Source: Psococerastis gibbosa (taxonomy: Eukaryota > Arthropoda > Insecta > Psocodea > Psocidae). From it: a DNA stretch of 64,000 bases. The DNA lies in contig OZ020490.1 of assembly GCA_963971405.1 (NCBI GenBank), positions 992,001 to 1,056,000 on the forward strand, in the 5' to 3' direction. Made by a program: the position numbers and the translations under genes. Every line of letters begins with the position of its first letter. Position 1 is the first letter of the stretch. The notes beneath the pieces were generated by a model, which was not told the DNA's origin, did no database searches, and was given only the letters and a program-made list of their open reading frames with translations. Shown here piece by piece: positions 1-64,000 of the stretch.

Positions 1-557
1 GTAGATGTTTTTTGCACACACTACATTTTACCATATACTGGAGTAAATCAAAAAAAGTTTACAAAACCCCACATACATTACGTATTCTTCAAGCTATTTC
101 AATGCAGCTATGTGATAGATAAATAAATATTTTCCGGTTTCTCGGCATATTAATTTTTTTTCACCACTAAGTCCCAAGAATAACTAACAAATACTATTGC
201 TTAATGTACGTTATAGTATTTTCAGCAAAGATAGGCTAATTAAAACCAAGAATACTCCTTTTAAGACCGTAAAATTAATTAATATTCAATTTCGGTGCAT
301 ATTGACGAAAAAAATGATATTCAATTCCACAGCCTGCAATTTTCAACCGAAATTAATTTTCTATGTCTCATTAGAAGCAGTATTAATTATGGCTTCAAAC
401 GAGTATAAACACATATTTTCAAATTCATACCTTCACCCCTAAAACGGGAGTGGAACACAAAGTGACGCATTTCCGGCAATCCCATTTGAATTGCGTGGGC
501 GGGTTGAAAGCAATTTTTTTATGTGGAAGACCTATCTTAATAATTTAAATTATACCC
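1..557 (+). repeat. U0: 3' end of a HOR unit, hybrid-monomer type
   Basis: This is the tail of a unit whose start lies outside the window. Its monomer begins like the type at 22,320 and passes into the type at 24,400, so about 1.9 kb of monomers present in canonical units is missing. The same fused form occurs only at 25,437-25,994, at a constant offset of 25,437, so the two descend from one deletion event. Confidence 0.85.
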
Positions 558-785
558 ATGTCTTCGTCCATTCCTCCTCTTTCATGGCATGATATGCCTT
601 TTGATAATCAAGCAAGTGTTTTTGGCTTTGAGGGTGTAAAACGCCAGGGGGTGCGCACGATTTTCCTCAAAAAAGGCCTCTTTCGGCCGCGTTATTGTCT
701 ACCTATATATAAAAAATTAAAATTACTTAAAGGCTTATACGGGCTTTTCCACGTTTCTTTCTCTTTCCAGCCATATATCATTTAA
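440..785 (+). promoter_or_regulatory. Module A, alpha copy: promoter-like segment with 75-codon ORF
   Basis: Within 40 bp lie a CRE/ATF-like gtgacgca (462-469), an ETS-like ttccgg (471-476) and GCGTGGGCG (493-501), the textbook EGR1 site overlapping an Sp1-like box. A TATA-like ctatatataaaaaatt follows at about 703-718. The 75-codon ORF at 558-785 starts MSSSIPPLSW and ends FQPYII. I do not recognise the protein, and variation between copies argues against selection on it. Motif matches are what is seen; promoter activity is inference and assumes an animal-like factor repertoire. Confidence 0.4.
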
Positions 786-1170
786 GTTAATTAGTTAATT
801 AAATTTAAGTTAATTTAGGCGTTGTCACGTTAAACTATCGTCCGTAAACCGCCTTTACAACCGACTTATAGAGACAACCAATTTTTTTTCATTCTTAAAT
901 ACCGAGAATTGCGATCAAAAACTGTTCCAAATAGCACACCCCCTAACCCCTTAAAATTCGGTCCAAACACAAAAGTTAGGAAAATCGGGGAAATATCCCA
1001 TTTAATTTCATGTTTTATTTACCCGTGGTTTATGTTGTGTTATGTAGATTTATATGACATAATATTTTATTTCATACCATAGGGTATCTAAAAAATCAAA
1101 TCGGCCCATTTTACAATATCTATTCTTAGTGCTGTTTCAATGCAGCAAATGAGATATTTTCCATATTTTT

Positions 1171-1215
1171 TTCACCGATCAATCCATGCGAGGGCGCAGC
1201 CCGAGCTGCCGCTCG
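1171..1215 (+). repeat. Module G stub: last GC hairpin only
   Basis: Only the D hairpin survives: GGGC-GCA-GCCC within tgcgagggcgcagcccgag, followed by ctgccgctcgac. Its left edge is the deletion junction that fused the linker's T-rich end to tcaccgatcaat. The ccgatcaatt context is shared with the D site of U2 (about 8429), not with later units (ctcatcaataact), so U1 and U2 share this ancestry. Confidence 0.85.
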
Positions 1216-1740
1216 ACAAATGGTCTTAAAAGATAGATAGGACCAAGTCGAGTGGGGGAAAAATAGAATCATCCCAATCGGGCCAAAATTGGCCCAGTTA
1301 TGACATTTTTCCCCAACCCCTGCAAAATTGCCAAAAAAAGTGCACATTTTACATTGGTTTTCCTATGCTGCGGAAAACGCGATAACAAAAAATTGAGATC
1401 CGCTGCGGCCAAAATGGCTTCGTAGCGCTATTCGGCCAACCTTTCCCCAACTTTCCCCCCAGGTCTCATACCTATGTAAAATCTGACGGCTTCCAGATAA
1501 TTAGCAAAGTGAAAAAGGGCAAAAATGCGAAAAAATGCCCATTTTCGACGAAAAAACGCGTTTTTCGGGGACGATTTTCGCGGGAAAAAAATTGATTCAA
1601 AAAATTTAAAACCACTTTGCTACTTTCCACTATCCTTGCTCTTCTCAACTGTGTAACCTATATTGCTGTCAGTCCACCAGTTTCCCCACAGCTAGGTATG
1701 TAAGGGGGGTGTGCAAGAGGCCTACATGCGGGAAAAGGGT
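1216..1740 (+). repeat. Module K: CpG-containing core, type I
   Basis: About 523 bp with many CpG dinucleotides, unlike the flanking AT-rich monomers. Inverted repeats are visible: GGGCCAA-AA-TTGGCCC (1280-1295), cgaaaaa-acgcg-tttttcg (1549-1567) and gggca...tgccc (1517-1540). No long open frame. Type I is recognised by cttcgtagcgctattcggcc and gggcaaaaatgcg. Function unknown. Confidence 0.85.
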
Positions 1741-4700
1741 ATACCCTGCTGTGCATGCTTTGAGATAAAAAATTCCACAGCCTGCAATTTTTAACCGACA
1801 TGAATAGTTAAGGGGTCGTTAAAGGCACTATAAATAGGGGTTGCATCCGAGTATACTAGGGGTGGTTCCATCATCCCCCCTCCCCCTTTAAAATCGGGTC
1901 AAAACACGAAATTTCACACGAAATTCTCAAAAATTTTCCCGTTTACGATAATTTCGAAAAATCTACCCTTATTTTAGGGGTGAAAATGTTTTTTTAAATT
2001 TGCAGTTTCGCATGTTGTTTACTAATGTCAACAAGTTATCAACAAATCATCCAATTTAGGTCTACCAGTTCGGGTTCAGTGTGCATATCTTCAATTTTCA
2101 CAATAAAAATGGCCAATGTTATGCTTCCTATTTCTATGATATGAATTTTATATGGATAAAATGTATCACACATTATACTACTGTACCGGTTTAATGTACT
2201 TAAAGTACGATATCAACATATTTTCCCAATTTAGGAACCCAAATTTTCGAATATATGTGTATTATAATGGCATGTTTCATGTCCACTTTCGGTGCTTTAC
2301 ATACTCCATGGATCATGTTGCGTTTAGTGGACGTTTTTATCTTTTACTATCTTATCTTATACTATATGGTATCCAAAAAAGTCAAATAACCCTATATACA
2401 TTACGTATTCTTCCAGCTATTTCAATGCCGCCAAGTGATAGAAAAATGACTATTTTCCTTATTCTCGGCATATTAATTTTTTTGCACCCACAATTACCAG
2501 GACTTAACTACGGAAGCATTTGCATAATGTTTAGTATAGCATCTGTAGCAATGCTATGGTAATTCAAGCCGCACACAATGCTTTCAATACCGTAAAATAA
2601 ATTAATTTTCAATTTTGGTGTATGAAGACCATAAAAGAGTTAAAAAATTATATGGTCTGTGATATCCAAGTAAGACCAACAATTCTTGCTTCATTATAAG
2701 CGGCACAAATACAGCTTTTCAACAAATAGAAACACATGACTTCCTCCTCCCCCCTTCCCCCTGAAATTTCGGTCGAGACACATGAAAACTCAAGGAATTC
2801 TCCCGTTTCTGCAGTTACAAATATTCCACTGTCTGCAGTTTTCAATACGCGAGGATGTTTAATGTGTCGTTGAATGCAGTATGAATTATGCTTTCAAGGG
2901 CGTATACAAGGGATGTTTTCATCATCCCCCCTCCCCCTGTAAAATCGGGTCAAACACGAAATTTCCCACTAAATTCCTGAAAATATTCCCGTTTTTGATA
3001 ATTTCGAAAAATCTACCTTCTTTTTCGTGGTCAAAATGTATCGCAAATTTGCAGTTTCGCATGTTGTTTACTAATGTCAACAAACAATCAACAAATCAAC
3101 CAATTCAGGCCTACCATTTCGGGTACATTGTGGATATCATCATGTTTTTATGTTAAAAATGGCCTATGTTTTGCTTCCTATTTCTATAATATGCATTTTA
3201 TATGATTAAAATGTATCAAACATTATACTACTGTACCGGTTTAATGTAATTATCGTACATTATCAACATATTTTCCCAATTTTAGAACCCAAATTTTAGA
3301 ATATATGTGTATTTTGATGGCATGTTTCATGTCCACTTTCGGTGCTTTACATACTCCATGGTTAATGTTGCGTTTAGTAGACTTTTTATCTTTTATTATC
3401 TTATCTTAGACAATAGGCTATCCGAAAAAGGTTAATAATCCCATATACAATACTTATTCTTCGAGCTATTTCAATGCCGCCAAGTGATAGATAAATGACT
3501 ATTTTCTGTATTCTCGGCATATTAATTTTTTTGCACCCACAATTACCAGGATTTACCTGCGGAAGCACTAGCTTAATGTTTACTATAGTATCTTTAGTAA
3601 TGCTAAGGTAATTTCAGCCACCCACATTGCTTTCAAGTAAATTTCAAGTAAATTTGCAGTTTCACATACTGTTCACAAATATAAACAAAAAATCAACAAA
3701 TGTTCCAATTTACGCCTACCATTTTGGCTACAGTGTGGATATCTTCAAGTTTCACGTTGAAAATATATCTATAATATGTAATTAATATGGATAAAACCTA
3801 TCATTCATTGTACTACTGTATCAGATTCATGTAATTAACGTACAATATCAACATATTTTCGCAATGTAAAATCCCAAAATTGCGAATATTTGTGTCTTTT
3901 TAGGGCATGTTTCATGTCCACTTTCGGTGGTTTACATTCTCTATGGTTTATGTTGAGTTTAGTAGACTTTCTATCTTTTATTATCTTATATAATAGGCTA
4001 TCCGAAAAAGGTAAATAACCCCATATACAATACGTATTCTTCCAGCTTCCAGCCAAGTGATAGACAAATGGCTATTTTCCGGTTTTTCGGCATATTAATT
4101 TTTTTGCACCCTTCTTTCCCTAGAATTACCAACGGAAACAGTTTAATATTAACTACAGTATCTATAGCAATGTCAAGCTAATTTAGGCCACCTATTATGC
4201 TTTCAAAACCGAAAATATAATATAATTAATGTTCTATTTCGGTGTATATAGACCAAGAAAGAGTTAAAAAATTACACAGTCTGTAATATCCAACTTAGGC
4301 CAACGGTTATTTTAAGCGGCTTAATTACAAGTTTTAAACGATTACAAACATATAACTACTTTCGACCCCCTTCCCCCTGAAAATTCGGTCAAAACACAAA
4401 ATTTCATGAAAAGGTCGGGGGAATCTCCCGTTCGATTTTGGTATTTATTTTCACCGTGGCTTATGTTGTATTTTGTAGATGTTTTTTTCACACATGATGT
4501 TTTACCATATACAGGAGTAAATCAAAAAAAGTTTAAAAACCCCCACATACAATACGTATTCTTCAAGCTATTTCAATGCAGCTATGTGGCAGATAAATAA
4601 ATATTTTCCGGTTTCTCGGCATATTAATTTTTTTTCACCACTAAGTCCCAGGAATACTAACAAATACTATTGCTTTATGTATACTATAGTATCTGTAGCA

Positions 4701-6799
4701 ATGTTAGGCTAATTAAAGCCACCTATACTGCTTTCAAGACCGTAAAATTAATTAATATTCAATTTCGGTGCATATTGACGAAAAAATATATAAAAAGCAT
4801 TCAACTTAAGTTACAACTTCATTATAAGCGGCATAAACATAGGTTGGACACGAGTATAAAGACGTAACTTTCAACAACCCCCTTCCCTTTGAAATTCGGT
4901 AAAAAAAAAAAAAATCAAGAACATTTCGGGGAAATCTCCAGTTCAATTTTGGTATTTCTTGACTCCGTGGGTTATGTTATCAATTGTTGATGTCGTTGGC
5001 ATACAATATTTTAGTTAATACAATAGGCAATCCAAGAAGGACAAATAACCCCACATACAATACGTTGTCTTCCAGCTATTTCAATGCCGCCGTATGATAG
5101 AATAATAACTATTTCCCGAATCTCGGCATAGTAACTTTTTTTGCACCCTTAAATACCTGAAATTGCTAACAAATACGGTTACTAAATGTTAAGCGAAGTA
5201 TCTATAGCAATGATGAGTCGTTTCAAGTCACCCGTCTTACTTTCAGACCCGTAAAAATAATTCATATTCAATTTGGGTGCATTAACCCTAATAAATAGAC
5301 AAAAAATTATACGGCCTGCAATAAACAGGTTAAGCCAACAATTATTCGCTCATTATAAGCAGCAAATATAAAGGTTTGAAACAAATATAAACACATAACA
5401 TCCAACAACCCCCTTCCTCCAGAAAATTCGACCGAAACGCAAAATTTCAAGAAAAAGTCAGGGAAATATCTCATTTGATTTAATTTTTTATTTACTCCGT
5501 GGTTTATGTTGTGTTATGTCGATGGTTATATCACACATTACTTTATAAGGTCAAATAGGCCCATATACAATATGCATTCTTCGGGCTATTTCAATGCCGC
5601 TACTTAATAGAAAAATGACTATTTTCCGGTTTTTCGGCAGATTAATTTTTTTGCAGCCATAACAAAAACTATATTGGTTAATGTTTGGCAAAATATCTGT
5701 AGCAACGATGATGAGTCATTTTAAGTAATTCTGCTTACTTTGAAAACCCTAAAAATAATTAATATTCAATTTAGGTGTATTAACACGAATAAACAGACAA
5801 AAAATATATACAGCCACCCACATTGCGTTTAGTAGACGTTTTTATCTTTTATTATCTTAGCTTATACTCTAAACTAACCAAAAAAGTCAAATAACCCCAA
5901 ATACACTACGTATTCTTCGAGCTATTTCAATTTCAATAGATAAATGACTATTTTCTGTATTCTCGAACATCAATTTTTTTTTTTGCACCCTTTTTTCCCT
6001 AGAATAACCAACGGAAACTGTTGCTTAATGTTAACTATAGTATCTATAGCAGTGCCAAACTAATTTAGGCCACCTATTTTGCTTTTCAACCGTAAAAAGT
6101 ATAAATGTTCAATTTCGGTGTATATAGACGAAAAAAGAGTTAAAAAATAATTCAGCCTGTAATATCCAACTTAGGGCAACACGGTTACTGCCTCATTATA
6201 AGCGGCTTAAATACAGGTTTTAAACAAATGCAGACATACAACTACTTTCAACCCCCTTCCCCCTGAAAATTCGGTCAAAACCCAAAATTTCATGAAAAGG
6301 TCGGGGAAATCACCCGTTTGATATTGGTATTTATTTACTCCGTGGCTTATGTTGCATTTTGTAGCTGCATGTTTTTATCACGAATTACATTAACATGTAC
6401 TGTATTAAATCAAAATATTTTAAAACCCCCACACGCAATACGTATGCTTCAAGCTGTTTCAATGCAGCTGTGTGATAGATAAATGAATATTTTCCGCTTT
6501 CTCGGCAAAATAATTTTTTTTCACCACTAAGTCCCAGGAGTAACTAACACATACTATTGCTTAATGTATATTATAGTATTTTCAGCAAAGATAGGCTAAT
6601 TAAAACCAAGAATACTCCCTTTAAGACCGTAAAATTAATTAATATTCAATTTCGGTGCATATTGACGAAAAAATTGATATTCAATTCGACAGCCTGCAAT
6701 TTTCAACCGAAAATAATTTTTTATGTCTCATTAGAAGCAGTATTAATTGTGGCTTCAAACGAGTATAAACACATATTTTCAAATTCATACCTTCACCCC
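1741..6799 (+). repeat. M run of U1: AT-rich monomers
   Basis: No gene is seen. Anchors tttcaatgc[c/a]gc lie at about 2418, 3466, 4567, 5078, 5587 and 6454, with degenerate versions near 4042 and 5920. A typical monomer has, in order, a C-rich tract (cccccttccccctgaaa), attcggtcaaaacac, a ccgtgg-ttatgttg block, the anchor, ttctcggcatattaatttttt, ttaatgttaactatagtatc, and cttcattataagcggc. Short open frames at 2152, 2881, 3835(-), 4406, 4670 and 6557 are by-products of the repeat. Confidence 0.88.
1829..1840 (+). promoter_or_regulatory. TATAAATAGGGG box, invariant in all ten copies
   Basis: The 12-mer lies about 90 bp downstream of module K. The other copies are at about 9082, 11,656, 19,643, 28,161, 35,420, 42,752, 44,250, 49,121 and 58,282, all unchanged although flanking bases vary. 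It fits a Pol II TATA box well. The homologous spot in ordinary monomers reads like taagcggcataaata, so the box may simply be one monomer variant. Transcription is inference. Confidence 0.35.
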
Positions 6800-7145
6800 T
6801 AAAACGGGAGTGGAACACAAAGTGACGCATTTCCGGCAATCCCATTTGAATTGCGTGGGCGGGTTTAAAGCAATTTTTTGATGTAGAAGACCTATCTTAA
6901 TAATTTAAATTATACCCATGTCTTCGTCCATTCTTCCTCTTTCATGGCATGATATGCCTTTTGATAATCAAGCAAGTGTTTTTGGCTTTGAGGGTGTAAA
7001 ACGCCAGGGGGTGCGCACGATTTTCCTCAAGAAAGGCCTCTTTCGGCCGCGTTATTGTCTACCTATATATAAAAAATTAAAATTACTTAAAGGCTTATAC
7101 GGGCTTTTTCACGCTTCTTTCCCTTTCCAGCCATATATCATTTAA
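6800..7145 (+). promoter_or_regulatory. Module A, beta copy
   Basis: The CRE-, ETS- and EGR-like sites and the TATA-like run are all intact. The 75-codon frame (6918-7145) begins MSSSILPL and has a private change giving FHASF instead of FHVSF. Confidence 0.4.
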
Positions 7146-7800
7146 GCTAATTAGTTAATTAAATTTAAGTTAATTTAGGCGTTGTCACGTTAAACTATCG
7201 TCCGTAAACCGCCTTTACAACCGACTTATAGAGACAACCAATTTTTTTTCATCCTTAAATACTGAGAATTGCTATCAAAAACTGTTTAAAGTAGCACACC
7301 CCCTAACCCCTTAAAATGTGGTCCAAACACAAAAGTTAAAGGAAAAGTCGGGGAAATATCCCATTTCATTTCAATTTTTATTTACCCGTGGTTTATGTTG
7401 TGTTATGTAGATTTATATGACATAATATTTTATTTCATACCGTATGGTATCTAAAAAATCAAATCGGCCCATTTTACAATATCTATTCTTAGTGCTGTTT
7501 CAATGAAGCAAATGAGATATTTTCCATATTTTTTACATACGGTATTATAATTTTTTCAACCATTTCATCCCAGGATACTGCTTTTGAAAGCTTGGCATAC
7601 TATCATTGGCATTGCTAAGAATTCTATAGCAACCTGTATTGGTGTCATGACTGTAAAATTAATTAATATCCAATTAGGTGTAATAAGACCGAAAAACAGA
7701 AGAAAAACAATTCCACAGCCTAAAATTTGTAATTGACATGAATGGCTTACATGTCCATATAAGCAATTGAAATGAGGGTTTGAAACGAGTATTTAAATTT

Positions 7801-8470
7801 TTTCCAACATCCACCCTCTTCCCTCTCACAAACTCGCCTTTTTTCCATTCCTCTTCCTTCTTTAATTCTTAACTATCGTTCCATTCATGTTAGCATGATG
7901 TGTGATGCCTCATTGGACAGCTCTCTACTCGACGATTGATTTGACATCCATGACACCCCACAATACACAATTTACAGAAGCAGTGACGGCGAGGCCCGAA
8001 GGGCCGAGCTGCGTTTGGTCCGAGTTTCCTACGTTTCTCCTCCGTATTTAAGTAAACTTTCACTGCGTTCCATCTTCACCCCCATGTAATTTCTTAGTAA
8101 AAAGTGGCAACTATAGCCAAAAACCGTCCTCCCCCCCCCCCCAAACACGCCTTTTTCAATTCTTCTTCCTTCTTTAACTCATAACTCCCGTACCATTCAT
8201 GATACAATCGTGTGTGATAGCTCATTGGAAAGCTCTCGACTCGAGGATTCATCTGACACCCATGAGGATACCCACCATGATCAGTGCTCATGAGCAGTGA
8301 CCGCGAGGCCGAAGGCCGAGCTGCCGCCCGCGGCAGGCGCAAGTGTAGGAGCCATGTGGGGCCCGTAGGGCCCCTGTGGCGGAGACACTTGTTATTACAA
8401 CTCTATAGAACCCACCTACGACCACTCACCGATCAATTATTGCGAGGGCGCAGCCCGAGCTGCCGCCCGA
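7801..8470 (+). repeat. Module G: GC-hairpin cluster (reference copy)
   Basis: Two tandem, diverged repeats of about 313 bp (P, then Q) each run from a C-rich tract through a pyrimidine-rich stretch and a conserved attcatg / cattgga / cagct-like segment to a GC hairpin. Hairpin B is GGCCC-GAA-GGGCC (7993-8005), C is GGCC-GAA-GGCC (8307-8317), D is GGGC-GCA-GCCC (8446-8456). Two more perfect ones follow C: CTGCCGC-CC-GCGGCAG (8321-8336) and GGGGCCC-GTA-GGGCCCC (8358-8374). B, C and D share the flanks CGA and GAGCTGC. A poly-C tract at about 8129 varies in length between copies. Confidence 0.9.
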
Positions 8471-8992
8471 CAAATGGACTTAAAAGATAGATACATCCAA
8501 GTCGAGTGGGAAAAATTTAGAATCATCCCAATCGGGCCAAAATTGGCCCAGTTATGACATTTTTCCCCAACCCCTGCAAAATTGCCAAAAAAGTGCCAAT
8601 TTTACATTGGTTTTCCTATGCTGCGGAAAACGCGATAAAAAAAAATTGAGATCCGCTGCGGCCAAAATGGCTTCGTAGCGCTATTCGCTCAACCTTTCCC
8701 CAACTTTCCCCCCAGGTCTCATACCTGTGTAAAATCTGACGGCTTCCAGATAATTAGCAATGTGAAAAAGGGCAAAAATGCGAAAAAATGCCCATTTTCG
8801 ACGAAAAAACGCGTTTTTCGGGGACGATTTTCGCGGGAAAAAAATTGATTCAAAAAATTTAAAACCACTTTGCTACTTTCCACTATCCTTGCTCTTCTCA
8901 ACTGTGTAACCTATATTGCTGTCATTCCACCAGTTTCCCCACAGCTAGGTATGTAAGGGGGGTGTGCAAGAGGCCTACATGCGGGAAAAGGG
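8471..8992 (+). repeat. Module K, type I variant
   Basis: Type I, but with ctattcgctcaacc, intermediate between the type I (ctattcggccaacc) and type II (ctattccctcaacc) forms. Confidence 0.85.
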
Positions 8993-10555
8993 TATACCCT
9001 GCTGTGCATGCTTTGAGATAAAAAATTCCACAGCCTGCAATTTTTAACCGACATGAATAGTTAAGGGGTCGTTAAAGGCAATATAAATAGGGGTTGCATC
9101 CGAGTATACTAGGGGTGGTTCCATCATCCCCACTCCCCCTTTAAAATCGGGTCAAACACGAAATTTCACGCGAAATTCTCAAAATTTTTCCCGTTTTCGA
9201 TAATTTCGAAAAATCTACCCTTATTTTAGGGGTGAAAATGTTTTTTAAATTTGCAGTTTCGCATGTTGTTTACTAATGTCAACAAGTTATCAACAAATCA
9301 TCCAATTTAGGTCTACCAGTTCGGGTTCAGTGTGCATATCTTCAATTTTCACAATAAAAATGGCCAATGTTATGCTTCCTATTTCTATGATATGAATTTT
9401 ATATGGATAAAATGTATCACACATTATACTGCTGTACCGGTTTAATGTACTTAAAGTACGATATCAACATATTTTCCCAATTTAGGAACCCAAATTTTCG
9501 AATATATATGTATTATAATGGCATGTTTCATGTCCACTTTCGGTGCTTTACATACTCCATGGATCATGTTGCGTTTAGTGGACGTTTTTATCTTTTACTA
9601 TCTTATCTTATACTATATTGTATCTAAAAAGGTCAAATAACCCTATATACATTACGTATTCTTCCAGCTATTTCAATGCCGCCAAGTCATAGAAAAATGA
9701 CTATTTTCCTTATTCTCGGCATATTAATTTTTTTGCACCCACAATTACCAGGACTTAACTACGAAAGCATTTGCATAATGTTTAATTAAGTATCTGTAGC
9801 AATGCTATGGTAATTTAAGCCACCCACAATGCTTTCAATACCGTAAAATAAATTCATTTTCAATTTTGGTGTATGAAGACCATAAAAGAGTTAAAAAATT
9901 ATATACTCTGTAATATCCAAGTAGGACCAACAATTATAGCTTCATTATAAGCGGCACAAATACAGCTATTTAGCAAATACAAACACATGACTTCTTCCTC
10001 CCCCCTTCCCCCTGAAATTTCGGTCGAGACGCATAAAAACTCAAGGAATTCTCCCGTTTCTGCAGTTACAAATATTCCACTGTCTGCAGTTTTCAATACG
10101 CGAGGATGTTTAATGTGTCGTTGAATGCAGTATGAATGATGCTTTCAAGGGCGTATACAAGGGATGTTTTCATCATCCCCCCTCCCCCTGTAAAATCGGG
10201 TCAAACACGAAATTTCCCACTAAATTCCTGAAAATATTCCCGTTTTTGATAATTTCGAAAAATCTACCTCCTTTTTCGTGGTCAAAATGTATCGTAAATT
10301 TGCAGTTTCGCATGTTGTTTACTAATGTCAACAAACAATCAACAAATCATCCAATTTAGGCCTACCATTTCGGGTACATTGTGGATATCATCATGTTTTT
10401 ATGTTAAAAATGGCCTATGTTTTGCTTCCTATTTCTATAATATCCATTTTATATGAATAAAATGTATCAAACATTATACTACTGTACCGGTTTAATGTAA
10501 TTATCGTACATTATCCACATATTTTCCCAATTTTAGAACCCAAATTTTCGAGTAT
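8993..10555 (+). repeat. M run of U2, first part (cut short)
   Basis: Holds the TATA-box monomer and the compound monomer, then stops at 10,555 (ttttcgagtat) where the duplication restarts in module G. No gene is seen. Confidence 0.88.
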
Positions 10556-11044
10556 CAGTGACGGCGAGGCCCGAAGGGCCGAGCTGCGTTTGGTCCGAGT
10601 TTCCTACGGTTCTCCTCCGTATTTAAGTAAACTTTCACTGCGTTCCATCTTCACCCCCATGTAATTTCTTAGTAAAAAGTGGCAACTATAGCCAATAACC
10701 GTCCTCCCCCCCCCCCAAACACGCCTTTTTCAATTCTTCTTCCTTCTTTAACTCATAACTCCCGTACCATTCATGATACAATCGTGTGTGATAGCTCATT
10801 GGAAAGCTCTCGACGCGAGGATTCATTTGCCACCCATGAGGATACACACTATGATCAGTGCTCATGAGCAGTGACCGCGAGGCCGAAGGCCGAGCTGCCG
10901 CCCGCGGCAGGCGCAAGTGTAGGAGCCATGTGGGGCCCGTAGGGCCCCTGTGGCGGAGACACTTGTTATTATAACTTAATAGAACCCACCTACGACCACT
11001 CACTCATCAATAACTGCGAGGGCGCAGCCCGAGCTGCCGCCCGA
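10556..11044 (+). repeat. Module G, partial duplicate starting at hairpin B
   Basis: Begins exactly at cagtgacggc of hairpin B because it is the left edge of the 2575-bp tandem duplication; repeat P upstream of B is absent. Hairpins B, C and D and the two accessory hairpins are intact. From about 10,975 it becomes near-identical to 34,739 onward. Confidence 0.9.
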
Positions 11045-11566
11045 CAAATGGTCTTAAAAGATAGATACATCCAAGTCGAGTGGGGGAAAAATAGAATCAT
11101 CCCAATCGGGCCAAAATTGGCCCAGTTATGACATTTTTCCCCAACCCCTGCAAAATTGCCAAAAAAGTGCACATTTTACATTGGTTTTCCTATGCTGCGG
11201 AAAACGCGATAACAAAAAATTGAGATCCGCTGCGGCCAAAATGGCGACGTAGCGCTATTCCCTCAACCTTTCCCCAACTTTCCCCCCAGGTCTCATACCT
11301 ATGTAAAATCTGACGGCTTCCAGATAATTAGCAAAGTGAAAAAGTGTAAAAACTCCAAAAAATGCCCGTTTTCGACGAAAAAACCCGTTTTTCGGGGGCA
11401 ATTTCCGCGGGAAAAAAATTGATTCGAAAAAAATAAAACCACTTTGCTACTTTCCACTATCCTTGCTCTTTACAACTGTGTAAGTTATATTGCTGTCGGT
11501 CTACCAGTTTCCCCACAGCTAGGTATGTAAGGGGGGTGTGCAAGGGGCCTACATGCGGGAAAAGGG
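11045..11566 (+). repeat. Module K, type II
   Basis: Carries gacgtagcgctattccctc, gtgtaaaaactcc and gggggcaatttccgcggg. The gggca...tgccc stem of type I is lost. It ends with gtaccccccgctgtg in place of gtataccctgctgtg. Shared with 34,809-35,330 only. Confidence 0.85.
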
Positions 11567-13111
11567 TACCCCCCGCTGTGCATGCTTAGAGATAAAAAAT
11601 TCCACAGCCTGCAATTTTTAACCGACATGAATAGTTAAGGGGTCGCTAAAGGCACTATAAATAGGGGTTGCACCCGAGTGTACAAAGGGTGGTTCCATCA
11701 TCCCCCCTCCCCCTTTAAAATCGGGTCAAACACGAAATTTCACGCGATATTCTCAAAATTATTCCCGTTTTCCATCATTTCGAAAAATCTACCCTTATTC
11801 TAGGGGTGAAAATGTTTTTTAAATTTGCAGTTTCGCATGATGTTTACTAATGTAAACAAACTGTCAACAAATCATACAATTTAAGTCTAGCATTTCGGCT
11901 ACAGTGTGGATATTTTCAAGTTTCACGTTGAAAATGGCCAATGTTTTCCTTCCTATTTCTATAATATATACTTTATATGGATAAAGTGTATGACACATTA
12001 TACTACTGTACTAGATTCATGTAAGTAACGTACAATATCGACTTATTTTCCCAATTTAACAACCCAAATTTTCGATTATATGTGTATTTTTAAGGCATGT
12101 TTCACGTCCACTTTCGGTGGTTTACATACTCTATGGTTTATGTTGCGTTTAGTGGACGTTTTTATCTTTTACTATCTTATCTTATACTATATGGTATCTA
12201 AAAAGGTCAAATAACCCTATATACATTACGTATTCTTCCAGCAATTTCAAAGCCGCCAAGAGATAGAAAAATGACTATTTTCCTTATTCTAGGCATATTA
12301 ATTTTTTTGCACCCACAATTACCAGGACTCAACTACGGAAGCATTTGCATAATGTTCAATTAACTATCTGTAGCAATGCTATGGTAATTTAAGCCACCCA
12401 CAGTGCTTTCTATACCGTAAAATTAATTAATATTCAATTATGGTGTATGAAAACTATAAAAGAGATAAAAAAATTATATAGTCTGAAATATCCAAGTAAG
12501 ATTAACAATTATTGCTTCATTATAAGCGGCACAAATACAGCTTTTCAACAAATACAAACACATGACTTCCTCCTCCCCCCTTCCCCTGAAATTTCGGTCG
12601 AGACACATAAAAACTCAAGGAATTCTCCCGTTTCTGCAGTTACAAATATTCCACTGTCTGCAGTTTTCAATACGCGAGGATGTTTAATGTGTCGTTGAAT
12701 GCAGTATGAATGATGCTTTCAAGGGCGTATACAAGGGGTGTTTTCATCATCCCCCCTCCCCCTCTAAAATCGGGTACGACACGAAATTTCCCACTAAATT
12801 CCTGAAAATATTCCCGTTTTTTATAATTTCGAAAAATCTACCTCCTTTTTCGTGGTCAAAATGTATCGTAAATTTGCAGTTTCGCATGTTGTTTACTAAT
12901 GTCAACAAACAATCAACAAATCATCCAATTTAGGCCTACCATTTCGGGTACATTGTGGATATCATCATGTTTTTATGTTAAAAATGGCCTATGTTTTGCT
13001 TCCTATTTCTATAATATGCATTTTATATGAATAAAATGTATCAAACATTATACTACTGTACCGGTTTAATGTAATTATCGTACATTATCCACATATTTTC
13101 CCAATTTTAGA

Positions 13112-13140
13112 ACCCAAATTTTCGAACCCAAATTTTCGAA
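13112..13140 (+). repeat. 14-bp tandem duplication marker (acccaaattttcga)
   Basis: acccaaattttcga is doubled here. It is single at the homologous places near 3290, 10,541, 21,112 and 29,618. Confidence 0.92.
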
Positions 13141-14061
13141 TACATGTGTATTTTGATGGCATGTTTCATGTCCACTTTCGGTGCTTTACATACTCCATGG
13201 TTAATGTTGCGTTTAGTAGACTTTTTATCTTTTATTATCTTATCTTAGACAATAGGCTATCCGAAAAAGGTTAATAATCCCATATACAATACTTATTCTT
13301 CGAGCTATTTCAATGCCGCCAAGTGATAGATAAATGACTATTTTCTGTATTCTCGCCATATTAATTTTTTTGCACCCGCAATTACCAGGATTTACCTACG
13401 GAAGCACTAGCTTAATGTTTACTATAGTATCTTTAGCACTGCTAAGGTAATTTCAGCCACCCACATTGCTTTCAAGTAAATTTCAAGTAAATTTGCAGTT
13501 TCACATACTGTTTACATATGTAAACAAAAAACCAACAAATGTTCCAATTTACGCCTACCATTTTGGCTACAGTGTGGATATCTTCAAGTTTCACGTTGAA
13601 AATGGCATATATTTGGCTTCTTATATCTATAATATGTAATTATTATGGATAAAACCTATCATTCATTATACTACTGTATCAGATTCATGTAATTAACGTA
13701 CAATATCAACATATTTTCGCAATGTAAAATCACAAAATTGCGAATATTTGTGTCTTTTTAGGGCATGTTTCATGTCCACTTTCGGTGGTTTACATTCTCT
13801 ATGGTTTATGTTGAGTTTAGTAGACTTTTTATCTTTTATTATCTTATAAAATAGGCTATCCGAAAAAGGTAAATAATCCCATATACAATACGTATTCTTC
13901 CAGCTATTTCAATGCCGCCAAGTGATAGACAAATGGCTATTTTCCGGTTTTTCGGCATATTAATTTTTTTGCACCCTTCTTTCCCTAGAATTACCAACGG
14001 AAACAGTTTAATGTTAACTATAGTATCTATAGCAATGTCAAGCTAATTTAGGCCACCTATT

Positions 14062-14153
14062 ATGCTTTCAAAACCGAAAATATAATATAATTAATGTTCT
14101 ATTTCGGATGCTTTCAAAACCGAAAATATAATATAATTAATGTTCTATTTCGG
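14062..14153 (+). repeat. 46-bp tandem duplication marker
   Basis: Two copies of a 46-bp segment starting atgctttcaaaaccgaaaat and ending ttctatttcgg. Single copy at the same place in U1, U3 and U4. Confidence 0.95.
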
Positions 14154-15540
14154 TGTATATAGACCAAGAAAGAGTTAAAAAATTACACAGTCTGTAATAT
14201 CCAACTTAGGCCAACGGTTATTTTAAGCGGCTTAATTACAAGTTTTAAACGATTACAAACATATAACTACTTTCGACCCCCTTCCCCCTGAAAATTCGGT
14301 CAAAACACAAAATTTCATGAAAAGGTCGGGGGAATCTCCCGTTCGATTTTGGTATTTATTTTCACCGTGGCTTATGTTGTATTTTGTAGATGTTTTTTTC
14401 ACACATGATGTTTTACCATATACTGGAGTAAATCAAAAAAAGTTTAAAAACCCCCACATGCAATACGTATTCTTCTAGCTATTTCAATGCAGCTATGTGG
14501 TAGATAAATAAATATTTTCCGGTTTCTCGGCATATTAATTTTTTTTCACCACTAAGTCCCAGGAATACTAACAAATACTATTGCTTTATGTATACTATAG
14601 TATCTGTAGCAATGTTAGGCTAATTAAAGCCACCTATACTGCTTTCAAGACCGTAAAATTAATTAATATTCAATTTCGGTGCATATTGACGAAAAAATAT
14701 GTAAAAAGCATTCAACTTAAGTTACAACTTCATTATAAGCGGCATAAACATAGGTTGGACACGAGTATAAAGACGTAACTTTCAACAACCCCCTTCCCTT
14801 TGAAATTCGGTAAAAAAAAAAAAAAAAATCAAGAACATTTCGGGGAAATCTCCAGTTCAATTTTGGTATTTCTTGACTCCGTGGGTTATGTTGTCAATTG
14901 TTGATGTCGTTGGCATACAATATTTTAGTTAATACAATAGGCAATCCAAGAAGGACAAATAACCCCACATACAATACGTTGTCTTCCAGCTATTTCAATG
15001 CCGCCGTATGATAGAATAATAACTATTTTCCGAATCTCGGCATATTAACTTTTTTTGCACCCTTAAATACCTGAAATTGCTAACAAATACGGTTACTAAA
15101 TGTTAAGCGAAGTATCTATAGCAATGATGAGTCGTTTCAAGTCACCCGTCTTACTTTCAGACCCGTAAAAATAATTCATATTCAATTTGGGTGCATTAAC
15201 CCTAATAAATAGACAAAAAATTATACGGCCTGCAATAAACAGGTTAAGCCAACAATTATTCGCTCATTATAAGCAGCAAATATAAAGGTTTGAAACAAAT
15301 ATAAACACATAACATCCATCAACCCCCTTCCTCCAGAAAATTCGACCAAAACGCAAAATTTCAAGAAAAAGTCAGGGAAATATCTCATTTGACTTAATTT
15401 TTTATTTACTCCGAGGTTTATGTTGTGTTATGTCGATGGTTATATCACACATTACTTTATAAGGTCAAATAGGCCCATATACAATATGCATTCTTCGGGC
15501 TATTTCAATGCCGCTACTTAATAGAAAAATGATTATTTTC

Positions 15541-16860
15541 CGGTTTTTCGGCAGATTAATTTTTTTGCAGCCATAACAAAAACTATATTGGTTAATGTTT
15601 GGCAAAATATCTGTAACAACGATGATGAGTCATTTTAAGTAATTCTGCTTACTTTGAAAACCCTAAAAATAATTAATATTCAATTTAGGTGTATTAACAC
15701 GAATAAACAGACAAAAAATATATACAGCCACCCACATTGCGTTTAGTAGACGTTTTTATCTTTTATTATCTTAGCTTATACTATAAACTAACCAAAAAGT
15801 CAAATAACCCCAAATACACTACGTATTCTTCGAGCTATTTCAATTTCAATAGATAAATGACTATTTTCTGTATTCTCGAACATCAATTTTTTTTGCACCC
15901 TTTTTTCCCTAGAATAACCAACGGAAACTGTTGCTTAATGTTAACTATAGTATCTATAGCAGTGCCAAACTAATTTAGGCCACCTATTTTGCTTTTCAAC
16001 CGTAAAAAGTATAAATGTTCAATTTCGGTGTATATATACGAAAAAAAGAGTTAAAAAATAATTCAGCCTGTAATATCCAACTTAGGGCAACACGGTTACT
16101 GCCTCATTATAAGCGGCTTAAATACAGGTTTTAAACAAATGCAGACATATAACTACTTTCAACCCCCTTCCCCCTGAAAATTCGGTCAAAACCCAAAAAA
16201 CGGTTTTTCGGCAGATTAATTTTTTTGCAGCCATAACAAAAACTATATTGGTTAATGTTTGGCAAAATATCTGTAGCAACGATGATGAGTCATTTTAAGT
16301 AATTCTGCTTACTTTGAAAACCCTAAAAATAATTAATATTCAATTTAGGTGTATTAACACGAATAAACAGACAAAAAATATATACAGCCACCCACATTGC
16401 GTTTAGTAGACGTTTTTATCTTTTATTATCTTAGCTTATACTATAAGCTAACCAAAAAAGTCAAATAACCCCAAATACACTACGTATTCTTCGAGCTATT
16501 TCAATTTCAATAGATAAATGACTATTTTCTGTATTCTCGAACATCAATTTTTTTTTGCACCCTTTTTTCCCTAGAATAACCAACGGAAACTGTTGCTTAA
16601 TGTTAACTATAGTATCTATAGCAGTGCCAAACTAATTTAGGCCACCTATTTTGCTTTTCAACCGTAAAAAGTATAAATGTTCAATTTCGGTGTATATAGA
16701 CGAAAAAAGAGTTAAAAAATAATTCAGCCTGTAATATCCAACTTAGGGCAACACGGTTACTGCCTCATTATAAGCGGCTTAAATACAGGTTTTAAACAAA
16801 TGCAGACATACAACTACTTTCAACCCCCTTCCCCCTGAAAATTCGGTCAAAACCCAAAAT
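15541..16860 (+). repeat. Direct tandem duplication, unit about 660 bp
   Basis: The interval 15,541-16,200 recurs at 16,201-16,860. The junction is acccaaaaaa then cggtttttcggcag. The unit is a little longer than one monomer and the ends lie in non-homologous monomer positions, so this is not simple monomer-register unequal exchange. Confidence 0.92.
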
Positions 16861-17366
16861 TTCATGAAAAGGTCGGGGAAATCTCCCGTTTGATATTGGT
16901 ATTTATTTACTCCGTGGCTTATGTTGCATTTTGTAGCTGCATGTTTTTATCACGAATTACTTTAACATGTACTGTATTAAATCAAAATATTTTAAAACCC
17001 CCACACGCAATACGTATGCTTCAAGTTGTTTCAATGCAGCTGTGTGATAGATAAATGAATATTTTCCGCTTTCTCGGCAAAATAATTTTTTTTCACCACT
17101 AAGTCCCAGGAGTAACTAACACATACTATTGCTTAATGTATATTATAGTATTTTCAGCAAAGATAGGCTAATTAAAACCAAGAATACTCCTTTTAAGACT
17201 GTAAAATTAATTAATATTCAATTTCATATTGACGAAAAAATTGATATTCAATTCGACAGCCTGCAATTTTCAACCGAAAATAATTTTTTATGTCTCATTA
17301 GAAGCAGTATTAATTGTGGCTTCAAACGAGTATAAACACATATTTTCAAATTCATACCTTCACCCC

Positions 17367-17712
17367 TAAAACGGGAGTGGAACACAAAGTGACGCATTTC
17401 CGGCAATCCCATTTGAATTGCGTGGGCGGGTTTAAAGCAATTTTTTGATGTAGAAGACCTATCTTAATAATTTAAATTATACCCATGTCTTCGTCCATTC
17501 TTCCTCTTTCATGGCATGATATGCCTTTTGATAATCAAGCAAGTGTTTTTGGCTTTGAGGGTGTAAAACGCCAGGGGGTGCGCACGATTTTCCTCAAGAA
17601 AGGCCTCTTTCGGCCGCGTTATTGTCTACCTATATATAAAAAATTAAAATTACTTAAAGGCTTATACGGGCTTTTTCACGTTTCTTTCCCTTTCCAGCCA
17701 TATATCATTTAA
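17367..17712 (+). promoter_or_regulatory. Module A, beta copy
   Basis: All motif matches are intact, and the frame at 17,485-17,712 is the commonest beta form (FHVSFPF). Just upstream, the monomer lacks five bases found in its relatives (tttcatattg instead of tttcggtgcatattg), which shortens the overlapping open frame at 17,129. Confidence 0.4.
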
Positions 17713-18370
17713 GTTAATTAGTTAATTAAATTTAAGTTAATTTAGGCGTTGTCACGTTAAACTATCGTCCGTAAACCGCCTTTACAACCGACTTATAGAG
17801 ACAACCAATTTTTTTTCATCCTTAAATACTGAGAATTGCTATCAAAAACTGTTTAAAGTAGCACACCCCTAACCCCTTAAAATTTGGTCCAAACACAAAA
17901 GTTAAAGGAAAAGTCGGGGAAATATCCCATTTCATTTCAATTTTTATTTACCCGTGGTTTATGTTGTGTTATGTAGATTTATATGACATAATATTTTATT
18001 TCATACCGTAGGGTATCTAAAAAATCAAATCGGCCCATTTTACAATATCTATTCTTAGTGCTGTTTCAATGCAGCAAATGAGATATTTTCCATATTTTTT
18101 ACATACGGAATTATAATTTTTTCAACCATTTCATCCCAGGATACTGCTTTTGAAAGCTTGGCATACTATCATTGGCATTGCTAAGAATTCTATAGCAACC
18201 TGTATTGGTGTCATGACTGTAAAATTAATTAATATCCAATTAGGTTTAATAAGACCGAAAAACAGATGAAAAACAATTCCACAGCCTAAAATTTGTAATG
18301 GACATGAATGGCTTACATGTCCATAAAAGCAATTGAAATGAGGGTTTGAAACGAGTATTTAAAATTTTTT

Positions 18371-19030
18371 CCAACATCCACCCTCTTCCCTCTCACAAAC
18401 TCGCCTTTTTTCCATTCCTCTTCCTTCTTTAATTCTTAACTATCGTTCCATTCATGTTAGCATGATGTGTGATGCCTCATTGGACAGCTCTCTACTCGAC
18501 GATTGATTTGACATCCATGACACCCCACAATACATAATTTACAGAAGCAGTGACGGCGAGGCCCGAAGGGCCGAGCTGCGTTTGGTCCGAGTATCCTACG
18601 GTTCTCCTCCGTATTTAAGTAAACTTTCACTGCGTTCCATCTTCACCCCCATGTAATTTCTTAGTAAAAAGTGGCAACTATAGCCAATAACCGTCCTCCC
18701 CCCCCCCCCCAAACACGCCTTTTTCAATTCTTCTTCCTTCTTTAACTCATAACTCCCGTACCATTCATGATACAATCGTGTGTGATAGCTCATTGGAAAG
18801 CTCTCGACGCGAGGATTCATTTGACATGAGGATACCCACCATGATCAGTGCTCATGAGCAGTGACCGCGAGGCCGAAGGCCGAGCTGCCGCCCGCGGCAG
18901 GCGCAAGTGTAGGAGCCATGTGGGGCCCGTAGGGCCCCTGTGGCGGAGACACTTGTTATAACTTAATAGAACCCACCTACGACCACTCACTCATCAATAA
19001 CTGCGAGGGCGCAGCCCGAGCTGCCGCCCG
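18371..19030 (+). repeat. Module G, complete copy
   Basis: All five hairpins are intact. A 9-bp gap relative to other copies (ttgacatgagg instead of ttgacacccatgagg plus context, about 18,830) is shared with the copy at 41,940 and marks those two as sisters. Confidence 0.9.
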
Positions 19031-19553
19031 ACAAATGGTCTTAAAAGATAGATACATCCAAGTCGAGTGGGGGAAAAATAGAATCATCCCAATCGGGCCA
19101 AAATTGGCCCAGTTATGACATTTTTCCCAAACCCCTGCAAAATTGCCAAAAAAGTGCCAATTTTACATTGGTTTTCCTATGCTGCGGAAAACGCGATAAA
19201 AAAAAATTGAGATCCGCTGCGGCCAAAATGGCTTCGTAGCGCTATTCGGCCAACCTTTCCCCAACTTTCCCCCCAGGTCTCATACCTATGTAAAATCTGA
19301 CGGCTTCCAGATAATTAGCAAAGTGAAAAAGGGCAAAAATGCGAAAAAATGCCAGTTTTCGACGAAAAAACGCGTTTTTCGGGGACGATTTTCGCGGGAA
19401 AAAAATTGATTCGAAAAAATTAAAACCACTTTGCTTCTTTCCACTATCCTTGCTCTTCTCAACAGTGAAAGTTATATTGCTGTCAGTCTACCAGTTTCCC
19501 CACAGCTAGGTATGTAAGGGGGGTGTGCAAGAGGCCTACATGCGGGAAAAGGG
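19031..19553 (+). repeat. Module K, type I
   Basis: Type I with private or rare changes: tttttcccaaacccc (shared with 48,600) and aacagtgaaagtt near the 3' end. Confidence 0.85.
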
Positions 19554-22500
19554 TATACCCTGCTGTGCATGCTTAGAGATAAAAAATTCCACAGCCTGCA
19601 ATTTTTAACCAACATGAATAGTTAATGTGTCCCTAAAGGCACTATAAATAGGGGTTGCACCAGAGTATACAAGGGGTGGTTCCATCATCCCCCCTCCCCC
19701 ATTAAAATCGGGTCAAACACGAAATTTCACGCGATATTCTCAAAATTATTCCCGTTTTCCATCATTTCGAAAAATCTACCCTTATTTTAGGGGTGAAAAT
19801 GTTTTTTAAATTTGCAGTTTTGCATGTTGTTTACTAATGTAAACAAGTTGTCAACAAATCATACAATTTAAGTCTAGCATTTCGGCTACAGTGTCGATAT
19901 CTTCAAGTTTCACGTTAAAAATGGCCCATGTTTTGCTTCCTTTTTCTATAATATTTCTTTTACATGGACAAAACCTATCACCCATTATACTACTGTACCA
20001 GATTCATGTAATGAACGTACAATATCAACATATTTTTCCAATTTAAGAACCCAAATTTTCGATTAAATGTGTATTTTTAAGGCATCTTTCACGTCCACTT
20101 TCGGTGGTTTACACACTCCATGGTTTATGTTGGGTTTAGTAGACGTTTTTATCTTTTATTATCTTATCTTATACTATATGGTATCTAAAAACGTCAAATA
20201 AACCTATATACATTATGTATTCTTCCAGCTATTTCAATGCCGCCAAGTGATAGAAAAATGACTATTTTCCATATCCTCGGCATATTAATTTTTTTAGCAC
20301 CCACAATTACCAGGACTTAACTACGGAAGCATTTGCATAATGTTAAGTATAGTGTCTGTAGCAATGCTATGGTAATTTAAGCCACCCACAATGCTTTCAA
20401 TACAGTAAAATAAAATAATTTTCAATTTTGTTGTATGAAGACCATAAAAGAGTTAAAAAATTATATACTCTGTAATATCCAAGTAAGACCCACAATTATT
20501 GCTTCATTATAAGCGGCACAAATACAGCTTTTAAACAAATACAAACACATAACTTCCTCCTCCCCCCTTCCCCCTGAAATTTCGATTGAATTACAAAAAA
20601 ACTCAATGAATTATCCCGTTTCTGCAGTTACAAATATTCCACAATCTGCAGTTTTCAATACGCGAGGATGTTTAATGTGTCGTTGAATGCAGTATGAATG
20701 ATGCTTTCAAGGGCGTATACAAGGGATGTTTTCATCATCCCCCCTCCCCCTGTAAAATCGGGTCAAACACGAGATTTCCCACTAAATTCCTGAAAATATT
20801 CCCGTTTTTGATAATTTCGAAAAATCTACCTTCTTTTTCGTGGTCAAAATGTATCGTAAATTTGCAGTTTCGCATGTTGTTTACTAATGTCAACAAACAA
20901 TCAACAAATCATCCAATTTAGGCCTACCTAAGGCCTACCTTTAGGGTACATTGTGGATATCATCATGTTTTTATGTTAAAAATGGCCTATGTTTTGCTTC
21001 CTATTTCTATAATATGCATTTTATATGAATAAAATGTATCAAACATTATACTACTGTACCGGTTTCATGTAATTATCGTACATTATCCACATATTTTCCC
21101 AATTTTAGAACCCAAATTTTCGAATACATGTGTATTTTGATGGCATGTTTCATGTCCACTTTCGGTGCTTTACATACTCCATGGTTAATGTTGCGTTTAG
21201 TAGACTTTTTATCTTTTATTATCTTATCTTAGACAATAGGCTATCCGAAAAAGGTTAATAATCCCATATACAATACTTATTCTTCGAGCTATTCCAATGC
21301 CGCCAAGTGATAGATAAATGACTATTTTCTGTATTCTCGGCATATTAATTTTTTTGCACCCGCAATTACCAGGATTTACCTACGGAAGCACTAGCTTAAT
21401 GTTTACTATAGTATCTTTAGCAATGCTATGGTAATTTCAGCCACCCACATTGCTTTCAAGTAAATTTCAAGTAAATTTGCAGTTTCACATACTGTTTACA
21501 TATGTAAACAAAAAATCAACAAATGTTCCAATTTACGCCTACCATTTTGGCTACAGTGTGGATATCATCAAGTTTCACGTTGAAAATGGCATATATTTGG
21601 CTTCCTATATCTATAATATGTAATTAATATGGATAAAACCTATCATTCATTGTACTACTGTATCAGATTCATGTAATTAACGTACAATATCAACATATTT
21701 TCGCAATGTAAAATCCCAAAATTGCGAATATTTGTGTCTTTTTAGGGCATGTTTCATGTCCACTTTCGGTGGTTTACATTCTCTATGGTTTAGTAGTAGT
21801 AGTAGTTTAGTAGAATTTTTATCTTTTATTATGTTATATAATAGGCTATCCGAAAAAGGTAAATAATCCCATATACAATACGTATTCTTCCAGCTTCCAG
21901 CCAAGTGATAGACAAATGGCTATTTTCCGGTTTTTCGGCATATTAATTTTTTTGCACCCTTCTTTCCCTAGAATTACCAACGGAAACAGTTTAATATTAA
22001 CTATAGTATCTATAGCAATGTCAAGCTAATTTAGGCCACCTATTATGCTTTCAAAACCGAAAATATAATATAATTAATGTTCTATTTCGGTGTATATAGA
22101 CCAAGAAAGAGTTAAAAAATTACACAGTCTGTAATATCCAACTTAGGCCAACGGTTATTTTAAGCGGCTTAATTACAAGTTTTAAACGATTACAAACATA
22201 TAACTACTTTCGACCCCCTTCCCCCTGAAAATTCGGTCAAAACACAAAATTTCATGAAAAGGTCGGGGGAATCTCCCGTTCGATTTTGGTATTTATTTTC
22301 ACCGTGGCTTATGTTGTATTTTGTAGATGTTTTTTTCACACATGATGTTTTACCATATACTGGAGTAAATCAAAAAAAGTTTAAAAACCCCCACATACAA
22401 TACGTATTCTTCAAGCTATTTCAATGCAGCTATGTGGTAGATAAATAAATATTTTCCGGTTTCTCGGCATATTAATTTTTTTTCACCACTAAGTCCCAGG

Positions 22501-24672
22501 AATACTAACAAATACTATTGCTTTATGTATACTATAGTATCTGTAGCAATGTTAGGCTAATTAAAGCCACCTATACTGCTTTCAAGACCGTAAAATTAAT
22601 TAATATTCAATTTCGGTGCATATTGACGAAAAAATATATAAAAAGCATTCAACTTAAGTTACAACTTCATTATAAGCGGCATAAACATAGGTTGGACACG
22701 AGTATAAAGACGTAACTTTCAACAACCCCCTTCCCTTTGAAATTCGGTAAAAAACAAAAAGAAATCAAGAACATTTCGGGGAAATCTCCAGTTCAATTTT
22801 GGTATTTCTTGACTCCGTGGGTTATGTTGTCAATTGTTGATGTCGTTGGCATACAATATTTTAGTTAATACAATAGGCAATCCAAGAAGGACAAATAACC
22901 CCACATACAATACGTTGTCTTCCAGCTATTTCAATGCCGCCGTATGATAGAATAATAACTATTTTCCGAATCTCGGCATATTAACTTTTTTTGCACCCTT
23001 AAATACCTGAAATTGCTAACAAATACGGTTACTAAATGTTAAGCGAAGTACCTATAGCAATGATGAGTCGTTTCAAGTCACCCGTCTTACTTTCAGACCC
23101 GTAAAAATAATTCATATTCAATTTGGGTGCATTAACCCTAATAAATAGACAAAAAATTATACGGCCTGCAATAAACAGGTTAAGCCAACAATTATTCGCT
23201 CATTATAAGCAACAAATATAAAGGTTTGAAACAAATATAAACACATAACATCCATCAACCCCCTTCCTCCAGAAAATTCGACCAAAACGCAAAATTTCAA
23301 GAAAAATTCAGGGAAATATCTCATTTGATTTAATTTTTTATTTACTCCGTGGTTTATGTTGTGTTATGTCGATGGTTATATCACACATTACTTTATAAGG
23401 TCAAATAGGCCCATATACAATATGCATTCTTCGGGCTATTTCAATGCCGCTACTTAATAGAAAAATGACTATTTTCCGGTTTTTCGGCAGATTAATTTTT
23501 TTGCAGCCATAACAAAAACTATATTGGTTAATGTTTGGCAAAATATCTGTAGCAACGATGATGAGTCATTTTAAGTAATTCTGCTTACTTTGAAAACCCT
23601 AAAAATAATTAATATTCAATTTAGGTGTATTAACACGAATAAACAGACAAAAAATATATTCAGCCACCCACATTGCGTTTAGTAGACGTTTTTATCTTTT
23701 ATTATCTTAGCTGATACTATAAACTAACCATAAAGTCAAATAACCCCAAATACACTACGTATTCTTCGAGCTATTTCAATTTCAATAGATAAATGACTAT
23801 TTTCTGTATTCTCGAACATCAATTTTTTTTTTTGCACCCTTTTTTCCCTAGAATAACCAACGGAAACTGTTGCTTAATGTTAACTATAGTATCTATAGCA
23901 GTGCCAAACTAATTTAGGCCACCTATTTTGCTTTTCAACCGTAAAAAGTATAAATGTTCAATTTCGGTGTATATAGACGAAAAAAGAGTTAAAAAATAAT
24001 TCAGCCTGTAATATCCAACTTAGGGCAACACGGTTACTGCCTCATTATAAGCGGCTTAAATACAGGTTTTAAACAAATGCAGACATATAACTACTTTCAA
24101 CCCCCTTCCCCCTGAAAATTCGGTCAAAACCCAAAATTTCATGAAAAGGTCGGGGAAATCTCCCGTTTGATATTGGTATTTATTTACTCCGTGGCTTATG
24201 TTGCATTTTGTAGCTGCATGTTTTTATCACGAATTACTTTAACATGTACTGTATTAAATCAAAATATTTTAAAACCCCCACACACAATACGTATGCTTCA
24301 AGCTGTTTCAATGCAGCTATGTGATAGATAAATGAATATTTTCCGCTTTCTCGGCAAAATAACTTTTTTTCACCACTACGTCCCAGGAGTAACTAACACA
24401 TACTATTGCTTAATGTATATTATAGTATTTTCAGCAAAGATAGGCTAATTAAAACCAAGAATACTCCTTTTAAGACCGTAAAATTAATTAATATTCAATT
24501 TCGGTGCATATTGACGAAAAAATTGATATTCAATTCGACAGCCTGCAATTTTCAACCGAAAATAATTTTTTATGTCTCATTAGAAGCAGTATTAATTGTG
24601 GCTTCAAACGAGTATAAACACATATTTTCAAATTCATACCTTCACCCCTAAAACGGGAGTGGAACACAAAGT
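19554..24672 (+). repeat. M run of U3
   Basis: Canonical monomer order. Local oddities are a repeated aggcctacct at about 20,920-20,940 and a TAG triplet run at about 21,791-21,805 replacing tatgttgag. The poly-A tract is interrupted (aaaaaacaaaaagaaa, about 22,748). No gene is seen. Confidence 0.88.
21791..21805 (+). repeat. TAG triplet run
   Basis: Five tandem tag units replace tatgttgag found here in the other units. Private to U3. Confidence 0.85.
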
Positions 24673-25900
24673 TTTTGTGTGGATATCATCAAGTTTCACG
24701 TTGAAAATGGCATATATTTGGCTTCCTATATCTATAATATGTAATTAATATGGATAAAACCTATCATTCATTGTACTACTGTATCAGATTCATGTAATTA
24801 ACGTACAATATCAACATATTTTCGCAATGTAAAATCCCAAAATTGCGAATATTTGTGTCTCTTTAGGTCATGTTTCATGTCCACTTTCGGTGGTTTACAT
24901 TCTCTATGGTTTATGTTGAGTTTAGTAGACTTTTTATCTTTAATTATCTTATATAACAGGCTATCCGAAAAAGGTAAATATACAATACGTATTCTTCCAG
25001 CTATTTCAATGCCGCCAAGTGATACACAAATGGCTATTTTCCGGTTTTTCGGCATATTAATTTTTTTGCACCTTTCTTTCCCTAGAATTACCAACGGAAA
25101 CAGTTCGATGTTAACTATAGTATCTATAGCAATGTCAAGCTAATTTAGGCCACCTATTATGCTTTCAAAACCGAAAATATAATATAATTAATGTTCTATT
25201 TCGGTGTATATAGACCAAGAAAGAGTTAAAAAATTACACAGTCTGTAATATCCAACTTAGGCCAACGGTTATTGTAAGCGGCTTAATTACAAGTTTTAAA
25301 CGACTACAAACAAATAACTAATTTCGACCCCCTTCCCCCTGAAAATTCGGTCAAAACACAAAATTTCATGAAAAGGTCGGGGGAATTTCCCGTTCGATTT
25401 TGGTATTTATTTTCTCCGTGGCTTATGTTGTATTTTGTAGATGTTTTTTTCACACATTACATTTTACCATATACTGGAGTAAATCAAAAAAAGTTTAAAA
25501 AACCCCACATACAATACGTATTTTTCAAGCTATTTCAATGCAGCTATGTGATAGATAAATAAACATTTTCCGGTTTCTCGGCATATTAATTTTTTTTCAC
25601 CACTAAGTCCCAAGAATAACTAACAAATACTATTGCTTAATGTATATTATAGTATTTTCAGCAAAGATAGGCTAATTAAAACCAAGAATACTCCTTTTAA
25701 GACCGTAAAATTAATTAATATTCAATTTCGGTGCATATTGACGAAAAAAATGATATTCAATTCCACAGCCTGCAATTTTCAACCGAAATTAATTTTCTAT
25801 GTCTCATTAGAAGCAGTATTAATTATGGCTTCAAACGAGTATAAACACATATTTTCAAATTCATACCTTCACCCCTAAAACGGGAGTGGAACACAAAGTG
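24673..25900 (+). repeat. Inserted 1.2-kb block of fused monomers
   Basis: Begins at about gtgtggatatcatc, like 21,553, follows that source at an offset of about 3114-3124 to about 25,560, then fuses into the last monomer type. Module A then follows. The left junction aacacaaagtttttgtgtgg contains four T not explained by either parent. Confidence 0.88.
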
Positions 25901-26222
25901 ACGCATTTCCGGCAATCCCATTTGAATTGCGTGGGCGGGTTGAAAGCAATTTTTTTTATGTGGAAGACCTATCTTAATAATTTAAATTATACCCATGTCT
26001 TCGTCCATTCCTCCTCTTTCATGGCATGATATGCCTTTTGATAATCAAGCAAGTGTTTTTGGCTTTGAGGGTGTAAAACGCCAGGGGGTGCGCACGATTT
26101 TCCTCAAAAAAGGCCTCTTTCGGCCGCGTTATTGTCTACCTATATATAAAAAATTAAAATTACTTAAAGGCTTATACGGGCTTTTCCACGTTTCTTTCTC
26201 TTTCCAGCCATATATCATTTAA
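25877..26222 (+). promoter_or_regulatory. Module A, alpha copy
   Basis: Near-identical to the copy at 440-785 (MSSSIPPL, FHVSFSF), with the GCGTGGGCG site retained. The two alpha copies share the fused monomer upstream, so they spread as one block. Confidence 0.4.
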
Positions 26223-26874
26223 GTTAATTAGTTAATTAAATTTAAGTTAATTTAGGCGTTGTCACGTTAAACTATCGTCCGTAAACCGCCTTTACAACCG
26301 ACTTAGAGACAACCAATTTTTTTCATTCTTAAATACCGAGAATTGCGATCAAAAACTGTTCCAAATAGCACACCCCCTAACCCCTTAAAATTCGGTCCAA
26401 ACACAAAAGTTAGGAAAATCGGGGAAATATCCCATTTAATTTCATGTTTTATTTACCCGTGGTTTATGTTGTGTTATGTAGATTTATATGACATAATATT
26501 TTATTTCATACCATAGGGTATCTAAAAAATCAAATTGGCCCATTTTACAATATCTATTCTTAGTGCTGTTTCAATGCAGCAAATGAGATATTTTCCATAT
26601 TTTTTACATACGGTATTATAATTTTTTCAACCATTTCATCCCAGGATACTGCTTTTGAAAGCTTGGCATACTCTCATTGGCATTGCAAAGAATTTTATAG
26701 CAACCTGTATTGGTTTCATGAGTGTAAAATTAATAAATATCTAATTAGGTGTAATAAGACCGAAAAACAGAAGACAAAGAATTCCACAGCCTAAAATATG
26801 TAATGGACATGAATGGCTTACATGTCCATGAAAGCAATTGAAATGAGGGTTTGAAACAAGTATTTAAAACTTTT

Positions 26875-27548
26875 TCCAACATCCACCCTCCTCCCTCTCA
26901 CAAACTCGCCTTTCTTCCATGCCTCTTCCTTATTTAATTCATAACTATCGTTCCATTCATGTTAGCATGATTTGTGATGCCTCATTGGACAGCTCTCTAC
27001 TCGACGATTGATTTGACATCCATGACACCCACCAGAATACTTAATTTACAGAAGCAGTGACGGCGAGGCCCGAAGGGCCGAGCTGCGTTTGGTCCGAGTT
27101 TCCTACGGTTCTCCTCCGTATTTATGTAAACTTTCACTTCGTTCCATCTTCACCCCCATGTAATTTCTTAGTAAAAAGTGGCAACTATAGCCAATAACCG
27201 TCCTCCCCCCCCCTACCCCCGAAACACGCCTTTTTCAATTCTTCTTCTTCCTTCTTTAACTCAAACTCCCGTACCATTCATCCTACAATCGTGTGTGATA
27301 CCTCATTGAAAAGCTCTCGACGCGAGGATTCATTTGACACCCATGACGATACCCACCATGATCAGTGCCCATGAGCAGTGACCGCGAGGCCGAAGGCCGA
27401 GCTGCCGCCCGCGGCAGGCGCAAGTGTAGGAGCCATGTGGGGCCCGTAGGGCCCCTGTGGCGGGGACACTTGTTATAACTTAATAGAACCCACCTACGAC
27501 CACTCACTCATCAATAACTGCGAGGGCGCAGCCCGAGCTGCCGCCCGA
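26875..27548 (+). repeat. Module G, complete copy
   Basis: All hairpins are intact. The poly-C tract is interrupted (a short C run, ta, then ccccc and g) at about 27,205-27,222, and cttcttcttcc is expanded by one triplet. Both are typical slippage changes. Confidence 0.9.
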
Positions 27549-28071
27549 CAAATGGTCTTAAAAGATAGATAGGACTAAGTCGAGTGGGGGAAAAATAGAA
27601 TCATCCCAATCGGGCCAAAATTGGCCCAGTTATGACATTTTTCCCCAACCCCTGCAAAATTGCCAAAAAAAGTGCAAATTTTACATTGGTTTTCCTATGC
27701 TGCGGAAAACGCGATAACAAAAAATTGAGATCCGCTGCGGCCAAAATGGCTTCGTAGCGCTATTCGGCCAACCTTTCCCCAACTTTCCCCCCAGGTCTCA
27801 CACCTATGTAAAATCTGACGGCTTCCAGATAATTAGCAAAGTGAAAAAGGGCAAAAATGCGAAAAAATGCCCATTTTCGACGAAAAAACGCGTTTTTCGG
27901 GGACGATTTTCGCGGGAAAAACATTGATTCGAAAAAATTAAAACCACTTTGCTACTTTCCACTATTCTTGCTCTTTACAACTGTGTAAGTTATATTGCTG
28001 TCGGTCTACCAGTTTCCCCACAGCTAGGTATGTAAGGGGGGTGTGCAAGAGGCCTACATGCGGGAAAAGGG
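27549..28071 (+). repeat. Module K, type I with type II 3' end
   Basis: Type I through the central hairpins, then ctctttacaactgtgtaagttatattgc-type sequence characteristic of type II copies, so it is a mosaic. Confidence 0.82.
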
Positions 28072-31000
28072 TATACCCTGCTGTGCATGCTTAGAGATAA
28101 AAAATTCCACAGCCTGCAATTTTTAACCAACATGAATAGTTAATGTGTCCCTAAAGGCACTATAAATAGGGGTTGCACCAGAGTATACAAGGGGTGGTTC
28201 CATCATCCCCCCTCCCCCTTTAAAATCGGGTCAAACACGAAATTTCACGCGATATTCTCAAAATTATTCCCGTTTTCCATCATTTCGAAAAATCTACCCT
28301 TATTCTAGGGGTGAAAATGTTTTTTGAATTTGCAGTTTCGCATGTTGTTTACTAATGTCAACAACTTATCAACAAATCTTCCAATTTAGGCCTACCATTT
28401 CGGTTGCAGTGTGCATGTCTTCAAGTTTCACGTTAAAAATGGCCCATGGTTTGCTTCCTATTTCTATAATATTTCTTTTACATGGACAAAACCTATCACC
28501 CATTATACTACTGTACCAGATTCATGTAATTAACGTACAATATCAACATATTTTTCCAATTTAAGAACCCAAATTTTCGATTATATGTGTATTTTTAAGG
28601 CATCTTTCACGTCCACTTTCGGTGGTTTACACACTCCATGGTTTATGTTGGGTTTAGTAGACGTTTTTATCTTTTATTATCTTATCTTATACTATATGGT
28701 ATCTAAAAACGTCAAATAAACCTATATACATTATGTATTCTTCCAGCTATTTCAATGCCGCCAAGTCATAGAAAAATGACTATTTTCCTTATTCTCGGCA
28801 TATTAATTTTTTTGCACCCACAATTACCAGGACTTAACTACGAAAGCATTTGCATAATGTTTAATTAAGTATCTGTAGCAATGCTATGGTAATTTAAGCC
28901 ACCCACAATGCTTTCAATACCGTAAAATAAATTCATTTTCAATTTTGGTGTATGAAGACCATAAAAGAGTTAAAAAATTATATACTCTGTAATATCCAAG
29001 TAGGACCAACAATTATAGCTTCATTATAAGCGGCACAAATACAGCTATTTAGCAAATACAAACACATGACTTCTTCCTCCCCCTTCCCCCTGAAATTTCG
29101 GTCGAGACGCATAAAAACTCAAGGAATTCTCCCGTTTCTGCAGTTACAAATATTCCACTGTCTGCAGTTTTCAATACGCGAGGATGTTTAATGTGTCGTT
29201 GAATGCAGTATGAATGATGCTTTCAAGGGCGTATACAAGGGATGTTTTCATCATCCCCCCTCCCCCTGTAAAATCGGGTCAAACACGAAATTTCCCACTA
29301 AATTCCTGAAAATATTCCCGTTTTTGATAATTTCGAAAAATCTACCTCCTTTTTCGTGGTCAAAATGTACCGTAAATTTGCAGTTTCGCATGTTGTTTAC
29401 TAATGTCAACAAACAATCAACAAATCATCCAATTTAGGCCTACCATTTCGGGTACATTGTGGATATCATCATGTTTTTATGTTAAAAATGGCCTATGTTT
29501 TGCTTCCTATTTCTATAATATGCATTTTATATGAATAAAATGTATCAAACATTATACTACTGTACCGGTTTAATGTAATTATCGTACATTATCCACATAT
29601 TTTCCCAATTTTAGAACCCAAATTTTCGAATACATGTGTATTTTGATGGCATGTTTCATGTCCACTTTCGGTGCTTTACATACTCCATGGTTAATGTTGC
29701 GTTTAGTAGACTTTTTATCTTTTATTATCTTATCTTAGACAATAGGCTATCCGAAAAAGGTTAATAATCCCATATACAATACTTATTCTTCGAGCTATTT
29801 CAATGCCGCCAAGTGATAGATAAATGACTATTTTCTGTATTCTCGGCATATTAATTTTTTTGCACCCGCAATTACCAGGATTTACCTACGGAAGCACTAG
29901 CTTAATGTTTACTATAGTATCTTTAGCAATGCTAAGGTAATGTCAGCCACCCACATTGCTTTCAAGTAAATTTCAAGTAAATTTGCAGTTTCACATACTG
30001 TTTACATATGTAAACAAAAAATAAACAAATGTTCCAATTTACGCCTACCATTTTGGCTACAGTGTGGATATCTTCAAGTTTCACGTTGAAAACGGCATAT
30101 ATTTGGTTTCCTATATCTATAATATGTAATTAATATGGATAAAACCTATCATTCATTATACTACTGTATCAGATTCATGTAATTAACGTACAATATGAAC
30201 ATATTTTCGCAATGTAAAATCCCAAAATTGCGAATATTTGTGTCTTTTTAGGGCATGTTTCATGTCCACTTTCGGTGGTTTACATTCTCTATGGTTTATG
30301 TTGAGTTTAGTAGACTTTTTATCTTTTATTATCTTATATAATAGGCTATCCGAAAAAGGTAAATAATCCCATATACAATACGTATTCTTCCACCTTCCAG
30401 CCAAGTGATAGACAAATGGCTATTTTCCGGTTTTTCGGCATATTAATTTTTTTGCACCCTTCTTTCCCTAGAATTACCAACGGAAACAGTTTAATATTAA
30501 CTATAGTATCTATAGCAATGTCAAGCTAATTTAGGCCACCTATTATGCTTTCGAAACCGAAAATATAATATAATTAATGTTCTATTTCGGTGTATATAGA
30601 CCAAGAAAGCGTTAAAAAATTACACAGTCTGTAATATCCAACTTAGGCCAACGGTTATTTTAAGCGGCTTAATTACAAGTTTTAAACGATTACAAACATA
30701 TAACTACTTTCGACCCCCTTCCCCCTGAAAATTCGGTCAAACACAAAATTTCATGAAAAGGTCGGGGGAATCTCCCGTTCGATTTTGGTATTTATTTTCA
30801 CCGTGGCATATGTTGTATTTTGTAGATGTTTTTTTCACACATGATGTTTTACCATATACTGGAGTAAATCAAAAAAAGTTTAAAAACCCCCACATACAAT
30901 ACGTATTCTTCAAGCTATTTCAATGCAGCTATGTGGTAGATAAATAAATATTTTCCGGTTTCTCGGCATATTAATTTTTTTCACCACTAAGTCCCAGAAA

Positions 31001-33137
31001 TACTAACAAATACTATTGCATTATGTATACTATAGTATCTGTAGCAATGTTAGGCTAATTAAAGCCACCTATACTGCTTTCAAGACCGTAAAATTAATTA
31101 ATATTCAATTTCGGTGCATATTGACGAAAAAATATATAAAAAGCATTCAACTTAAGTTACAACTTCATTATAAGCGGCATAAACATAGGTTGGACACGAG
31201 TATAAAGACGTAACTTTCAACAACCCCCTTCCCTTTGAAATTCGGTAAAAAAAAAAAAAAAATCAAGAACATTTCGGGGAAATCTCCAGTTCAATTTTGG
31301 TATTTCTTGACTCCGTGGGTTATGTTGTCAATTGTTGATGTCGTTGGCATACAATATTTTAGTTAATACAATAGGCAATCCAAGAAGGACAAATAACCCC
31401 ACATACAATACGTTGTCTTCCAGCTATTTCAATGCCGCCGTATGATAGAATAATAACTATTTTCCGAATCTCGGCATATTAACTTTTTTTGCACCCTTAA
31501 ATACCTGAAATTGCTAACAAATACGGTTACTAAATGTTAAGCGAAGTATCTATAGCAATGATGAGTCGTTTCAAGTCACCCGTCTTACTTTCAGACCCGT
31601 AAAAATAATTCATATTCAATTTGGGTGCATTAACCCTAATAAATAGACAAAAAATTATACGGCCTGCAATAAACAGGTTAAGCCAACAATTATTCGCTCA
31701 TTATAAGCAGCAAATATAAAGGTTTGAAACAAATATAAACACATAACATCCAACAACCCCCTTCCTCCAGAAAATTCGACCAAAACGCAAAATTTCAAGA
31801 AAAAGTCAGGGAAATATCTCATTTGATTTAATTTGTTATTTACTCCGTGGTTTATGTTGTGTTATGTCGATGGTTATATCACACATTACTTTATAAGGTC
31901 AAATAGGCCCATATACAATATGCATTCTTCGGGCTATTTCAATGCCGCTACTTAATAGAAAAATGACTATTTTCCGGTTTTTCGGCAGATTAATTTTTTT
32001 GCAGCCATAACAAAAACTATATTGGTTAATGTTTGGCAAAATATCTGTAGCAACGACGATGAGTCATTTTAAGTAATTCTGCATACTTTGAAAACCCTAA
32101 AAATAAGTAATATTCAATTTAGGTGTATTAACACGAATAAACAGACAAAAAATATATTCAGCCACCCACATTGCGTTTAGTAGACGTTTTTATCTTTTAT
32201 TATCTTAGCTTATACTATAAGCTAACCAAAAAAGTCAAATAACCCCTAATACACTACGTATTCTTCGAGCTATTTCAATTTCAATAGATAAATGACTATT
32301 TTCTGTATTCTCGAACATTAATTTTTTTTTGCACCCTTTTTTCCCTAGAATAACCAACGGAAACTGTTGCTTAATGTTAACTATAGCAATGTCAAATTAA
32401 TTTAGGCCACCTATTTTGCTTTTCAACCGTAAAAAGTATTAATGTTCAATTTTGGTGTATATAGACGAAAAAAGAGTTAAAAAATGATTCAGCCTGTAAT
32501 ATCCAACTTTGGGCAACACGGTTACTGCCTCATTATAAGCGGCTTAAATACAGGTTTTAAACAAATGCCGACATATAACTACTTTCAACCCCCTTCCCCC
32601 TGAAAATTCGGTCAAAACACAAAATTTCATGAAAAGGTCGGGGAAATCTTCCGTTTGATTTTGGTATTTATTTACTCATTGGCTTATGTTGCATTTTGTA
32701 GCTGCATGTTTTTATCACGAATTACTTTAACATGTACTGTATTAAATCAAAATATTTTAAAAACCCCCACACACAATACGTATGCTTCAAGCTGTTTCAA
32801 TGCAGCTATGTGATAGATAAATGAATATTTTCCGCTTTCTCGGCAAAATATTTTTTTTTCACCACTACGTCCCAGGAGTAACTAATACATACTATTGCTT
32901 AATGTATACTATAGTATTTTCAGCAAAGGTAGGCTAATTAAAACCAAGAATACTCCTTTCAAGACCGTAAAATTAATTAATATTCAATTTCGGTGCATAT
33001 TGACGAAAAAATTGATATTCAATTCCACAGCCTCCAATTTTCAACCGAAATTAATTTTTTATGTCTCATTAGAAGTAGTATTAATTATGGCTTCAAACGA
33101 GTATAAACACATATTTTCAAATTCATACCTTCACCCC
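28072..33137 (+). repeat. M run of U4 (reference)
   Basis: Canonical run without internal duplications. Spacing of anchors is 1048, about 594, about 526, about 509, about 510, about 338 and about 520 bp. The 1048-bp interval holds an ordinary monomer plus a K-proximal type segment (aatacgcgaggatg, then atcatcccccctcccc). No gene is seen. Confidence 0.88.
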
Positions 33138-33483
33138 TAAAATGGGAGTGGAACAGAAAGTGACGCATTTCCGGCAATCCCATTTGAATTGGGTGGACGA
33201 GTTTAAAGCAATTTTTTGATGTGGAAGACCTATCTTAATAATTTAAATTATACCCATGTCTTCGTCCAATCTTCCTCTTTCATGGCATGATATGTCTTTT
33301 GATAATCAAGCAAGTGTTTTTGGCTTTCAGGGTGTAAAATGCCAGGGGGTGCGCACGATTTTCCTCAAAAAAGGCCTCTTTCGGCCGCGTTATTGTCTAC
33401 CTATATATAAAAAATTAAAATTACTTAAAGGCTTTTACGGGCTTTTCCACGTTTCTTTCTATTTCCAGCCATATATCATTTAA
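33138..33483 (+). promoter_or_regulatory. Module A, gamma copy with lost EGR-like site
   Basis: GCGTGGGCGGG has become gggtggacgag, destroying the EGR/Sp1 match, while the CRE- and ETS-like sites and TATA-like run remain. The frame at 33,256-33,483 carries I-to-N, P-to-S, E-to-Q, R-to-C and L-to-F changes against beta, plus a private S-to-Y. Confidence 0.35.
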
Positions 33484-34137
33484 GTTAATTAGTTAATTAA
33501 ATTTAAGTTAATTTAGGCGTTGTCACGTTAAACTATCGTCCGTAAACCGCCATTACAACCGACTTAGAGACAGCCAATTTTTTTTCATCCTTAAATACTG
33601 AGAATTGCAATCAAAAACTGTCTAAAGTAGCACACCCCCTAACCCCTTAAAATTTGGTCCAAACACAAAAGTTAGGAAAAGTCGGGGAAATATCCCATTT
33701 CATTTCAATTTTTATTTACCCGTGGTTTATGTTGTGTTATGTAGATTTATATGACATAATATTTTATTTCATACCGTAGGGTATCTAAAAAATCAAATCG
33801 GCCCATTTTACAATATCTATTCTTAGTGCTGTTTCAATGCAGCAATTGAGATATTTTCCATATTTTTTACATACGGTATTATAATTTTTTCAACCATTTC
33901 ATCCCAGGATACTGCTTTTGAAAGCTTGACATACTATCATTGGCATTGCTAAGAATTCTACAGCAACCTGTATTGGTGCCATGACTGTAAAGTTAATTAA
34001 TATCCAATTAGGTGTAATAAGACCGAAAAACAGAAGAAAAACAATTCCACAGCCTAAAATTTGTAATGGACATGAATGGCTTACATGTCCATAAAAGCAA
34101 TTGAAATGAGGGTTTGAAACGAGTATTTAAAATTTTT

Positions 34138-34808
34138 TCCAACATCCACCCTCTTCCCTCTCACAAACTCGCCTTTTTTCCATTCCTCTTCCTCCTTTAA
34201 TTCTTAACTATCGTTCCATTCATGTTAGCATGATGTGTGATGCCTCATTGGACAGCTCTCTACTCGACGATTGATTTGACATCCATGACACCCACCACAA
34301 TACATAATTTACAGAAGCAGTGACGGCGAGGCCCGAAGGGCCGAGCTGCGTTTGGTCCGAGTTTCCTACGGTTCTCTTCCGTATTTAAGTAAACTTTCAC
34401 TGCGTTCCATCTTTCCATCACCCCCATGTAATTTCTTAGTAAAAAGTGGCAACTATAGCCAATAACAGTCCTCCCCCCCCCCCAAACACGCCTTTTTCAA
34501 TTCTTCTTCCTTCTTTAACTCAAAACTCCCGTACCATTCATGCTACAATCGTGTGTGATAGCTCATTGGAAAGCTCTCGACGCGAGGATTCATTTGACAC
34601 CCATGACGATACCCACCATGATCAGTGCCCATGAGCAGTGACCGCGAGGCCGAAGGCCGAGCTGCCGCCCGCGGCAGGCGCAAGTGTAGGAGCCATGTGG
34701 GGCCCGTAGGGCCCCTGTGGCGGAGACACTTGTTATAACTTAATAGAACCCACCTACGACCACTCACTCATCAATAACTGCGAGGGCGCAGCCCGAGCTG
34801 CCGCCCGA
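34138..34808 (+). repeat. Module G, complete copy with recombination switch
   Basis: The left part, up to hairpin C, matches 54,011-54,531, including the extra tttccatc near 34,412. The right part, from about 34,739, matches 10,975 onward. The switch lies between hairpins C and D. All hairpin stems remain perfect. Confidence 0.88.
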
Positions 34809-35330
34809 CAAATGGTCTTAAAAGATAGATACATCCAAGTCGAGTGGGGGAAAAATAGAATCATCCCAATCGGGCCAAAATTGGCCCAGTTATGACATTT
34901 TTCCCCAACCCCTGCAAAATTGCCAAAAAAGTGCACATTTTACATTGGTTTTCCTATGCTGCGGAAAACGCGATAACAAAAAATTGAGATCCGCTGCGGC
35001 CAAAATGGCGACGTAGCGCTATTCCCTCAACCTTTCCCCAACTTTCCCCCCAGGTCTCATACCTATGTAAAATCTGACGGCTTCCAGATAATTAGCAAAG
35101 TGAAAAAGTGTAAAAACTCCAAAAAATGCCCGTTTTCGACGAAAAAACCCGTTTTTCGGGGGCAATTTCCGCGGGAAAAAAATTGATTCGAAAAAAATAA
35201 AACCACTTTGCTACTTTCCACTATCCTTGCTCTTTACAACTGTGTAAGTTATATTGCTGTCGGTCTACCAGTTTCCCCACAGCTAGGTATGTAAGGGGGG
35301 TGTGCAAGGGGCCTACATGCGGGAAAAGGG
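34809..35330 (+). repeat. Module K, type II
   Basis: Matches 11,045-11,566 at every type-diagnostic position I checked, as part of the 8-kb duplicated block. Confidence 0.85.
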
Positions 35331-36876
35331 TACCCCCCGCTGTGCATGCTTAGAGATAAAAAATTCCACAGCCTGCAATTTTTAACCGACATGAATAGTT
35401 AAGGGGTCGCTAAAGGCACTATAAATAGGGGTTGCACCCGAGTGTACAAAGGGTGGTTCCATCATCCCCCCTCCCCCTTTAAAATCGGGTCAAACACGAA
35501 ATTTCACGCGATATTCTCAAAATTATTCCCGTTTTCCATCATTTCGAAAAATCTACCCTTATTCTAGGGGTGAAAATGTTTTTTAAATTTGCAGTTTCGC
35601 ATGATGTTTACTAATGTAAACAAACTGTCAACAAATCATACAATTTAAGTCTAGCATTTCGGCTACAGTGTGGATATTTTCAAGTTTCACGTTGAAAATG
35701 GCCAATGTTTTCCTTCCTATTTCTATAATATATACTTTATATGGATAAAGTGTATGACACATTATACTACTGTACTAGATTCATGTAAGTAACGTACAAT
35801 ATCGACTTATTTTCCCAATTTAACAACCCAAATTTTCGATTATATGTGTATTTTTAAGGCATGTTTCACGTCCACTTTCGGTGGTTTACATACTCTATGG
35901 TTTATGTTGCGTTTAGTGGACGTTTTTATCTTTTACTATCTTATCTTATACTATATGGTATCTAAAAAGGTCAAATAACCCTATATACATTACGTATTCT
36001 TCCAGCAATTTCAAAGCCGCCAAGAGATAGAAAAATGACTATTTTCCTTATTCTAGGCATATTAATTTTTTTGCACCCACAATTACCAGGACTCAACTAC
36101 GGAAGCATTTGCATAATGTTCAATTAACTATCTGTAGCAATGCTATGGTAATTTAAGCCACCCACAGTGCTTTCTATACCGTAAAATTAATTAATATTCA
36201 ATTATGGTGTATGAAAACTATAAAAGAGATAAAAAAATTATATAGTCTGAAATATCCAAGTAAGATTAACAATTATTGCTTCATTATAAGCGGCACAAAT
36301 ACAGCTTTTCAACAAATACAAACACATGACTTCCTCCTCCCCCCTTCCCCTGAAATTTCGGTCGAGACACATAAAAACTCAAGGAATTCTCCCGTTTCTG
36401 CAGTTACAAATATTCCACTGTCTGCAGTTTTCAATACGCGAGGATGTTTAATGTGTCGTTGAATGCAGTATGAATGATGCTTTCAAGGGCGTATACAAGG
36501 GGTGTTTTCATCATCCCCCCTCCCCCTCTAAAATCGGGTACGACACGAAATTTCCCACTAAATTCCTGAAAATATTCCCGTTTTTTATAATTTCGAAAAA
36601 TCTACCTCCTTTTTCGTGGTCAAAATGTATCGTAAATTTGCAGTTTCGCATGTTGTTTACTAATGTCAACAAACAATCAACAAATCATCCAATTTAGGCC
36701 TACCATTTCGGGTACATTGTGGATATCATCATGTTTTTATGTTAAAAATGGCCTATGTTTTGCTTCCTATTTCTATAATATGCATTTTATATGAATAAAA
36801 TGTATCAAACATTATACTACTGTACCGGTTTAATGTAATTATCGTACATTATCCACATATTTTCCCAATTTTAGAA

Positions 36877-36905
36877 CCCAAATTTTCGAACCCAAATTTT
36901 CGAAT
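36877..36905 (+). repeat. 14-bp tandem duplication marker
   Basis: Same doubling as at 13,112; travels with the 46-bp marker. Confidence 0.92.
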
Positions 36906-37825
36906 ACATGTGTATTTTGATGGCATGTTTCATGTCCACTTTCGGTGCTTTACATACTCCATGGTTAATGTTGCGTTTAGTAGACTTTTTATCTTTTATT
37001 ATCTTATCTTAGACAATAGGCTATCCGAAAAAGGTTAATAATCCTATATACAATACTTATTCTTCGAGCTATTTCAATGCCGCCAAGTGATAGATAAATG
37101 ACTATTTTCTGTATTCTCGCCATATTAATTTTTTTGCACCCGCAATTACCAGGATTTACCTACGGAAGCACTAGCTTAATGTTTACTATAGTATCTTTAG
37201 CACTGCTAAGGTAATTTCAGCCACCCACATTGCTTTCAAGTAAATTTCAAGTAAATTTGCAGTTTCACATACTGTTTACATATGTAAACAAAAAACCAAC
37301 AAATGTTCCAATTTACGCCTACCATTTTGGCTACAGTGTGGATATCTTCAAGGTTCACGTTGAAAATGGCATATATTTGGCTTCTTATATCTATAATATG
37401 TAATTATTATGGATAAAACCTATCATTCATTATACTACTGTATCAGATTCATGTAATTAACGTACAATATCAACATATTTTCGCAATGTAAAATCACAAA
37501 ATTGCGAATATTTGTGTCTTTTTAGGGCATGTTTCATGTCCACTTTCGGTGGTTTACATTCTCTATGGTTTATGTTGAGTTTAGTAGACTTTTTATCTTT
37601 TATTATCTTATAAAATAGGCTATCCGAAAAAGGTAAATAATCCCATATACAATACGTATTCTTCCAGCTATTTCAATGCCGCCAAGTGATAGACAAATGG
37701 CTATTTTCCGGTTTTTCGGCATATTAATTTTTTTGCACCCTTCTTTCCCTAGAATTACCAACGGAAACAGTTTAATGTTAACTATAGTATCTATAGCAAT
37801 GTCAAGCTAATTTAGGCCACCTATT

Positions 37826-37917
37826 ATGCTTTCAAAACCGAAAATATAATATAATTAATGTTCTATTTCGGATGCTTTCAAAACCGAAAATATAATATAA
37901 TTAATGTTCTATTTCGG
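37826..37917 (+). repeat. 46-bp tandem duplication marker
   Basis: The same duplication as at 14,062, exactly 23,764 bp away, confirming the block relationship. Confidence 0.95.
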
Positions 37918-40473
37918 TGTATATAGACCAAGAAAGAGTTAAAAAATTACACAGTCTGTAATATCCAACTTAGGCCAACGGTTATTTTAAGCGGCTTAAT
38001 TACAAGTTTTAAACGATTACAAACATATAACTACTTTCGACCCCCTTCCCCCTGAAAATTCGGTCAAAACACAAAATTTCATGAAAAGGTCGGGGGAATC
38101 TCCCGTTCGATTTTGGTATTTATTTTCACCGTGGCTTATGTTGTATTTTGTAGATGTTTTTTTCACACATGATGTTTTACCATATACTGGAGTAAATCAA
38201 AAAAAGTTTAAAAACCCCCACATGCAATACGTATTCTTCTAGCTATTTCAATGCAGCTATGTGGTAGATAAATAAATATTTTCCGGTTTCTCGGCATATT
38301 AATTTTTTTTCACCACTAAGTCCCAGGAATACTAACAAATACTATTGCTTTATGTATACTATAGTATCTGTAGCAATGTTAGGCTAATTAAAGCCACCTA
38401 TACTGCTTTCAAGACCGTAAAATTAATTAATATTCAATTTCGGTGCATATTGACGAAAAAATATGTAAAAAGCATTCAACTTAAGTTACAACTTCATTAT
38501 AAGCGGCATAAACATAGGTTGGACACGAGTATAAAGACGTAACTTTCAACAACCCCCTTCCCTTTGAAATTCGGTAAAAAAAAAAAAAAAATCAAGAACA
38601 TTTCGGGGAAATCTCCAGTTCAATTTTGGTATTTCTTGACTCCGTGGGTTATGTTGTCAATTGTTGATGTCGTTGGCATACAATATTTTAGTTAATACAA
38701 TAGGCAATCCAAGAAGGACAAATAACCCCACATACAATACGTTGTCTTCCAGCTATTTCAATGCCGCCGTATGATAGAATAATAACTATTTTCCGAATCT
38801 CGGCATATTAACTTTTTTTGCACCCTTAAATACCTGAAATTGCTAACAAATACGGTTACTAAATGTTAAGCGAAGTATCTATAGCAATGATGAGTCGTTT
38901 CAAGTCACCCGTCTTACTTTCAGACCCGTAAAAATAATTCATATTCAATTTGGGTGCATTAACCCTAATAAATAGACAAAAAATTATACGGCCTGCAATA
39001 AACAGGTTTAGCCAACAATTATTCGCTCATTATAAGCAGCATATATAAAGGTTTGAAACAAATATAAACACATAACATCCATCAACCCCCTTCCTCCAGA
39101 AAATTCGACCAAAACGCAAAATTTCAAGAAAAAGTCAGGGAAATATCTCATTTGACTTAATTTTTTATTTACTCCGAGGTTTATGTTGTGTTATGTCGAT
39201 GGTTATATCACACATTACTTTATAAGGTCAAATAGGCCCATATACAATATGCATTCTTCGGGCTATTTCAATGCCGCTACTTAATAGAAAAATGATTATT
39301 TTCCGGTTTTTCGGCAGATTAATTTTTTTGCAGCCATAACAAAAACTATATTGGTTAATGTTTGGCAAAATATCTGTAACAACGATGATGAGTCATTTTA
39401 AGTAATTCTGCTTACTTTGAAAACCCTAAAAATAATTAATATTCAATTTAGGTGTATTAACACGAATAAACAGACAAAAAATATATACAGCCACCCACAT
39501 TGCGTTTAGTAGACGTTTTTATCTTTTATTATCTTAGCTTATACTATAAACTAACCAAAAAGTCAAATAACCCCAAATACACTACGTATTCTTCGAGCTA
39601 TTTCAATTTCAATAGATAAATGACTATTTTCTGTATTCTCGAACATCAATTTTTTTTGCACCCTTTTTTCCCTAGAATAACCAACGGAAACTGTTGCTTA
39701 ATGTTAACTATAGTATCTATAGCAGTGCCAAACTAATTTAGGCCACCTATTTTGCTTTTCAACCGTAAAAAGTATAAATGTTCAATTTCGGTGTATATAT
39801 ACGAAAAAAAGAGTTAAAAAATAATTCAGCCTGTAATATCCAACTTAGGGCAACACGGTTACTGCCTCATTATAAGCGGCTTAAATACAGGTTTTAAACA
39901 AATGCAGACATATAACTACTTTCAACCCCCTTCCCCCTGAAAATTCGGTCAAAACCCAAAATTTCATGAAAAGGTCGGGGAAATCTCCCGTTTGATATTG
40001 GTATTTATTTACTCCGTGGCTTATGTTGCATTTTGTAGCTGCATGTTTTTATCACGAATTACTTTAACATGTACTGTATTAAATCAAAATATTTTAAAAC
40101 CCCCACACGCAATACGTATGCTTCAAGCTGTTTCAATGCAGCTATGTGATAGATAAATGAATATTTTCCGCTTTCTCGGCAAAATAATTTTTTTTCACCA
40201 CTAAGTCCCAGGAGTAACTAACACATACTATTGCTTAATGTATATTATAGTATTTTCAGCAAAGATAGGCTAATTAAAACCAAGAATACTCCTTTTAAGA
40301 CCGTAAAATTAATTAATATTCAATTTCGGTGCATATTGACGAAAAAATTGATATTCAATTCGACAGCCTGCAATTTTCAACCGAAAATAATTTTTTATGT
40401 CTCATTAGAAGCAGTATTAATTGTGGCTTCAAACGAGTATAAACACATATTTTCAAATTCATACCTTCACCCC

Positions 40474-40819
40474 TAAAACGGGAGTGGAACACAAAGTGAC
40501 GCATTTCCGGCAATCCCATTTGAATTGCGTGGGCGGGTTTAAAGCAATTTTTTGATGTAGAAGACCCATCTTAATAATTTAAATTATACCCATGTCTTCG
40601 TCCATTCTTCCTCTTTCATGGCATGATATGCCTTTTGATAATCAAGCAAGTGTTTTTGGCTTTGAGGGTGTAAAACGCCAGGGGGTGCGCACGATTTTCC
40701 TCAAGAAAGGCCTCTTTCGGCCGCGTTATTGTCTACCTATATATAAAAAATTAAAATTACTTAAAGGCTTATACGGGCTTTTTCACGTTTCTTTCCCTTT
40801 CCAGCCATATATCATTTAA
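40474..40819 (+). promoter_or_regulatory. Module A, beta copy
   Basis: Near-identical to the copy at 17,367-17,712 and part of the same 8-kb duplicated block. All sites are intact; the frame is 40,592-40,819. Confidence 0.4.
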
Positions 40820-41477
40820 GTTAATTAGTTAATTAAATTTAAGTTAATTTAGGCGTTGTCACGTTAAACTATCGTCCGTAAACCGCCTTTACAACCGACT
40901 TATAGAGACAACCAATTTTTTTTCATCCTTAAATACTGAGAATTGCTATCAAAAACTGTTTAAAGTAGCACACCCCTAACCCCTTAAAATTTGGTCCAAA
41001 CACAAAAGTTAAAGGAAAAGTCGGGGAAATATCCCATTTCATTTCAATTTTTATTTACCCGTGGTTTATGTTGTGTTATGTAGATTTATATGACATAATA
41101 TTTTATATCATACCGTAGGGTATCTAAAAAATCAAATCGGCCCATTTTACAATATCTATTCTTAGTGCTGTTTCAATGCAGCAAATGAGATATTTTCCAT
41201 ATTTTTTACATACGGAATTATAATTTTTTCAACCATTTCATCCCAGGATACTGCTTTTGAAAGCTTGGCATACTATCATTGGCATTGCTAAGAATTCTAT
41301 AGCAACCTGTATTGGTGTCATGACTGTAAAATTAATTAATATCCAATTAGGTTTAATAAGACCGAAAAACAGATGAAAAACAATTCCACAGCCTAAAATT
41401 TGTAATGGACATGAATGGCTTACATGTCCATAAAAGCAATTGAAATGAGGGTTTGAAACGAGTATTTAAAATTTTTT

Positions 41478-42140
41478 CCAACATCCACCCTCTTCCCTCT
41501 CACAAACTCGCCTTTTTTCCATTCCTCTTCCTTCTTTAATTCTTAACTATCGTTCCATTCATGTTAGCATGATGTGTGATGCCTCATTGGACAGCTCTCT
41601 ACTCGACGATTGATTTGACATCCATGACACCCCACAATACATAATTTACAGAAGCAGTGACGGCGAGGCCCGAAGGGCCGAGCTGCGTTTGGTCCGAGTA
41701 TCCTACGGTTCTCCTCCGTATTTAAGTAAACTTTCACTGCGTTCCATCTTCACCCCCATGTAATTTCTTAGTAAAAAGTGGCAACTATAGCCAATAACCG
41801 TCCTCCCCCCCCCCCCCCAAACACGCCTTTTTCAATTCTTCTTCCTTCTTTAACTCATAACTCCCGTACCATTCATGATACAATCGTGTGTGATAGCTCA
41901 TTGGAAAGCTCTCGACGCGAGGATTCATTTGACATGAGGATACCCACCATGATCAGTGCTCATGAGCAGTGACCGCGAGGCCGAAGGCCGAGCTGCCGCC
42001 CGCGGCAGGCGCAAGTGTAGGAGCCATGTGGGGCCCGTAGGGCCCCTGTGGCGGAGACACTTGTTATAACTTAATAGAACCCACCTACGACCATTCACTC
42101 ATCAATAACTGCGAGGGCGCAGCCCGAGCTGCCGCTCGAC
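41478..42140 (+). repeat. Module G, complete copy
   Basis: The left part matches 18,371 onward. Just after hairpin D the form gccgctcgac and agatagataggac appears, as at 57,660 and 1210, so identity switches to the U9 subfamily at about 42,115-42,140. Confidence 0.88.
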
Positions 42141-42662
42141 AAATGGTCTTGAAAGATAGATAGGACTAAGTCGAGTGGGGGAAAAATAGAATCATCCCAA
42201 TCGGGCCAAAATTGGCCCAGTTATGACATTTTTCCCCAACCCCTGCAAAATTGCCAAAAAAAGTGCACATTTTACATTGGTTTTCCTATGCTGCGGAAAA
42301 CGCGATAAAAAAAAATTGAGATCCGCTGCGGCCAAAATGGCTTCGTAGCGCTATTCGGCCAACCTTTCCCCAACTTTCCCCCCACGCCTCATACCTATGT
42401 AAAATCTGACGGCTTCCAGATAATTAGCAAAGTGAAAAAGGGCAAAAATGCGAAAAAATGCCCATTTTCGACGAAAAAACGCGTTTTTCGGGGACGATTT
42501 TCGCGGGAAAAAAATTGATTCAAAAAATTTAAAACCACTTTGCTACTTTCCACTATCCTTGCTCTTCTCAACTGTGTAACCTATATTGCTGTCAGTCCAC
42601 CAGTTTCCCCACAGCTAGGTATGTAAGGGGGGTGTGCAAGAGGCCTACATGCGGGAAAAGGG
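42141..42662 (+). repeat. Module K, type I
   Basis: Type I with a private ccacgcctcat in place of ccaggtctcat. The last 80 bp or so are repeated at 44,079-44,161 by the 1498-bp duplication. Confidence 0.85.
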
Positions 42663-44690
42663 TATACCCTGCTGTGCATGCTTTGAGATAAAAAATTCCA
42701 CAGCCTGCAATTTTTAACCGACATGAATAATTAAGGGGTCGTTAAAGGCACTATAAATAGGGGTTTCATCCGAGTATACTAGGGGTGGTTCCATCATCCC
42801 CCCTCCCCCTTTAAAATCGGGTCAAACACGAAATTTCACGCGAAATTCTCAAAAATTTTCCCGTTTTCGATAATTTCGAAAAATCTACCCTTATTTTAGG
42901 GGTGAAAATGTTTTTTAAATTTGCAGTTTCGCATGTTGTTTACTAATTTAAACAAGTTATCAACAAATCATCCAATTTAGACCTACCATTTCGGCTACAG
43001 TGTGGATATTTTCAAGTTTCACGTTAAAAATGACCAATGTTTTGCTTCCTATTTCTATTATATGCATTTTATATGGATAAAATGTATCACACATTGTACT
43101 ACTGTACCGGTTTAATGTCATTAACGTACAATATCAACATATTTTCCCAATTTAGGAACCCAAATTTTCGAATATATGTGTATTATAATGGCATGTTTCA
43201 TGTCCACTTTCGGTGCTTTACATACTCCATGGATCATGTTGCGTTTAGTGGACGTGTTTATCTTTTACTATCTTATCTTATACTATATGGTATCCAAAAA
43301 GGTCAAATAACTCTATATACATTACGTATTTTTCCAGCTATTTCAATGCCGCCAAGTGATAGAAAAATGACTATTTTCCTCATTCTCGGCATATTAATTT
43401 TTTTGCACCCACAATTACCAGGACTTAACTACGGAAGTATTTGCATAATGTTTAATTAAGTATCTGTAGCAATGCTATGGTAATTTAAGCCACCCACAAT
43501 GCTTTCAATACCGTAAAATAAATTCATTTTCAATTTTGGTGTATGAAGACCATAAAAGAGTTAAAAAATTATATACTCTGTAATATCCAAGTAGGACCAA
43601 CAATTATAGCTTCATTATAAGCGGCACAAATACAGCTATTTAGCAAATACAAACACATGACTTCTTCCTCCCCCCTTCCCCCTGAAATTTCGGTCGAGAC
43701 ACATAAAAACTCAAGGAATTCTCCCGTTTCAGCAGTTACAAATATTCCACTGTCTGCAGTTTTCAATACGCGAGGATGTTTAATGTGTCGTTGAATGCAG
43801 TATGGATGACGCTTTCAAGGGCGTATACAAGGGATGTTTTCATCATCCCCCCTCCCGGGTCGGGTCAAACATGAAATTTCCCACTAAATTCCTGAAAATA
43901 TTCCCGTTTTTGATAATTTCAAAAAATCTACCTTCTTTTTCGTGGACAAAATGTATCGTAAATTTGCAGTTTCGCATGTTGTTTACTAACGTCAACAAAC
44001 AATCAACAAATCATCCAATTTAGGCCTACCATTTCGGGTACATTGTGGATATCATCATGTTTTTATATTAAAAATGGCCTATATTGCTGTCAGTCCACCA
44101 GTTTCCCCACAGCTAGGTATGTAAGGGGGGTGTGCAAGAGGCCTACATGCGGGAAAAGGGTATACCCTGCTGTGCATGCTTTGAGATAAAAAATTCCACA
44201 GCCTGCAATTTTTAACCGACATGAATAGTTAAGGGGTCGTTAAAGGCACTATAAATAGGGGTTGCATCCGAGTATACTAGGGGTGGTTCCATCATCCCCA
44301 CTCCCCCTTTAAAATCGGGTCAAACACGAAATTTCACGCGAAATTCTCAAAATTTTTCCCGTTTTCGATAATTTCGAAAAATCTACCCTTATTTTAGGGG
44401 TGAAAATGTTTTTTAAATTTGCAGTTTCGCATGTTGTTTACTAATGTCAACAAGTTATCAACAAATCATCCAATTTAGGTCTACCAGTTCGGGTTCAGTG
44501 TGCATTTCTTCAATTTTCACAATAAAAATGGCCAATGTTATGCTTCCTATTTCTATGATATGAATTTTATATGGATAAAATGTATCACACATTATACTAC
44601 TGTAACGGTTTAATGTGCTTAAAGTACGATATCAACATATTTTCCCAATTTAGGAACCCAAATTTTCTAATATATGTATACGTATATATG
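42581..44690 (+). repeat. Direct tandem duplication, unit 1498 bp, second copy incomplete
   Basis: The interval 42,581-44,078 restarts at 44,079 within module K and continues to about 44,690, where the second copy is cut by another rearrangement. It duplicates the TATAAATAGGGG box (42,752 and 44,250). Confidence 0.9.
44079..44161 (+). repeat. Module K, 3' fragment
   Basis: Restarts within ctatattgctgtcagtcc, directly fused to a monomer ending aaaatggcctat. The two sides share cctat, so the junction has about 5 bp of microhomology. Confidence 0.88.
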
Positions 44691-44889
44691 TATAAGGTAA
44701 ATAATCCCATATACAATACGTATTCTTGCAGCTATTTCAATGCCGCCAAGTGATAGACAAATGGCTATTTTCCGGTTTTTCGGCATATTAATTTTTTTGC
44801 ACCCTTCTTTCCCTAGAATTACCAACGGAAACAGTTTAATGTTAACTATAGTATCTATAGCAATGTCAAGCTAATTTAGGCCACCTATT

Positions 44890-44981
44890 ATGCTTTCAAA
44901 ACCGAAAATATAATATAATTAATGTTCTATTTCGGATGCTTTCAAAACCGAAAATATAATATAATTAATGTTCTATTTCGG
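44890..44981 (+). repeat. 46-bp tandem duplication marker
   Basis: The same duplication inside the scrambled run of U6, showing that this fragment came from the U2/U5/U9 lineage. Confidence 0.95.
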
Positions 44982-46839
44982 TGTATATAGAGCAAGAAAG
45001 AGTTAAAAAATTACACAGTCTGAATATCCAACTTAGGCCAACGGTTATTGTAAGCGGCTTAATTACAAGTTTTAAACGATTACAAACACATAACTACTTT
45101 CGACCCCCTTCCCCCTGAAAATTCGGTCAAAACACAAAATTTCATGAAAAGGTCGGGGGAATCTCCCGTTCGATTTTGGTATTTATTTTCAACGTGGCTT
45201 ATGTTGTATTTTGTAGATGTTTTTTTCACACATGATGTTTTACCATGTACTGGAGTAAATCAAAAAAGTTTAAAAACCCCCACATACAATACGTATTCTT
45301 CAAGCTATTTCAATGCAGTATTTCTTGACTCCGTGGGTTATGTTGTCAATTGTTGATGTCGTTGGCATACAATATTTTAGTTAATACAATAGGCAATCCA
45401 AGAAGGACAAATAACCCCACATACAATACGTTGTTTTCGAGCTATTTCAATGCCGCCGTATGATAGAATAATAACTATTTTCCGAATCTCGACATATTTA
45501 CTTTTTTTGCACCCTTAAATACCTGAAATTGCTAACAAATACGGTTACTAAATGTTAAGCGAAGTATCTATAGCAATGATGAGTCGTTTCAAGTCACCCG
45601 TCTTACATTCAGACCCGTAAAAATAATTCATATTCAATTTGGGTGCATTAACCCTAATAAATAGACAAAAAATTATACGGCCTGCAATAAACAGGTTAAG
45701 CCAACAATTATTCGCTCATTATAAGCAGCAAATATAAAGGTTTGAAACAAATATAATATCTGTAGCAACGATCATGAGTCATTTTAAGTAATTCTGCTTA
45801 CTTTGAAAACCCTAAAAATAATTAATATTCAATTTAGGTGTATTAACACGAATAAACAGACAAAAAATATATACAGCCACCCACATCTTTTATTATCTTA
45901 GCTTATACTATAAACTAACCAAAAAAGTCAAATAACCCCAAATACACTACGTATTCTTCGAGCTATTTCAATTTCAATAGATAAATGACTATTTTCTGTA
46001 TTCTCGAACATCAATTTTTTTTTTGCACCCTTTTTTCCCTAGAATAACCAACGGAAACTGTTGCTTAATGTTAACTATAGTATCTATAGCAGTGTCAAAC
46101 TAATTTAGGCCACCTATTTTGCTTTTCAACCGTAAAAAGTATAAATGTTCAATTTCGGTGGATATAGACGAAAAAAGAGTTAAAAAATAATTCAGCCTGT
46201 AATATCCAACTTAGGGCAACACGGTTACTGCCTCATTATAAGCGGCTTAAATACAGGTTTTAAACAAATGCAGACATATAACTACTTTCAACCCACTTCC
46301 CCCTGAAAATTCGGTCAAAACCCAAAATTTCATGAAAAGGTCGGGGAAATCTCCCGTTTGATATTGGTATTTATTTACTCCGTGGCTTATGTTGCATTTT
46401 GTAGCCGCATGTTTTTATCACGAATTACTTTAACATGTACTGTATTAAATCAAAATATTTTAAAACCCCCACACGCAATACGTATGCTTCAAGCTGTTTC
46501 AATGCAGCTATGTGATAGATAAATGAATATTTTCCGCTTTCTCGGCAAAATAATTTTTTTTCACCACTAAGTCCCAGGAGTAACTAACACATACTACTGC
46601 TTAATGTATATTATAGTATTTTCAGCAAAGATAGGCTAATTAAAACCAAGAATACTCCTTTTAAGACCGTAAAATTAATTAATATTCAATTTCGGTGCAT
46701 ATTGACGAAAAAATTGGTATTCAATTCGACAGCCTGCAATTTTCAACCGAAAATAATTTTTTATGTCTCATTAGAAGCAGTATTAATTATGGCTTCAAAC
46801 GAGTATAAACACATATTTTCGAATTCATACCTTCACCCC

Positions 46840-47185
46840 TAAAACGGGAGTGGAACACAAAGTGACGCATTTCCGGCAATCCCATTTGAATTGCGTGGGC
46901 GGGTTTAAAGCAATTTTTTGATGTAGAAGACCTATCTTAATAATTTAAATTATACCCATGTCTTCGTCCATTCTTCCCCTTTCATGGCATGATATGCCTT
47001 TTGATAATCAAGCAAGTGTTTTTGGCTTTGAGGGTGTAAAACGCCAGGGGGTGCGCACGATTTTCCTCAAGAAAGGCCTCTTTCGGCCGCGATATTGTCT
47101 ACCTATATATAAAAAATTAAAATTACTTAAAGGCTTATACGGGCTTTTTCACGTTTCTTTCCCTTTCCAGCCATATATCATTTAA
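46840..47185 (+). promoter_or_regulatory. Module A, beta copy
   Basis: All sites are intact. The frame at 46,958-47,185 encodes the common beta protein, with one silent change (cgt to cga) at the second arginine of FRPRY. Confidence 0.4.
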
Positions 47186-47843
47186 GTTAATTAGTTAATT
47201 AAATTTAAGTTAATTTAGGCGTTGTCACGTTAAACTATCGTCCGTAAACCGCCTTTACAACCGACTTATAGAGACAACCAATTTTTTTTCATCCTTAAAT
47301 ACTGAGAATTGCTATCAAAAACGGTTTAAAGTAGCTCACCCCCTAACCCCTTAAAATTTGGTCCAAACACAAAAGTTAAAGGAAAAGTCGGGGAAATATC
47401 CCATTTCATTTCAATTTTTATTTACCCGTGGTTTATGTTGTGTTATGTAGATTTATATGACATAATATTTTATTTCATACCGTAGGGTATCTAAAAAATC
47501 AAATCGGCCCATTTTACAATATCTATTCTTAGTGCTGTTTCAATGCAGCAAATGAGATATTTTCCATATTTTTTACATACGGAATTATAATTTTTTCAAC
47601 CATTTCATCCCAGGATACTGCTTTTGAAAGCTTGGCATACTATCATTGGCATTGCAAAGAATTCTATAGCAACCTGTATTGGTGTCATGACTGTAAAATT
47701 AATTAATATCCAATTAGGTTTAATAAGACCGAAAAACAGATGAAGAACAATTCCACAGCCTAAAATTTGTAATGGACATGAATGGCTTACATGTCCATGA
47801 AAGCAATTGAAATGAGGGTTTGAAACGAGTATTTAAAATTTTT

Positions 47844-48510
47844 TCCAACATCCACCCTCTTCCCTCTCACAAACTCGCCTTTTTTCCATTCCTCTTCCTT
47901 CTTTAATTCTTAACTATCGTTCCATTCATGTTAGCATGATGTGTGATGCCTCATTGGACAGCTCTCTACTCGACGATTGATTTGACATCCATAACACCCC
48001 ACAATACATAATTTACAGAAGCAGTGACGGCGAGGCCCGAAGGGCCGAGCTGCGTTTGGTCCGAGTTTCCTACGGTTCTCCTCCGTATTTAAGTAAACTT
48101 TCACTGCGTTCCATCTTCACCCCCATGTAATTTCTTAGTAAAAAGTGGCAACTATAGCCAATAACCGTCCTCCCCCCCCCCAAACACGCCTTTTTCAATT
48201 CTTCATCCTTCTTTAACTCATAACTCCCGTACCATTCATGATACAATCGTGTGTGATAGCTCATTGGAAAGCTCTCGACGCGAGGATTCATTTGACACCC
48301 ATGAGGATACCCACCATGATCAGTGCTCATGAGCAGTGACCGCGAGGCCGAAGGCCGAGCTGCCGCCCGCGGCAGGCGCAAGTGTAGGAGCCATGTGGGG
48401 CCCGTAGGGCCCCTGTGGCGGAGACACTTGTTATTACAACTCTATAGAACCCACCTACGACCACTCACTCATCAATAACTGCGAGGGCGCAGCCCGAGCT
48501 GCCGCCCGAC
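47844..48510 (+). repeat. Module G, complete copy
   Basis: All five hairpins are intact. The spacer ttattacaactctatagaa between the accessory hairpins and D is shared only with the copy at about 8390, unlike the ttataacttaatagaa of most units. Confidence 0.9.
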
Positions 48511-49031
48511 AAATGGTCTTAAAAGATAGATACATCCAAGTCGAGTGGGGGAAAAATAGAATCATCCCAATCGGGCCAAAATTGGCCCAGTTATGACATT
48601 TTTCCCAAACCCCTGCAAAATTGCCAAAAAAGTGCCAATTTTACATTGGTTTTCCTATGCTGCGGAAAACGCGATAACAAAAAATTGAGATCCGCTGCGG
48701 CCAAAATGGCGACGTAGCGCTATTCCCTCAACCTTTCCCCAACTTTCCCCCCAGGTCTCATACCTATGTAAAATCTGACGGCTTCCAGATAATTAGCAAA
48801 GTGAAAAAGGGCAAAAATGCGAAAAAATGCCCGTTTTCGACGAAAAAACGCGTTTTTCGGGGACGATTTTCGCGGGAAAAAAATTGATTCGAAAAAATTA
48901 AAACCACTTTGCTTCTTTCCACTATTCTTGCTCTTTACAACTGTGTAACCTGTTTTGCAGTCAGTCTACCACTTTCCCCACAGCTAGGTATGTAAGGGGG
49001 GTGTGCAAGAGGCCTACATGCGGGAAAAGGG
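48511..49031 (+). repeat. Module K, type I/II mosaic
   Basis: Type II in the left half (gacgtagcgctattccctc), type I in the central hairpins (gggcaaaaatgcg, acgcgtttttcgg), then private changes (tgttttgcagtc) at the right. A short conversion tract is the simplest reading. Confidence 0.85.
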
Positions 49032-52000
49032 TGTACCCTGCTGTGCATGCGTAGAGATAAAAAATTCCACAGCCTGCAATTTTTAACCGACATGAATAGT
49101 TAAGGGGTCGCTAAAGGCACTATAAATAGGGGTTGCACCCGAGTGTACAAGGGGTGGTTCCATCATCCCCTCTCCCCCTTTAAAATCGGGTCAAACACGA
49201 AATTTCACGCGAAATTCTCAAAAATTTTCCCGTTTTCGATAATTTCGAAAAATCTACCCTTATTTTAGGGGTGAAAATGTTTTTTGAATTTGCAGTTTCG
49301 CATGTTGTTTACTAATGTAAACAAACCATCAAAAAATCTTCCAATTTAGGCCTACCATTTCGGGTACAGTGTGCATATCTTCAAGTTTCACGTTAAAAAT
49401 GGCCAATGTTTTGCTTCCAATTTCTATAATATGCATTTCATATGGATAAAATGTATCACACATTATACTACATTACCGGTTTAATGTACTTAACGTACAA
49501 TATCAACATATTTTCCCAATTTAAGATCCCAAAATTTCGGATATATGTGTTATTTTAAGGCATGTTTCATGTCCACTTTCGGTGGTTTACATACTCCGTG
49601 GTTTATGTTGCGTTTAGTAGACGTTTTTATCTTTTATTTTCTTACCATATACTATATGGTATCTAAAAAGGTCAAACAACCACATATACATTACGTATTC
49701 TTCCAGTTATTTCAATGCCGCCAAGTGATAGAAAAATGACTATTTTCCGTATTCTCGGCATATTAATTTATTTGCACCCACAATTACCAGGATTTACCTA
49801 CTATCTTTTATTATCTTATCATATACTATATGGTATCTAAAAAGGTCAAATAACCCCATATACATTACGTATTCTTCCCCCTGAAATTTCGGTCGAGACA
49901 CATAAAAACTCAAAGAATTCTCCTGTTTCTGCAGTTACAAATATTCCACTGTCTGCAGTTTTCAATACGCGAGGATGTTTAATGTGTCATTGAATGCAGT
50001 ATGAATGATGCTTTCAGGGGCGTATACAAGCGATGTTTTCATCATCCCCCCCCCCCTGTAAAATCGGGTCAAACACGAAATTTCCCACTAAATTCCTGAA
50101 AATATTCCCGTTTTTGATAATTTCGAAAAATCTACCTTCTTTTTCGTGGTAAAAATGAATCGTAAATTTGCAGTTTCGCATGTTGTTTACTAATGTCAAC
50201 AAACAATCAACAAATCATCCAATTTAGGCCTACCATTTTGGGTACATTGTGGATATCATCATGTTTTTATGTTAAAAATGGCCTATGTTTTGCTTCCTAT
50301 TTCTATAATATTTCTTTTATATTGTAAAAATGTATCACACATTATACTACTGTACCGGTTTAATGTAATTATCGTACATTATCAACATATTTTCCCAACT
50401 TTAGAACCCAAATTTTCGAATATATGTGTATTTTGATGGCATGTTTCATGTCCACTTTCGGTGCTTTATACATACTCTGTAATATCCAACTTAGGCCAAC
50501 GGTTATTGTAAGCGGCTTAATTACAAGTTTTAAACGATTACAAACACATAACTGCTTTCGACCCCCTTCCCCCTGAAAATTCGGTCAAAACACAAAATTT
50601 CATGAAAAGGTCGGGGGAATCTCCCGTTCAATTTTGGTATTTATTTTCTCCGTGGCTTATGTTGTATTTTGTAGATGTTTTTTGCACACATTACATTTTA
50701 CCATATACTGGAGTAAATCAAAAAAAGTTTAAAAAACCCCACATACATTACGTATTCTTCAAGCTATTTCAATGCAGCTATGTGATAGATAAATAAATAT
50801 TTTCCGGTTTCTCGGCATATTAATTTTTTTTCACCACTAAGTCCCAGGAATAACTAACAAATACTATTGCTTAATGTATACTATAGTATCTGTAGCATAG
50901 TTAGGCTAATTAAAGCCACCTATACTGCTTTCAAGACCGTAAAATTAATTAATATTCAATTTCGGTGCATATTGACGAAAAAATATATAAAAAGTATACA
51001 GTCTGTAATATCCATCCAACATAAGCCAATGGTTACAACTTCATTATAAGCGGCATAAACATAGGTTGGACACGAGTATAAAGACGTAACTTTCTACAAC
51101 CCCCTTCCCTTTGAAATTCGGTAAAAAAAAAAAAAATCAAGAACATTTCGGGGGAATCTCCAGTTCAATTTTGGTATTTCTTGACTCCGTGGGTTATGTT
51201 GTAATTTGTTGATGTCGTTGGCATACAATATTTTAGTTAATACAATAGGCAATCCAAGATGGTCAAATAACCCCACACACAATACGTTGTCTTCCAGCTA
51301 TTTCAATACCGCCGTATGATAGAATAATAACTATTTTCCGAATCTCGGCATATTAACTTTTTTGCACCCTTAAATACCAGAAATTGCTAACAAATACGGT
51401 TAATAAATGTTAAGCGAAGTATCGGTAGCAATGATGAGTCGTTTCAAGTCACCCGTCTTACTTTCAGACCCGTAAAAATAATTCATATTCAATTTCGGTG
51501 TATTAACCCTAATAAATAGACAAAAAATTATACGGCCTGCAATAAACAGGTTAAGCCAACAATTATTCGCTCATTATAAGCAGCAAGTATAAAGGTTTGA
51601 AACAAATATAAACACATAACATTCATCAACCCCCTTCCTCCAGAAAATTCGACCAAAACGCAAAATTTCAAGAAAAAGTCAGGGAAATATCTCATTTGAT
51701 TTAATTTTTTATTTACTCCGTGGTTTATGTTGTGTTATGTCGATGGTTATATCACACATTATTTTATAAGGTCAAATAGGCCCATATACAATATGCAATC
51801 TTCGAGCTATTTCAATGCCGCTACTTAATAGAAAAATGACTATTTTCCGGTTTCTCGGCAGATTAATTTTTTTGCAGCCATAACAAAAACTATATTGGTT
51901 AATGTTTGGCAAAATATCTGTAGCAACGACGATGAGTCATTTTAAGTAATTCTGCATACTTTGAAAACCCTAAAAATAAGTAATATTCAATTTAGGTGTA

Positions 52001-53010
52001 TTAACACGAATAAACAGACAAAAAATATATTCAGCCACCCACATTGCGTTTAGTAGACGTTTTTATCTTTTATTATCTTAGCTTATACTATAAGCTAACC
52101 AAAAAAGTCAAATAACCCCTAATACACTACGTATTCTTCGAGCTATTTCGATTTCAATAGATAAATGACTATTTTCTGTATTCTCGAACATTAATTTTTT
52201 TTTGCACCCTTTTTTCCCTAGAATAACCAACGGAAACTGTTGCTTAATGTTAACTATAGCAATGTCAAACTAATTTAGGCCACCTATTTTGCTTTTCAAC
52301 CGTAAAAAGTATTAATGTTCAATTTTGGTGTATATAGACGAAAAAAGAGTTAAAAAATGATTCAGCCTGTAATATCCAACTTTGGGCAACACGGTTACTG
52401 CCTCATTATAAGCGGCTTAAATACAGGTTTTAAACAAATGCAGACATATAACTACTTTCAACCCCCTTCCCCCTGAAAATTCGGTCAAAACACAAAATTT
52501 CATGAAAAGGTCGGGGAAATCTTCCGTTTGATTTTGGTATTTATTTACTCCTTGGCTTATGTTGCATTTTGTAGCTGCATGTCTTTATCACGAATTACTT
52601 TAACATGTACTGTATTAAATCAAAATATTTTAAAAACCCCCACACACAATACGTATGCTTCAAGCTGTTTCAATGCAGCTATGTGATAGATAAATGAATA
52701 TTTTCCGCTTTCTCGGCAAAATAATTTTTTTTCACCACTACGTCCCAGGAGTAACTAACACATACTATTGCTTAATGTATATTATAGTATTTTCAGCAAA
52801 GATAGGCTAATTAAAACCAAGAATACTCCTTTCAAGACCGTAAAATTAATTAATATTCAATTTCGGTGCATATTGACGAAAAAATTGATATTCAATTCCA
52901 CAGCCTGCAATTTTCAACCGAAATTAATTTTTTATGTCTCATTAGAAGTAGTATTAATTATGGCTTCAAACGAGTATAAACACATATTTTCAAATTCATA
53001 CCTTCACCCC
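49032..53010 (+). repeat. M run of U7, shortened
   Basis: Contains a small back-jump at about 49,801 and forward skips at about 49,877 and 50,467. From about 50,600 monomers are canonical, although their closest subfamily changes near 51.9 kb. No gene is seen. Confidence 0.85.
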
Positions 53011-53356
53011 TAAAATGGGAGTGGAACACAAAGTGACGCATTTCCGGCAATCCCATTTGAATTGGGTGGACGGGTTTAAAGCAACTTTTTTAAGTGGAAG
53101 ACCTATCTTAATAATTTAAATTATACCCATGTCTTCGTCCAATCTTCCTCTTTCATGGCATGATATGTCTTTTGATAATCAAGCAAGTGTTTTTGGCTTT
53201 CAGGGTGTAAAATGCCAGGGGGTGCGCACGATTTTCCTCAAAAAAGGCCTCTTTCGGCCGCGTTATTGTCTACCTATATATAAAAAATTAAAATTACTTA
53301 AAGGCTTTTACGGGCTTTTCCACGTTTCTTTCTCTTTCCAGCCATATATCATTTAA
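53011..53356 (+). promoter_or_regulatory. Module A, gamma copy
   Basis: The EGR-like site is degraded to gggtggacggg. The frame is 53,129-53,356. A further local change alters the stretch before the ORF (gcaacttttttaagtgg instead of gcaattttttgatgtgg), shared with the copy at 55,995. Confidence 0.35.
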
Positions 53357-54010
53357 GTTAATTAGTTAATTAAATTTAAGTTAATTTAGGCGTTGTCACG
53401 TTAAACTATCGTCCGTAAACCGCCATTACAACCGACTTAGAGACAGCCAATTTTTTTTCATCCTTAAATACTGAGAATTGCAATCAAAAACTGTCTAAAG
53501 TAGCACACCCCCTAACCCCTTAAAATTTGGTCCAAACACAAAAGTTAGGAAAAGTCGGGGAAATATCCCATTTCATTTCAATTTTTATTTACCCGTGGTT
53601 TATGTTGTGTTATGTAGATTTATATGACATAATATTTTATTTCATACCGTAGGGTATCTAAAAAATCAAATCGGCCCATTTTACAATATCTATTCTTAGT
53701 GCTGTTTCAATGCAGCAATTGAGATATTTTCCATATTTTTTACATACGGTATTATAATTTTTTCAACCATTTCATCCCAGGATACTGCTTTTGAAAGCTT
53801 GACATACTATCATTGGCATTGCTAAGAATTCTACAGCAACCTGTATTGGTGCCATGACTGTAAAATTAATTAATATCCAATTAGGTGTAATAAGACCGAA
53901 AAACAGAAGAAAAACAATTCCACAGCCTAAAATTTGTAATGGACATGAATGGCTTACATGTCCATAAAAGCAATTGAAATGAGGGTTTGAAACGAGTATT
54001 TAAAATTTTT

Positions 54011-54531
54011 TCCAACATCCACCCTCTTCCCTCTCACAAACTCGCCTTTTTTCCATTCCTCTTCCTCCTTTAATTCTTAACTATCGTTCCATTCATGTTA
54101 GCATGATGTGTGATGCCTCATTGGACAGCTCTCTACTCGACGATTGATTTGACATCCATGACACCCACCACAATACATAATTTACAGAAGCAGTGACGGC
54201 GAGGCCCGAAGGGCCGAGCTGCGTTTGGTCCGAGTTTCCTACGGTTCTCTTCCGTATTTAAGTAAACTTTCACTGCGTTCCATCTTTCCATCACCCCCAT
54301 GTAATTTCTTAGTAAAAAGTGGCAACTATAGCCAATAACAGTCCTCCCCCCCCCCCAAACACGCCTTTTTCAATTCTTCTTCCTTCTTTAACTCAAAACT
54401 CCCGTACCATTCATGCTACAATCGTGTGTGATAGCTCATTGGAAAGCTCTCGACGCGAGGATTCATTTGACGCCCATGACGATACCCACCATGATCAGTG
54501 CCCATGAGCAGTGACCGCGAGGCCGAAGGCC
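54011..54531 (+). repeat. Module G, truncated inside hairpin C
   Basis: Hairpin B is intact. The sequence stops immediately after the right arm of hairpin C (gaaggcc) and continues as monomer DNA (aggttaagcc) from the position matching 51,548. The breakpoint thus lies at the edge of a perfect GC hairpin. Confidence 0.92.
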
Positions 54532-55994
54532 AGGTTAAGCCAACAATTATTCGCTCATTATAAGCAGCAAGTATAAAGGTTTGAAACAAATATAAACACA
54601 TAACATTCATCAACCCCCTTCCTCCAGAAAATTCGACCAAAACGCAAAATTTCAAGAAAAAGTCAGGGAAATATCTCATTTGATTTAATTTTTTATTTAC
54701 TCCGTGGTTTATGTTGTGTTATGTCGATGGTTATATCACACATTATTTTATAAGGTCAAATAGGCCCATATACAATATGCAATCTTCGAGCTATTTCAAT
54801 GCCGCTACTTAATAGAAAAATGACTATTTTCCGGTTTCTCGGCAGATTAATTTTTTTGCAGCCATAACAAAAACTATATTGGTTAATGTTTGGCAAAATA
54901 TCTGTAGCAACGACGATGAGTCATTTTAAGTAATTCTGCATACTTTGAAAACCCTAAAAATAAGTAATATTCAATTTAGGTGTATTAACACGAATAAACA
55001 GACAAAAAATATATTCAGCCACCCACATTGCGTTTAGTAGACGTTTTTATCTTTTATTATCTTAGCTTATACTATAAGCTAACCAAAAAAGTCAAATAAC
55101 CCCTAATACACTACGTATTCTTCGAGCTATTTCGATTTCAATAGATAAATGACTATTTTCTGTATTCTCGAACATTAATTTTTTTTTGCACCCTTTTTTC
55201 CCTAGAATAACCAACGGAAACTGTTGCTTAATGTTAACTATAGCAATGTCAAACTAATTTAGGCCACCTATTTTGCTTTTCAACCGTAAAAAGTATTAAT
55301 GTTCAATTTTGGTGTATATAGACGAAAAAAGAGTTAAAAAATGATTCAGCCTGTAATATCCAACTTTGGGCAACACGGTTACTGCCTCATTATAAGCGGC
55401 TTAAATACAGGTTTTAAACAAATGCAGACATATAACTACTTTCAACCCCCTTCCCCCTGAAAATTCGGTCAAAACACAAAATTTCATGAAAAGGTCGGGG
55501 AAATCTTCCGTTTGATTTTGGTATTTATTTACTCCTTGGCTTATGTTGCATTTTGTAGCTGCATGTCTTTATCACGAATTACTTTAACATGTACTGTATT
55601 AAATCAAAATATTTTAAAAACCCCCACACACAATACGTATGCTTCAAGCTGTTTCAATGCAGCTATGTGATAGATAAATGAATATTTTCCGCTTTCTCGG
55701 CAAAATAATTTTTTTTCACCACTACGTCCCAGGAGTAACTAACACATACTATTGCTTAATGTATATTATAGTATTTTCAGCAAAGATAGGCTAATTAAAA
55801 CCAAGAATACTCCTTTCAAGACCGTAAAATTAATTAATATTCAATTTCGGTGCATATTGACGAAAAAATTGATATTCAATTCCACAGCCTGCAATTTTCA
55901 ACCGAAATTAATTTTTTATGTCTCATTAGAAGTAGTATTAATTATGGCTTCAAACGAGTATAAACACATATTTTCAAATTCATACCTTCACCCC
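54532..55994 (+). repeat. M run of U8: last three monomers only
   Basis: Duplicate of 51,548-53,010, apparently without differences. It starts mid-monomer at aggttaagcc. No gene is seen. Confidence 0.9.
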
Positions 55995-56340
55995 TAAAAT
56001 GGGAGTGGAACACAAAGTGACGCATTTCCGGCAATCCCATTTGAATTGGGTGGACGGGTTTAAAGCAACTTTTTTAAGTGGAAGACCTATCTTAATAATT
56101 TAAATTATACCCATGTCTTCGTCCAATCTTCCTCTTTCATGGCATGATATGTCTTTTGATAATCAAGCAAGTGTTTTTGGCTTTCAGGGTGTAAAATGCC
56201 AGGGGGTGCGCACGATTTTCCTCAAAAAAGGCCTCTTTCGGCCGCGTTATTGTCTACCTATATATAAAAAATTAAAATTACTTAAAGGCTTTTACGGGCT
56301 TTTCCACGTTTCTTTCTCTTTCCAGCCATATATCATTTAA
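55995..56340 (+). promoter_or_regulatory. Module A, gamma copy (tandem duplicate)
   Basis: Appears identical to the copy at 53,011-53,356, at exactly 2984 bp offset, implying a very recent duplication. The frame is 56,113-56,340. Confidence 0.35.
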
Positions 56341-56995
56341 GTTAATTAGTTAATTAAATTTAAGTTAATTTAGGCGTTGTCACGTTAAACTATCGTCCGT
56401 AAACCGCCATTACAACCGACTTAGAGACAGCCAATTTTTTTTCATCCTTAAATACTGAGAATTGCAATCAAAAACTGTCTAAAGTAGCACACCCCCTAAC
56501 CCCTTAAAATTTGGTCCAAACACAAAAGTTAGGAAAAGTCGGGGAAATATCCCATTTCATTTCAATTTTTATTTACCCGTGGTTTATGTTGTGTTATGTA
56601 GATTTATATGACATAATATTTTATTTCATACCGTAGGGTATCTAAAAAATCAAATCGGCCCATTTTACAATATCTATTCTTAGTGCTGTTTCAATGCAGC
56701 AATTGAGATATTTTCCATATTTTTTACATACGGTATTATAATTTTTTCAACCATTTCATCCCAGGATACTGCTTTTGAAAGCTTGACATACTATCATTGG
56801 CATTGCTAAGAATTCTACAGCAACCTGTATTGGTGCCATGACTGTAAAATTAATTAATATCCAATTAGGTGTAATAAGACCGAAAAACAGAAGAAAAACA
56901 ATTCCACAGCCTAAAATTTGTAATGGACATGAATGGCTTACATGTCCATAAAAGCAATTGAAATGAGGGTTTGAAACGAGTATTTAAAATTTTTT

Positions 56996-57668
56996 CCAAC
57001 ATCCACCCTCTTCCCTCTCACAAACTCGCCTTTTTTCCATTCCTCTTCCTCCTTTAATTCTTAACTATCGTTCCATTCATGTTAGCATGATGTGTGATGC
57101 CTCATTGGACAGCTCTCTACTCGACGATTGATTTGACATCCATGACACCCACCACAATACATAATTTACAGAAGCAGTGACGGCGAGGCCCGAAGGGCCG
57201 AGCTGCGTTTGGTCCGAGTTTCCTACGGTTCTCTTCCGTATTTAAGTAAACTTTCACTGCGTTCCATCTTTCCATCACCCCCATGTAATTTCTTAGTAAA
57301 AAGTGGCAACTATAGCCAATAACAGTCCTCCCCCCCCCCCCAAACACGCCTTTTTCAATTCTTCTTCCTTCTTTAACTCAAAACTCCCGTACCATTCATG
57401 CTACAATCGTGTGTGATAGCTCATTGGAAAGCTCTCGACGCGAGGATTCATTTGACGCCCATGACGATACCCACCATGATCAGTGCCCATGAGCAGTGAC
57501 CGCGAGGCCGAAGGCCGAGCTGCCGCCCGCGGCAGGCGCAAGTGTAGGAGCCATGTGGGGCCCGTAGGGCCCCTGTGGCGGAGACACTTGTTTTATAACT
57601 TAATAGAACCCACCTACGACCACTCACTCATCAATAACTGCGAGGGCGCAGCCCGAGCTGCCGCTCGA
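56996..57668 (+). repeat. Module G, complete copy
   Basis: The left half is the tandem duplicate of 54,011-54,531, with one more C in the poly-C tract. The right half is intact and ends in gccgctcgac, as in U1 and U6. Confidence 0.9.
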
Positions 57669-58192
57669 CAAATGGTCTTAAAAGATAGATAGGACTAAGT
57701 CGAGTGGGGGAAAAATAGAATCATCCCAATCGGGCCAAAATTGGCCCAGTTATGACATTTTTCCCCAACCCCTGCAAAATTGCCAAAAAAAAGTGCACAT
57801 TTTACATTGGTTTTCCTATGCTGCGGAAAACGCGATAAAAAAAAATTGAGATCCGCTGCGGCCAAAATGGCTTCGTAGCGCTATTCGGCCAACCTTTCCC
57901 CAACTTTCCCCCCAGGTCTCATACCTATGTAAAATCTGACGGCTTCCAGATAATTAGCAAAGTGAAAAAGGGCAAAAATGCGAAAAAATGCCCATTTTCG
58001 ACGAAAAAACGCGTTTTTCGGGGACGATTTTCGCGGGAAAAAAATTGATTCAAAAAATTTAAAACCACTTTGCTACTTTCCACTATCCTTGCTCTTCTCA
58101 ACTGTGTAACCTATATTGCTGTCAGTCTACCACTTTCCCCACAGCTAGGTATGTAAGGGGGGAGTGCAAGAGGCCTACATGCGGGAAAAGGG
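57669..58192 (+). repeat. Module K, type I
   Basis: Type I, close to the 42,141 copy. It has aggggggagtgcaag in place of aggggggtgtgcaag. Confidence 0.85.
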
Positions 58193-59726
58193 TATACCCT
58201 GCTGTGCATGCTTTGAGATAAAAAATTCCACAGCCTGCAATTTTTAACCGACATGAATAGTTAAGGGGTCGTTAAAGGCACTATAAATAGGGGTTGCATC
58301 CGAGTATACTAGGGGTGGTTCCATCATCCCCCCTCCCCCTTTAAAATCGGGTCAAACACGAAATTTCACGCGAAATTCTCAAAAATTTTCCCGTTTTCGA
58401 TAATTTCGAAAAATCTACCCTTATTTTAGGGGTGCAAATGTTTTTTAAATTTGCAGTTTCGCATGTTGTTTACTAATGTAAACAAGTTATCAACAAATCA
58501 TCCAATTTAGACCTACCATTTCGGCTACAGTGTGGATAGTTTCAAGTTTCACGTTAAAAATGGCCAATGTTTTGCTTCCTATTTCTATTATATGCATTTT
58601 ATATGGATAAAATGTATCACATATTGTACTACTGTACCGGTTTAATGTCATTAACGTACAATATCAACATATTTTCCCAATTTAGGAACCCAAAGTTTCG
58701 AATATATGTGTATTATAATGGCATGTTTCATGTCCACTTTCGGTGCTTTACATACTCCATGGATCATGTTGCGTTTAGTGGACGTTTTTATCTTTTACTA
58801 TCTTATCTTATACTATATGGTATCCAAAAAGGTCAAATAACTCTATATACATTACGTATTTTTCCAGCTATTTCAATGCCGCCAAGTGATAGAAAAATGA
58901 CTATTTTCCTCATTCTCGGCATATTAATTTTTTTGCACCCACAATTACCAGGACTTAACTACGGAAGTATTTGCATAATGTTTAATTAAGTATCTGTAGC
59001 AATGCTATGGTAATTTAAGCCACCCACAATGCTTTCAATACCGTAAAATAAATTCATTTTCAATTTTGGTGTATGAAGACCATAAAAGAGTTAAAAAATT
59101 ATATACTCTGTAATATCCAAGTAGGACCAACAATTATAGCTTCATTATAAGCGGCACACATACAGCTATTTAGCAAATACAAACACATGACTTCTTCCTC
59201 CCCCCTTCCCCCTAAAATTTCGGTCGAGACACATAAAAACTCAAGGAATTCTCCCGTTTCAGCAGTTACAAATATTCCACTGTCTGCAGTTTTCAATACG
59301 CGAGGATGTTTAATGTGTCGTTGAATGCAGTATGAATGATGCTTTCAAGGGCGTATACAAGGGATGTTTTCATCATCCCCCCTCCCCCTGTAAAATCGGG
59401 TCAAACACGAAATTTCCTGAAAATATTCCCGTTTTTGATAATTTCAAAAAATCTACCTTCTTTTTCGTGGTCAAAATGTATCGTAAATTTGCAGTTTCGC
59501 ATGTTGTTTACTAACGTCAACAAACAATCAACAAATCATCCAATTTAGGCCTACCATTTCGGGTAAATTGTGGATATCATCATGTTTTTATATTAAAAAT
59601 GGCCTATGTTTTGCTTCCTATTTCTATAATATGCATTTTATATGAATAAAATGTATCAAACATTATACTACTGTACCGGTTTAATGTAATTATCGTACAT
59701 TATCCACATATTTTCCCAATTTTAGA

Positions 59727-59755
59727 ACCCAAATTTTCGAACCCAAATTTTCGAA
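59727..59755 (+). repeat. 14-bp tandem duplication marker
   Basis: Same doubling as at 13,112; U9 carries both markers. Confidence 0.92.
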
Positions 59756-60676
59756 TACATGTGTATTTTGATGGCATGTTTCATGTCCACTTTCGGTGCT
59801 TTACATACTCCATGGTTAATGTTGCGTTTAGTAGACTTTTTATCTTTTATTATCTTATCTTAGACAATAGGCTATCCGAAAAAGGTTAATAATCCCATAT
59901 ACAATACTTATTCTTCGAGCTATTTCAATGCCGCCAAGTGATAGATAAATGACTATTTTCTGTATTCTCGGCATATTAATTTTTTTGCACCCGCAATTAC
60001 CAGGATTTACCTACGGAAGCACTAGCTTAGTGTTTACTATAGTATCTTTAGCAATGCTAAGGTAATTTCAGCAACCCACATTGCTTTCAAGTAAATTTCA
60101 AGTAAATTTGCAGTTTCACATACTGTTTACATATGTAAACAAAAAATCAACAAATGTTCCAATTTACGCCTACCATTTTGGCTACAGTGTGGATATCTTC
60201 AAGTTTCACGTTGAAAATGGCATATATTTGGCTTCCTATATCTATAATATGTAATTAATATGGATAAAACCTATCATTCATTATACTACTGTATCAGATT
60301 CATGTAATTAACGTACAATATCAACATATTTTCGCAATGTAAAATCCCAAAATTGCGTATATTTGTGTCTTTTTAGGGCATGTTTCATGTCCACTTTCGG
60401 TGGTTTACATTCTCTATGGTTTATGTTGAGTTTAGTAGACTTTTTATCTTTTATTATCTTATATAATAGGCTATCCTAAAAAGGTAAATAATCCCATATA
60501 CAATACGTATTCTTCCAGCTATTTCAATGCCGCCAAGTGATAGACAAATGGCTATTTTCCGGTTTTTCGGCATATTAATTTTTTTGCACCCTTCTTTCCC
60601 TAGAATTACCAACGGAAACAGTTTAATATTAACTATAGTATCTATAGCAATGTCAAGCTAATTTAGGCCACCTATT

Positions 60677-60768
60677 ATGCTTTCAAAACCGAAAATATAA
60701 TATAATTAATGTTCTATTTCGGATGCTTTCAAAACCGAAAATATAATATAATATATGTTCTATTTCGG
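60677..60768 (+). repeat. 46-bp tandem duplication marker
   Basis: The same duplication, with a private change in the second copy (taatatatgttc instead of taattaatgttc). Confidence 0.95.
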
Positions 60769-63045
60769 TGTATATAGACCAAGAAAGAGTTAAAAAATTA
60801 CACAGTCTGTAATATCCAACTTAGGCCAACGGTTATTTTAAGCGGCTTAGTTACAAGTTTTAAACGATTACAAACACATAACTACTTTCGACCCCCTTCC
60901 CCCTGAAAATTCGGTCAAAACACAAAATTTCATGAAAAGGTCGGGGGAATCTCCCGTTCGATTTTGGTATTTATTTTCACCGTGGCTTATGTTGTATTTT
61001 GTAGATGTTTTTTTCACACATGATGTGGTACCATATACTGGAGTAAATCAAAAAAAGTTTAAAAACCCCCACATACAATACGTATTCTTCAAGCTATTTC
61101 AATGCAGCTATGTGGTAGATAAATAAATATTTTCCGGTTTCTCGGCATATTAATTTTTTTTCACCACTAAGTCCCAGGAATACTAACAAATACTATTGCT
61201 TTATGTATACTATAGTATCTGTAGCAATGTTAGGCTAATTAAAGCCACCTATATACTGCTTTCAAGACCGTAAAATTAATTAATATTCAATTTCGGTGCA
61301 TATTGACGAAAAAATATATAAAAAGCATTCAACTTAAGTTACAACTTCATTATAAGCGGCATAAACATAGGTTGGACACGAGTATAAAGACGTAACTTTC
61401 AACAACCCCCTTCCCTTTGAAATTCGGTAAAAAAAAAAAAAATCAAGAACATTTCGGGGAAATCTCCAGTTCAATTTTGGTATTTCTTGACTCCGTGGGT
61501 TATGTTGTCAATTGTTGATGTCGTTGGCATACAATATTTTAGTTAATACAATAGGCAATCCAAGAAGGACAAATAACCCCACATACAATACGTTGTCTTC
61601 CAGCTATTTCAATGCCGCCGTATGATAGAATAATAACTATTTTCCGAATCTCGGCATATTAACTTTTTGTGCACCCTTAAATACCTGAAATTGCTAACAA
61701 ATACGGTTACTAAATGTTAAGCGAAGTATCTATAGCAATGATGAGTCGTTTGAAGTCACCCGTCTTACTTTCAGACCCGTAAAAATAATTCATATTCAAT
61801 TTGGGTGCATTAACCCTAATAAATAGACAAAAAATTATACGGCCTGCAATAAACAGGTTAAGCAAACAATTATTCGCTCATTATAAGCAACAAATATAAA
61901 GGTTTGAAACAAATATAAACACATAACATCCAACAACCCCCTTCCTCCAGAAAATTCGACCAAAACGCAAAATTTCAAGAAAAAGTCAGGGAAATATCTC
62001 ATTTGATTTAATTTTTTATTTACTCCGTGGTTTATGTTGTGTTATGTCGATGGTTATATCACACATTACTTTATAAGGTCAAATAGGCCCATATACAATA
62101 TGCATTCTTCGGGCTATTTCAATGCCGCTACTTAATAGAAAAATGACTATTTTCCGGTTTTTCGGTAGATTAATTTTTTTGCAGCCATAACAAAAACTAT
62201 ATTGGTTAATGTTTGGCAAAATATCTGTAGCAACGATGATGAGTCATTTTAAGTAATTCTGCTTACTTTGAAAACCCTAAAAATAATTAATATTCAATTT
62301 AGGTGTATTAACACGAATAAACAGACAAAAATATATACAGCCACCCACATTGCGTTTAGTAGACGTTTTTATCTTTTATTATCTTAGCTTATACTATAAA
62401 CTAACCAAAAAAGTCAAATAACCCCAAATACACTACGTATTCTTCGAGCTATTTCAATTTCAATAGATAAATGACTATTTTCTGTATTCTCGAACATCAA
62501 TTTTTTTTTTGCACCCTCTTTTCCCTAGAATAACCAACGGAAACTGTTGCTTAATGTTAACTATTGTATCTATAGCAGTGTCAAACTAATTTAGGCCACC
62601 TATTTTGCTTTTCAACAGTAAAAAGTATAAATGTTCAATTTCGGTGTATATAGACGAAAAAAGAGTTAAAAAATAATTCAGCCTGTAATATCCAACTTAG
62701 GGCAACACGGTTACTGCCTCATTATAAGCGGCTTAAATACAGGTTTTAAACAAATGCAGACATATAACTACTTTCAACCCCCTTCCCCCTGAAAATTCGG
62801 TCAAAACCCAAAATTTCATGAAAAGGTCGGGGAAATCTCCCGTTTGATATTGGTATTTATTTACTCCGTGGCTTATGTTGCATTTTGTAGCTGCATTTCG
62901 GTGCATATTGACGAAAAAATTGATATTCAATTCGACAGCCTGCAATTTTCAACCGAAAATAATTTTTTATGTCTCATTAGAAGCAGTATTAATTGTGGCT
63001 TCAAAGGAGTATAAACACATATTTTCAAATTCATACCTTCACCCC

Positions 63046-63391
63046 TAAAACGGGAGTGGAACACAAAGTGACGCATTTCCGGCAATCCCATTTGAATTGC
63101 GTGGGCGGGTTTAAGGCAATTTTTTGATGTAGAAGACCTATCTTAATAATTTAAATTATACCCATGTCTTCGTCCATTCTTCCTCTTTCATGGCATGATA
63201 TGCCTTTTGATAATCAAGCAAGTGTTTTTGGCTTTGAGGGTGTAAAACGCCAGGGGGTGCGCACGATTTTCCTCAAGAAAGGCCTCTTTCGGCCGCGTTA
63301 TTGTCTACCTATATATAAAAAATTAAAATTACTTAATGGCTTATACGGGCTTTTTCACGTTTCTTTCCCTTTCCAGCCATATATCATTTAA
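63046..63391 (+). promoter_or_regulatory. Module A, beta copy
   Basis: All sites are intact. The frame at 63,164-63,391 has a private K-to-N change (LLNGLYG). Confidence 0.4.
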
Positions 63392-64000
63392 GTTAATTAG
63401 TTAATTAAATTTATGTTAATTTAGGCGTTGTCACGTTAAACTATCGTCCGTAAACCGCCTTTACAACCGACTTATAGAGACAACCAATTTTTTTTCATCC
63501 TTAAATACTGAGAATTGCCATCAAAAACTGTTTAAAGTAGCACACCCCCTAACCCCTTAAAATTTGGTCCAAACACAAAAGTTAAAGGAAAAGTCGGGGA
63601 AATATCCCATTTCATTTCAATTTTTATTTACCCGTGGTTTATGTTGTGTTATGTAGATTTATATGACATAATATTTTATTTCATACCGTAGGGTATCTAA
63701 AAAATCAAATCGGCCCATTTTACAATATCTATTCTTAGTGCTGTTTCAATGCAGCAAATGAGATATTTTCCATATTTTTTACATACGGAATTATAATTTT
63801 TTCAACCATTTCATCCCAGGATACTGCTTTTGAAAGCTTGGCATACTATCATTGGCATTGCTAAGAATTCTATAGCAACCTGTATTGGTGTCATGACTAA
63901 AATTAATTAATATCCAATTAGGTTTAATAAGACCGAAAAACAGATGAAAAACAATTCCACAGCCTAAAATTTGTAATGGACATGAATGGCTTACATGTCC
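63164..64000 (+). repeat. U10: 5' end of a further HOR unit
   Basis: Module A (beta variant) and the linker monomer only; the window ends just before module G. The array therefore continues beyond the window. Confidence 0.9.

Follow-up and report, generated by a model that had tools for sequence, protein, structure and literature searches.

Introduction

Reports on Helraiser/Helibat and on the insect elements Hel1 and Hel-2 describe, between them, a set of features for canonical Helitrons: a RepHel protein, a 5' TC, an A|T target, a hairpin before the 3' end, and head-to-tail end junctions (PMC4778049, PMC6544945, PMC4344730). In Helraiser, the 3' hairpin acts as a transposition terminator whose deletion lowers transposition and raises read-through; a swapped stem keeps ~90% activity, and a changed loop behaves like deletion of the hairpin (PMC4778049). 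In the Fusarium elements FoHeli1 and FoHeli2, of the Helitron2/Helentron group, the 5' hairpins are reported to have different stems and the same GAA loop (PMC5148889). How RepHel recognizes the Helitron 3' end is unsettled so far, with exchanges of stem and loop on record for one reconstructed element. GNA loops and tandem G.A pairs are known stable DNA motifs, and DNA mini-hairpins of the GCGAAGC type, with a GNA loop, are extraordinarily stable.

Two further reports relate satellite-like arrays to the central tandem repeats of Helitrons and Helentrons, examples being Cg170 and Cg_HINE of the oyster and DINE-TR1 (PMC12628747, PMC7492417), and tandem, head-to-tail arrays of plant centromeric Helitrons have been attributed to rolling-circle replication (Xiong et al. 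2016, as related in PMC12628747). Helitron-satellite links and rolling-circle Helitron arrays are already known (PMC12628747, PMC7492417).

The locus considered here is a stretch of 64,000 nucleotides (C15:992001-1056000, "the window") in the genome of the psocid Psococerastis gibbosa, which comprises 409,210,807 bases in 68 contigs. The window holds a tandem satellite array with GC-rich hairpins, and we conclude with high confidence that these are the subterminal 3'-end hairpins of Helitron rolling-circle transposons, lying in a satellite that contains Helitron sequence.

Results

Three hairpins with common flanks, all on the plus strand, recur in each complete unit of the tandem array in the window. 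In the unit described here, hairpin B (7989..8009, GCGA-GGCCC-GAA-GGGCC-GAGC) is the first subterminal hairpin of the Helitron 3' end, hairpin C (8303..8321, GCGA-GGCC-GAA-GGCC-GAGC) is the second and lies directly 5' of the terminal block, and hairpin D (8442..8460, GCGA-GGGC-GCA-GCCC-GAGC) is an extra copy with no terminal block downstream. An earlier note on this DNA had described CGA on the left and GAGCTGC on the right of all three, together with perfect stems and 3-nt loops. Both descriptions are borne out (GGCCC/GGGCC, GGCC/GGCC and GGGC/GCCC, with loops GAA, GAA and GCA), the left flank being in fact GCGA; the note's end for the feature, 8456, needs correction, as D reaches 8460 and its GAGCTGC 8463. 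With the remaining copies, which are spread over 1188..57658 on the same strand, hairpins with GAGCTGC total 26 (9 B, 8 C, 9 D), and the 26 GAGCTGC sites of the window, where 1.46 are expected by chance, are without exception on the plus strand and close a hairpin. A fourth hairpin, GGGGCCC-GTA-GGGCCCC at 8358-8374, lies between C and D, and the loops of all four are GNA with a C-G closing pair. B and C are duplicates that differ by one added base pair and form part of a longer duplication: over the ~195 bp that end with the hairpin they are 74-77% alike.

We aligned 19 B-to-D segments, nine from the window, nine from loci L002-L010 and one from C15. Since L002 coincides with one of the window units, 18 of the segments are distinct. 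In 16 of these the three hairpins agree in every letter; one exception lacks B and C, and the other, at the C15 Helitron locus, has an altered B. There is therefore no stem covariation inside the array, and stem variation is found between paralogous hairpins and between elements; the earlier claim of covarying stems needs correction on this point. With 40 of 522 candidates scored, array sequence is present on seven contigs or more, and the array sits on nuclear contigs, including ones of 34.83 Mb and 46.55 Mb, so that the likeness to organellar GC clusters drawn in the same note finds no support. An organellar or sponge-mitochondrial origin was dropped after nuclear Helitron ends turned up. 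As a separate observation, COX1-like fragments are present in nuclear contigs, a long one at C14:11085363-11086704 and others at about 40 further places, and these are probably nuclear copies of mitochondrial DNA. The mitochondrial COX1 itself looks, on inspection, like that of an arthropod.

A genome-wide motif search, which had been suggested as a check, reveals an excess of hairpins beyond the array, contrary to the outcome that the note had named as its refutation. The pattern GCGAGN{5,29}CGAGC has 4649 matches in the genome against 2621 for the reversed pattern; when a GNA loop is required (GCGAGN{3,6}GNAN{3,6}CGAGC) the numbers are 1621 and 107, and with TGC added to the GNA-loop pattern they are 1354 and 0. 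Among the first 100 matches to GCGAGN{5,29}CGAGC, which were not selected by loop, nine form perfect, symmetric hairpins whose loop is three bases long (five of them distinct), and the loop is GNA in all nine. A nine-base spacer is present in 40 of the first 100 GNA-pattern matches, 35 of them with perfect arms; with the C1 arrays excluded, arms are perfect in 19 of the 24 nine-base-spacer matches listed. In a chance control on viral contigs, where at least 120 stretches match, perfect arms occur in 2 of the 80 matches listed. Shuffling the right arms among 23 distinct symmetric hairpins 2000 times gives only modest support for pairing: 59 of 85 pairs are formed (mean 50.1 and maximum 60 in the shuffles) and 7 stems are perfect (mean 4.2, maximum 10). 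Of 77 hairpins, namely those outside the C1 arrays among the first 100 of the 1354 TGC-pattern matches, 34 stand in same-strand pairs 37-55 bp apart (17 pairs), as in Helitron ends.

Hairpin C is joined by a conserved link, TGCCGCCCGCGGCAGGCG (8322..8339, plus strand), to a terminal hairpin, CAAGTGT...GGGGCCC-GTA-GGGCCCC...ACACTTG (8340..8391, plus strand), which ends in CTTG at 8388-8391 and is followed by T. The link recurs in dispersed 3' ends, and the dispersed copies compared have one common order, hairpin, TGCCGCCCGCGGCAGGCG, terminal hairpin CAAG...CTTG, followed by unrelated flanks; hairpin C occupies the same position as their second hairpin. In Helitron 3' ends the hairpin thus has a fixed place, 5' of TGCCGCCCG...GCGCAAG-hairpin-CTTG|T. 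The 3'-end pattern GCCGCCCGN{4,12}GGCGCAAGN{18,44}CTTGT has 409 genome matches and none in the reversed control. Of 30 exact 3' ends, those on C1 up to 36.4 Mb, eight of which are inside arrays, 25 have an exact GCGAG-GNA-CGAGC hairpin no more than 120 bp upstream.

This fixed position bears on the earlier suggestion that a small independent mobile hairpin, resembling organellar GC clusters, was inserted several times in the satellite unit. Such a history would account for fixed flanks enclosing differing stems, and for hairpin D and the dispersed loci L011, L013 and L018, which lack a complete Helitron 3' block and are not fully explained by the Helitron reading. The presence of the hairpin upstream of 25 of the 30 Helitron ends nevertheless makes an autonomous mini-hairpin unlikely, and the same-strand pairing of 34 of the 77 hairpins listed and the inclusion of B and C in a longer duplication count against it too; we regard it as highly improbable. 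Hardly more probable, in our estimate, is that the hairpins have been kept for a function of the satellite, in cruciforms, chromatin or the centromere, their Helitron origin being mere history. The letter identity of B, C and D among array segments and the spread of the arrays over several contigs speak for such a function. Other stretches of the unit are equally invariant, however, with positions 640-680 of the reference segment free of variation, and many dispersed elements have hairpins of the same type, with 29 of the 41 C1 3' ends listed being of types other than the array's.

Terminal hairpins also come with different stems. We typed 39 distinct terminal ends and found a stem of at least 5 pairs in 29, with 10 lacking such a stem. 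The loops of the 29 stems are GAA in 16, GTA in 4 and GGA in 1 (21 in total), another loop being best in 8. The main terminal stems are GGGGCCGC/GCGGTCCC with loop GAA, GCAGCC/GGCTGC with loop GAA, which has a longer relative CAGCAGCC/GGCTGCTG with loop GGA, and GGGGCCC/GGGCCCC with loop GTA; the stems are clearly different around GAA, GGA or GTA loops. The window's terminal hairpin at 8358-8374 sits 13 nt before CTTG, and that of the dispersed family 8 nt before. Folded as DNA, the 101 bases of 8300-8400 reach -28.6 kcal/mol (z -3.81), a value that none of 200 shuffles equals. Folded singly, B (z -1.00) and C (z +1.10) are not singled out from their shuffles, D (z -2.81) folds by a pairing other than the hairpin described, and a 138-base dispersed end folds no better than shuffles (z -0.31), in each case with a programme that may give no credit to GNA loops or G.A pairs.

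The dispersed elements form a family of ~1.5 kb with Helitron ends. CTTG is followed by T in all 30 dispersed loci, as in the window copy. A 23-base probe, which itself starts with TC and was allowed up to 4 mismatches, located a 5' end at 18 of the 30 loci. In 17 of these TC is preceded by A, and in the eighteenth by the CTTG of another copy. L059 and L062 have common flanks, so not all 18 copies are independent. Comparison of the two AT-rich flanks of each copy gives no match in 11, 2 nt in 2 and 4 nt in 5, and the 4-base matches leave some doubt about the absence of a target duplication. Insertions at L051-L080 prefer AT-rich sites, and TTATA often follows CTTG|T at a distance of a few bases. 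The immediate vicinity of a DNA terminus also bears on the idea that the structure acts as RNA, as a transcript-end or stability signal of the Helitron or the satellite. The hairpins would form in RNA too, and in the window all are on one strand; they directly precede CTTG|T with its A|T target, though, and GNA loops and tandem G.A pairs are known as stable motifs of DNA, and we consider a role in RNA very unlikely.

The relation of this family to the satellite extends beyond the 3' end. The dispersed element contains two central repeats of ~490 bp that are 79% alike, and the 1.5-kb element has 109 plus-strand matches and no minus-strand match to the window. Together the matches cover 9842 bases, counting those of the hairpin and tail. 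The same comparison gave 0 matches with a base-shuffled window and 0 from a control flank of 1.5 kb. Among the matches listed, those of the central repeat are 68-85% alike. As one example, the satellite segment at 6683..7053 (plus strand) is ~73% related to the central tandem repeat. The similarity to the central repeat ends at 7053-7057, and at 7058..7078, on the same strand, lies TCTACCTATATATAAAAAATT, a tentative candidate for the 5' terminus of the Helitron copy whose 3' end is at 8391; the candidate resembles other 5' ends here and is preceded by G, not A.

All 8 complete units of the window have the CTTG 3' end. Compared with one reference unit, the window changes register 18 times. Three of these changes (1171|1187, 10550|10556 and 54531) coincide with D, B and C or lie no more than ~16 nt away from them, the one at 54531 falling at the end of the right stem arm of hairpin C; a second reference unit gives more segments, mostly short. 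The closeness of hairpins to array breakpoints is suggestive only. In some array units a 46-base unit is also present as a doublet, perfect or nearly so (14062-14153, 37826-37917, 44890-44981 and 60677-60768).

For the growth of the array, as distinct from the identity of the hairpins, ordinary unequal crossing-over without rolling-circle replication comes close to an even chance: a Helitron would have inserted in one unit and been co-amplified with it. The array copies compared resemble one another beyond CTTG, as one amplified insertion predicts, and several of the other register changes, or breaks in unit order, appear to switch between related monomers. Parts of the monomer are related to Helitron central repeats, on the other hand, and at another place in the genome two copies meet precisely head to tail in a CTTG|TC junction. 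This junction, between L072 and L073, belongs to a group of close same-strand 1.5-kb copies (L071-L073, C2:43853703-43857482), and is as expected for circular or rolling-circle intermediates. On C1, 3' ends near 32.22 and 42.25 Mb are spaced in a similar way.

A profile search with Helitron_like_N returned 20 matches, three of them in open frames of 1671 aa (C1:12049269, C14:26381245 and C15:7184944) that lie in or beside arrays. Array copies stand on both sides of the RepHel frame on C1 and C15, and downstream of it on C14, where the stretch 5' of the frame has no match to the window. In the C15 frame, Pfam matches over the 1596 of 1671 residues scanned include a PIF1 helicase (E 1.4e-55) and Helitron_like_N (E 2.1e-43), and the translation contains an H-A-H string; as far as domain matches can tell, the frame would combine the HUH Rep and PIF1-type helicase of a canonical Helitron. 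No endonuclease domain is among the 11 Pfam matches in the residues scanned, and the Helentron/HINE class was rejected on this ground and on the target, which is A|T and not T-T. The copies on C14 and C15 agree at 99.8% over 4401 bp and therefore look young.

The interval C15:7178000-7195000, read on the minus strand, consists of satellite to base 3138, a RepHel block of ~13 kb, and satellite again from 16104, where it resumes with a hairpin B', followed by C, CTTG and D. The left edge of the block, near base 3138, has no clear A|TC start. B' (GCCAC/GTGGC) differs from B (GGCCC/GGGCC) by two complete base-pair exchanges, G-C to C-G at pair 2 and C-G to A-T at pair 4. From the hairpin onward B and B' are 91.9% identical over 915 bp, and upstream they are unrelated, so that a swap of the hairpin is possible instead of point-by-point compensation. 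The autonomous Helitron has 490-bp repeats of its own, which match neither the window nor the 1.5-kb element; the three sets of central repeats are therefore not all one family. On C2, a 1441-aa RepHel open frame at 17695425 precedes two 3' ends of the dispersed type (C2:17703492-17705054) by ~7.5 kb on the same strand, and is a possible autonomous partner of the 1.5-kb family.

Discussion

The genome-wide excess, the position in Helitron 3' ends and the RepHel frames together make it most likely that the hairpins are Helitron 3'-end, or terminator, hairpins. Against this reading stand the CTTG end, the occurrence of D without a terminal block, the weak folding of B and C, and the modest outcome of the arm shuffling. 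Of the two explanations first offered for differing stems within fixed flanks, selection on a folded structure fits better than a small mobile hairpin and is probably right, with the amendment that the hairpin is part of a mobile element of a kind already known.

In the mechanism that we propose, the element-encoded RepHel would nick the 5' TC end and a single strand would be peeled off; once the 3' end became single-stranded, its GNA-loop hairpins would fold and pause the helicase, and the pause would lead to a second nick at CTTG|T. The letters of the stem would count for less than its pairing, the GNA loop and the flanks GCGA/GAGC, so that stems could drift in a compensated way, and such drift would leave differing stems inside fixed flanks. 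The additional hairpins, 37-55 bp apart in dispersed elements and ~310 bp apart for B and C, probably serve as back-up stops. What we observe are the hairpins, their genome-wide excess and place in the Helitron 3' end, the TC...CTTG ends in A|T sites, one head-to-tail junction and the RepHel frames in or beside arrays; the termination role, the back-up role and the growth of the satellite from Helitron repeats we infer. The behavior of Helraiser on exchange of its stem or its loop agrees with the pattern of fixed loop and free stem seen here.

The C-GA-G flanks on both sides would permit two sheared G.A pairs beneath the stem. A bolder proposal, which we advance tentatively and consider somewhat doubtful, is that the Helitron 3' signal is a code of structure, not of sequence, made up of a loop of the form C-GNA-G, a stem of any letters that pair, and flanks (GCGA/GAGC) capable of two sheared G.A pairs, repeated 2-4 times as a stop array, and that the same module is a point of breakage or strand switching that shapes the satellite. 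The GAA-loop hairpins of fungal Helitron2 ends may, by analogy, indicate a loop rule that reaches far beyond the psocid.

The genome offers a natural experiment on this question, with five subterminal and several terminal stems, a mostly constant GNA loop and flanks, 409 exact 3' ends and an apparently young RepHel nearby; natural stem variants around a mostly constant loop and flanks make the rule for the 3' signal directly testable. The same locus ties long satellite arrays to Helitron ends. What is unusual here is the number of subterminal hairpins per end, the near-uniform GNA loop and an end in CTTG instead of CTRR. A literature search that covered papers outside subscription found none in which Psococerastis and Helitron occur together and four that pair Helitron with Psocodea; for phrases on Helitrons or on several hairpins, the Fusarium report was the only Helitron paper among the matches listed from that literature. 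Multiple hairpins, a prevailing GNA loop and the CTTG end make this a Helitron variant worth testing.

Compared with canonical Helitrons, the psocid elements have in common the RepHel, the 5' TC (in all 18 copies found with the TC probe), A|T insertion, a hairpin near the 3' end and the head-to-tail junction; they differ in the 3' end, which is CTTG and not CTRR in 30 of 30 dispersed loci, and in adding common-flank hairpins upstream of the terminal one, with a GNA loop in most. With FoHeli1 and FoHeli2 they share differing stems around a GAA loop, placed there in 5' hairpins; in contrast to the psocid A|TC...CTTG|T, the Fusarium elements carry terminal inverted repeats that are asymmetric, and their insertion site lies between TNAT and T. 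The loop is the same C-GNA-G as in the GCGAAGC-type mini-hairpins, but those are model oligonucleotides, whereas the psocid loop is in a transposon end. Many of the tandem plant centromeric Helitrons have several 5' ends and one 3' end, whereas the psocid 3' end is repeated in 8 of 8 complete units. Unlike satellites of the Cg170, Cg_HINE and DINE-TR1 type, finally, the psocid unit also includes hairpins of the 3' end, and three of the arrays have an open RepHel frame inside or next to them.
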